64,000 nucleotides of DNA, from contig NC_064551.1 in the NCBI RefSeq assembly GCF_023856365.1, positions 2,312,501 to 2,376,500 on the forward strand, in the 5' to 3' direction. Positions 1 through 64,000 of this stretch are shown piece after piece. Every line of letters starts with the position of its first letter. Position 1 is the stretch's first letter. Under the pieces are notes generated by a model. The model had not been told where the DNA came from. It made no database searches and saw only the letters and a program-made list of their open reading frames with translations. The DNA is from Brienomyrus brachyistius (lineage: Eukaryota > Chordata > Actinopteri > Osteoglossiformes > Mormyridae). Position numbers and translations under genes: made by a program.

Positions 1-3000
1 TAATCTGCTTTCACTGAGAAGTGAGACAGAGGCTTGTGGTTTGAGGTGAATGAAGTGAGCAGAACCAAACTGGGATATCAGGAGGGTCATGGGTAATTTC
101 ACAGATCTTTCTGGAACCGTTTCGGGTAGTTCTTCGTTTTAGTTCTCAGCCTTAGTATGTGCTAGAAATATTAGTCTGAGGTAATATTTTAAGAGTAGGG
201 TGCAGTGATTTATTACGGGGTTGTCAGTGATGGTGGTCCGTTTATCTGTATCTGCTGTTCACTCAAGGACGGAACATAGAATGACAGGCTGGTAATGACA
301 CTGTTTGGGGGGGTTGTAAATCTCTCTCTCTCTCTCTCTGCCCCCCCCCCTCTCTGCCTCTCTCTCTCTGCCCCCTCTCTCTCTCTGCCTCCCCGACAGA
401 CGCTGCTGGAGTACGCAAGCCGATGGCGGATGGAGGAGGACCCACTGCCCCTGGTGCAGGTGTACACCACGGCCCTCGTGAGCTACGCCCGTGCCGCGGC
501 CTGCCTCTCCATGCAGTGCGAGAACGTTCAGCTGGTTCTTGAGCGCCTCACGCTGTGAGTGTATCCCTAACATATACCTAAACCAGCCCGTCGCTTTAAA
601 TCAAGGCGCGCGAGCAGAAACTGCGAACTCCCTGTATGTTTATCGTCATCGTTAGCGCCGTGGTTGTTGTGGATTTCGGTAACTAACGACGCTGTCAGTT
701 TATGTTGCTGTACTGCTAAAATGACTTTAATGCTTTGTGTTGAAATCATGGGTTCCTCGTCTTTAACCAACATGCCCTCTGCTGGCCATTTCTGCTTAAG
801 AGGATGCCAGAGAAATGGGCAAAATTACAGTCAGTACAAACGCAAGATGTGTTTGGGGGTTGTTTTGATTTTTTACGAGCTCTTTGTTTTACCCTGTTCA
901 GCCGGGTGTTTTCGTAGGCAGCGCCTGGTTAAAGGGTAACTTGGGTGATTTCCACATCATACGCAGCTAGATTTGTACCAAGAAGCTTGTTTGTCAACCA
1001 GGGGAATGGTGTGTCTGAGAGAGCACTAAGACACACTGAACACACACACTGGAGACCAGGGCTGCTCATTCCTGCTCGTGATGGTCTACACCCCCAGTCC
1101 CCCGCAGAGCTTAGGCACAGCCCTAATTTAACACCCCCGATACAGATAGTCAGGTCCTTCAGTCGCATCTTAGTATTAGAGGTAGAGGCTAAGCTCTGCA
1201 GGATGATGGATCTCCAGGAGCAGAAATGAGAAGCCCTGCTGTAGATGCCCATCTCCCAAGGAAATAGTTTTCTAACAACATTAGGAGTGGAATGTGTCCT
1301 TTGTGTGTGTTCGATTTCATCAAGTTTATATTTCGGAAGTAATGTGGGCAAATGAAGTCATGGAGACGGGCTCTGGGAGCATCTCGCCACACCTGGGATT
1401 TGACATACGGGGTCCTGCTCAGGGTCTCTGCGGAGATGGTCAGAGTGCAGTGTAATGACCTGCGACCTGCCCGGCAAGGTCAGTGAGCACTGCACAGTGT
1501 GCTGTGTTTCTCAAGAAGACACGAAACCGGCAAAAATGTACGGCGGGAGAAAAGTCATTTTGCGATCCGCCCACCCAGTAGCAGAAGGGGTAAAGTCTGG
1601 CTTTAAAATGATCAGAAATGTGGGGGAGTGGGCTTCTGGTGAAAGGGGATGTGTGTGTTAAGGAGGAGATGGGGGAGGGGAGTATGCCCGGGGCTGGGAC
1701 AAGGAGGCGCGGACGGCAGCGGCGCTCATTAGACATCTCCATCATCCCTCCTCTGTCCTTGCGGTGATATAATGAAGCACAGCGAAATGGAGGCAGGCCA
1801 GCAGATGAAGGCAGGCCGGCAAATGGAGGCAGAGGTGCCGAGTCGGAGCGGGAGATGAAACGATGTCCGGCTGCTCGCTCTGTGTCCGAGACAAAGCGGG
1901 GTGACGGGTGACAGGCCCGTCCCTCATAATTACTCCTGATTTGTGGCCATTTATCTCATCTTCAGGAATATCTACTGGCAGGAGTGACCAGGAGGCATAA
2001 ATTAAATAGAGCCTGTCTCCCCCCCCCAACCGATATGCTTTAGTGTGGCTGTTTACTGAGTGATAAATTAACAGGAACGACTTTTAAATGCATGAGTTTC
2101 AGACGGACTGCACGTCACGGTACTTAATCACAATTTTCATGGCTGATTATGGCGCATGGATCTTGGGATTGAAAAAATAAGCGTCCCATGGAATTTTCTT
2201 TGGCCTCCCTTCCCGAATTACTGCGCGCACAGGCCTGAGAGTGCATTTTAAGGGAGATTTTTACGATGCTGCAAACCGGATATTCCCATCCCGGGTCTTG
2301 CCCATCTCCCGTTTTATGAGGGATGCTGTATAAAAATGAAGTCATGCATATTTTAGTTCTGTTGTGTGCATGTAGAGAGCGCTGCTGTTTTTAATGGTGC
2401 TGTTTAGGACACAGGAATGGTTGTGATCACAGCGCCCCCTCGGCTGGCGGTGGCTGGGTTACAGCTACACTGGCCTTTAGCTGCCCTCTGCTGCCCTGCA
2501 GTTTGAGGTGACACGTGGGCCGCCTGTCGGCGGTGGTGCCCGTCTAGCCTCCCGGTGCCCCCCCTGCCTCCTGGACCCCCCATGCCTGTCCCTTGTCCCC
2601 ACATGGCCCCCGTCAGGGTGATTCCTTTCCACCCCCGCCACCCCTGGCTGCGAGGCTCCATACTGGTGCCATGTGATGTGACACGTGCACTGACTGTGAC
2701 CCCCACTGGCTGTGCAGGAGCTGCGTGGAGCTGCTGCTTTCGCTGCCGGAGCCCGTGCCCGTCGCCCTGTGGAAGGACGTCCAAGTCTCTGTGCAGGTAA
2801 CATCACCGCATGCCTCTGCCATTATCATTCCTGGAGCGTCTTCATCGGCAGGATAAAAATCATGTTTGTTTAATTAGTTGGTAGCTGCATTAGAAGTTCT
2901 TAAATTAGCGTAGTGTGACGGCTTGTTACTGTTTGGCTGAGGGTTTGTCACGGTATTGGTTTGGGGTTCATTTCTTGACATAGTGATTAGCGTACATTCT

Positions 3001-6000
3001 CACTCTTTGTTACGTCTGGAGTGTGTTTATTTCATGCTATAGCTGGATGTTCAGGAGCACTTAGGCTCTTCCCGCACACACCCTGGGGCTTGCACATCTC
3101 TCGTGTCGGTGCTGTGTAGATGGTCCCTCCTGCTTCTTCCGGCACTGACCCTGCACGCCCTGGGGCTTGCACGTCTCGTGTGGGTGCTGTGTAGATGGTC
3201 CCTCCTGCTTCTTCCGGCACCCTGCAGTTTTGGTAGATGTGTAACGGAAGGCGGTGGCTTTCACTGGTGAGACGATGTGTAGTATTAGTGTTGCAGCACT
3301 TACAGCTGCAAAGACCTTCTGTAGGATTGACAGGATTTCTTGTTCATATACAGTTTTACAGGGTTTCGCGCTCATGCTGGTGGTAAGAGTCGTCATTTTG
3401 CCCTGTAACCCTGGCCTGCTGTCTCTTTATGTAGAGAGAAATGAAAGGAGGTACACTCTGCTTGTTTGGCGGCAACGGAAGGCTGCTGTTTCCTTCCGTA
3501 TCCCTGGCGTGATTGAGGGCAGGCTTCGCAGCGCCCCTGACATTCCCAGATCTTAGCGGGGTCACCCAGTCCCCGGAGCAGCTGGGGTTAAGGACTTTGC
3601 TCAGGGTATCCTGTGGTGACGTCACTCTGGATTTGAGCCGGCAACCTTCCGATCACTGGCACGGCGCCCTGACCCGCCGAGCTGCACAGGGTTACGCCAT
3701 CCTCAGGCGTCCCAGCAGTGGTGTAAGCGGGCACCTTCCAGGTGTCCTATTTAAAGTGGCCTCCCTATTGGAGGAGGCTGCTGACTCCTCGTCTCTCCTG
3801 TCCACAGGCAGCGGACGGTCTGCTGCAGCAGAGTGGCGTCTCGCAGCTGCGCATGCTGTCCGTGCTGGCGCAGGAGAGTGGCCCATGGACCAATGCCACG
3901 CTGCAGAGCATCGTGTCCAAGGAGGCGCCTGAAACAAGCAAAGGTAAAAATAATAAAGTAAAAAGTTAATAAACTGGGACAGAGCTGTGTGATGCATTTG
4001 CCCACCTTGTGCTCTGACCTTCAGGTATTGTCACCTGCATTGTGTTGCTCAGCACTGTGTTGGTTTTATTTGGTGATCCACTGAACCCCCCCCCCCCACC
4101 CCTCCCGGATTTCCCCAGTCCAAGAGCTTCTAGCAGCAGAGGGTCCTGTGCTGCTGGAAATGCGGGTGAAGCACCTCGTGAAGGAGAACCGCATGGAAAT
4201 GGCTGCCCTGCTGGCCAAGGTGTGCGCTGAATACCCCGGGTTCGAGGGGAAGGGCCACTTCAAACAGACCTACCTGGTCTGTCTGTGCGCCGTGGCCTCG
4301 CGGGACCAGCTGATGCAGGAGGTGAGCTCGTCATTCAGGAAGGAAGATCAGAGGAACCCCCCCTCCCCACCCACAGGACACATTCCACTGACCCCCCCCC
4401 CCCCCCACTTGTCCTGGATCTGAGCTCAAAGTTCAAAGAATAAAATGCTTGAGTGCTGCTCTTAATTTATTTGGGTATGAATAATATAAGTTTATTATAT
4501 AGACAAAACTATTTTAAGATTTGGTAAGTTGTATCTGAATAGAACCTTTGTGGTGGTGTAATTAATGGCCTTGTCCACCAGAGGGCGAGATACAGAGTTA
4601 AATGACATTCCTTTGCAGTTTGGTGATGCAGCCTCATGCTTTCCCATGTACTCTGTGTCAGAAAACATGAACATATGCTGCCCACTGAGATCTGGGACTC
4701 CTATGTAACGCAGGCCCTGGACTTTTCTGCCTTATTTGTTTTTGAAAGCTTTGTTAACCTGTTGACTGTGTGTCTGAGCACAGTGCAGGTGCCTCCGTTT
4801 CACTGACAGTGGCCCTCATTTTCGCAGCTCTCCCAGGTGGACTGCAGGGATGCTTTGGAGATGATCTGTAACCTGGAGTCAGAGGGGGACGAGAAGGGAG
4901 CCCTGGGCCTTTGCTCTGCCTTCCTCATGAGGCAGCTCCTCCAGGGAGACATGTACTGTGCTTGGTGAGTGAGCCCTGCCTCTGCCGCCCTGCCCCGCCT
5001 CTGCCGCCCCGCCTCTGCCGCCCTGCCCCGCCTCTGCCGCCCTGCCCCGCCTCTGCCGCCCTGCCCCGCCTCTGCCGCCCTGCCCCGCCTCTGCCGCCCC
5101 GCCCCGCCTCTGCCGCCCCGCCCCGCCTCTGCCGCCCCGCCTCTGCCGCCCCGCCTCTGCCGCCCCGCCTCTGCCGCCCTGCCCCGCCTCTGCCGCCCTG
5201 CCCCGCCTCTGCCGCCCTGCCCCGCCTCTGCCGCCCCGCCCCGCCTCTGCCGCCCCGCCCCGCCTCTGCCGCCCCGCCTCTGCCGCCCCGCCCCGCCTCT
5301 GCCGCCCCGCCCCGCCTCTGCCGCCCCGCCCCGCCTCTGCCGCCCTGCCCCGCCTCTGCCGCCCCGCCTCTGCCACCCCGCCTCTGCCGCCCCGCCTCTG
5401 CCACCCTGCCTCTGCCGCCTCATCTTTCCAAAAATACCCACCTCTTCTCACATTTTGCATTTTAGTCCAGAGTTTCTCAACCCAGTCCTTGGGGACCACC
5501 TGACAGTCCACAGTTTTGCTCCATCCCAGCTCCCAGGAAGTTAGGAGGGAGCAAAACTGTGGACTGTCTGGCTGCCCACGAGGACTGGATTGAGGAACAC
5601 AGTTTTAGAATTCCCAGCCACATTTGTCCTCACATTTTGAAAAGTTCATTGAGGGCATTAGTGATGGACTGCTTGTCCAGATGAAGCCTTACAGCCCTCC
5701 GTGTCCTTGCAGGGAGCTCACACTCTTCTGGAGCAAGCTGCTGAAACGCCTGGAATTGTCAGCACAGGCGTTCCTGGAGAGATGTCGTCAGATGTCCCTG
5801 CTCTCCAAGACCGTGTACCACATCCTCTTTCTCATCAAGGTCATCCAGTCAGAGGTGGGTCGCTCACTGTTTCCATTTGGCTGGATAGAAGAAGGTAAAA
5901 GCCTCATATGTCTATAGTGTATATTGCTCACTCTTTTAGCATTTTTTTACAAATGTAATTTCAGATTTGATGTTTACTTGCGGAGGATGGATGGTGGCGC

Positions 6001-9000
6001 GACGCGCTGAATGACCCTGTCTGTGATCGAGGAGGTCCCTGGTTCAAACCTCAGGAGAGCAGTATTTCTGGGGCGGCATGGTGGTGCAGTGGTTAGCGCT
6101 GTTGCCTCACACCTCTGGGACCCGGGTTCGAGTCTCCGCCTGGGTCACATGTGTGCGGAGTTTGCATGTTCTCCCCATGTCGTCGTGGGGTTTCCTCCGG
6201 GTACTCCGGTTTCCCCCCACAGTCCAAAAACATGCTGAGGCTAATTGGACTTGCTAAATTGCCTGTAGGTGTGCATGTGTGAGTGACTGGTGTGTGAGTG
6301 TGCCCTGCGATGGGCTGGCCCCCCATCCTGGGTTGTTCCCTGCCTCATGCCCATTGTTTCCGGGATAGGCTCCGGACCTCCCGTGACCCAGCAGGATAAG
6401 CGGTTTGGAAAATGGATGGATGGATGTTTACTTAATGGCTTTCAATTTTGGACCAACCCAGTGTTCACTACACACCCTGCATAGCTGAGAGTTACATGGT
6501 GCTTTATGGGGCAATGCCGAAATTCAGATTTTTCTAATGTATTTTTTTTCTATTCCTGCAACAGCTGGAGGATGTGGGCCTGCCCGTGTGCATTGAGATG
6601 TGCATAAGAGCCCTGCAGATGGAGTCTGGGGAAAGCGGAAACACTAAGGCAACTATTTGCAAGACTATTTCCTGCTTGTTGCCCTCTGACTTGGAAGTTA
6701 AGCGGGCATGCCAGCTAACGGAGTTCCTCCTGGAGCCTACAGTGGACTCCTATTATGCTGTGGAGACTCTGTACAATGAGCCGGACCAGAAGTTTGAGGA
6801 AGAAAATCTGCCGGTTCCTAATTCACTGCGCTGTGAGCTTCTACTAGTGTTCAAAAGGCAGTGGCCTTTTGATCCAGAATTCTGGGACTGGAAAACCCTC
6901 AAGCGCCACTGTTTAGCTTTGATGGGAGAGGAGGCATCCATCGTGTCATCGATCGACGAGCTGAACGACAGTGAGAACCCGGAAGGGCTCGAGGAAGATG
7001 AGATGGGCAAAGGTCTGGAGCTCAAAGATCAGATGGAGTGTTTCTGGGATACAACAAATGAGCTCAATGAAATGACTGATGAAAGGAAGAAGAAGAGGGA
7101 AATTAAAAAGCTGAGAGAGAAGGGTTTTATCTCTGCCCGGTTCAGAAATTGGCAGGCCTACATGCAGTACTGTGTCTTGTGCGACAAAGAGTTTCTCGGT
7201 CACCGTATCGTGCGACACGCACAGACGCACGTCAAAGACGGGGTTTACAGCTGCCCCATATGTGCGGAATCCTTCGACAATAAGGACGTGCTGGTGCCGC
7301 ACGTGGCGTCGCACGTGAAACAGTCTTGCAAAGAGCGACTTGCTGCTATGAAAACTAGCAGGAAATTGGCCAACGCCTCAAAAATGGCAGCGGCCAATGC
7401 CACCGCGCAAAAAGAGCGATTGCTTGAAAGCCAGCTCTGCAAGCCGAAGTCAAAAGAAGTCTCGGATCATGTGAACTCTTCACATTGTAATAATGCTGAC
7501 GCTCCAGTGTTGGACAAAGATGAGCTGTCCACTGTCAGAACAGATAACGTGGAGGAGTACTCTTGTCCCGTGGCAAATTGTCGGAAAGGCTTTAAGTACT
7601 TCAGAAACCTGATAGCCCATGTGAAGGCGCATGAAAACAATGACGAGGCCAAGCGGTTTCTCGAGATGCAAAGCAAGAAGGTGGTTTGCCAGTACTGCCG
7701 TCGGCAGTTTGTCAGCGTCACCCACCTGAACGATCACCTGCAAGTGCACTGCGGTGTCAGGCCGTATATTTGCATACAGCTGAACTGCAAAGCCAGCTTC
7801 CTCTCCAACGCTGAGCTTCTCTTGCACCGGAAAGAACACGCGGTGTTTAAGGCCAAGTGCATGTTTCCAAACTGCGGAAGGGTGTTTCATGAAGCGTACA
7901 TGCTTTATGATCACGAAGCCCAACATTACAAGACGTTCACTTGCAGAGAGCCTGGCTGTAGTAAAATTTTCCACTCGCAGACGCAGCTGGATTTGCATCA
8001 GGAGGATCACGTGGTGAAGGAGGAAGACATTGCAACCAAGGACCAAACTCTGACTGAACTAGCAGAACTCCCACTTCTCTCTGTCAAACAGGAACCAAAC
8101 AATTCCTCGTTCGAACAGGGAGCAGACTTCTCTGTATCTGATGACGTACCCATTGAACAGAAATCCTTCCCTCAATGTCAAGCTGGACAGAGTACTCTGA
8201 GCACACCTGTAGATAATCTGTCTCTCCCAGTTCCAGTGAAAGTAAAGCACTCTGTTGAGAGCATGCTCAACACCGAACTGGGTGTTCCTCCTGTGCCAGG
8301 ATCTGACTGCGAAGAATCTTTCCAGAATGACCCATCTGCATTGGCCCAGCCACAGTTCTCATCAACATGCACAGACACCTTTCCGATTGGTTCGCCTGCT
8401 GCCCTTTGCTTGTCTGAGCCGAATCAGCCGAGGGTTGCAGATTCTGCGACCCTTCCTCTCCACGCTGATCCGGGGCAAATGATTACTCCAGCTCTGTTGC
8501 CTGTTCCATACCAGGGAGTTTTACAGGACTCAAATGCACCTTCACGCCTGGATATTCTGCAGGGTACAATGCAGTCTTTTCCCTGTCACAATCAGGGCTG
8601 TCTTCAAAAAGACATGAATGATGTAAGGGATGAAAGTAAAGGATCAATATCAGTACCATGTCCAGGACTGTTTGTAAACAATAACCTGCCAACGGAGCAA
8701 TCCCCACACTGCATATCGGCCGTGATGCCTGGCATTCACACATCTGCTGGCTCTCAGGCAGGTCCCCCACCAACTGCCCCTCTGACGGTATATGGAGGTG
8801 GAACCACAAGCACAGTCGCTCCATCTACATGCCTGGGCAATCCAGTTCCACCTGAAGGAGCTACGCAACCAAAAGAGAGACACAACTGTGCTTTCGAGTC
8901 ATGCACCAGGAACTACAGCTCCTACAGAAGTGTCACCAAGCACATGAAAGCAGCGCATCCTGAGTTCTATGCAGACTGGAAGTTGGCAAAGAAAAATAAT

Positions 9001-12000
9001 CGGATCCCCAAGACTGTGATACACAGTGTGTCTGTGGGTAGAAATCTGAACTCTGTGGCACCCTCGCAGGACCGAAGGCTCAGCAGTGCCCCCGTATCTG
9101 TGGTCCAGATGCAGATGCAGAACACCGTCAGCCAGTCTCTGCCCTATTCTGCAGCTTGTCCAGATCCTGCTGGCTCCAACACGTCCATCTCGCTCTCGGA
9201 CGCCGGCGCGAATATGACTCTGCCAAACCAAATGGGAAATATCTTAAACCCAATATTGCTGTCCCAGTTAGGAAACTCTCAGAACCAGTCTGGGTCAGTA
9301 CCGCCACATGTTGGGCTTAGTACTCCCTGGCCCTCACAGTCTGGGAACAATCCGGACGTTTCCCAACCAGTAGTATGCCCTTCTCATATGTTGTCCTCAC
9401 ACATTCATGGTCTTCCTAATCCGCCTTATACTTCCCAGATGAACACATCTAATGTTGGACCCCAGCCAGCAGAGATGGGTCAGCCTGCCCTGCAAGCAGT
9501 GCACACTGTGACTGGTAATCCATTCTTGCAGTCACAGGTGGAAAGCAGTACAGCATTGCCAGAAGGTACTCCAGGGGACAGTTTACATACTCCCTGTGTT
9601 TCCAGTTTTGTTCCTAACATTACCCAAGGTACACCAGCACAGATGGGTACAGCACAAATCCAAAACCAAGGATTTGGTCACACTAGTCAGATCGTGCCCT
9701 CTAATTCAAAGGGAATGACTAATCCAATGTTGACATCAGCAATGGAGAGCCTTCCACGTTCTGTCATGCCTTCTTATATGGAGGATATTAAGGATGCTGT
9801 GATATCAGAATCTGTAGAAAATTCGGGCCCTCTGTACCCACCACAGATACAAAACACGGCATTTTCCGACTTCAAACCCCCAGAAAGGATTGTTAATGTG
9901 CAGATGAAGAATAATGTGAACTCGGATTTTGCCTCTGAAGGAAATTCGACGCTGCAAGCATCGCCTGACCAAGGGCCAGCGCATAACAGCAATGCGTTAC
10001 CATCCAATGGTGATGGCCTGGTAGTGAAACGAACCAAGCGGAACAAAAGAGCAAAGTGGCCTGCCATTATAAAAGATGGAAAGTTCATCTGTTGCCGGTG
10101 TTTCAGGGAGTTCTCCAGCCCGAAATCACTCGGAGGTCACTTGTCAAAGCGTTCTCATTGCAAAGCCTTTGATGAAACTGACCTTTCTACGGATCTGCCC
10201 GCATCATTTCTTGATCTTCTTAATTCACCACATGTTTTAAACACTGCACAGCAACCAGTGGCTTCAAATTTTAACCCTGCAATGACTTTCAAAGACCAGA
10301 CTAATCAGCCACTGGACAGGTGCTCATTAGACTCGAGGTTTTTCCCTAATGTGACATTCCCCCAAGCCAATGGCTCGGCTTATTCTAGTTCCGATGGGCA
10401 AAACGGTGATGTCCTGAAGCAAGTTATTGATAATCCGACAATCCAAGACCTCTTCGAAACCTCTGGAATTCCACGGACGTTCCAGAATCCTTGTGTCTCT
10501 TACGCTCCCGATGGTCGTTTGCCAGAAAGCACAGTCATTCAGCACACTGGCAATATTCCAGTCAAGACAAAAAATGAACCGGACGGAGAAGATTTTATCA
10601 AGCAAGAAGCAGACTGTAGGTTTGGAGGTCATGACTTTTCTGACTCTGTCCTTTCTGAGATAATGGCAGAGAACAATTCTGCTGTTTCACTGAGCAGTCT
10701 TCCAACAGATCACCTAAATCAGATACTCAGAGCAGAGACTATGATGAAGATGAGAGAAAATAAGGGGAATGAAGATTCCCAGCAGGAAGGGATATCAAAT
10801 GATGGTCTCTTGGCAGCAATGGCCAGTTTGGCACAAAACCTTATGACAAATCCATTGTTGCAGATAACCTCATCTGACTCCAGCGAGCACACACTGACAC
10901 CAGTCAGCCCTCAAGATGATGTAGAGAAGAAACAGTCCGAGCAGAATGTCAAGAAGAAACTTCGTGAACAAATTTTAGCAGGGGACCTTCTCAGAAGGGG
11001 CAGTTTGTCTCGACCCTCTGGTGCTGATGTGAATGCCAGTCCAAGAAACCTAAGTCTGCAGAACCCTGTCCCCCAAACTTTGGATGACCAGCAAAGTTCA
11101 GAGTCCTCAAAAGTGGTTCAGGTGATGCCTAATGGGAACCTCAGGTCTGAGGTGAACAGCATTGGAATGGTGACTGAGGCCTCTTCTAAGAATTTTGGGA
11201 GCTTATCAAAGTTAAGTGCGAGTCAGCAGGGAAGGACTCCTTTAGTTCCACCAGAGGCTCCAGCTACAGCAGCCTCTGTGATAAATGACACGGACACTGG
11301 TCCTCTCTTGTCCGCAGTTGTAGATGAAACAGTCATGGAAATTCAAAGAGCTTTAGAGAAATTAGATTTAGACAAGGAGGTTAGTGAGAACACCCAAGCA
11401 ACAAAAATCTGTCCCCCTGTTATGAACCCTAGTTTAAACAGCATAGTTGTAAATAATACTGATTCTGTGAAGCCAAACATCACTGTAGCCCTAGATGAAT
11501 GTTTGAAACCATTCGTTTGTGAAAACGAGGGCTGCAAGTACAGAGCTATGACAAAAGATGCTCTCTTCAAACACCTTTCAAAAACACACAATTACACCGG
11601 CGAGATGATCAATGAAATCAAGAAAAATCACGGTAAATTCGCCCCATTTCGCTGCCAGATGTGCAATAAGACATTCACCCGAAATTCAAATCTTAGAGCC
11701 CATTGTCAGACCGTTCACAGCTTGTCTCAAGATGAAATGATCAGGCTGAGAATAAAGCGACAGTGCAACAAAAAGCCTGAGATACAAGTCAGTAATGACC
11801 AGGTCAGTGGAGAGAAGAACAATCTCCTGTTCACTGCAGTAGGCCATAGAAAGCTTAATGAAAGCTTCGTAAAACAACATTTGCCTACAGATGCTGGGCA
11901 GAACAGCTCAGATGCTATATTGACGCAAAATACGATCGACGCGCAAAAAAGAGCAAGCCAAGAACACCATCCGAAGTCTTTTGAGGTGAAGCCAGCTTGT

Positions 12001-14145
12001 TCCTTAGCTACTCCAGAATCTCATCAAGATAATGGTCTCCCAATTGGACTACCAGTTCAGCCTGCGCATAGTGTACCTGTTTGTAATCAGACAGAGGTGG
12101 AGAAGGCTTCACCGGCCACGGTTATGACCAGACATCCCTCGGAGGGGCACGTTGCTACAGTTGATAGTGTCGTAGCGCCCCAGCCTCCGAATGCATTATA
12201 TCCATCTGTCCCCACTTTGCATGCCAAGCAACAGGTAGAGCCGCCTGCCCAGATTTTACCAGCTGGGGCTTCTTTTGCACTTGGAGTCTCTGGGCCTCCC
12301 CAAGGAGATTCTCTGCAGCTTGCAATACAGTCTCCAGACAAGGGGTTTAATGCAATGAAGCCAAAACTGGTCAAAGTTAAAGTTGAAACCCCCAAGAAGA
12401 TTAAAGAGAAGAAGGAGCGAAAACCAGCAGTAAAGAATGGTGAGGTAGATGACAACTTCAGCCCTTACAGACCTTACCGTTGCGTTCACCAGGGATGTAT
12501 GGCAGCGTTCACCATTCAGCATAACTTAATCCTCCACTATAAGGCTGTACATCAGTCTGCTTTGCCTAAATTCGAAGTCAGCAATGATGATGAACATGAT
12601 GACCCATCTGAAGATCACAAAGAAGACTCTGAGGTTGTTCAAGTGAGTGAATTCAGATGTCAGGTTAAAGACTGCTCACGGATATTCCAAGAAGTGACAA
12701 GCTTATTGCAACATTATCTCCAGCTTCACAAATTCACCCTTGATAAAGCGGGCGGCCTGATTTCCAACATAAATCTGGGTAGGTTCCAGTGCGATCAGCC
12801 CGAGTGTACCGCATTTTTCACTGCTTTCTGGAAGTACATTGCCCACATCGAAGAAGCTCACAAGGAGACAAAGTTACCCAAGGTAGAAGCCGTTGAGGGA
12901 TTATTCCGATGTGAGGTCGAAGGTTGCGACCGTGGCTATGCTACACGATCTAACCTGCTGCGTCATACCATGAAGAAACACCAGGACCTTTACAAACTTC
13001 AGCTGATGACACAACGAAAGAATCAGGATAGAGAGAGACAGATCACAAAGAAATCCCAGCCTGGAGTTGATCAAACTAACGACGGGAAAGAAAATATGCA
13101 AAACAACCAAAAATCTATTCAAAAAGGAAACGACAAAAAACGAAATGATGACGTAAAGAATAATCACTGGACAAAGTATGGAAAGCCCTCTTTGAAGTCC
13201 AAAGAGGAAGCCACTGCAATGTGTACAAAGAAATTTCCCCTACAATATCCCTGCATGATAAAGGGCTGTGAATCTGTTGTGAGCTCAGAACGGAACATTT
13301 TAAGGCACTACATTCGGCATGGACTTTCTGAGAGGTACTTAGAGGAGCAGAGAAGCTACTTCATTTTCTGCAAAAAGTCCTCCCGCTCAAAGTGTTGGTC
13401 GCACAGAAGCAGGGCCAAGTTTGAGGATAGCTCCACTGAGACATCAGAGAATGAGGATGCAGAAGAAACTGGTCCTGACATGAGCGAGACCGAGAGCTCG
13501 AAACCCACCTCTGGCAGGGACGAGACGGCGGAGGACACCGAAATGTCCGACGCCAAGCAGTCCACAGATGACAGCTCTGAAACTAAATCTGTCACGTCAT
13601 CAGAGGTAAAGAGAAAGAGGGGGCGGCCTCGCAAGTCCGTCACCGACGAGATTACACCACTTACTCGTAGGAAGGCTTTAGAGAGGTTAAGGTGCACCCG
13701 GAGCAATCCAGTCAACTATGCAGGTAATGGATCTGACTCAACTTCCTCCTCCAGTACGGTTCCAACCAATGAGGAGCAACCTGATCAAAGTATATCGCTG
13801 AGCTCTTTCAAGCCCATGGGCTTCGAAGTGTCCTTCCTGAAGTTCTTGGAGGAATCCACACAATCTGCTCATCCTCCGAAAAGGAAAGCTGGCGAGGTCA
13901 TTGGCAAGATCCCTCTGAAACGGGACAGGACTATTCAGCTGAAAACAGCCACTGTGGTGTGCAAGCGCTCGGATGCGTACGTGCGGCCGAGAGCCGCGCA
14001 AAACTGTATAGACTTCAGAAACCCCCAAAACCTGACTTCGCTGAGAAACGTGAAGATCGTGGTGGACAGTGCTTTCTCTCACGTGGCTGACCTTCTGCTC
14101 AAGCAGCTTCAGGAAATGCGACCTTTGGTGATTCTTCAGAAGTAG
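1..14145 (+). CDS. znf292: znf292, zinc finger protein 292 (5' partial, first exon outside window)
   Basis: Large nuclear C2H2 zinc-finger protein, a DNA-binding transcriptional regulator in vertebrates. Exons read: 400-554, 2718-2796, 3808-3943, 4119-4321, 4828-4964, 5713-5854, 6565-14145; the phases join and give 2810 residues before TAG. The first coding exon must lie upstream. The helical N-terminal region (LEYASRW, DMYCAW, KTVYHILFLIKV) matches ZNF292. The 7.6-kb last exon holds 16 C2H2 fingers. By visible residue, seven lie at about 486-770 (the first begins YCVLC), one near 1057, one near 1459, two from 1934, four from 2255 and one near 2513. An AT-hook-like KRGRPRK sits near 2633. The paralogous alternative RLF is less likely because of the full N-terminal match and the synteny with gjb7 and smim8. 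The last exon is one open frame with no break. Confidence 0.96.
317..395. repeat. (CT)n pyrimidine microsatellite at a znf292 splice acceptor
   Basis: Runs of TCTC interrupted by short C tracts lead directly into the acceptor CAG before the exon at 400, so this length-variable repeat is also the polypyrimidine tract of the intron. The rest of 1-399 is intron in which I see nothing else. Confidence 0.9.
1786..1840. repeat. short tandem repeat, about 20-bp unit
   Basis: Three imperfect units of the type ATGGAGGCAGGCCAGCAG lie in the 2.1-kb znf292 intron 555-2717. I found nothing coding in the remainder of that intron. Confidence 0.6.
3078..3230. repeat. tandem duplication, two copies of about 78 bp
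   Basis: The segment starting CCTGGGGCTTGCAC and running through TAGATGGTCCCTCCTGCTTC occurs twice in direct orientation with a few differences, in the znf292 intron between 2797 and 3807. Confidence 0.8.
3545..3685. repeat. SINE-like fragment with tRNA-type end
   Basis: It contains a motif of the class 'gatttgagccggcaacctt', a degenerate B-box context, and the phrase 'ggttaaggactttgctcag', both seen repeatedly in teleost interspersed repeats. A related fragment lies at 33220-33305 in this window. The family name is not assigned. Confidence 0.5.
4976..5421. repeat. GC-rich minisatellite in znf292 intron
   Basis: About 445 bp built from CCTCTGCCGCCCCGC or CCTCTGCCGCCCTGCCCCG units in variable order. 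The array begins 12 bp after the donor of exon 4828-4964. It creates long open frames in several frames on both strands (AEAGRQRRG-type and ASAALPRLC-type repeats); these are composition artefacts and not genes. Confidence 0.95.
5472..5602. mobile_element. foldback MITE-like element
   Basis: Two long arms are inverted around a short centre: CAGTCCACAGTTTTGCTCC on the left is matched by its exact reverse complement on the right. The outer ends (tttctcaacccagtcc and ggactggattgagg) also pair imperfectly. A partial relative lies near 39625-39715. This suggests a non-autonomous inverted-repeat transposon in the intron before exon 5713; its superfamily is unknown. Confidence 0.75.
5980..6422 (+). 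mobile_element. composite tRNA-derived SINE with target-site duplication
   Basis: The element is bounded by an 11-bp direct repeat GATGTTTACTT at 5969-5979 and 6423-6433. It has a head with box-B-like GGTTCAAACCTC. A second tRNA-like module starts near 6071, with box A-like TGGTGCAGTGG and box B GGGTTCGAGTC. The body carries the phrases 'ttctccccatgtcgtcgtgggg' and 'cctgcgatgggctgg' and ends in a GGATAAGCGG...GGATGGATGG tail. This is a very common teleost SINE type. Related copies lie at 46913-47180 and 52983-53263. Confidence 0.85.
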
Positions 14146-15734
14146 ACTTTGAGTGTTAACTGACTGGTTGAATGTCTATTATCGAAGCATAGTACTCAGG
14201 ATTAGAACAGTAACCTGCTGCAGACTGGTGTCCAAAAACAATAATTCATTTGAATAGGTGTATTTTCCAACACTAAGCAGTATCAAGCTATTTGTTAGCC
14301 ATTAAGTGTACTACATGAGCATTTTAATTTTTCTAAATTAAAATAAAAGCTGATTTTAAAGTTTGGGTAAAGCATTTGTCTCTTTTATGAAATATGTACA
14401 TTTTAAGCTGATCTTTTGTAGTAACTAAGTGTAGGGAATCGAAATTGTAAAGCATGTTTGTATTTATAAAGCGTCACATCACATTGCCTTTGCAGAACAA
14501 ACATTTTGGAAAATAATGAGGCTTGAAGTTTTAATATCCCTGTGGGATTTTTGTTTTTTTTTTTTTTTTTTCCTTTTGGTAACAAAACTTATGTAAACAG
14601 TTGGATATAGTGTTGTGTAAAATTTGTGACTCATCGTTCTTGTAAGATCTTGTAAATCAGAAGCTGTAGACAGTACTCGTGTGCGCGTGTGCCTGTGTGC
14701 GTGTACATGTGTAATGCGAACTACTTCCATCAGCATTCTGTAAGTCCGGTTAAACCACATTTTACTACTTATTTCACGTTTCCTGTATTTGTATGTTTCT
14801 CCACTTTTGCAGTTTTCCCCCCACCAAATTCATATTTATTCCATTTCCATATGTTGTAGTATACCTTTCTCTCACACCATTATGAATATGACTGCAACCA
14901 TTACTGTAGCCAGATAAATTCTGGCAGTTCACGAACTCACTACTGTGTGTGTCCATACAGTTTGATTTGGAATATAAATATGAATCTACATTTCAGTGTC
15001 TTTATATGCAATCTTTATTGTAAAGCTTTTAATACAGAATAGTTTTGATGATTTCTTTAGTCTCTTATTGGACACAGTTGTGTGCGTCTCTCTGGTGTGT
15101 CAATATGGGACCCGAGTTCATTAACAATTGGTATAATTTGTAGATGGTTTTAAAAGTATTTTCCTTAATCAGATAACACTTTTTATGCATCGTGGAAAAA
15201 CAAATTCGGATAACATAGTTTTCAGTTTTATAAATTAGGGTTAAAGTTCCAGCCTCTGCACGAGTTCCCCAGGGCTACATCTGAGCGCTTAAACTTCCAG
15301 CTGTTTAGCTGTTTAACTCTTAAATACCTACCACCAGTATCCAGATTCACTCACATCGTATGGGGATGATTCACTTTTGATGGGGATACAGCTGTAAGCA
15401 GTGCATTATGGGATACCAAATCTTCCAGTTCTGAGGGTTGAGAAACCGTGTGACTTTCGAATGCCATCCTCTCGTCACGCTGTATAGCGTCGGAAACCTT
15501 TTGTTTGGTTTGGAGACTGGCAAAGGTAATCTGAGCTCTTAATTCCGTATAGGCTGGGTCAGCTTCATGTTCCCGTAAACAGAAAGACCTATTTCACGAC
15601 AGACAAAAATACAATTATACTTAACAAACCAGTGAAGAGCGAAACTAAATTATCTCTGACATAAGGAAGTGCATAGACGCGAAAGGCAGACTGCAGCCAA
15701 GGTATCTGTAATGAATTCCTTAGGGCGATTAGGC
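14146..15734. other. znf292 3' UTR and spacer before the convergent connexin gene
   Basis: AATAAA at 14342-14347 lies about 200 bp after the znf292 stop and is a likely polyadenylation signal. A T-rich tract sits near 14555. On the minus strand, TTTATT at 15014-15019 could serve the connexin transcript. I see no coding region here. Confidence 0.6.
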
Positions 15735-16487
15735 TTAAGTAGATGGACTAGTCAGTTTGATGGACGTTATGGGGTTCGATGATGACGTGCTGATTTTATC
15801 ACTGCTGTGATGGTGACAGCGGCAATGGGATTTTTTGACTGGGGTGTAGCGCTTGCTGAAGCTTTTCCAGCACTGCCTGGATAAAATGTATATCATCTCA
15901 GTGATGTTCAGGATGATGCAGATCACAGACGCGCTGGTCATGATGTAGAGGAACACCTTTTTCTCGGTAGCCCTGGACACATAGCAGTCCACGGTGTTGG
16001 GGCAAGGGCTCGTACTGCACTGGAGGAGACTGGGAGCCTGGAAGCCACTGTACAGTTTGTAAAAAGCCACCAGAAAGCCCACCTCGAAGGCAGTCTTGAA
16101 AAGCAGGCTGAAGAGGTAGGTGCAGAGCAAGCCGCCGTCGATGCTGCTCTTATCTTCGTAAAGCTTTTTTCTGTGCCTCTTTTCCCGGTAGTCGCGGTAA
16201 GCGACGTGCAGAGCCACAAGAAGTGACGGCGTGGACACCATGATCAGCTGTAGGGACCACAGGCGCACCTGCGACATCGGGAAGAAGTAGTCGAAGCAGA
16301 CGTTATGGCATCCCGGCTGCTGCGTGTTGCATACGAAGTCCTTGTGCTCGTCTTTCCACACATCCTCCGCGGCAGCCACGAATACCAGGATGCGGAAGAT
16401 GAAGACCACGGAGAGCCAGATTCGCCCGATCACTGTAGAGTACTTGTTGACCCCGCTCAAGATATTCTCCAGGAACCCCCAGTTCAT
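15735..16487 (-). CDS. gjb7: connexin, gap junction beta-7-like
   Basis: Intronless 250-residue connexin, a four-pass membrane protein that oligomerises into hexameric hemichannels for cell-cell exchange of ions and small molecules. It starts [17 protein letters not shown], the usual N-terminal helix. The first extracellular loop has the C-x6-C-x3-C pattern at residues 53, 60 and 64. The second loop has cysteines near [13 protein letters not shown]. The conserved [20 protein letters not shown] opens transmembrane segment 2, and the 'REKRHRKKL' loop resembles human Cx25. Its position between znf292 and smim8 supports gjb7. The C-terminal tail has an unusual C/H cluster (SHCRCHHH) followed by a Ser/Thr-rich end. 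A candidate acceptor AG about 25 bp upstream of the ATG suggests a separate 5' UTR exon, which is usual for connexins. Confidence 0.93.
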
Positions 16488-18811
16488 TCTTTAACTATAT
16501 CCTCTCACTGACCCTTGAACAAAAAAGAAACACAGGGTTAATTTTTTCGGTTGTTTTGCTAAATCAAAACGCATAGTAAATTAGTAATTAATAGTTCGTC
16601 GTGTTTATCTCAGTCCTGGGGCCGGGATGCTTTGGGACAACGCGCAACATGTAAAGAAGATCAGATCATCACAAATTTCCCGATGATATTTTCAGTTTAG
16701 TCCGGAGCCTACGGTCATACCTTTATTGGGTGTTTGTCTGTAGCATTAATTAGTGGTGGAGTGTCTCTCGTTATTTACCACTGACTCACTTGTTGCTTGT
16801 ATAGGTTTCATCATTATTTTTTTCCGGCAGGGGAAGGCGACCGCAGGCATAAAGTGGAAGTTGCTTCACTTGCCTGTTAGGTGTTTATACTATTTTTGGC
16901 ACTATATAGTGTAGTGATGTTTCAAATATAATATCACGTTTCTTATATAGGACTATACGTTTCACAGTTTAGTTATACCTGTGCCACCGAATGTATTAAT
17001 TACTCCATGTTTGTTTAATGTACGAGTGATGTTTCCCGACAACCGACTGAAAACTGTAGAATAGACATATGAGGATATTTACAGTTTATGTTTAGAACAT
17101 CTTTTTCTTAATAAGGAGAAACCGATTGAAATAGAATGAAAGGATATTTACCTTTCAGTGAGGTTCTTCTGACTAAAATATTTTCTTCCTCTTGTGTCGC
17201 TTGCGGAGCAGGACATGGAGGTAGCAACAGTGTGCGTGTCTCTTCGTCCTTGTCACACTATTTGTATGTCAAATACACCTGCCGGACGCCACACCTATAC
17301 CGTAGTCAAGGAGCCGCCGCGGCAGCCGCAATTATAGGCGTTCATTGGGAAATAGGAAGGAGAATACTTCCTATGATATGGGTAAAGAGTTAATCTAGAA
17401 TCTGGTTAATTTAAGGGAATATTACTAGTTGCGTGATGGCAAATAGACCAACAGATAAAGCAACATTGTCTTTGGTCTAGTAATAGCCTATCACTTATAA
17501 AGGCAGGATAGCGCTCGCTTTAGATCTAAAAATGTACTTTTATTAAATTGATTTATTTTTTTTATCGAGGAATCACTTGTATTTCTGTGAAGAGTGTTAT
17601 TTGCACGAGGACAGAAGCTGCCATGGCAGAGTATAGTCTGTGCTGATGCTTAGGCTCGAGCGTCGCTTACTATCCGTGTCAGGCGGCCGACATCAGCCTC
17701 AGTAGTAATTATAAGCTATAAGTGCGCCGTAGAGTGGATGCTAATCGAAAATACTGCGGTTAAAGTAGTTATTGTCATTTTTTTGTAAATGTGTTTTAGA
17801 TAACTGGAGACTTCTCTTGAAATTTTAATGTCAGTTGCAAAGGAAGTAATTGATCCAGATGATAAATTAGTTATGAGAGTGTACGGGTCTTTTCATTAAG
17901 CAACAGCCTTTCTGTTCACTTGTACGTGCGTTTCATTCCCGCGTCTTATGTGGGACAACCTACGCGTTAAATACAGGCAAAGTAATTACAAAAGTTAGTG
18001 ATGAAGAAGATGTAAAATGAAAGGAGATGAACAGTATAAAGTGCGTAAAGTTGCATGTGTTAGCTATTAGGACTGTGCGTTTGCCGCAAGGACGGTCTGA
18101 ATCTCACTGTTGGGCTTCAGTCCGACTGTATCAGAGAGAAAAAAAAACTGTTGTTGGCTTGGGTTGAACCTTTAATTATTTTCTTAGCTTCGTCCCTGTA
18201 CCTCCTCTGTAGACGAGCTATAATAAATAGTTAAATTTCTAAGGGGGTTAATTCCTCCTCATTGCATTGTGGAACATTATTTCCGTGACTTTTTTCGTTT
18301 ATACGTTTGTGTCGTTCCGGACCAAAACGCCTCCCTAGAAAGACTTGGTCGGATTACCGCGTCGTACGAATGTTACCCGGCGCGCATTAAAGTCAGCGTC
18401 TCCGGCTCTTCGCGCACGTCTCCATTCCGAACGGCGGGTGGCGCTATAATTTGCTACAGTGTCCGTGTGCGGCTGCGCGACTCTCTTTTTTTTGTCGTTT
18501 GCTCTGTACTTCCGAGGACCATGAGAAGGTGCAGGTCACCCAACCGGTTGGACGGTACTTTTATTTAATCTAGTTTGTAAACTGCATATGTATACATGTT
18601 TCGTAGTTTGTCTTGGCTGCAGCCGTGTCGTATCTCATTATCAATCACGGTGCCAGCCTCCTCTTAAGCTGCATGACATTTCCTCGGCGATCGTTGTTTA
18701 TAATGTTAACTCCCCGTATGAACGTTTATCCTATTAAAGGCTTGTCTTTAGTAGCCGGTTTTGGGTGGGATCTGTCTAACTTCTTCCATGTGCTGTCGTC
18801 AGATTGTAACA
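16488..18811. promoter_or_regulatory. shared upstream region of the divergent gjb7-like and smim8 genes
   Basis: The two genes diverge from this 2.3-kb spacer. The part nearest smim8 (about 18340-18560) is CpG-rich relative to its flanks and is a plausible promoter or first non-coding exon of smim8. I see no convincing coding sequence and cannot place a start site. Confidence 0.4.
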
Positions 18812-19537
18812 ATGCCGTCTGCTGAACAAGGAAGCCATAAAGTAGAGACCTCGAATGAGAGCAGATTGAAGGCGCCGGGTTTGAGGGCGGCCAAGACCAC
18901 CACTCTCTTCCGGGCCGTGAACCCAGAGCTCTTCATAAAACCCGTAAGGCCTCAGGTTATTGCATATTTAAGCCATAGAGGTTCAGAGACCATTACAGTG
19001 TCGGAGATTTTAGTGTTATAGGTCCTCTCGGACGAATGTTTTTAGTTTTGACTGCAGGGCTTTCACAAAGTATTTGTAATACTCTTATGTAAATGTCGTA
19101 TGTGGTGATCCTTTTAATTATAGAACCGTAGACTTCTGTCACTGAAACATGACACATTTGCCCCTCCAATTAATGATTGCTTCAATTCCTCTGTTTTCAT
19201 ATTGAATCAAGTGAGAGTGGCAAAGAATCATCAATCGAAAAATATTTGTTGTTAATTATAGTAAGGTCTGATAATATGTAAAATAGTTTTTGTTTTACAT
19301 AAAGTAATATACTGTATGACTGCATCTATAACCTACACATGAAAATATATTTAAAGCAGCGTCATTCCTCTTCTGTAGAATAAGCCTGTCATGGCCTTGG
19401 GACTGATTGCGATATCGCTGTGTGTGGGATATCTCGGATATCTTCACGCCGTCAAAGAGAATAACCAAGAGCTGTACGAAGCCATTGACAGCCAGGGTGA
19501 GCGACACATGAGACGAAAGACATCCAAGTGGGACTGA
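18812..19537 (+). CDS. smim8: smim8, small integral membrane protein 8
   Basis: Two coding exons, 18812-18943 and 19379-19537, join in phase 0 to give 96 residues (human about 97). The protein is a single-pass membrane protein of unknown biochemical role. The hydrophilic N-terminus leads to the conserved [16 protein letters not shown], followed after the splice by [20 protein letters not shown], a membrane helix at about residues 48-69, and the conserved C-terminus MRRKTSKWD. The ATG at 18812 is the first in-frame start and follows a possible acceptor at 18801. AATAAA at 19811-19816 is a likely polyadenylation signal. The order gjb7-smim8 matches human. Confidence 0.95.
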
Positions 19538-21437
19538 ACATGTTAAACGACAATGTAAAAGTCGATGAAGACCAGCGTTCTCAAAGAAACCAGCTCTTAA
19601 AGTGCACTGCATCCCATAATGAAGATGAAACACGATGGAAATTAATGTAAACTTTTTTTTTGTTTAATAGATGGTGAGACAAAACCATGAAGATTCAGAG
19701 TAAAAAGTACCTGCCATTTATTTAAGTTTGTTAGGTGATAGCTTCCTTTGTAAGGAATGATGTGTGTGTGAATGCTGCAAATACCTTTTTCATTTCTCAG
19801 TTATAAGCTAAATAAAAATGGCATACTTTGTGTAAATGATCTGGTTTTTAAGCACGACTGTTTATTGTAAAATTACTGAGCAGCTTTTAAAAAACCATTC
19901 AGGTCTTTCCAGGTGAGAATGTAGTGCTACAGCTGTTTCTGTTATATGGCTGTAAACAATTCCGACTTTATCTATAACCGCTATTTGTCCTTATTTAAAT
20001 ATAGTTTGTAGTTATCAATATCTAACCGTTTTTTTTTTACTTTAGAATGAAAAAAAAAAACATTATGTTTTAAAACAAAGACCAGGATGAGATCACTATT
20101 CTGTGAGTATTGACGCACAGGAGATGGGAAAAAAAACTGGCAAAGTTAGACTACAAAATACAAGTCTTTTTTTTTATCTCGGGGACCGGGCAACTAAACT
20201 GCTGCAAGTGTGGAGAACATCAGCCGAGGTAGCTGCCACGGGAAGGAGGGTCAGAGGTGGAGGAGGGATTTACAGAGAATGATCTACTACAGTTTTATTG
20301 GACTGTCATTTACAATGACAATAAAGAATCTTGATTGTCCTGACTTCACGTTAGGTAAATACTTACTGGCTGCAATTACACGCCACACAGCTATTCAAAA
20401 AAAGTATTTACGGGTGAGTTAATTTATTGTATTCCTGTTTTAATTTAGTTGTTTGTGATTCGGAGTATTGTGGGTGTATAAACGGAACGCTTCACTGCCT
20501 GCTCATACCAAAACTACAGTTGAACGAGTTTCTGTGCAATATGAAGGAGGAGAACATCTTAATTAATCTGGTCCAGCCCCAACGTGTAATTGTGTCTATC
20601 AGGAGTGTAGGTGTGAGAGAGGTGTAGGTTTGGGTACCGTGGCTGTTACGGGGGGGGGGGGTGGACGGTTCGGGGCTGATTTGGCCCCTACCAATGCTGA
20701 ATGCCAACCTACACCCTTGAGAGGTGTTGAGTAAATTAACTCTGTCCAGCTATACTAGGCAAACAGGTCACTAGAGAAGAATCCAGACTGCTGTTACGTC
20801 ATCAGCAACGCAAACTGTATTTCCTTATTATATGTAGAATAATGTAACCAAAAGACTAACAAAACACACAAATATACAGAGTAAGCATTAAAAACTTCTG
20901 CTCACTACAGATTCATTTCATTATTCAAGTTCATCTTTAAAACAACATACAGGAAATCCTCAGATCAGTTCCACGGACTTCGCGAGTTTGCCATAGAACT
21001 GTAATCAGTTGGTTAGTTAATTCTGTGCTTTTATGTTTTAATTTTATTAACAACAATAATACTGAAGGAAATCTGAAGGAAATATTTAAATGAGTGCCCA
21101 GAGCAGAAAGGCGCACCATGCCGCCAGCATCCCCCCCCCGCCACGCCTCCCTCCCCCTTTTGGGATGTTATAAAGCAGTTCGATCCCCCCCCCCCCCCAT
21201 TTAAAGTGTCCATTCAGCCGCACGCTTCGCAGCCCAACTCGCGCAACATGGCGGAGCAGCCGCCGTCCCCCGTCGGACACGCAGACCTGACCCAGGCTTT
21301 TCCCGTAAAATGTGACTGGCGAGGGGGCGGCCGGACCCTTTTCCACGCCTCTTAAATTACACTTTACCGTCGGCACGGCGATTGCGGTGGGAGCCTGTTT
21401 TCCGTTTTGGTAACTTGCGATTGAATACAGTCACACG
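19538..21437. promoter_or_regulatory. spacer and CpG-rich promoter region of the SEC14-actin gene
   Basis: The first 1.5 kb is AT-rich with no gene seen; the C6orf163 orthologue, expected near here from human order, is not recognisable. From about 21180 to 21440 the sequence is CpG-rich and contains AACATGGCGG at 21245-21254, a YY1-type motif often found at start sites. A 35-codon upstream open frame (21248-21355) starts inside that motif. Confidence 0.5.
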
Positions 21438-24400
21438 ATGAGCAGCAACGCGACAGGTAAGAAACTTAAAGCAAGTGTGTTCCGCTGTCAGTAGAGATTT
21501 GCTGTTTGTTACGCCTGCGTATATATTTTTAAAAATTCTTAAACGCATGAAATGTGTTAATTCTAATGCTGAATTAGGCGTCATGCCTGAGTTTGCAGTG
21601 CAGACCGATACCACTGTGTTTCAGCAGGTAAGGGATCGATATTGCTGGTCCCTTCTGGATCCTCCTTCATTATTTAACCCAACGGGAGCCTGTGTTACTG
21701 GGGGAGAAGGCTGTGCTCTTTATTAGCGGGGATCCTGAAAATGTGCTTTGCACGTAAAATATTCTCCAGTATTAATGTTCATTGTGACATGACAGACGCA
21801 TCGCTCTATTACAGTGCTTTATTTCATCCATTTCCTTGCACACTTGTCAGACGTTGTATAACGACGATAAAGTTGGATTGAATTGAATGTTTTTCGAGTT
21901 TTACCAGTCTCCTTTATTTATTTATTTTTTTGTCCTAGCAGAGTTCCGCAAGTCTACCTCCACCCACTCCCTGCCTGCGGATCATGTGCTGTGCTCTGGG
22001 GCAGTCACGTTCCCCGGTATTTTCCCTTTTTTTTTAAAGTTTATTTAGGCACCGTGTATCGTGACGCCATGACCAAGCAATGGAAGATATAACGTGCTTA
22101 CCGCTTTAAAATATCTCTGGCGCTTACAGTTCTTAAGGTTTTCATGCCTATCACCCCTCAGCCACGTTTAAAAGTAAATTAGTAAGCCGTTTCTTGTGTG
22201 TGTGATCTTCCAACAGGTGCCTTTGACCAGCAAGGATGTCCAGTAGTGTTCTTTCCAGTAGCACTGCAAAGCAGGCTAACATCTGACCTGAAAAAGGAGG
22301 AAGTTGTTTATTTCATCAATTACTTTTTGCAGTTGCATAAGTAAGCATTTATTCACCCCGGCATTTGGATAGCTGATGTGGTTCCCTCCCCATGGGTATG
22401 TGGTGCCACTTTTGTGGCTGTCGGTGTCTCCTGCTTGCTTAACTGTCCCCTGTCTTGCAGTAAATACCAGGAGAGGAGCACTCTGCTTTCTGTGGTGGTG
22501 GACTTCAGGAATGCTGCCTTGACCACAGCTAGATTTGTTGCCGAAACTCTTCTGCTCCTGGAGGTGAATTCATGGAATATTTTGCAAGTCATTTCTGTTT
22601 GTCTTATTGCAAGGAACCAAACGCTAAATGCTGTCGTATTGTAATACTTCAATGTGGCATAAAGGAATAGAGTCCTGCACACACACTAACTGTGCATCAT
22701 TTAAACCTCTCAGTAGTTAATTTCAGGACACTGGTGTATTAATGAAAGCCTTTTATGTGGCCTGCTATTTTTGTAGTGGATATCGGAGCTCCCAGTAGAT
22801 TAGCTAGTGTAAACCTTTTTTGTTGGATTAATGTTTTTCTCCCAAATATTCTCTTTCAATTAGTTTCCCCCCCCCCAAGTTTAGTCTGATTATCTGCTTT
22901 GCAGACTGGAATCTTGGGGGAGGGGGGGAATGTGATGGTTTGGTTTGCCGACATCCTGTTGAAGACAGGCCCGACGTAGCAGGGTTGATCACAAGACACT
23001 GCATGTTTTAATATAGCGCAGCCAGTTCAAGAATTTGCCTGTGAACTTCTACAGACATTTCTAAATCTGATTATATAATTTAGCTGGCATTTCCACATGG
23101 TTAAAGCCCTCCTTTTCTGATGTGTGTGGGAAGTCGTTCTTTGGTGCATCGGTCCTGGTTTGATAAAGAGAACTGCAGTCCTGGGCGGTACTGATGATGA
23201 TGATGAGGATGGAGAGAAGAATGAGAATTTAATTATCACATGCCCAGAGTCAAGGTCACATGCTTTCAGTATAAACCATCATGCGATTAGTTATCTTCCA
23301 GTGGATCTCCTCAAAAATGTGCAGGCGGTGTTGAGGTTAATAATAGGGCTCTAACTCTTTGTGGACTCCACGTAACCTTCCTGTGGGTTGGGGGTCCTTT
23401 TGACTGGATGTGCCTCTGCGGAAGTATGTGGCCAGCTGTGCGCACAAATGTCAGAAACGATCACCAAGCGAGAGAGAGTGTGCGCTGACCTTGGTTCCGT
23501 GTCCCTCCAGCTGCCCCAGAGAACCGTTCATACACTCTATGTGGTTCAGCCCAAAAAGAGAGATGTGCTGAAGTTACTGCTGAAACTGCTGATGTCAGGT
23601 CACGCGAAGACTGGAAGCTCCGCCCCCTTTAAGGTAATGTTCACCTCCGCGGTAAAATCGAGGGCTCCTTAGAATCACAGCCGTAATGCATGCAAATGTG
23701 TCCTCCCACGCTGCATGTTCATGGCTTCGCTTGGTAAGTCTTCCTTTATATCCTTACAGAGTGTTTTTCTGAAAGAAGTTTTTGAACTCTATAACTACAT
23801 TGATCGGAGCCAATTAACACCGGAACTGGGCGGTTACCTTGTTTACTGTCATCAAAGCTGGGTAACGTTTTTAAAGGTAATCTTCTTCTTTTTTTTTTGT
23901 AGTTTTAAGAATGCATCTGCGGGGGGGTTACTGTCATAAGTCGTACCTGATTTGCTCATCTATCTTCCAAATTCTTATCCTGGAGAGCATCATGGGGGCC
24001 GATAGGTTACACCCTGAATGGGTCGCCGGTCCATCTCTGGGATTCCACACTGTTAGCCTGCTGCGTGTGTTTGAACTGCTGTGTTGCGATCGTAGGCTAT
24101 TTTGTTTTGGATGCGTCACATGTGAGATGCTTCTTGTTCGAATTGATTTCCATCACAGCTGTTGCTTCCGGCCTGTTATCCATGTTACCCCCGTTATCCG
24201 TTACCTTGGAGAAGCTCTCCCACTTGAGGTCTCCCATCTGACCTCATTAGCAGCTGAAAGACTGAAGCCCCTTCTCTGTTTGATCATGTCTGCGTTGTTA
24301 GGCAGGCTGCTCTCAGAAAGTGCACTCTCCATCGGACGTGTTCCCCAGCTGATGTAAAAGGCTGAATTATTCACAAGATCACAGTTCGTCTTGACAGCCC

Positions 24401-27400
24401 TGTGTCAAAATAAGCCATATAACGTTATGGCTGCTATTCTACTGACGACTAGCAGATTATTAATTAAATTTCACTCCAAGTGCATCTCGCTAATCTTCAT
24501 TTTCGGGAGATGCCTTTTGTTGTACGTATGGATAAGTTGTAGGTCGTTGACTGCAGCGGGGGAGGGATTTAATTAGGGGTGATTTGTCTCTGTCTGTCTG
24601 AAAGTTGCAGGCTGTCTTTCTATCTCCAGGAGATCGATGGATTTGTCCAGGAGTTTCTGTCGGTGGTGCACCGGCTCCCATCCTGCATCGCTACCCTGCA
24701 CACACTCTCCCGTCAGGCCGTGCCTGCAAGTGTCAAGGAGCTGAAGGACTTTTGCTCAGCAAACGAAGCCAGATTTCAGCAGCTGCAGAGGTGACACTTG
24801 GCAGTGCACACAGTGGCGTTTTTAATACTGGTGGGCCTTAACCGATATATCGAGGCCTTGTGAATTTATTCAGTGTCTCCCCCCAAGAGCACTGGCCTAT
24901 ACTGAACCTAATGTAATGCATGTTGAACTGCAGACTTTGATGTGATTTCAGCTTTTAAAACGATTTACTGTAAAACCCCACCTTATGCTTTAAGACATCG
25001 AACGATAGTCAAAACCCCTAAGTGTGGTCATGTTAGACGGTAGACCATGACATGGTGTTAATTTATAGTGGATACCAAAGGGCTTCGGTGGTAGTGTGGC
25101 TGTATGATGGTGCAGATGGTGGCTGTCGCCCTTTTCTGCAGGGAACTCGGTCTGGATGATCTGCTGAGACACTGTGAGCAGATAGTGGAAAAGCTGCGGT
25201 TCCCTGAGAACGAGCCCTGCTACCAGGACATGGCAGGAACGGCGCTCTTCACTCACACGGCGTACGACATGCTGCAGAATTACAACAGGTGTGGTGTGAT
25301 GGCACGTCGTATCGGAACCGAAGCGGGGAGGAACGTGAGGGTGCAAGGAAGGTACAGCCTGTCTCCCGTCTCCCGGGACTGAAGTGGCCGCCTTCTTCTC
25401 CAAAGGATCACGGCCGCTGTGGAGAAGGTGGACCTGCTGTGGCAGCAGGCATTCTCCCGAGCCCATCTTCAGCTGCGGATTCTGCAGCTGCGTGACGAAG
25501 CCAAGCAGGTCGTGTGATCGGCGACTGATTGGGGCTTGTGGGGAATAGCATGAGTGCTTGTCCATTCATCTTGGGTAACGCGATCTGTACTAAAATAGCC
25601 AGTAACCAGTTTAGTTAAATTGTGCCCAAAAGGCAAATAATCCAGATTTTAAATGTTAGTGAAGCTTCCAGAAGCTTTAATTGCCAAAAAATATTGCAAA
25701 TTAAATGAACATTCTCCATTAGATTGTATGGGGATTCTAAAACTCGGCAGTCCAAAGTTTTCCGTACTCTTTTCAAATACTGAGATCCCTGAACCTGACT
25801 TTACTAATTTTCTAACCTGTCAGCTGTGTAGATGTTTTCCTAGAGCCACGTCCAGTTTTTGACCCGTTTCCTGCTCCTGTAACAGATTATTGACCTGATG
25901 GACAAAACCACACAGGAGAAGCTCCAACCGTACAGAATCGAGATGGCCAAGGATGCGGAAAAAGCCCAGAGTCTGAAGGCAGACTTTGAGACGTCGGTCT
26001 ACAGACCTGCCATGGTGTGGTCAATGTCTGCCACTTTAGAGCTTCAGGACTTCTTATTAATATTCATATTTAAAAATCAGTCTGGCAAATGCATCCAAAA
26101 CTGTTTGTGAATCTCTTCACTAGGCCCTTGTGCACCGAGCCGATGATGTGCTTCGCATGTTGGCGGAGAGCATGTCTCCTGTGGAGATCCAAGCCCATGG
26201 AGAGTGGATCATGCAACTTGACCGTGTGAAGGAGAAGTTCTTGGCTGCTCTGGATTTGCCATACCAGACACTAAAAGCTGTCTCTGATTTCTACTATTAC
26301 TACAACAAAGTAGGTATCTCCTGGTTTTGGATATCACTGGGTGTTATCTCCTTTAGATAGACCTAAGCTTTCAAACCTCAGTTGTTACTGAATCACGTTT
26401 TTTGCCATTAGTGTCTGTATTAACTGTTCTGACATGAGCTGTATCTTATGAAAATCCTAATTGTGCTATTTGTTTTGCTACCTGAACTACAGTCGAAAAC
26501 TTGGTACGACGTCGTTCTGTGCGAGAACTTTTTCCAAGACCTTCTCTGGAACGGCACCCAGGACAGTATCCCTAAGCTTCACTGCCTGCGGGTGATGAGG
26601 GCCAGTAGGACCCCACCTTGGAAGCAAGCGGTCTGCGACTTCCTGAAGAAGAATCCACCTCCAGAGATGGAGGAGCTCGTTCAGTTAGCTCACCTCGCCA
26701 ATGTCATTTCAGACCCTCACCTTCAGCAGAATGGAAGGTGGCTTTCTCATAGGTGGGTCGCTTTTTGAAGAGCTCGGAATTTAGGCTCTGGTTATTTAAA
26801 TAGGCAAAGTTTATATATAACCATGATGCAGCCAGTAACTGAAATTGGTGACTTCTGCAGGTGTATGATTCTCAGGAAGCTGCTGACCTCGCCGGGTGCT
26901 GTAGCGCTAAATGACCTTCAGGTGGCGCTGCAGTGGCAGTATGAGTTTCTCAGGGGCACTCAGAGGGATCTGGCTCATGTTGACTCTGTAAGCGCAGGAC
27001 AGTCTGAGAAAATGAACTGTGCAGAAAGCACATGCTGTCACCTGGGAGAGATCCGAGGTTCTGGTTCCATGCTGGATGTGCACAGCAGGCCCATCTATGA
27101 AGGCCTGTCTAATGGTACCAGACTGAATCCTGGGAGAGAGGGACTGTTGCCCCATCAGCCTCTTGCAGGCTTGGGTCAAGGGATGGTACATAGTTCTGGA
27201 AAACCTCACTCCCTCAGCTCCTTTGATTCTGGATTCGATGGAGCTGGAAGCACCCACACGGATGTGGTGGTGCGGAGAGAGAGCTGGGGTGCCAAGGAGG
27301 CCTTCCGGCCTGTCGATCGACAGCCCCGCATCCACGAGGAGAACATTTCCAGTGTGTCGGATTCCGAGGAACGCGAGGAGTTCGAGTTTGCCCGCGTGGG

Positions 27401-30400
27401 CGGCACCTCGAACGCCAGCATCCAGGTCATTCCGAAGATAACGGTGGATTCTCTCAACGTTGAAATAAAAGTGAAGCGTCGTGCAACGTTGCCCAAAAAT
27501 CCCTGGCTTAGTTTGCCCGTGGAAGACCTTGAGAACTCCTACACGGTCACCATCGCGCCCAGTGCAGAGGATTCACATCCAACGGGTGTCATCCAGTCTC
27601 AGGACCAGCCCAGTCGGACTGAGATTTGTGAAAGTTCTCCGACGTCCACGGCAGAGGAGCAGCGGACTGCCTCGTTTGGTACAGGGGAGACGCCGGCGAG
27701 AACAGACATCCTGCAAACACAGGACAGTTTTGACGATTCTGGATCCAGCCTTCGTTACAATCTCTTGTCTAGCACCATAACGGACGCACAGGAAAAGGCC
27801 GACGACTCGACTGACAGCTTTCCGTCTCTCCTCTGGGACACGTATGACTTTCACAACACTAAACAAGATTCCAGTGAAAGGTAACCTTCATACTTAGGTG
27901 CTGTGAACTCGCATGATTTAATTAACTAACCCCTAGTTTGCTGCAGGTTGGTTAACAGTCTGGACGATGTATCTCTGAATGACTGGGACCTTAAAGAGCA
28001 AGAAGGACTGCAGGAGGTTGAAACAATACTTGACCGGACAGCTGAAATACTACAGGCAAGTTCCGATGTCCTACAGCGGTTGTGGGTTGTTTGGTGCCCT
28101 GTGTTACCCAAGATCCCTTTTGTAAGCATTTCATTTGCATTCCAGGAAGAAGAAAATGTTCTTGCCCAGGAGGAGATTTTGGATCTTCTGCTGAAAACTG
28201 AAAGCAGCAGCAGGCAATGGGTCATGTCTGAGTGTGAAGACCAGCCCAGAGCAGTAATGTCAAATCCCCTCTAACATCAGCATATACGTCTTCTGAATAT
28301 ACCAGCCATTACCATTTAAGAAACTACCTCCTTGTATTAGAAACCTTATGGAAATTCATGGTAGCATTTCACGGCTCCAGGGATAACTCGCAATTAACTA
28401 CAACCCTTGCAGTCACTGGTGGTATTTGTCAGTGTGTCAGGAAAGTTTGCTCTAAGGTGGTCAATGTCTGTTAATGCGGTCTTCTGGTTGTCTTGAGTTT
28501 TACACCTGTAAGCCCTGATTTTGTCCTAATAATCCATAACATATGGTGATTGTATACATTGGGTAAATATAAACTGTAGGAAGCTGTTATTCAGATTCTG
28601 TTACAATGTGGAAGAGACCATTTTGAAATGTGGAAGCCAATGAACTTGGAGAAAAGGGTAACGATGGAAGCTGATGTGTTTAATGAAGTCTGTCTTTGCA
28701 GGTGGCCGTGCTGTCCAGAGACCTGCTGGAAGCTGGTGTCGAATTTGACGATAGTTGCTTCACCTGTTCTGATGAACGTGCAGACTATGGCTCCTGTCCC
28801 TGTGCACGTGTAGTGAGTGATGATGGTGACCTCAGACAAAGTGATGCTCAAGGGGTGTCTGAAATCGGTAAACAAATTGGAAGATGTGATCTACTTGAAG
28901 AGCTGAGAGGCCTCCGTGTTCTGGAGGAGCAGATTATGGAGGAGAACCTGAAGATCCGTGAACTGCGGCTGTCTGAGGAGACTGAGGTTGTGACTGAAGA
29001 GCAGTTGGACCAAAGCGCCGTACAGACCTCAAATCAGGAGAGGGAGGTCTTTCTGCAAGAGCAGGATAAGAAGCAAGAGGTGGAGAAAGTGAATCTCAGG
29101 AATGAGACTGCAAAGGAGAACCTTAAGGACAGGTTACATAGTGGTAGGAAAGTCATCAGGTGTTCAGTGATGGACGGAACCTTCACAACAAAGCAGGATA
29201 GCACCCTGTGTGACGATCTCCTGTCAGCCTGTAAGAAGCAGCTTCCTGACGATGAGCATTTGAACACGGCTCAGCATTTGAATGAGCACTTCTCTGAAAC
29301 AGATGGTGTTACACTAAGATGGAATAATCAGGACGGCGCCGATCGCACTGGCGTGTCCCCGGACGACGACCTTGGAATGGACAGGCCTATTAATGATGAC
29401 ATCAAAATGTCTGCTTATCTGGGCGTCCTGTGTGACAAAATGGACTCCGTTATCTCATTGAGCAGCCCTACTTCTGGTGTTTGCAGCCCCAAAATGAGTG
29501 CGCTCGGAAATGACCGGAAAGGAATTCAGAGATTTTTGGGATCCGAGGGACCCAACTTGGATGAGGACAAAGGATCAGCATCTTTACAGTTAGGGCAGTT
29601 GCCCTTGGAGGAGAGCGACAGTCAGCTTGTAGGCAGGGTAGGGTCTTTGAATTCAGAGCCCCCTCTGAACCCAGGCCCACATCTCAGCCCTGAGGGTGAG
29701 ACAGTGATGCCCCCAGTGCCAAAGCCAAGAAAGACGACCTGGCTCTGCAAACCTGACGGTAATCAAAGTGCTTCTGAAGGGGAACCAAAAAGCAATGCGC
29801 CTGGATGCCGGCAGGACAGCCCTGAACCTGGCTTAAGGCAGCAGCCTGGAACTCCTCCGAAGCCGAAAGCGAGAAGAAACAAACCTGCAACTGCCGCAGC
29901 AATCGCATGTCCAGAGGACAACATCAGCAACAGCAATAACAATAACGACCTACGTCTAACGGAAAGCCTCGGCCTGCAGGGGGCGCCACCGAACACCGTG
30001 GTTCCAGATGAATCCAGTTCTGAGGACCCAGATATGCCGACCGCATGCAGCATCCCGAGTGGCTCGGGGAAAGAGCCGGGATTGGACTGTGAGGAGGGGG
30101 GATTAGGACTCGGCCCCCCGGGGATGCATCTGTCCCCCGACAGACTAATGGAGCAGGAAGATCCATCTAGCAGCAGGCTGCTGTACGTGGTGCAGGGGAG
30201 CAGCCAGTGTTGCAGGTCCCCAGTCAGCACGGTCAGTCTGCACAGCACAGCAGAGGTAGGATGTGATTCCAGCCCCTTTAGCGTAACACAAGGCTAATGA
30301 ATGGTGTTAACTGCCCCAGTGGATGCTTTTTGTGGGCAGTGGGGGCTTAATGGTTAGGGAAGTACGCTTGTAATTGAAAGATTGCCCCGTTTTAGCGGAG

Positions 30401-33400
30401 GCCCCTGGGCTGCGGCTTGGGTGAGCCTGTGCATTAAAGCAGCCCTGAATCTCACCTGGTTTTACCAGGCATTAATGAGGTAAATAAGGCTACATCCCAC
30501 TCCCACTGCCAGTTTTTCATTAAAATCAGTCATCTTTGGTGTATGTCCAAACGGCCTCTTGTGGCAAACCCTACAGCTCCATCCACAATCGCAGGAAAGT
30601 GGGTTTTGCTTTCATTTATAGATTTATGGATTCAAGACTCCAGTAGTGCTGGACACTGGGTCTGGACTGATGAAGGCAGGCTTTGCAGATCAGGACCTCC
30701 CAACGGCCGTGTTTCCAACTGTTATCGGGGTCCCCAAGTATGAGGTATGAAGATTTGCCTGTTTGATAACCCCTGAATTACATTAACCAGGAAAAATCAA
30801 AGTTCACACCACTGTCCAGAATGCGGACCGAACCACAAGTTAATCCAACCCAGCTGATAATGCACCTTCTGAACCAATATGGTCACCATAAAAAGGTTTA
30901 ATGTGGTTTGAAGTACAAAAAATACAACAGCATATACTCATGACTTACCATAACCCCCCCTCCAAAGACAGTTAAAATGGTTAGCGAGCGTTACTGTAAA
31001 AAGTGACTCTCATGACGTCGTCCTAACCGCACACGCCACGGCTAAGCTAAGCTTGGCCAGTATTTTATCCCCCACGTTAAAATTTGTCAGCGATAAATTT
31101 CACCAAACAAAAATACTGCAATATACCCAAAACACCATGGTATACTGTGTGACTGTAATACTGTCCAAACCTAGGGAACATTATCGGAATGAAATGCACT
31201 GTGAAAGTTTATTCTGCAGGGAGGCACAATAATCACTCATTTTATTTGCCTGTATCTACTGCTGATTCTATACTGTTGTGCATTTGACAAACTTTGATTA
31301 TATCAGTGTTTCTGTAGTGCTAAGTTGGTTAACGTCATTACAAATTCTTCAGTACAGGATGCTGTTAATCAGTCTAATCTTGACTGATTAGTCTCGACTG
31401 ATTGGTCAGCGTGGTATTTGGTCTCGACTGATTGGTCAGCGTGGTATTTGGTCTCGACTGACTGGTCAGCGTGGTATTTGCGGTATTAATGTAGGTTTGG
31501 CTGCAATTGCAGGAGGTCATGAATTGGTGTGGAGAACGAGAGACTTACATTGGACATGAGGCACAGCACATGCGCGGGGTTCTGGCCCTGAGGTACCCCA
31601 TGAAGCATGGCATTGTACAGAACTGGGATGAGATGGAGAAGGTAAGCGGATCCGTGCGAGAGGAAGAGCGCTTCCATATGTGTGATGATGGCTCCGCATG
31701 TCTGTCACAGTCCCAGCCTGCGAGGAACAGCTGGCCGTTCTCCAAGGGTCTTAAAGGGGGTTCACTTCCCTGAAACAAGCACTGAAGACCCTCTGAAACA
31801 TAGCTATCCGTTTAGGTTTAAAGACCACAGAAAAAAATGCCATTCATCCCCATTATATCCGAGTGAAGCCTGGGGTTTTTATGGCCGACGTTGTGCTGGG
31901 AGTTGCCAATCTAGATACACAGAGAGCACTAAAGTCCCTCTAAAATGTATCCTGCTCCAGTTTTGGGGTGACCTGCCCCTTTAATCCCTGCTCTGCCTTC
32001 AGATTTGGCAGCACGCTTTCCAGCAGCTGTGTGTGGCCCCTGAGGACCACCCGGTGCTCCTGACCGAGGCAGCTATGAGTCCCCTTGAGAACCGGCAGCG
32101 GATGGTGGAGCTGATGTTCGAGGCCTTCTGCGTCCCCTACACCTACGTGGCCATGCAGGCCGTGCTGGCGCTCTACGCCGCGGGGAAGACCACCGGTGCG
32201 TTCTGCCGGACACACCTACAGGCCATCTGCCACACGTTTGACCTTTTGCTGAAGATCTCAAACGGTAGCTTCGATTCCAGTGGTGTTAGCTGCACTAGCA
32301 GGACTGTGCTAACGTTCTATGGCACTGCAGCTTTCCATCTATTACCATAACGTAGACTGCCTTGCCTGGCAGCACGATGCCACTGTTCGGCCCTTCAGCG
32401 AGGCCCTTAACTCCAGTTGCTCCTGGAACACTGCTCCCTGATCCCCATTTGTATGTCACTCGGGTTTCTGCTAAATGTTTTGTTTTTTTAGAGTCCTGCC
32501 ACCTAGTGGTGGGCTTGCAGAGTAGCGCTATGTAAACATTTTTCTTCCTTCTGCTGAAGGTGTGGTGTTCGACTCTGGGGATGGAGTGAGTCACAGTGTT
32601 CCAGTGTTTGAGGGCTACTGCCTCCCGCACGCAGTGCAGCGCTTCACCCTGGCTGGTGCTGATGTCACACTCCACCTCAGAAAGGTAGACTTGCCCCCTG
32701 ATTTGGGTTCATTACAAAATTTGGTCGCACTTCGCTGTTTCCCTTGCAGATTTCGTCAGCAGCCACAAAACGTAGCTATTCTCTTCTTTTCGTGGATTTT
32801 GTTCTTTAAAATTCCCAAAAAAAAAACGTGCTTTGACGCAAGTTGCATCAGCGAGGATGTTTTTGAAGTTGCTGCAGGAGCGAGGCGTCACCATGAACAC
32901 GTCCGCCGAGCTGGAGATCGTGCGGGAGGTGAAGGAGCAGTGTTGCTATGTGGCCCGGGACTACGAGGCGGAGATCTCCCGCGTGATGATGTCGCCCGAT
33001 GACGGCGTATCTTACACTATGCCTGATGGCCGGGTCGTGTCCATTGGAGCGGAACGGTTCAGGTAGCGATCAGGTTCTCCGGCCCTGATTAGACCCCTTC
33101 TACAGCTGATTGGTGAATAGGGAAAGTAAAGATTTACGTTCTCATGTTTAATGACGTACAGTTTAGAAAGCAGGGCATAGACGTCCCTGGAGCAAGTGCA
33201 CTTTAAGAGCCGTTCTTTGGGGGGGGCACAGTGACATCACTCTGCCGACCCCTGGGATTTGAACCGACAACCTTCCAGTCACAGGGACACTAACCCTAAC
33301 TCTCCAAGTATGGCACTAGCAAAAGCAGACGTGACTTTACCTTGTATGCATAGTCCGGTTCAACATCTCTTTGTGCCAGTGATATGACTCCAGCTTCCCA

Positions 33401-34470
33401 TTTGGAAATTTGCTCTAACGCTGTCGTTCTGTTTATTGAAGGGCACCAGAAATTCTCTTCAGGCCGGAGCTGATCGGGCGGGATCACTATGGCGTGCACG
33501 AGAGTATTTTCAAATCCATCCTGCACTCTGATATCGATCTACGGAAAAGCTTCGTAGGGAACATAGTCTTATCAGGTAAAGTACTGAACTGCTAAAGACT
33601 GATCCACACATCTCTGCAGAAGTGTAACACTCGCATGTCCATTTCTCTGTTTTAAAAATTCAGACAGCCAGCTCGCTTTGGTCAGCTGGCTGGCGTGAGA
33701 TACTCAATTCGGGACAAGTCTGCAGGCTCACACACACACTCACACACACACTCACACACACACTCACACACACACTCACACACACACTCACACACACACT
33801 CACACACACTCACACGCATTTACATGTATGTAACTAACAGTTTTATTACCTTGTAAATGGTCTGTAGGGTTTTCAAACTACCCCAACACTTGTCCAAAAC
33901 ATCCATGTTGGTGTTTAAACTGGATGCTAGTGAATCGATCATGTGCAGTGTGTTTGGAATGCAGTGGCCATTTGTCACTGTGCACCTCCGCGAACATCAA
34001 ACGCATCATAAATCATGTATGTGTACGTGGAAGTATGAACCAGCCTTCACAGTGCTCACATCATAACTAACCAGATACGTTAGACGGCTCCGTAGTACGT
34101 TTTGAAATTTTAAAACCGAAACAGGCATGTAGCCTTTGGAAAATGCCCTTAAGTACCTGTGATGTTCATTGATTTAAAAAATCTGAATCGGATCGTTGTC
34201 TTTAATTTCTCGTATCTTTTAATGTCTGGCGGCACAGGAGGGAACACCCTGCTGGCTGGTTTACCCCTGCGTCTACAGAGTGAGATCAGGAGTTTGGTAC
34301 CAGAGGACCTTGTCCAGTGTGTCCGGGTCACGAGCCCAGCAGACAGGGACTCTTCCGTGTGGACAGGGGGCGCTGTGCTGGCCAGCCTGCCCTCCTTCGG
34401 CTCTGCCTGGATCAGCCAAGAGGAATACGAGGAATTTGGTCCCCAGATCGTTTTCAGGAAGTGTTTCTGA
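21438..34470 (+). CDS. SEC14-like / spectrin-like / actin chimeric protein (1797 aa)
   Basis: Unnamed. Exons: 21438-21456, 22217-22340, 22461-22563, 23511-23633, 23760-23876, 24630-24790, 25142-25288, 25406-25508, 25886-26014, 26124-26309, 26493-26752, 26861-27880, 27947-28055 (GC donor), 28146-28253, 28702-30255, 30622-30744, 31513-31641, 32003-32195, 32560-32684, 32869-33062, 33442-33575, 34238-34470; all phases agree. Residues about 8-160 are SEC14-like ([22 protein letters not shown]), so lipid binding is possible. Residues about 163-520 are spectrin-like helices. The linker to 1421 is disordered, with [28 protein letters not shown], coiled coil near 940-1010 and proline-basic PVPKPRK. 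Residues 1422-1797 are a full actin domain from [15 protein letters not shown] to IVFRKCF. The N-terminal half resembles PLEKHG4/KIAA1755/MCF2-type proteins, without a visible DH-PH. Possible role: membrane-linked cytoskeletal scaffold (inference). Two adjacent genes remain possible but unlikely. Confidence 0.85.
30338..30490 (+). repeat. SINE-like remnant in the intron before the first actin exon
   Basis: The phrase 'taatggttagggaagtacgc' followed by 'aattgaaagattgcc' is a degenerate tRNA-type head of a common teleost SINE. It fills much of the 366-bp intron 30256-30621 that joins the linker exon to the first actin exon. Confidence 0.5.
31391..31480. repeat. 30-bp tandem repeat, three copies
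   Basis: Three consecutive 30-bp units beginning GTCTCGACTGATTGGTCAGC lie just upstream of the acceptor of exon 31513; the last unit differs at one base. Confidence 0.9.
32350..32480. repeat. SINE-tail-like fragment
   Basis: 'gaggcccttaactccagttg' and the ending '...gtatgtcactcgggtttctg ctaaatg' resemble the 3' body and tail of widespread teleost SINEs. It lies in the intron between actin-domain exons 32003 and 32560. Confidence 0.5.
33220..33305. repeat. SINE-like fragment related to 3545-3685
   Basis: It shares the 'gtgacatcactctg...gatttgaaccgacaaccttcc' arrangement with the fragment in the znf292 intron. It lies in the intron 33063-33441 of the SEC14-actin gene. Confidence 0.5.
33728..33816. 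repeat. (CACACACACT)n microsatellite
   Basis: About nine 10-bp units of CACACACACT lie in the intron between the last two coding exons of the SEC14-actin gene. Confidence 0.95.
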
Positions 34471-35925
34471 ACAGCATAGCCCTCCTGTTTGCCCAGAAAT
34501 TGTTTCCTCAGTTCAAGTGCAATAGCCCTCAGGCCAAGTTTTTAAAGCAAAGCTTTTAAATTGTGCGGAACCAGTGTTTGGACAGTTCAGTTAACACTGT
34601 GAGCAAAGTTTTACATTAGTGCCTCGAGTGCTAGAATAGCCCGGATCGGGGATATTAAATAAAATAGCCTTGAGGTATTGAACACATATAATCCTATAAA
34701 ACTGAACTGATTAGCTCCTCTAAAGTCCAATTTGGTGTTTGTGCCACACTAATACTTCATGAGCAGTACGCGATACTTATTTAAAGGCTTTTCAGACGCA
34801 CTCACTGAGCACTTGGGGTATTTAACACTTTTGGGCTGAGCTACAGTGTTAAACCTCCTCAACGTTTAGCTCAGAAAGGTACTGATTTCATTCCATACGC
34901 CCCTTTGACTATGGGACTGCTGGATAAGTGCATATGGGGTTGATTGTCGAACAGTGGGGGTCACTTGGCCATACCAAGGACTAGATTGGTTTAAAATGTT
35001 TGTATATTTATATATATATTTTTTATTACAGTGTGTGTGTGTTTTACTGATGCTGCTTACGGTGGTAGCTGAACTATTTCTAGGCTGGAAGGTGTTAACT
35101 CGTACCATTAACATCTGTTTTGGTTTGGTTTACTGGGTAATTATTCGTAACTTATTAACGCAGTACATATTCTCTGTATTTCAAAAATCCTCTTTGAGTT
35201 GCAGCTTAGTCTGTGGTGCATTTTCTGACTGGATTTTCCATTTTTTACATAATGTTTGGTTTTCAGCATTTGCGACAGTAGAATTGGGGTTTTTTGGTAA
35301 TAGGTAGGTACTTCTAATATACTAGAACCTGAAACTTTGTACATCTTTTTGCCAAAATGACACATTTTACTGTGAATCAATGGCCCTTTCAGCAGTATTT
35401 ACTTACCCCTGTACTCACTGAAGTTTTTTTTCTTTATCTTTCGGTGCTGGCACTGACTTGGCTTTGAATATGTTTCGTAACTCTGTCTCAGGTCTTACCA
35501 AGAAATCATCAGATTACATTTTATGTAGAGTGACACAAAGTCTCTTAGCAGTGGAAGTAATTGATTTAGTGAAAACGCCAGCACTGCTGGGCTGAATCTC
35601 CTTTCCCCACAGACGTGTTTGCTTTGCTCGACTGAAATGTCATTTGTTTGTTTACCTTTTTTATAATAAAATATTTTAAGCACCTTGCTGGTTTTCTTGC
35701 ACTGCATGGCAATATGCAAATAGTACACTTGCATGTCCCACATCGACTGTGAAATTGGCTTGCTACGTCGCAGGCACAACGATAATGTGGGTTTCCCCAG
35801 GACAAGTGTGTCAAATTCCAGTCTTGGGGGGGGGGGGGCCTGCTCATTTTTGGGTTCCCCCTCATATGCATGGTACGGCTGCGTTAAAAAACTGCGTTTA
35901 AAGATCCGCAGCGCTCTGTTGTCAG
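34471..35925. other. 3' UTR of the SEC14-actin gene and spacer
   Basis: AATAAA at 34658-34663, 188 bp after the stop, is a likely polyadenylation signal. The remainder is AT-rich with a G tract near 35827; I see no coding region. Confidence 0.6.
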
Positions 35926-35939
35926 GTCACCATAGCAAC
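35926..35939 (+). promoter_or_regulatory. X-box (RFX-binding motif) upstream of cfap206
   Basis: GTCACCATAGCAAC fits the ciliary X-box form, two half-sites (GTCACC and AGCAAC) separated by AT. It ends about 160 bp before the cfap206 start codon. RFX factors use such sites to drive motile-cilia genes, which fits the product. The motif is seen directly; its use is inferred. Confidence 0.7.
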
Positions 35940-36100
35940 CGTGCGGAGAAACCTGGCTTTACAGGGGGGGAATCGTAGTTTGTGTGTAAATTAGGGAAAA
36001 GTTAAGATCTGTTTCTCTCTTAGTTGAAACGTGTCAGCTTTTCTCTGAAGCGCACGCGTCATTTTGCTTCCAACTATTAGCCTGGCGTTTCAACGCGAAG

Positions 36101-39100
36101 ATGTCGTATCCTCCAGCTGGAAATATCATAAAGAGTATTATTCGCGAAGTTGTCAAAGAATGCCTTGCTAAGGGCCAAAGCATATCAGAAACTTTAGCTA
36201 CCTTTATGGTAAGTGATACATGTATAGATACTTTGCACTTTCGCTCGGTAAGTTGTTTGTCGTCAAAAAAAATTTGCTGTGTATATATTTGTTTTTAGGT
36301 AAAAGCTGTTGTTTTAGATCCACAAAACCAATTCAACGTTGATCGGACTATTACAAAGCAAGACGTCCAAGAAGTAATCGAGGTACAGTAGATGCACAAA
36401 ACCAATTTATTTTGATATAAAAAATATGAAATTAGTTTACTGGTGTAACGTTTTTACATGATTAACCTGTACTCGTCACAGAGATGCGTGCAGCGGCTTC
36501 TGGACCTGCAAAGCCCTTCTGTGGACACCATCAAAATGCAGGCTTATTTTGACATGCATTACACCTCCCGACGTGAGTAGGGATTACCGTGGACCTCTCA
36601 CCAGAATTTAAGTTGAAGGCAATATAGGTGCCAACTTAATAATGTATTTCCCTAAATCCTACATTGCGTCATGTTTTATTTTAATGCTGCCTTCAGAGGA
36701 GTACCTGAAAGAGCACAGGCGCGTGCTGCAGGCTCAGCTGATCCCGATCACTCGCGAGATCACCGACAGCCGAGCCAAGTCCCGTGACGAGCTGGAAACC
36801 CTTTACGGCAAGATCGCCAGCTATGTCCTGCTACGCTCCGGAATGGGCTCACCTACAGACATCAGCACTGTGCGAGAGGCCGCTGGTAGACGCTTCACCC
36901 TTACAGTCCCACATCTCAGTCTATGGAGGATTTGAAGTAGAATTAGTGTTCTGCGTGAAGTATCCATAAACTGTAAAATAAAAGACTCATTCAGTTTTAT
37001 CAACATTACCTACAATAATAACAAAAATGATCTAAACTAATTTGGTTATTTGTTAAATACCAACAAAACTTGGAAGTACATTATCAGACAGCAGCCTTGA
37101 TACCTGACATGATTTTAACTTTAGTCCCTGCTCACTCCTGTGACTTCCTCTGTGTATGTGTCCGTCCGTCCGTCCGTCCTTTAGCCGCCCTGCACAGCGT
37201 CTTCCCCCAGCCTGAGCTGGGCGTCTTCATACCCCTCAGCAGGAAGGACAAGGAGCAGCAGCTGGAGCTGCTCAGCAGGCTGGTCACTGGGATCCGACTC
37301 TTCAACAGGGACAGGAGAAAGGGAGGAGACAGCATCGATGACTGTGAGTTCCCGAAACAAGGCTGACGTCGTGGTTTGCAAGACGAAGGACACGAGGGCA
37401 GCTGTTAAGTAAAGAAAAAGGGGCTTTATTGAACGGAACAGGAGCGGGGATACAAATCAGACTGCGAGGGGTCAAAACGGGGACATTAGAATGGGTTAGG
37501 GCACAGGCAGCCAGAGGACTGACACCAATGACCGACTGGGGAACCAAAAAGCACTTATACACAGGACTAACAAAGGGCTGACACAAGGCAGATGTGGACA
37601 GTTAGCACAATAGGACTGGGGATAACAAGTAAGACACAATTAGGGAGAATTAGAAGAGATCCGGAAGACCAGCAGCAACCCCTACTGGTCATACTGGGGG
37701 ATGGACCAGACATGTCGTGACAGTTGAAGATACACTTATGGCGCTAATATTTGTATGCCCATGTCAATAAAGTACTTATATTACAGCTTATGAAGGTCAC
37801 ACTGGAGTATGATGTAGTTCTACAGGCTTTCATGTCTAGCAAGTTTGCGGACTGAACGTTCCAGGCTGTTTTTAGCGTCAACTTGAAAATACATTAGCAA
37901 TGAACTTTGAACCATCTCACCAAGAGGAAGCAGTAATGCACTGAGAATGGTATTTGATATTGACACCCAGCATATAGTAGAAGTGAAGTTCATCAGCACA
38001 ACTCACAGACACGCTGCTTCACTGATGTCTCGTGTGAAACATGCTTCTCCTTTCTAAGTGGTCTCTTCTTTCTTCTTCAGTGCCAGCCATCTTGAATGAG
38101 TCCATCTCCACCAGCATCGAGCACATTAAATTCGAAGCTGGTGCATCTCAGAACCTGGCTTACCGGTACATAGCTCTGCTGGAGGGTTTGCAGGCCACCG
38201 AGCTCGTTCTCAAGGACGGCAACGTGCCACCTAAATTTCTGAAGGAAGCACTGTACAATGCTCGACAACACGAGACCTTCTTGCGACTCATTTTGGTGAG
38301 ATAAATTACGTCATGGAGTTATGTGAAATTAATTGTATTCATAAAGGTGATAAATTATATTGGAATGTTTAGTAAAATAAGTAAATTTGACGTAGTTATA
38401 ATGAGCATTGTAAAACAAACTCATGCTCCAAGAATATATCCATGTTCAAATGATCTTGGAGGGAATGTATCGCGAATCTGCCCGTAGGCGGATGTTAGGG
38501 TGTGTGAAGAGCAAACACGATCCCTGCAGTCAGAGCTGCACTCCCAGATGGAGGAGCTGAAGATCATTGTCCATTCAAAGACTGCAGTTCCCACAGCCCA
38601 GGTTTTCGTAAGCATCTTGCCTTGACTTTTCTGCAGTAAATTGCTCCTGTACAGCCACTGGCTCACAGGAAGCGGCAGATTTATCGGTGACTAGTGGCAC
38701 CTTCTCCCTCAGCCCCATTTCACCGCTCTGGCCAAGCTGTGGTCAGGACTTCAAGATGAGATGCACCTGCTGAGTATTCTCAACAGCATGGTGGCCAACC
38801 TTCAGCCCTTCCTGGGTGCTCAGTCATGGCAACTACCAAAGGATCAGCTGGAGATCTTTCTGGAGGGTGTGGAGGTGAAGACTGATGAGCAGAGAATGAA
38901 AGAATCTGCAGGTGCCTTCACTTCATATGAACTTTGACCCCCCGAGATGGTCATTACCCTCTAAAATCTCACTCCATTCGTTACTCCCCTCTGCAACACT
39001 GTACTCTCATTAACGATGTAAATGCTGTGGCCAGTAAATGAGTAACCAGAGTAACCAAACATTTACAAGTCAAACACAAGTTCTGGCAGCTTGTCTAAGG

Positions 39101-41135
39101 AAGTTTGTCTGATTTATTTCCACCTTGACAGTATATAGACACATGTGATCCTGGGGAGGGACAATGCAGCGGGGAGTTCAGTAACATTTGTAATTCGACA
39201 GACTCCGTGCCCCTTCTGGGTGTGGACTCTGCACATTCTCCATGCTGTTGGACTAATCATTTGCCCCCGGTGTGCCTATGTGTGCCCTGGGGTGGACTGG
39301 CATCCTCGTTCCTGCTGCCACACACAAATCATGGAGCACATGCGATGAATTTTTGCATAGCATTTTTTTGCATACTTCTTCATTCAACTATTAGAATTTT
39401 TTATTTGAAATGATTATGATATAGTTCCAATGGTGGTCATTTACTAACAGTGTTCTGTCTTTGGTGCAGACAATCGCATTGACCCATCCGTGTTCAAAAA
39501 TCAAGAGTGGCTCTTCCCAGAGACTACAGTTAATATGGATACACTTCCTTTTCAACACAAGGGAATGTGTGCGAATGCACTTATAAAACATGGTCTTCTT
39601 TTGCCAGGTATCTACAATTCCCAGAGCAGTGTCTCCCAAACCAGTCCTCAGGGCTCACTGGACAGAACGACATTTTAGTTTTATCCCAGTTCCCAGAACA
39701 CCTGACCCAAGCAATCGGGAACTCTACACAGGGAACTGGCATGAAACAAAAATGTACATCTCTGGGTAGAATATTATAGAGTTTATTTTTTGGCCATGGA
39801 TTTAAAAAACCCAAACGTACAGTTTCACCAGTTTCACTCGCGTTTCAATTATGACAAGGTAACCCAGCGGTCGGCATCCTGAAACACAGGAATAAATATC
39901 ACATCTTCAGCTCTAAGAAGGCAGCCTGTGAGTTTGCCTCCAACCCAGACGAGAGCATCGAGTCGGTAGCCGAGGAAGCAAAATCCTCTCCGGAGCTAAT
40001 TCAGCTGCTAGAACTCCACCTGCAGTTCTCTCCTGTTACTCCATATCCAGAGGTGAGACGTGCTCTGCAACAAACCTGTTGCAACAAAAAGTTCCTTTAG
40101 GGTCAGTGATGTTTCTATCTGTCACCCAACCCACCTGCAGTCTGTTTCCGGTCCCTTTTGCCGCATCTGCAGATGGGGAAGAAGCACCTGACACAGCCTG
40201 TCGCAAAGTGTGACGGCGATACACAGACAGACACCCACCCAGTAGAGAGCAACATTGTGAAGTCCTACAAATGGAATGAATGGGAACTCAGGAGACAAGC
40301 AGTCAAACTGGTATGTGTCTGATTTACCGTATGAAGCTGATGATACACAGGACAACTTTTCCAGCAATGTTGCTGGACAACTACCAGCCAGGTGAGACAA
40401 AGGGCCACTCCTCTGGATCCAGATGATCATGAAAAGTAGCCCATTGTGAATCAAAGTTTTTCAAAACCGAAAGTGCGCAAGCAACACATTGCCCAGCGAC
40501 ATTGCCCTGCAACATTGCTTAAAAGTTGCCCATAGAGCTGGTGTGGGCTGCTGCAGTGTTTACAGAACACAACTGCAAACCAGGTTGTCCACCGTCCAAG
40601 CAGTTCATAAAGAGAGTTACATGATGGATGCTTGATAAGGTTTGCCTATTGGAAATGACTTTGTCCTGTATCCTGAATGTTATTGCTCGAGGAACTTGTG
40701 CAAGGGCCTGGATTGTCCAAGTTAAACACATACATGTAAAAATGTTTTTAAAAATGCAAGTTGCTTTGGTTAAAAAGAAAAACATCACTTGTGCAGTATC
40801 AGGGACACAAATGAATTGTTGGTACATGTTTAAGATACTTATTTTATTGTATTAATGTTATAAATTGATTAAGAAGTTGTTCAGGAGCTGCCGGTGTTTC
40901 GCCCCAGGCGAATCTGCGCACGAAAGTGACCTGTTCAATGCAGACGAATCTGAGCCATATGAGGCGGGACAACGCCACGCAAACTTACACGCCTAAAGAA
41001 GCTGCGTGTCAGACTAAGAAGGACGGGGAGAGCAGCGTCCCAAGACCACGGGGGTATCTAGCAGGACTTCGTGGAGGACAGAGCCGAACAACACGTCTAA
41101 TAAAAACCAATTTAACAAGGCCTGTAGATGAATGA
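36101..41135 (+). CDS. cfap206: cfap206, cilia- and flagella-associated protein 206
   Basis: Axonemal protein of motile cilia and flagella, tied to radial-spoke assembly in the known family. Twelve exons: 36101-36208, 36299-36382, 36482-36572, 36697-36885, 37185-37343, 38081-38295, 38488-38607, 38713-38911, 39470-39607, 39859-40052, 40173-40310, 40908-41135. They join in phase to 620 residues; human C6orf165/CFAP206 is about 622. Matching stretches include NIIKSIIREVVKECL at the N-terminus, EYLKEHRRVLQAQLIPITRE, FPQPELGVFIPLSRKD and KHRNKYHIFSSKKAACEF, and a basic C-terminus ending LIKTNLTRPVDE. The start is the only ATG that opens the conserved N-terminus. An X-box lies 160 bp upstream. The acceptor of exon 37185 is preceded by a (CCGT)n tract. 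AATAAA at 41495-41500 is a possible polyadenylation signal. Confidence 0.96.
37364..37726. mobile_element. putative non-autonomous DNA element in a cfap206 intron
   Basis: About 360 bp beginning near CTGACGTCGTGG and ending GACATGTCGTGACAG, so the ends are roughly inverted. It includes 'ggggctttattgaacggaac', a phrase type common in teleost repeats. A similarly organised segment lies at 42736-43036. The class is uncertain. Confidence 0.45.
39625..39715. repeat. partial copy of a foldback-type repeat
   Basis: 'ccaaaccagtcctcagggct' and 'ttttatcccagttcccag' parallel the left arm and centre of the element at 5472-5602, but no right arm is evident. It lies in the cfap206 intron after exon 39470-39607. 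Confidence 0.45.
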
Positions 41136-41960
41136 AATTATAACTATGGTGCAGTGTTCAAGATAGGTGACGCGATATGAAAGATATCAATCTGAAATGT
41201 ATGATGTTAATCACCAGAAATTTTTCCAGAAATTAGAGTTTTTTGATGCAATAACTATTTACTGCAATTAACTTGTTTGGACAAGCTGAAAGTGGTTTCA
41301 AGCAGAATTGCAGGTACGGTGTTGTCGAATAAACAAACTTACATTCGTTGAGCATCATCACCCTCATTCTCTACTGCCCAAAGGAAACGTACTTCCCTAT
41401 TTCTTGAACAGACTGAAGGCCTGGAGATACTGTTGCGTTGCACCCCAGGCGAAAAGTGGCGACAGAGCATCAGACCTGGGGAGGAGATCTTGCAAATAAA
41501 AACATTAAGCAGACTTTCACAGCTTTCTTATTTTCATAACTGAAGATCGTTTTAACATACTGCCTGGTTTATTTTCAAATACTATACATGAAGGTTTAGA
41601 ATTGCTATATTTCATATATAATTATCAAATTAACATTTTTACCACTGTCGTCGTATAAACCAAAGAGTATATTTTATACAAAGAGAAGTTAGGGTCAGTA
41701 GAACCTACATGATGTCATTGCCGTGGAGCATGACGGGAAATGGCCAACCCGGAAGCGAATCCGGTTCAGCGTGATAGACGCTAGATCCCGAGTGCGATCG
41801 CGGGTCATGAATGATGGTGTGCCGCCTGTGCGGTGCTCTGCCACTCCTGCTATGTATACCTGGCACTCCAGCACTTCACTTGCACTTCTATTAGACATGT
41901 AGTTGTTCGTCTTGAAAAAAACGAGCTTAATAAAGGTTAAAAAAAGAAAACAAAAGCACC
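41136..41960. promoter_or_regulatory. cfap206 3' flank and slc35a1 promoter region
   Basis: The segment 41690-41830 is CpG-bearing (for example gtgcgatcgcgggtc) within AT-rich surroundings and lies 130-270 bp before the slc35a1 start codon, so it is a plausible promoter. I see no coding sequence. Confidence 0.4.
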
Positions 41961-44900
41961 ATGGCGAACGGTAAGTCTTCCAGCTTTATATGTTGTGACA
42001 TGATTCTGGCTGTAACTCTCTTTTGAGTAATTCTCTTATTTAATGTAGTCAAGTGGGTAAAATAGTAAATGGACCGCATTCCCACTCCTACGAGTACTCA
42101 AAGCGCTTTACATTTTATGCTTGACATTCACCCATTTACTCACCGGTGGAGGAGGCAGCCATGCAAGGCAGCCAACCTGCTCAGCGGGAATTTGGGGTGC
42201 AGGAGGAACCAGGGCTCGAACCTGTAACCCTCCAATTGCCGAACGATAACTCTACCTCCTGCGCCAACATCTTCCCCTACGTCAAGTGGGTCACTCTTTT
42301 ACCTTGCGGGTAACAGCATTTTCAGCAGTAACACCAAGATCTTCATCGGATGTATGTGTACTATTTCAAGCTGTTAAGCTGCTGAAATAAAAATACCGTT
42401 TGACAGTAGTGTTACCTCGCTGAGTGCTATTCATCTTGTTCACTGTGACACAAAGTGGTCCCAAAAAATGACTGGATATGTATAAATCGATAGCTATTTA
42501 ACTAAATATGATATCCCGGTTCATCCAAAGCTGTTAACATTATGAAAAGTGTTATGGAGAAATGTACAATCCCTGTGTCTGTTTTAAGCTGACTTTTAAA
42601 CTACATTAAATGTAGTTTAACATTAAACATTAAAGTGGTGCTCTGTTTAAAAATAAAAATCCCAATTTCTGTTGTGCATTTTAGATTTTAAATTTTTAAA
42701 TTCGTACTACATTAAATTGTGGGACATGTAGGACTTCCTGTCACGATCTAAGCCGGACGGAACGGCGATCGTGCGGGCAGGCGTGCAAGGAGCAGGCGAG
42801 ATAGGCGAATATCAGGGCAAACCACTGGTTTAATCAGGGAACGACGATCAGGAAACATGAAAGCACAGTTAACTACAATAACCTACAATGACGGACAGGG
42901 GAAACAGGTCAGACCAGGACTTAAGTAAGAAAAGACGAAGCATGGAAATTGGACAACGCTGGAGACAATCAGGGAAGCACACGTGGGTAATCAGGGGGCG
43001 TGGCACACACGAGGAGCCGACGAGCCGGGCATGACACTTCCACTCATTTTAATAGTAAAATAATGTCCATTCATTTTTACAATATTCCCCAACAACTTTT
43101 TAAGTAAAAAATCTCGTTTTGATGTATTATTTAGGAAAACTACAATTTAACAATAATTTTAGTCTCACCTTCCTGAAAAATTAGAGGTTAGCCCTATGCA
43201 GTTAAATAACATGTTCATTAACAGTCTCGAGATTCATCATTTTAATTTAGTGCTGTTCCTCTGAATTTTTGACAATAACTTAATTGGTTCACCTGTACAA
43301 GCACAAACCTGTTCAATCTAGTAGGATAATTCTACAAAAAACAATTTGGAAAACCAGCCTCCTGGCTTTTTACCTGTAGACGCTGTAGTGCACTTGTCAG
43401 ATAGAGATCTGGATAGTTTAGCCTGACATATGATACTGTAATTGCTTCCTTTGTGTCAGTAGTAGGTGAAAATGGCGGATTATGTTTACTTTTGAAATCC
43501 CCAGAAGGGTGAATCTGCTGGAATGACACATGGACTAACTGCTGCATGTCCTGCTCACTGATTTATTTGATCCGACCCCCAACAGGTTACTGTGCCCAGA
43601 CCACCCCAGCTGTCGCCCAGCCTCTCACACGCATCGTGCCCTGGTCCTGATCTTGGAATGAAATTCACAAAGACGATAATCCATGTGCGCTCTTTTCAGA
43701 ACCGGCGAGCCTGTTTTTCAAACTCTACTGCCTGTCCGTGATGACGCTGGTGGCTGCCACCTACACAGTAGCTTTGCGCTACACACGCACCGTGTCTTCA
43801 GACCTGTATTTCTCCACAACGGCCGTGTGTGTCACCGAGGTCATCAAGCTGGGCTTAAGCCTGGGGATGCTGGCTAAGTGAGTAGCGAAGCCTGTCAGCA
43901 GTAACATTTTCCGTCAGCGTCTACACCTACTCCGTAAAGTGATGGATTTCCCTGCTCTGATGCTTTTGCAGGGAATCCGGGAGCTTGAGTAAGCTGAGGA
44001 TGTCCATCGTGCAGCACGTGTTCCGCAGTCCCAAAGAGCTTCTGCAGCTAAGCGTGCCCTCGGTGGTGTACGCCATCCAAAACAACATGGCCTTCGTGGC
44101 CCTGAGTAACCTGGATGCGGCCGTGTACCAGGTCTGTCCTCTGTCCCCTCTGCCCGCTCTTTAGGGCCAGTTCCCCTCGGCACAGTCGGCATGTCTGTCA
44201 GTCTCCTGGAGGTATTTCTCAATTAGGAGCGGTTCCTTCAGTGGTGCATTACATGTGAACTGTGTGAAGGAAAAAGCATGTGTATTATCTGGACTCGGGA
44301 AAGAAAGGTTCTGGGAAGTGAAGTCGCCAGTTGAGTGCAGGGCGCAGTGCGTGCCATGTGATGAATCCAGTGTGGCTGTCTTTCTTCAGGTGACTTATCA
44401 GCTTAAGATTCCCTGCACTGCACTGTGTACGGTCCTCATGCTGAACCGCTCCCTCAGCCGGCTGCAGTGGTTCTCCGTCTTCCTGCTTTGCGGGGGGGTC
44501 ACCCTCGTGCAGTGGAAACCTGCTGAAGCCACCAAAGTGCAGGTAGGGCCCTTGCTGTCCCCGAGCCTTTGTGTCATCTTTGCTGCTTTACTCCTGGAAG
44601 TGACTAGGGTCAGGTACCGAAATGCTGGTTCCCGTATAGCGCCAGGACGAGGACCTTGCGGGACGGCCGTCCACAGTCATGCCTGTCTGTAAATGACAGT
44701 GATATTCAGTACCAGTATTACCTGCCTAAGTAAAGTGGCGTCCCCTTCCAGTGGCCCTGCACTATGGCATGCTCCATAATGATGTTCACTGTTCATAATG
44801 CCAGAGCTGACTGACTGCTCAATGTGTGTGTGTTCCTATGTTCGTTTGGTGAATAGGAAATGCGAATGTGTGTTGCCCAATCAATTTTTCAGGTTGAGCA

Positions 44901-44998
44901 GAACCCCTGGCTGGGCTTCTTGGCCATCGCGGTAGCTGTGCTGTGTTCTGGTTTTGCAGGTAACTGGGGCTCTGTGTTTGCATTTCATAGCAGTGTTT

Positions 44999-45048
<50 letters not shown>

Positions 45049-46324
45049 ACACACACAGATACAGACACACACGTCTCTGTCATCTCGCACTAAATTCACA
45101 GAGGCGACTCCTAAGAAAATATTTGCCTTATTTACCCTTGAACATGTGCAAAATAGCCTGCAGGTCTCTGTCAGACGGCCTTTTCACAGCAGCCTTTACA
45201 GGTTTACTTTGTGACGGTGAGATCCTGCCAGCTGATCCCTGCCAAGACGGAAGCGTTGTTGCTTGATTGGCTCGGAGAGCGCAAACAGAGCTCAAGCGAA
45301 AGTAGCAGAGGCCAACTTCAGAATGAATAGACTGTGAATTTTCTTGAGAACAGTTGAATCACAGCAAATTATATTGCTACTAAAATAGTATTAAAAATAA
45401 TTTCTTTTTTTATTTTGTACATGTTCTTGAATAACAGTGCTGACCCTAGCTTGCCGTTATGCTCTAAGGGCAGAGATAGTGGGGGAAACTGGGATATGGC
45501 CCTAAAGACTGGTCTGTGTGTCGGCAGAGTGAGGACGTCTTAGTCACACAAACGCTCGCACCCTCTCTCCAAACAGGAGTCTACTTCGAGAAGGTGCTGA
45601 AAAGCTCAGACACGTCCCTCTGGGTGAGAAACATCCAGATGTATCTTTCGGGGATCATCATCACGCTGGTGGGCGTCTTCGTCTCGGACGGCAGCGAGGT
45701 GCTGCGAAAGGGCTTTTTTTATGGCTACACGCCCTGGGTTTGCTTCGTCATCCGTAAGTCGACACTCGTATATTTAGCGACACTCTCCCTGGCTGCATTC
45801 GCGCCTGACTTCCTGTTACCTGTAATGTGTCACGTTACGGATCTGCCGCTCGTACTCTTGCTGCCCCCGGCGACTGAGGATATTAGCTCTCGCCGTGAGC
45901 TTCTCACCATGGGTTCTGTGGTTTCTGTCGTCCCCCCCCCCTCCCCTCCCCTCCCCCTGGTGTGTACGTCCTCAGTGTTGGCCAGCATGGGCGGCCTCTA
46001 CACATCGGTCGTGGTGAAGTACACGGACAACATCATGAAGGGCTTCTCCGCTGCCGCCGCCATCGTCTTGTCCACCGTGGCTTCAGTCCTCCTCTTCGGG
46101 TTACAGATCAGTGAGTCGGAAGCGTCGCGCGTCGCGTCTCACCGACCCGTCGAGGCCTTGAAGCTCCACTGACCTCGTTCTCTCTCACAGCCGCCGCCTT
46201 CGCCAGCGGCGCCGTACTCGTCTGCATCTCCATCTACCTGTACGGCCTGCCGAAACAGGACACCAGCAAGCTGGCCCGGCCCGAGCAGGACCGCGAGGCC
46301 ACACAGAAGCTGCTGGCCGTGTGA
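41961..46324 (+). CDS. slc35a1: slc35a1, CMP-sialic acid transporter
   Basis: Golgi membrane antiporter that imports CMP-sialic acid in exchange for CMP and so supplies sialyltransferases. Eight coding exons: 41961-41970, 43700-43877, 43972-44131, 44390-44542, 44893-44959, 45577-45753, 45976-46110, 46191-46324. They sum to 337 residues, the same as human. Nearly identical stretches include [74 protein letters not shown] and [19 protein letters not shown]. About ten membrane helices of the nucleotide-sugar transporter family are visible. The first coding exon holds only 10 coding bases (MAN plus one base), with a Kozak-like ACCATGG. AATAAA at 46869-46874 is a likely polyadenylation signal. It converges on rars2. 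Confidence 0.97.
42068..42295 (-). repeat. tRNA-related interspersed repeat, reverse orientation
   Basis: 'gtaaatggaccgcattccc', 'caaagcgctttacattttat' and 'ggctcgaacctgtaaccctcc' follow the order of a widespread teleost repeat whose right end is an inverted tRNA-like sequence. It lies in slc35a1 intron 1. Confidence 0.6.
42736..43036. mobile_element. putative non-autonomous DNA element in slc35a1 intron 1
   Basis: It starts CTGTCACGATC and ends GGGCATGACA, so the ends are short inverted repeats (TGTCAYG). The interior has 'ggtttaatcagggaacgac' and 'gacaatcagggaagcac', resembling common teleost repeats. Confidence 0.5.
44643..44736 (+). repeat. 94-bp repeat, copy 1 (slc35a1 intron)
   Basis: It matches 47211-47304 in the same orientation with one apparent difference across 94 bp. 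It starts CAGGACGAGGACC and ends CTGCCTAAGTAAAGT. This copy lies in the intron after exon 44390-44542. Confidence 0.9.
45001..45070. repeat. (CT)n(CA)n compound microsatellite
   Basis: About 16 CT units run directly into CACACA units, interrupted by ATA and GATA, in the slc35a1 intron after exon 44893-44959. Confidence 0.95.
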
Positions 46325-46912
46325 GCTCGGAGCCTCTGCCCGCAACCCTGGTGCTAGATAGGAGCAAGAGGGGCTCAGCATAGGAACCTTTTGAAGGAGC
46401 GTGAAGTGAAATGGACAAACCTTTATTCACGGGACTTCCAGATGTTTTTTTTTTTTTTTTTAAATTCATCTCTCAGCAGTGTTAATTTTATGTGGTTTGC
46501 CTGAGGGATGATTTAGGTTTTGTAATCGGGGGAGACGGTCGAGCATCCCTTGGCTGCCGGAAGTTTCGTGACTCTCAGTTGAGTTTGGGAAGGACGCGTG
46601 GATTTCATGGTGAACAGTCCTGCATGGAAGTGTGTCCGCATCGAGCTCAGAGCGGATGTTCTGAATCACAAAAGGACACATCTGCTCTCCGTGCGGTTTT
46701 GGGGATTTCGTGATGCTACATTAATTACGTGTAAATTGTTACTTTAACATTATCTTTGCCAGCGGAATCACTGAAGAAGTGGGAGCATGTGGGACATGAA
46801 TGTTGTACAGCAGCTGGCTGATCATCGTAATGAATTGTGCCTATTTGACGAACAATCTGCCATTATCCAATAAAGTATAATATGGTGTTATGCGATTTCA
46901 AAATTCCTGTCA

Positions 46913-47180
46913 TTGGGCGGTACAGTGATTAGCACCGTCGCCTCACGCCTCTGGGCCCTCCTCCAGGGTTCCGTGTATGTGGAGTCTGTAGGTTCTCCCT
47001 GCGTTGTCGTGGGGTTACCTCTGGATGCTAAGTACGTGTGTGTGCATCTGCCCTGTGATGGGTTGGCACCCCATCCTGGGGTGTTCCCTGCCCTTCACCT
47101 GTCACCTCCGGGATTGGCTCTGTTCTCCCCCCACCATGACGCTGAATAGGACAAGCGGTTACAGAAGATAGATGGGTGGA
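46913..47180 (+). mobile_element. diverged copy of the tRNA-derived SINE
   Basis: 'gggcggtacagtgattagca' to '...aggacaagcggttacagaag atagatggg' follows the layout of 5980-6422, with more changes and internal deletions. Confidence 0.75.
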
Positions 47181-47210
47181 GTAATGAAGACTTGACAAAG
47201 GAGCTTAAAG

Positions 47211-47304
47211 CAGGACGAGGACCTTGCGGGACGGCCGTCCACAGTCATGCCTGTCTGTAAATGACAGTGATATTCAGTGCCAGTATTACCTGCCTAAGTA
47301 AAGT
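47211..47304 (+). repeat. 94-bp repeat, copy 2 (intergenic)
   Basis: Second copy of 44643-44736, located 30 bp after the SINE tail in the slc35a1-rars2 spacer. Confidence 0.9.
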
Positions 47305-47647
47305 AACACTGCAGAAGCATTAGGGTATGTTCCATTTCATCTGTAGTTAAGTGTGGTTTTATTACCAATGTCAATAATTAGGGCTCCATCCTAACATGCA
47401 CACACCCTAACTGTACAAACAGCGATATGCTTGTTCTTCACAGACTGACGTGTATATTATACACACTCGTCACTCCATCCAGTAATTATCCAACCGAAGG
47501 TTGACGGGACGGATCCTGAGTGACAAGCTTGTGATTCAGCTGAGCGGCGATGTTCAGCTGAGCGTCAGCAAAGTGGCTTCCCGGATGGGGATTCCTCGGC
47601 TGCGGCCGTGCGGCAGTGACGACGGTGTGGGGGGAGTCTGCAGGCCT

Positions 47648-50600
47648 TTACATCTTCTCTACGGGCGTGACACCCAGGATCCTCATGCCATTGGCCAGGA
47701 CGGTGCGGGCACTGTCGAAGAGGCGGAGCCTGGCCTGTCGATAGAGGAAGTGGAACACGGGTTAGCAGTATGGTCCCGTGCCATATTCAGCACAAACACT
47801 GGTTGCTTTGTTGTAGCACCGGCGGCAGCTCAAACCCGTTCAGGACAGCAAGTTCGTTGTCATGACTACCGGCAGTAAGGCCTTACCTGCGCCAGGGGAA
47901 GGGGGCTGCCCTTCACAGGTAACGTCCTGAGCCCCACGGCCACCAGGTGACTGCAAGGCAGAGACACAATGCAAGGCTGCGGCTGCGATGCCAGCGTGCG
48001 GCCAGGTGGGGGCGAGGGCAGGGCGGCAGCCTACCTGAGCGCTAGGAGAAAGTTCACCAGGTGCTTGGGCTGAAGGTCACATGAGCACTGGAGCAGCGCC
48101 TCGTCGTACCTGCCGATCACAAATACACCTCACTGCACCTCACACCATCGTCAGCACTCCTCTGTGGCTTTGGCATGTGGAAAAACAAACCAGTTCTGCT
48201 TGCCCGCTGTCAGTGGCCTGAAAGCCGGAATGCTGTTGTGAGACACGCTTATGAATCCCATTCATCTGAGACGCCGCTTCATACCGGAAGCCGCCGAGAC
48301 GGACTCAGCTGCTCCAGAAACGTCCCCTCCGGGGGGCTGACTACCCACCCCAATTATCCTCCGTCACACAGGCTCACCGCAGAATCTGCTTCAGGACCCC
48401 GGCTCCCTGCTCCTCCTGCAGCAGCATGGGGTCCAAGGGCCCCCCCTCTCCGCTGCCGTGCATCCGTGTTAAACTGAAATTACACCATGGTTTTAAAAAA
48501 AAAAAAAAAAAAACCATGAGGGTATTCCACAGAGCAGGCTTTTCCAGTTAGCTGGATAACTTATACCTAAAGTGAAAACTGGCCAATAGGAGGAGAGGGA
48601 AGTAACATTCCTATTGGCCAATGAAGAGATCCTGCTTTGTGGAACACACCCCATTCCCATTAGACGGCACCTAACACCAAGTGAACCTCACATTCTATCC
48701 AGTGCCTTTAAAATTCATGTTGTTTTGTCGGCTGACTGTAAGGATACATGAGCACAAACATTTGTGTGTTGAGTGCCAGCAGCCATAGCACCTGCAGCTC
48801 GGATGAGGTGGCCAACCAGAAGCTAAGCAGGTTTGGGCCTGGCCAGTATTTGGATGGGAGACCAACTAGGAAGTCAGGTTGCTGCTGGAGAGGGTGTTGG
48901 TGTGGCTGCTGGGGAAGCCCCTCCTGTGGTCTGTGTGGACCCCAATGCCCCAGTGCAGCGACGGGGACACCATGCTGTAGAAATGGTGCCGTCCTTCGGA
49001 TGGCTCCGGGGTCATGCAAAGTCCCTGGGTGCCTTTCAGAAGGGTACCCTGATGTCCTGGCTGAACGGGAGGCCCTTTCAAACCTGGCCTCCTAATCACC
49101 AGATACTGTGTGGTGAGGGTGGGTGACCCTGGATCAGTCGCTGTTTTTACCTGCACAGCCGTGAGTGTGTGTACTGCAGAAACAGGCCGGTGTCTCCCTG
49201 CATCTGCAGAACCCGCCCCCAGTCGAAGCTGTAATCAGACTCGAGGGGGCCCCTGAAATCCTACAGGAGACACAGCGGGGTTATTTTCTGATAGGCTTTC
49301 TTCCTCTTGGGGGAGGAGCCACATCCATGAGGGAGGGGCTCACCTGAATTATGAGGGCGGCGACCCCCACCCTCTCTGCAGTCACGTCGGGGTCTTCCAG
49401 CTCCTTGCTGGCTGCAGTAACGACAAAGCAAAAAATAGCTCATAAAATGCTTTAGAGGCGCGAGACGACGCTCTGAGCTCAGGTGCTGGAAGTCAGAACA
49501 ACCGGAGACAGAATCAGAAGGTGGCCAATGCGAGATAAGATGCTGGTCAAAGACTACCAGAGTTCTCTAAGGCATGGGCAGACCTTCCTGCAGCCTGACA
49601 CCGTGTTACCAACGACAACCGCAGCCGCTTGTTCAGAAGCGCTGGTGACAGAGAACAGTCAGAAGAGAGCTGGTGTCTCTACACTGGCCGCAGTGTGCGA
49701 GTGTGTGTGAATACAGCACGAAATGGTCACAGTGGGGTTTTACACAGCAGGCTGACAGTCCATCCTGAGCCCCCGCCCATCCTGAGCCCCCCCCTTACTC
49801 CAGGTCGCCTGCATGTTCCTCAGCACTCTGCCTTTGGCCTCCTCCAGCACGTCCTCCAGGAAAACCACCTCACCCTTCCGCGTCTTCATGCCCCGAACGA
49901 GGCCAAAGGGCACATGGCGGCAGCTGGGGTGGGGAACGGGGGGGGGGGGGCAGGGCGCACGCGCACACACACACACACACACAGACAGGGACACACAGGC
50001 ACAGACATACATGCAGTGAGGCAGCAACTGTAACCCATCTCTTCCATTGGCATGTAAGAATTATAATGATCATTATAATGAAGTTAAATGAAGATTATAT
50101 TTCATCAATAATAGTCAGAGGATACAAACTCAAGCGTTTCCTGTCTTAATATGTTAAGGTCCCCCGTCATTCTGCATGTACCAGGCCCTGCAGTACCTGA
50201 CAGTGCTCCCTAGGGGGCGTAGATCAGGCTATGAATGGTCAGGTTAGCTGTAACCAAGCGGCATGCGGGGGGCCCCCACGGTTCTGGGACAACGAGTCAC
50301 ACCGTAAGTGTTACCTGTCTGCCCACTGATGGCCCATGGCCCGCAGGATCTGAAAGACCTGCCTGAAGTGGCCCTCCTGGCTTTTATCCGTCTGCGTGAA
50401 GATAAAACACACAAACACCCCCCCACTCGGAAAGTTGCCTCGGAGTCACAGACTGAAACAGGAAAGACAGAAATGGGAGAGGACCCTCACCACATAAATC
50501 ATCTCGTCAAAGTCGTACGCCTCCTTCCGGTCGATAGCTGCAGCCAGATCTCTGTGGGGGGAGCAAAGGCACCATCTCCAGTCTTTGTTTATTGCGAGAC

Positions 50601-53600
50601 AAAAATGAACGGTCCGCATTTGTGGCTGTGAGAGGGAGGACCGTCACCCACAGGTGGCAGCGCTGAGCCACTCGCCTGGTGATGTAGAGCGAGGTCCCAT
50701 CGCTGCGCAGCACGGTGGCGAAGCAGGACATGTCCCCAGCGGGCGACAGGTCCACCACCCCCGTGCCCTTCCTTCAGGAGGACAAATGGAAACTTCATCA
50801 CTTTGCATTTTATATTAATAACTAAACCAGTAAACGATCTGCGTAGAATACAACAGGGACACATGTGCAATTTAAGAAAAAAGTGGATGTTTGCACTAAT
50901 CTTCCAGGGTAACATGGTCATGACAGGCTCAGTCAGCGAGCATCATCCTTCAGAGCAGAGAGATGCTTGCCTTTTGGTGTCCTTAGGTACTCTCAGGGGG
51001 AAATTCTGGGATTTTTTTGTGATGGGAGACCAAGGGCCATGATTCACACGGAGGGAACAACTTTACCATCATTCAATGACAAGTTTATAAATCATTGAGT
51101 GACAGGGGACGGGGCACTCTGGGAGCCAATCAGATTTCAGCTGGGCCCTGTGGCCCCACCCCTGGGTTTTCAAAAACCTGACACTGCAGCACCCAGAGCA
51201 TACAGCAGGCATACATTCTGCGGGGACTCACTCTGTGGTTCTGAGGAGCCCCTGGGCTCGAAGTCGCTCCAGCACGTCCAGCGCCTGCTTCTGATGAAAG
51301 GACTCACCCGAGTACTCATGGAAGCGGATCCCCAGACGCTGGGAGAGACACACGGGCCGTGAGAGCAGGCGTGGGCAGGGCTGGGCGGCTGGGCGGACCG
51401 ACGCCACCTTCGGTGCGTCTGGGGCGTTACACATGTGTAACCCCCATCTGGGCCTCCCCAGGCACAGCTGACGGACCCTTTATCTCACACACCTTTATCC
51501 CTCACCTTATATACTGCTACCAGAACTTGACCATGGTATTTAATAACTCCCGACACATTACTGCAAACAGAATGAGAATTAAAATATTTTAAATAATTCT
51601 GCTATTTCCTTTGAGGGATAAAAGTGGATTTGCCTTTGGCAGTGAGGCAAAACCTTCGTAATCCTGGATGTAAGTCGGCTAATTCTTCCTGAGTACTGCA
51701 TTACATCACCTAACTAATTACAGAATAACTACTCAGCTATTCTAAAATGCAGCGTGCGGAGCAACGCCGACTGAGATTAGCGACGGGCAAGTCAGAGAGG
51801 TCCGGCACAGCTGCTCCAGCACCGCGGACCCGGAGCACGGCCCGTACCTGGTAAACGCGCTGGTACTCCCCCACGGAGATCTCCCTGAAGTGCCTCCACA
51901 GTGCCAGGGCCTCCTCCTCCCCGCTCTCCAGCTGCCTGAAGAACTCCCCAGCCCTCTGCCTGACTCCCTCGTCCTTCTCCGCCTCGGCGTTGACCCGCAC
52001 GTACACCTGCAGGGGCCGATCAGCACTCTGACCACCGCGGGACCTTCAGGGTGTCTGTGTCTCTCTGACAGACACTATGTGCGCAACTTAGAGACACCAG
52101 TGAGCCTAAACTTCCTGCGGAGTCGAGGCGGGAACCGAATCCGTATTCGAGGAAGAAAGATCGGTGTCTGTGACACTTGGAAAATGTTCTTACTGAAAGC
52201 GTAAAATCACCACTGTGGCAGTTTCTCCATTCTGATGGTGCATTAATGTCAGTGAGGCCAAGGAGCTGGAGGAAAATGTGCACAGGGGGTAAGAGTCAGA
52301 CCTCACCTGAAAAAGGTGCTGTAAGGGGTTCGCTTTCAGTTCCTCCTGTGAACCGTAGTCCTGAAAACCAGCCCCAAGCATCCCTACGGAACAGGGCAGA
52401 AATCAGCCCCCCAGAACGGCAGCCATCAGCAAGCCAAACAGCCCCCCAGAATCGTAGTCATCTCTCAACTAGCGGAAAAGTGTACATCTCTACTGAGAAA
52501 AACAAACTAAAATTCATTTCTTTGCACCACGCTACATTAAATACATGAACCATCTACAGCAGTCAATATTCAGCATTTAAACATGTAAACATGCAAATAT
52601 ATAGAATTGAAGACACTTTATCACACCACCTTAATTAAGGGTATGCAAAGTGACACAGCTTGCTGACATTCGATGTTCATGCAGAATTATTTTCCTGAGG
52701 CTGCCCAACCAGATTCCTGGTGAGTGACATGAGTTAGTTCTCAGGTTGGGCAGCCTCAATGCTCCTGGTTCACTGGGCCAGGCTGACATCGTTCATGACT
52801 CTAAGCTGGTTAAAGCAACTCTAAGCCAAGATGTAGACGTCTATCTGCATTCACCCAAACTCACCAAACTGCAGACCCCAATCCCCGAGATAATTCATCC
52901 TCACGACTTCATTTCCTAGAGCTTCCTTCAGGTTGGAGATAAAGTTACCTTTAAGAAATAATCGTATAGGATTAGTGACATGGTGGTGCAGTGGTTAGCA
53001 CTGTTGCCTCACACCTCTGGGACCCGGGTTCGAGTCTCTGCCTGGGTTACATGTGTGAGGAGTTTGCATGTCGTTTGCATGTTCTCCCCAAGTCGTCATG
53101 GGGTTTCCTTCGGGTACTCCGGTTTCCCCCCACAGTCCAAAAACATGCTAATTGGAGTAATTCCCATGGGTGTGCAGGTGTGAGTGAATGGTGTGTGAGT
53201 GTGCCCTGCGATGGGCTCCGGACCCCCCGCAAGGCAGTAGGATAAGCGGGTTGGAAAATAGATGGATTAGTGACATGATTATGTTTGTACATTAAAAGAT
53301 GTTATTTAACGAAGGCATCATTCTTCTCAATTTTACTGCATTAAGCCTGCCCTCTAGTGGCAACATCATGCATTAAACACCCACATAAATCCATTCATTC
53401 AACTAACATGTACAAAGTGGGAAGCAGAGGGAATGCGGCAGTTGGCAGTCTGGATATGTAATTCACAAATAATCTGCAAGACCGTCTGAAGGATATCCGG
53501 TAAAGGTGCTAATAGAGAGCCAGGCAAATCAAGGGAATCAGGCCCACATCCCTAAAGGTGTAAAAACGACAGCGCTCTCCACACATTAAACCACTAAGTA

Positions 53601-54880
53601 ACGAAGAACGAACTGACCATTCAGACAAGCATGCAGCACTTGTGTCTGATGCGCAATGAAAACAGACCCTTACCAATAATAGTAGAACGTAGGTGTCCAG
53701 CGTGAAATTTTTTTGCGATATTTGGCGAACTGTTCAACAAAACAAAAAGAGGTTTCTCACAATAGTTCAAACACAATAGTTCCACACTCAAGCGAAACAA
53801 ATCGCAGCATTTCCCTGAAACAAACAGGGCAACTCACAAAGCTGTCAAACATTCTGCATGCATAAGAACCAACCTGAATTCAACCAGCGTCCTTCCCTTC
53901 TGCTGACCACAGAGAAGAGCACTCTTCAACCCAAACGTGTGCCCCTCCTTCGACACCTGTTCTAAAATTTTCTTGAGAAAATACAAAGACAATCACAATA
54001 TTTAAAAAAAAATCCCGATTCAGAATTTTACAAAAACAAAACAGATTTATAGTCAAAGATGTGTCTGTTTGTTCTCCAGTGTCAATACAGTGCATTGACA
54101 ATTTAACCAGGTCAAAAAAGTGAAATTAAAAAGTCACCTCTGCCAAAACATCTCGCTTTATTTTAAAATTGATCACTGCACGTCCAACTGTTACATCTTC
54201 CACCACACTGTCGCGATTCAGCTGGAAAGTCAGAGAGATGTTTTTTATAAGATATGTTTCGCAAATGTGTTTTTTTTTGTATATGATGACAACTTTATAT
54301 ACAATACTTGTCTAGCCAGTGACTCGGCTTGCGTCTGAATATCTTCGGCAGATGGGAGGAAGCCTTTCTGCCTCAGGTGGCTCACTGACAGCCTGAAGTC
54401 GGATTGTCTGTGAATTTACATGCAACATCGAGTGAGAATACAAGATCAGAGATATATATGTACTAGACGAGACCAAGGAGTTTTTTTTTTTTTTTACGAG
54501 ACCAAGGAGTGAGGAGGCGCTAAGGTCAATTTGACAGCATTATGTTATCTTCTCGTAACGTCCCCACATACACTTTCACACAAGTGTATCACACTTAACT
54601 GTTTTTTTGACACAGGGATGGTGGACACAGCTGAAATGAAACACTCCTCAGATTGTCCAAAAATCTTGGCAATCTGGAATAAATATATATATATATGTGT
54701 CTTATAACGGGTACCTTGTTCGTTGAATTAAATATGCAATAATAAAATCCACTAAAACCATTAACATCAACTAAAAGTGAATACGGTGAATCTGTCGGTT
54801 CGCTAAACTTTTAATACAATATAAACGCAGCCAGACCCCATTACCTTCGAGGCGATATTTTTTCTAAAAAAGCAAGCCAT
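47648..54880 (-). CDS. rars2: rars2, mitochondrial arginyl-tRNA synthetase
   Basis: Charges mitochondrial tRNA-Arg with arginine in the matrix. Twenty coding exons, 5' to 3': 54845-54880, 54600-54673, 54308-54407, 54138-54221, 53874-53971, 53674-53729, 52865-52948, 52307-52383, 51848-52006, 51232-51338, 50676-50771, 50491-50551, 50315-50391, 49799-49923, 49344-49411, 49151-49260, 48378-48452, 48035-48109, 47887-47950, 47648-47734. All phases agree and give 570 residues (human 578). The class I signature is HAGHLRS at about residues 140-146. A KMSK-type loop is GMKTRKG near 381-387. Other matches are [15 protein letters not shown] and [11 protein letters not shown], with a C-terminal anticodon-binding region ending [14 protein letters not shown]. 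The [12 protein letters not shown] start suits a mitochondrial leader. The intron after exon 50676-50771 has a GC donor. Confidence 0.96.
48521..48655. mobile_element. foldback MITE-like element in a rars2 intron
   Basis: The ends TATTCCACAGAGCAGG and its near reverse complement (CCTGCTTTGTGGAACAC) face each other, and the middle has GCCAATAGG opposite CCTATTGGC. It follows an A19 tract. Probably a small inverted-repeat transposon. Confidence 0.7.
48774..49090 (+). mobile_element. 5S rRNA-derived SINE (SINE3-like)
   Basis: The head retains the 5S internal promoter: AGAAGCTAAGCAGG (box A region), then GGGCCTGG and TTGGATGGGAGACC (box C region), at about 48829-48874. The body phrase 'tgccgtccttcggatg' is typical of 5S-derived fish SINEs. 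The 5' half of the 5S part is diverged, so this is not a functional 5S gene. It lies in a rars2 intron, antisense to that gene. Confidence 0.85.
52696..52758. repeat. perfect 15-bp inverted repeat (hairpin) in rars2 intron 7
   Basis: TGAGGCTGCCCAACC at 52696-52710 is matched by GGTTGGGCAGCCTCA at 52744-52758, leaving a 33-base loop. No transposon ends are obvious around it. Confidence 0.8.
52983..53263 (+). mobile_element. tRNA-derived SINE with intact target-site duplication
   Basis: A 14-bp direct repeat GGATTAGTGACATG at 52969-52982 and 53264-53277 flanks the element. Box A-like TGGTGCAGTGG and box B GGGTTCGAGTC are intact, and it ends in GGATAAGCGGGTTGG...GATGG. It is truncated internally relative to 5980-6422. 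It lies in the rars2 intron between exons 53674-53729 and 52865-52948. Confidence 0.85.
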
Positions 54881-55100
54881 CGATACAATTTAAACACAAA
54901 ACAATAAAATAATTCTGAAACGCCACGATAAGGCACCAAGTGCACCCCTCCGTACACCTTCTCGGGCGACATTCACAGCGCCATTTCCCTCCATTTGACC
55001 TTTGAACTGAACGCTTGCGGTCACCGACCAATCGCGGCGGCTGATTCTCATCTCACTCACACGTGATTTGCGTCACTCTCGCTGTGGGCGTGGCTTGACG
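54881..55100 (-). promoter_or_regulatory. rars2 promoter region
   Basis: A CpG-containing stretch lies directly upstream of the rars2 start codon, with an AATGGCGC motif read on the minus strand near 54980 and a CCAAT-like ACCAATCGCGG near 55027. Start site not determined. Confidence 0.45.
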
Positions 55101-58100
55101 GTTCGAACAGCCGGCGCGGAACAGAATCAGGATGATAATTTAGTTAACCTTATTCGTGTCCGCAATATAGTTTGTATTCATAAAAGAATGTATTATTTTG
55201 CCAGTCTCTGTATCTTTAGAAGCCAATACTTTATCATATTAAAGGCGGTTTGTGTATTGTGTATTTTCTTCTCTGTGAAACCATTTATGTCTGGTACATA
55301 TGGTCAGATCATGTCGTCAGAAGACATGGCGTGATAGTACATATTTCCCACTGTTATTTTCCCACCTAGGACCAAGTCCACAAATGTTTTTTTTTTCTGT
55401 GCTACAAGCTCAGTTTGCAGCTCTAACAGTATACTAAGCAGAGATGAACAGTCAGTATAAAGAAGCGTGAATTTGGGGTGGTGCAGTCTGCTTATAAATA
55501 ATGTGAAAATAAGTTAAAAAAAAAAAAAAAGGTGCAATAAAGCGGACGATTTTACGGAGAGGACGTGCGCGTGATTAAAAGTAAAAGTAATGCAGCCCTT
55601 AATTGGTGAAGTACCTACATCATCCACGGCGCGGTGCAGTGCTCTCCACACATACTACAGAAACAGAGCTGACTGTCTCTCAGTAACTGGATGTTCGTAC
55701 GGAAAGTTGCACATGCTGCCAATTCCCAAACAGATGGTGGGATGATATATTCCTTTTGGTGATCCTCCGCTTGGCTCACGTCTGTCCACACAGCATGTTA
55801 CGTTACACACAGCTCGCCTTTAGCTTTGATTGGCAACGCTGCCAATGATTATGATGCTGGCAGTTTGTACGTGGCTACCCATTTCTTACATACCAAGCTG
55901 AGGTGCTTGCTGAATTCCCCTACTTTTCAGTGGCCCTGCTGTTTGGATATTGACAGTAGCTTGGTGGAAGAAACATGCTTTGCAACCTCAGAGACTCACA
56001 TCACAGGTAATCATCTGAATGAGAGGTTCTTGCCTCCCCTATCCTACATCCTCACTCTCTCTGCTCTCCTGGGCTCCCCAAGCGTCCTGATGCTCATTAA
56101 AGGAGTTTTATTGCTCTGCCTCTTGTCATGTGACAGGGGGAGATGATTGGATGCAGAGCAGGTTTCTGGAAGCAGGACAGGAGCACAGCAGGATGGAACT
56201 GTTCTGGCGAGGGTGGCTTGATTGTTATTCTGTGTGAAAGAAATGTGTGGATTTTCTCTTTGAAAATTTTGTATAGGCCAACTGGCCACCCACACATGGC
56301 ACTTTTCCTAATGTACCAGAAATGTCTTCTGCCTTCATTTTGTATGTTCTTCAATTCATTAAGTCTGTATTCAGCAACAGAGGCATTTCCATCCCATGCT
56401 GTGTGATACTACCACAGAAATGTCTTCCTAAAAATAGTTGTATAACAAGCTGACTCCTGGCATCATTGATATCCTGCATTAGAAGTGGCTGCTGAAAGGG
56501 CTGTCGCAGGTCTTTGCTCCTTCCAGGCATAGCATTGTAGCTGGGGGGGCCAAGCTTCTCTCTCACACCTGGTTATGGGATCGAATCCTCCCCCCGCCCT
56601 GCATTTGTGGAGGTTCTCCTTGTGTAATGCGAGTTCTGCCTCAGAGCTCTGCTGTCCTCTTGCAGTCCTAGGCCACTTGGTGTCTGTAAATAGCCCATTC
56701 TGGGTGTCTCCCCACCTTGTGCTACATGCAGTAGGCAATAGGACCCCCCCCCCACATTCCAAAACTCTACCTACGGTAAGCAATTGGGGGCTTAATGAAT
56801 TGGTATTTCTCCTAAATAGAAACTGCAGTCTTCAAGGATGGAACTCAGTAGATATCTTGGTGGCCTGTCAAAGAAACACTTACTGGAGAATTCTAACCAA
56901 ACTCCACAGCTTCATGCTTTTCTTCCGTCAAATGTATTGCAGTAGGAATCTACATACATTGGATTGTTCAGATTTCATTCCCGGTGAGCATTTTGCTCAG
57001 CTGAAACTGGAGTCTCTCAGGAGTCTGATACAGCAATGATCAGCACGTGGCTCAACATGACAGATTATCACACTGATTAATTAACAGAAGATGAAAACGC
57101 AAACTGTGGCTTCTGATGCTGAAATCACAAATATCCATTCATCGCTCCTTTTTCCGTTTATCCTGGTCAGGGTCACATGGGGGGGGGGGGGGGCGTCCTA
57201 GGCAGTATGTGCACAGGCCAGGTGGATCACCCTGGGCGGGAGGGAAATCCAAAATCTGCCCCGGATTTTCAGCAGGATTAATATTATTCTCCAAAAAACT
57301 TCCGGTAGAAATCGGAACAGAAATGTGTCCTGGCAACGTTGAGGGGCTGTATTTTTCCAGAAAATTTAGGCCCAGTTGTCTGTACATGGTGCAAATAATA
57401 CCAATGAAAATCATATTGTTTTCATGAGGGGAAAATTCCAGGTTCCTACAATTAGGCAGTAATCCCTGGTTCATAAATGCATATGTGATGGAAAGTAAGC
57501 TCTCTGCCAGTTTTGAATGGTGGCTTTGGAATTCCTCCGCAGGCACTGAACAGGCAGCTTTCACATCACGTTAAGGGAGAGGACAGTGGGGAATATAAGC
57601 ATTATTCCGATTCCTGAGGAAAAGCATGGTGCCTTTTATACTGCAGGACATAACACAAGCACAAACTCACAGCCATCCTCTAAACCTTTTGTAAACAAGC
57701 TGAAAGAACATCAGTCAACATTCAGCGCGGTGCCAAATATCAGATAAAACCTTTACCTGCTGGAAGCGCTGGTAACTGGGATTATCTGACGGCAAGCCGC
57801 TCCCAAGGCGATGATGTCATCTTTTTTTGCCTCTGAACACAAGCAGGCTGGTTCAAAGCATAAAATGCAGCACTCGGGTTTCCGGTGTAAAAATGATGCC
57901 ACACACATTATTTTTATCTGACCGTTACTAACTTTTCTTCACCATGACTGTAGCATTTTCCATTGAAGCTAATTTGCTTTAACATTTTTGTGACGCCACC
58001 TTCTGCTTGACCCTCTGAGCCGCTCAAATCAGATTTGTGATGCTTCCCTGCTTCGCTTTAAATGTTAATATTCAGTCCCGTGGGGAAGGGTGTAGAACAA

Positions 58101-59185
58101 TGAAACCGGGTGTGTGTGCCCACCATGGATAGGCATAGCACAGGGGAATAAGGCGATCCGTGAAGACAGGGCTGTTCTGCAGAATCTGGGACCCAAAGGC
58201 CAACCTGATCTCACCGATCCAGTGTCACGGAGACTAGCCAAACGGCAGTATTATTGAGGCGCCCGAAGTCTGAACCGCAGGGCTTAGCTGTGTGTGAGAG
58301 AGACGCCTGTGCGATTGGTTCCTCCCACCATGTGGTCGGTATGTTACGGCATCCCCCACGAACGTCCTGCTTCTTCGTAGTTGGGAAAACCAGCCCTTAA
58401 CTGTGACTAATAGCTAAGCAGGACAGGATTACATTTTGGTGAGTGACAAGCAGCTGGAGATGTCTGATCCATGTGGAACCATGAAAACGCGAGTCCTGTG
58501 CTGGTCATCTAGCAAGGTTAAGAGGTGTAAAGGTTCCAGATTAACTAGAAAAGTAAGTCAATTTCCGCCATCTAAGTAACACCACCTGAGATTTACTGCG
58601 TAGTAAGAGATGGTTCACATTACACAAGACCTACGCACCTCCAACAGCCTCTAAAGTCTACAGACCAGGCTTGCCGCCTGGGTCTCTGTACAGCAATACA
58701 GCCCATAATAAGCAGAAGTGATGACCCCAGCAGACACTAACCCAACTCCCAGCTCATCCATAACACACCACGTCCTTGGCCACCATGATAAATTCATTCA
58801 GGCTCAAAATACCAGCAGTTGGTATCTCCTTAAATGTTATGACACTGAAAATCTCACCCGCAATCACCTACCCAGTGTAAAATAGATTATCTTAATCAGG
58901 TTCATCCGTGGAACTGTAGGAAGGAAGCTGCACATCAGGTTTCATTATGCAGTGCACGTCTGAGCCGAGTCAACTTTGAAATGGCTGAGAACACACTAAT
59001 AATGCCGTAAAGTACCCAACCTTTGGTTCCAAATATGAAAACATCTTCACCTTTGTACGGGCGCACAGACAGACGCACATACGCACACAAGAGCCTTAGT
59101 GGAGCACCAGGGGAGGAGCGGACAAATGAGACCTTAACTCTGCTTACATAATTCATGGAAATAGGAAGACGGTGAGGCAAGGGCC
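55101..59185. other. gene-poor interval where orc3 would be expected
   Basis: In human the ORC3 gene starts next to RARS2 and lies before AKIRIN2. Here I find no peptide resembling ORC3 on either strand. Contents: an A tract near 55515, a G tract near 57180, a degenerate repeat near 57130-57250 and short open frames without recognisable similarity. Confidence 0.5.
57130..57250 (-). repeat. degenerate repeat fragment
   Basis: 'ttccgtttatcctggtcagg gtcacatgggggg' resembles the reverse-oriented tail of the SINE family found elsewhere in the window. Boundaries are unclear. Confidence 0.35.
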
Positions 59186-59466
59186 TGCAACTCCACCCAA
59201 TCAGACGTGAAGACGACAAACGCCCAGCAACTCCACCCAATCAGACGTGAAGACGACAAACGCCCAGCAACTCCACCCAATCAGACGTGAAGACGACAAA
59301 CGCCCAGCAACTCCACCCAATCAGACGTGAAGACGACAAACGCCCAGCAACTCCACCCAATCAGACGTGAAGACGACAAACGCCCAGCAACTCCACCCAA
59401 TCAGACGTGAAGACGACAAACGCCCAGCAACTCCACCCAATCAGACGTGAAGACAAACACCCAGCA
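59186..59466. repeat. 40-bp minisatellite, seven copies
   Basis: Six nearly identical 40-bp units starting GCAACTCCACCCAATCAGAC are followed by a shortened seventh unit. Each unit carries one CCAATCA (CCAAT box) element. It lies downstream of akirin2, next to its probable polyadenylation signal TTTATT at 59490-59495 (minus strand). Confidence 0.97.
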
Positions 59467-60171
59467 ACTTCAGAACTTAATGTAAACATTTTATTTGGTT
59501 TTTCCCTCATTACGCTACACGGGCAGTGACGGTGTACTGTGAATAAAAACTGAAAAATACTGAAAATAAATAAAAACTAAATCTTTAAAAATACTTAAAA
59601 ACGTATGCATGTATCAACTTAAGCAATCTGAACATGACATGGCCCACATGCATAAATCCCTGGGATGCAGTGCGGCAGACCAGAGCGATCCGCATTAAGC
59701 CCTGGTCACGTGACCAAGCCACCAGTATCCCGATGTAGATGCACTGATCTGGAAAAATAACTGATTCATGTTTGTCGCACCACACACAAAGAAACCCTAA
59801 AATTTATAAACTGGTGAATTGGGGAGCGTCAGACGTTCTTTAAAAAAAAAAAAAAAAAAAAACACTACAGAGAAAGAGAGAAAAAAGCCGCTAAGACGAA
59901 TACAGCGAGTGGATGGTGAGGCTGCTGGTACAGTGAAGGCAGCAGAGGTCCTCGTTCACAGCAGGGACGCGCTCCCAGCCGGCTGTTGGAGACAGAGTGG
60001 TTGCTACTGGCAAAGCCTCGAAACGGCTCGTGCCCACAGGAGATATGCCATGGCTACAAGTCTGACTCAAATCAGCCGAGTCCCTGCAGATGCCACCAGC
60101 AGAGTCGATTTGACAGCTCGCGGTGACCGAAGGGGGAGACTGGCACCCCCCCGCCAAAGCAGGCGCTTCAC

Positions 60172-62818
<2,647 letters not shown>

Positions 62819-64000
62819 ATTTCTTCACCCCGGAGGAAAGTACAACGCTAACAATATGTAACTTACAATCCGCACCGCAGCAGAAAATGTCAAAGTATCA
62901 ATAAGACGCGACCGAGCTAAAGGAGCCCCTCGGACAGCTTTCTTTTCGGTTATGTATCTTGATCCACTTTTTCTTGACGAACGAATCGATTTCCGAGTAA
63001 ATTGTTTTGTATTTTCTAGTAAGGAGGTCGCTCCATATACTTCACTATCTAAACCTTGTGATTACTCGATTGTTATATTATATTAGCTCCTCTTTTCTTG
63101 GCACACGAAATTACATACGAACAGGATGAAGACGGATTCTTCCCTGAGATGTAACGTCGTCAGCTCACAGAATTTCCTATTTGATGTCCAATATGGCGAC
63201 AAACACGTCAAGCTCGGCTCCTGAACCCATGAGCATGCGCAATATTATTACTATGGAACCTTGTAGTCTTTTTTATAGCTACATGTCCTTAGAAATTGGA
63301 GAATCGCACTACATTTCCCGCGAAAACTCAAGAACGTCACCGTCTCAGTCACGAGTTTCCGGTTTCTTGATTTAAATGTCTTTATTGGTATGAGTGATTG
63401 GTGTGTTTGAATAAAACCCAATGCTATTTATTCGTTTCGAAATCAAAGCCGGCAATTACGGTTCCGTGTTTTAACATGCTGATTACACAAGTTTATTGTG
63501 AAAGCTATTGCTTTCAAAAGTCTGCCAGGAACGTGTCAATGTTTGCCTGTGATTCCGTGTGTTTCGGTTTGATGTTATTTTAAACCATTTTCATTTATAG
63601 TCAGCCCTTCTCAGTTTGACAATACTGTATGATACCTTTTATATTAAAATACGAAACTTTAAAGATTTAAAATCACACGGACAACTAAAACAGTTCAAAA
63701 AGAGAATTATAATATGACCATTCACAGAGCCATCGCCTGTTTTACTTTCAATAAGATTTTAGAAACGAAATTCTCTTCTGGGTTGCCTAAAAACATAGCT
63801 TAGAAAATATCTGCTTATGGTCTGATTTTCATCTGCAGGGTGGAAAATAATTATCTTTGCACAGCTACCGAATACGTCTTATGAATCTCAAGGAAATCCC
63901 CGTAGGCTGTAGACAGAGAACTAAGAATGTGCAGAGAAAGCCACACAAAAGAGTAGCATCTTCCGCTTTACCGTGCGTGGAACTGGCCCTGTATACGCTG
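62819..64000. promoter_or_regulatory. upstream flank of akirin2
   Basis: The akirin2 first exon and its 3' side (62270-62650) are CpG-rich. Upstream, AATATGGCG at 63190-63198 is a YY1-type motif on the plus strand that could mark a promoter. I see no gene beyond it to the window end. Confidence 0.4.

Follow-up and report, generated by a model that had tools for sequence, protein, structure and literature searches.

The window, that is the whole 64,000-nucleotide stretch of Brienomyrus brachyistius DNA analysed here, carried on its forward strand a long spliced open frame, from an ATG at 21438 to a stop codon ending at 34470. Splicing by hand gave 23 exons and 1822 codons plus the stop. The junctions of all 23 exons were phase-consistent, and no stop occurred before the end of the frame. 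The predicted product would be a chimeric protein with a SEC14-like region (about aa 30–190), a helix-rich region (190–567), a polar linker with proline motifs (568–1446) and an actin domain (1447–1822). The gene was placed between a ZNF292-like gene and CFAP206/SLC35A1-like genes, which is also the gene order of human chromosome 6.

Exon 1 (21438..21456) held the start codon and aa 1–7, with an in-frame TAA upstream. The CpG ratio of the start region was 0.97–0.98 (500-base segments from 21001 and 21251), a weak promoter mark because segments over coding exons also exceeded the threshold. Exon 2 (21942..22016; 75 nt, 25 codons, aa 7–32) was phase-neutral, entered and left in phase 1. Since its acceptor stood at the 99.6th percentile of AG sites in the window and its donor at the 86th percentile of GT sites, this phase-neutral exon may be optional. 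The first-pass annotation had joined 22 exons and 1797 codons in phase, which is the present model minus exon 2; its phasing held, and one 75-nt exon had been left out.

The SEC14-like region was encoded by exons 3 (22217..22340), 4 (22461..22563), 5 (23511..23633) and 6 (23760..23876). Its end, a 12-residue stretch in exon 6, aligned with the Sec14 domain of Kalirin. We scanned the 1822-aa product against Pfam at E values up to 10, where the HMMER filters lose most matches above E ~0.1. CRAL_TRIO_2 matched aa 38–179 with 18.6 bits (cut-off 23, E = 0.0026) and CRAL_TRIO gave 16.5 bits (cut-off 22.6). Of the two PDB sequences that gave a match with an E value of 10 or less, the Sec14 domain of Kalirin was the better (E = 0.032). 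These matches weakly suggest a SEC14-like N-terminus. The same Pfam scan listed no match to CRAL_TRIO_N, Spectrin, RhoGEF, PH or ankyrin. The N-terminal 557 aa had no family in NCBIfam and no relative in the viral contigs searched, where none of two pattern matches was confirmed.

The helix-rich region extended over exons 7 (24630..24790), 8 (25142..25288), 9 (25406..25508, with a weak donor at the 65th percentile), 10 (25886..26014), 11 (26124..26309) and 12 (26493..26752, with a modest acceptor at the 75.2nd percentile), and ended in exon 13 (26861..27880). An amphipathic-helix signal was found for aa 190–567 (z = 3.1), but also for the linker at aa 568–928 (z = 2.3). The linker began in exon 13 and continued through exon 14 (27947..28055), followed by a GC-AG intron, exon 15 (28146..28253, weak donor, 66.3rd percentile) and exon 16 (28702..30255), with the motifs PPVPKPRK and PPKPKARR. 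Two of these exons were open over lengths rarely expected by chance from base composition, ~340 codons in exon 13 (5.3e-7) and 518 codons in exon 16 (2.5e-11).

The last seven exons encoded a full actin domain: exons 17 (30622..30744), 18 (31513..31641), 19 (32003..32195), 20 (32560..32684, with the second phosphate loop), 21 (32869..33062), 22 (33442..33575) and 23 (34238..34470, with the C-terminal RKCF and the stop). PF00022 matched residues 1452–1822 with 379.7 bits against a cut-off of 27, over positions 5–410 of its 410, and the match to a PDB actin reached 462 bits. Thus, the complete C-terminal actin noted earlier was borne out. A profile search for SEC14, spectrin and actin domains had been proposed; actin was clearly recovered, SEC14 only weakly and below the cut-off, and spectrin had no profile match. 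The acceptors of exons 21 and 23 were among the weaker ones (53.5th and 84.7th percentile). By eye, exon 21 had an alternative, frame-preserving AG 9 bases downstream. Overlapping ATTAAA/AATAAA poly(A)-type signals lay 3' of the actin stop (34654..34663, forward strand), with a further AATAAA at 35665.

In a multiple alignment the actin part was 52.4% identical to human beta-actin (ACTB) and 47.0% to ACTR1A, and it was nearer to beta-actin than to Arp1 or Arp2. It held six introns, at beta-actin codons 41/42, 84/85, 150, 191/192, 256 and 301. The first three presumably coincide with sites in the muscle-type actin genes of vertebrates, and the other three have no known counterpart there. For the actin part, NCBIfam gave just actin-like models from prokaryotes and some stray models, all scoring far under the respective cut-off. 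Among prokaryote contigs, two of eight pattern matches were weak matches to the actin part, with 33% identity over query positions 308–376 and 25% over 82–279.

Whether the SEC14-like and actin parts belong together depends on the junction of exons 16 and 17. As described in the first-pass annotation, exon 17 opened in phase 0 with ATT TAT GGA and was preceded by GCA GAG, and there was no in-frame ATG before the LDTGSG loop. Its sole in-frame ATG came at codon 17, downstream of LDTGSG, and an in-frame TAG stood immediately 5' of the exon. Both splice sites of the junction were strong, with the donor of exon 16 at the 98.3rd percentile of GT sites in the window and the acceptor of exon 17 at the 99.4th percentile of AG sites. 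Because of this TAG, the late ATG and the strong splice sites, one gene is the best reading, and the view of the actin part as the C-terminal domain of the upstream gene stands. On these sequence features we consider it highly probable that the two parts form one gene, and we infer that exons 16 and 17 are joined in the RNA.

A mis-joined assembly could also have brought an actin gene to lie downstream of a gene unrelated to it, but phase is kept across the junction, its splice sites are good and the flanking genes are in the human order, which makes this explanation highly improbable.

Intron 16 was 366 bp long, with CpG ratios of 0.34 and 0.38 (500-base segments from 30251 and 30501). Reading through the donor of exon 16, the frame stayed open for 13 codons and then met a TAA at 30295 (30256..30297, forward strand), a possible end of a short isoform. 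ATTAAA occurred at 30433 and 30519. No AATAAA lay in intron 16, since the four found within 26000–37000 were at 27464 (in exon 13), 34658, 35665 and 36977. The read-through TAA and the two ATTAAA would allow a short form that lacks the actin part. A single gene with two products, namely a 1459-aa SEC14-like protein that arises when intron 16 is retained and the long fusion with actin, is compatible with the explanation that we prefer; given the strength of both junction splice sites and the lack of AATAAA in intron 16, we regard it as possible but rather unlikely.

The same stop and ATTAAA would also fit two genes, a SEC14-like gene ending with the TAA at 30295 and an actin-like gene whose first coding exon is hidden in intron 16 or exon 16. 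Five of the seven ATGs in intron 16 were followed by a phase-0 GT, and an ATG at 30323 or 30350 with the phase-0 GT at 30353 (94.6th percentile) is a conceivable start. However, at a score threshold of 5 a comparable ATG with phase-0 donor was also present in 168 of 500 stretches of 366 bp drawn at random from the window (exons were allowed), and therefore its presence in intron 16 is no evidence for a separate actin start. At a threshold of 7 there was none in intron 16, compared to 66 of the 500 random stretches. The 366 bp would need to accommodate the 3' end of one gene as well as the promoter and first exon of the other, unless these overlapped exon 16, and vertebrate actins are known to have their ATG in the same exon as the phosphate loop. 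Two separate genes are thus improbable. By an ungapped count in the pairwise alignment, the first codon of exon 17 lay 10 codons before the equivalent of the D11 aspartate, at the place of Met1 in beta-actin; in a multiple alignment that included Arp1 among other sequences, the first residues of exon 17 were placed otherwise.

At the nucleotide site of the actin domain, 19 of 25 listed positions were identical to ACTB, more than in the rest of the domain (Fisher P = 0.02, uncorrected). The six changes were N12T, M16L, T303N, M305L, Y306L and K336D. The D-loop kept 3 of 13 positions (P = 0.044, uncorrected) and the plug 3 of 11, and in the pairwise alignment to beta-actin R183, Y306 and K336 were altered. 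The high identity and the standard D-loop and plug of a conventional actin were thus not found. The domain probably binds ATP. The altered D-loop, plug, R183, Y306 and K336 argue against ordinary polymerisation, and with 19/25 nucleotide-site but only 3/13 D-loop positions kept, free co-polymerisation with filaments is uncertain.

The 52% identity to beta-actin and the poorly kept D-loop would also be expected if the actin part were a decaying, non-functional remnant carried on the scaffold, with no role in filaments. Against this, the seven actin exons had neither a stop nor a frameshift, and the nucleotide-site residues were better conserved than the remainder of the actin part, with the same count as in human Arp1, a working protein. 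We hold a remnant to be improbable as well.

The conservation of listed residues was compared between the barbed and pointed faces. The actin part kept 19 of 31 barbed-face and 14 of 35 pointed-face positions, neither of them significant. As controls, Arp1 kept 23/31 (P = 0.023) and 15/35, ARPT2 19/31 and 10/35 (P = 0.020), and Arp2 13/31 and 12/35, respectively. Arp2, a real component of a nucleator, was without the barbed-over-pointed pattern. We rejected this test as support for a nucleator.

To our knowledge, natural proteins with a C-terminal actin domain are few. Like conventional actin and Arp1, the protein described here would have a full-length actin domain; unlike them, this domain has no start codon of its own and forms the tail of a large protein, and its D-loop is poorly conserved. 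KIAA1755, which has the zebrafish orthologues quo and si:dkey-65j6.2, was named among relatives in the first-pass annotation and may be alike in domains. The domains of KIAA1755 were undescribed in the accessible part of PMC7367351, and that of PMC9823006 had 0 occurrences of KIAA1755 and PLEKHG4.

The accessible text of PMC9823006 groups Kalirin, TRIO, MCF2, MCF2L, MCF2L2 and SESTD1 as SecSR proteins, with a SEC14-like N-terminus without CRAL_TRIO_N. The predicted protein resembles them in its N-terminus, which is weakly SEC14-like with no CRAL_TRIO_N match, followed by a helix-rich region (PMC9823006, in the part available). It differs from the SecSR RhoGEFs in having no RhoGEF or PH match and a C-terminal actin instead; SESTD1 is also described there as lacking a RhoGEF domain (PMC9823006).

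Fusions that end in actin are known. According to the available part of PMC7073761, the primate POTE-actins (POTEE, POTEF and relatives) carry ankyrin repeats and a retroposed copy of beta-actin. As here, an actin is fused in frame behind an N-terminal scaffold, which in POTE has a predicted helical, spectrin-like segment (PMC7073761). In contrast, the present N-terminus is weakly SEC14-like with no ankyrin match, and the divergent actin is interrupted by six introns, rather than being an intronless retroposed copy. Filactin of Dictyostelium, in the available part of PMC2441452, is a conventional actin preceded, as here, by a long N-terminal extension. Its actin is reported to be extremely homologous to conventional actin (PMC2441452), compared to 52.4% identity with human ACTB here.

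Actin fusions are thus already known, and the present one differs in its partner and in its intron-bearing, divergent actin. The first-pass annotation knew of no SEC14-spectrin protein ending in actin. Nothing contrary to this was found, although actin-ending fusions do exist as a class. A SEC14-actin fusion was undescribed in the titles and abstract openings searched, a small sample with most subscription papers outside it.

The most likely origin would be that a SEC14-like scaffold gene came to be spliced directly to a neighbouring actin-type gene with introns, at the first coding exon of the latter, whose start codon was thereby replaced. For the account as a whole, one gene with SEC14-like, helix-rich, linker and actin parts that arose in this way, we consider the chances about even. 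The N-terminal part would bring the protein to membranes or to Rho regulators, in the manner of SecSR proteins; the N-terminally tethered actin domain would dock on filaments or actin-binding partners. It would then act as a cap or an anchoring subunit and would not make up the bulk of a filament. Taken alone, this mechanism of membrane or Rho placement with actin anchoring or capping is tentative and somewhat doubtful. As first proposed, the protein could conceivably be a scaffold that binds lipids and that caps or nucleates filaments or co-polymerises with them. Further, it is possible, though unlikely, that an animal lineage, probably vertebrate, has evolved and kept a membrane-bound protein whose built-in actin-like subunit seeds or caps filaments from the membrane. 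In that case the barbed face would be conserved and the D-loop face altered, and the scaffold would itself be the first subunit of the filament.

Judged from its sequence, a SEC14-like/actin chimera would link a building block of the cytoskeleton to a scaffold in an unusual way. If expressed and conserved, it would be an animal case beside the primate POTE-actins, one formed through splicing to an actin-type gene with introns and not by retroposition. It would also make it possible to test directly how filaments at a membrane respond to a scaffold that carries an actin-like subunit of its own.

Joined by hand, the 23 exons at 21438–34470 (+) kept an open frame of 1822 codons plus a stop. The first-pass annotation had counted 22 exons and 1797 codons, which is the present model without exon 2 (21942–22016); this exon is 75 nt long and phase-neutral, and may be optional. 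Splice sites were scored with a simple weight table and ranked as percentiles among the GT or AG sites of the window. The donors were above the 85th percentile in 20 of 22 cases, the exceptions being exon 9 (65.0) and exon 15 (66.3). Exon 14 has a GC donor, scored with the same table, and is followed by a GC-AG intron (28056–28145, +). Nineteen of 22 acceptors were above the 90th percentile, with lower ranks for exons 12 (75.2), 21 (53.5) and 23 (84.7). In exons 13 and 16 the coding frame alone was free of stops; each of the other five frames contained between 2 and 19 stops in exon 13, and between 9 and 47 in exon 16. Upstream of the main start, a 35-codon ATG-started frame was read by eye at 21248–21355 (+), a possible upstream ORF.

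The actin part begins with exon 17 (30622–30744). This exon has an in-frame TAG directly upstream and its first ATG only at codon 17, past LDTGSG, and therefore requires an upstream exon. The earlier claim that no in-frame ATG precedes LDTGSG was thus borne out, and the spliced model confirmed phase 0 at both ends of the exon 16/17 junction. Both junction sites were strong, with the exon 16 (28702–30255) donor at the 98.3rd percentile and the exon 17 acceptor at the 99.4th. Against certainty, the actin part could be separate from the upstream gene, with a start hidden in the 366-bp intron 16 or in exon 16. Past the exon 16 donor, 13 codons are open before a TAA at 30295, beyond which ATTAAA occurs at 30433 and 30519. 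Within intron 16 itself there are seven ATGs, five having at least one phase-0 GT, the best such donor reaching the 94.6th percentile. However, 168 of 500 random 366-bp stretches matched intron 16 for an ATG plus phase-0 donor at an equal threshold. Although the read-through TAA leaves doubt, the phase-0 junction, its strong sites and an exon 17 without its own start argue that a single gene probably covers the scaffold and actin parts, as first proposed; the original observation is real. By ungapped count, exon 17 codon 1 (ATT) takes the place of beta-actin Met1, 10 codons ahead of aspartate D11, whereas a multiple alignment including Arp1 places its first few residues otherwise. In the simplest history, the upstream gene would have gained splicing into an acceptor just 5' of an actin-type first coding exon.

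For the whole product, Actin was the only Pfam model above cut-off (379.7 bits); CRAL_TRIO_2 and CRAL_TRIO matched at E 0.0026 and E 0.0079, each short of its own cut-off. Spectrin, RhoGEF, PH and ankyrin were not among the Pfam matches listed, the HMMER filters discarding most matches with E above about 0.1. A PDB search with residues 1–568 (E limit 10) gave two matches, of which the Kalirin Sec14 domain was the stronger (E 0.032). PMC9823006 describes Sec14 domains of this class as lacking CRAL_TRIO_N and being followed by spectrin-like repeats. The amphipathic-helix signal was z 3.1 for residues 190–567 (against 200 shuffles), smaller in the linker part 568–928 (z 2.3) and absent from exon 16 (z −0.7); the product of exons 13–16 is polar. 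Given the sub-cut-off CRAL_TRIO and Kalirin matches, the helix signal and no Spectrin match among those listed, the first-pass name "SEC14-like" is likely right for the N-terminal part, and "spectrin-like" only plausible for the helix-rich segment.

Upstream of the probable actin-fusion gene lies a ZNF292-like zinc-finger gene with a very long exon (6538–14139, +; 2534 stop-free codons), matching Pfam models of the ZN292-like zinc finger and of Rlf TPR. Downstream are the first exons of a CFAP206-like gene (36101–37340, +), ~1.6 kb past the actin stop, and SLC35A1-like exons (43651–46169, +). With the E limit set at 0.001, the former had one PDB match, to CFAP206, which was modest (E 2.9e-6, 30.7 bits), and in Pfam gave only a sub-cut-off THP2 match; the latter matched the CMP-sialic acid transporter (E 1.1e-23) and a nucleotide-sugar transporter model. 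The order ZNF292, CFAP206, SLC35A1 is presumably that of human chromosome 6q. The sole Rfam match in the window was 5S rRNA at 48775–48890 (+; 47 bits, gathering 38), possibly a 5S pseudogene or 5S-derived SINE. Minisatellites with 19-bp and 40-bp units were found at 4973–5410 and 59187–59469. Short frames at 6011–6235 and 52979–53242 (+) are probably copies of a dispersed repeat, because both contain the same 18 residues.

Primate POTE-actins are presented in PMC7073761 as chimeras with retroposed actin, and PMC8292509 reports an assay of the POTEF actin domain for binding to chaperonin CCT. Filactin is reported in PMC2441452 to be an actin with a long N-terminal extension. Both share their layout with the present gene but differ in component parts. 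Among the papers listed in literature searches for such a fusion and for its relatives, none dealt with a SEC14-actin protein; the gene may well be annotated elsewhere under a neutral name.

The actin domain was 52.4% identical to human beta-actin, 47.0% to Arp1, and 42.5% and 39.6% to unverified sequences of Arp2 and ARPT2. Actin also ranked first in phmmer (458.8 bits vs 389.9 for Arp1), and the best 60 of 166 PDB matches all carry actin names. In the nucleotide site, 19 of 25 listed positions were kept, as many as in human Arp1, with Q137 and H161 intact. Changes affected the first phosphate loop (N12T, M16L) and the adenine side (T303N, M305L, Y306L, K336D); R183, outside this list, is replaced by A. 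The D-loop kept 3 of 13 positions and the hydrophobic plug 3 of 11. Since the nucleotide site is mostly kept and the D-loop and plug poorly so, ATP binding is likely and ordinary filament growth uncertain, judging from these residues. In filaments, actin has its N-terminus on the outer surface and tolerates tags there, so a tethered actin subunit would be physically possible.
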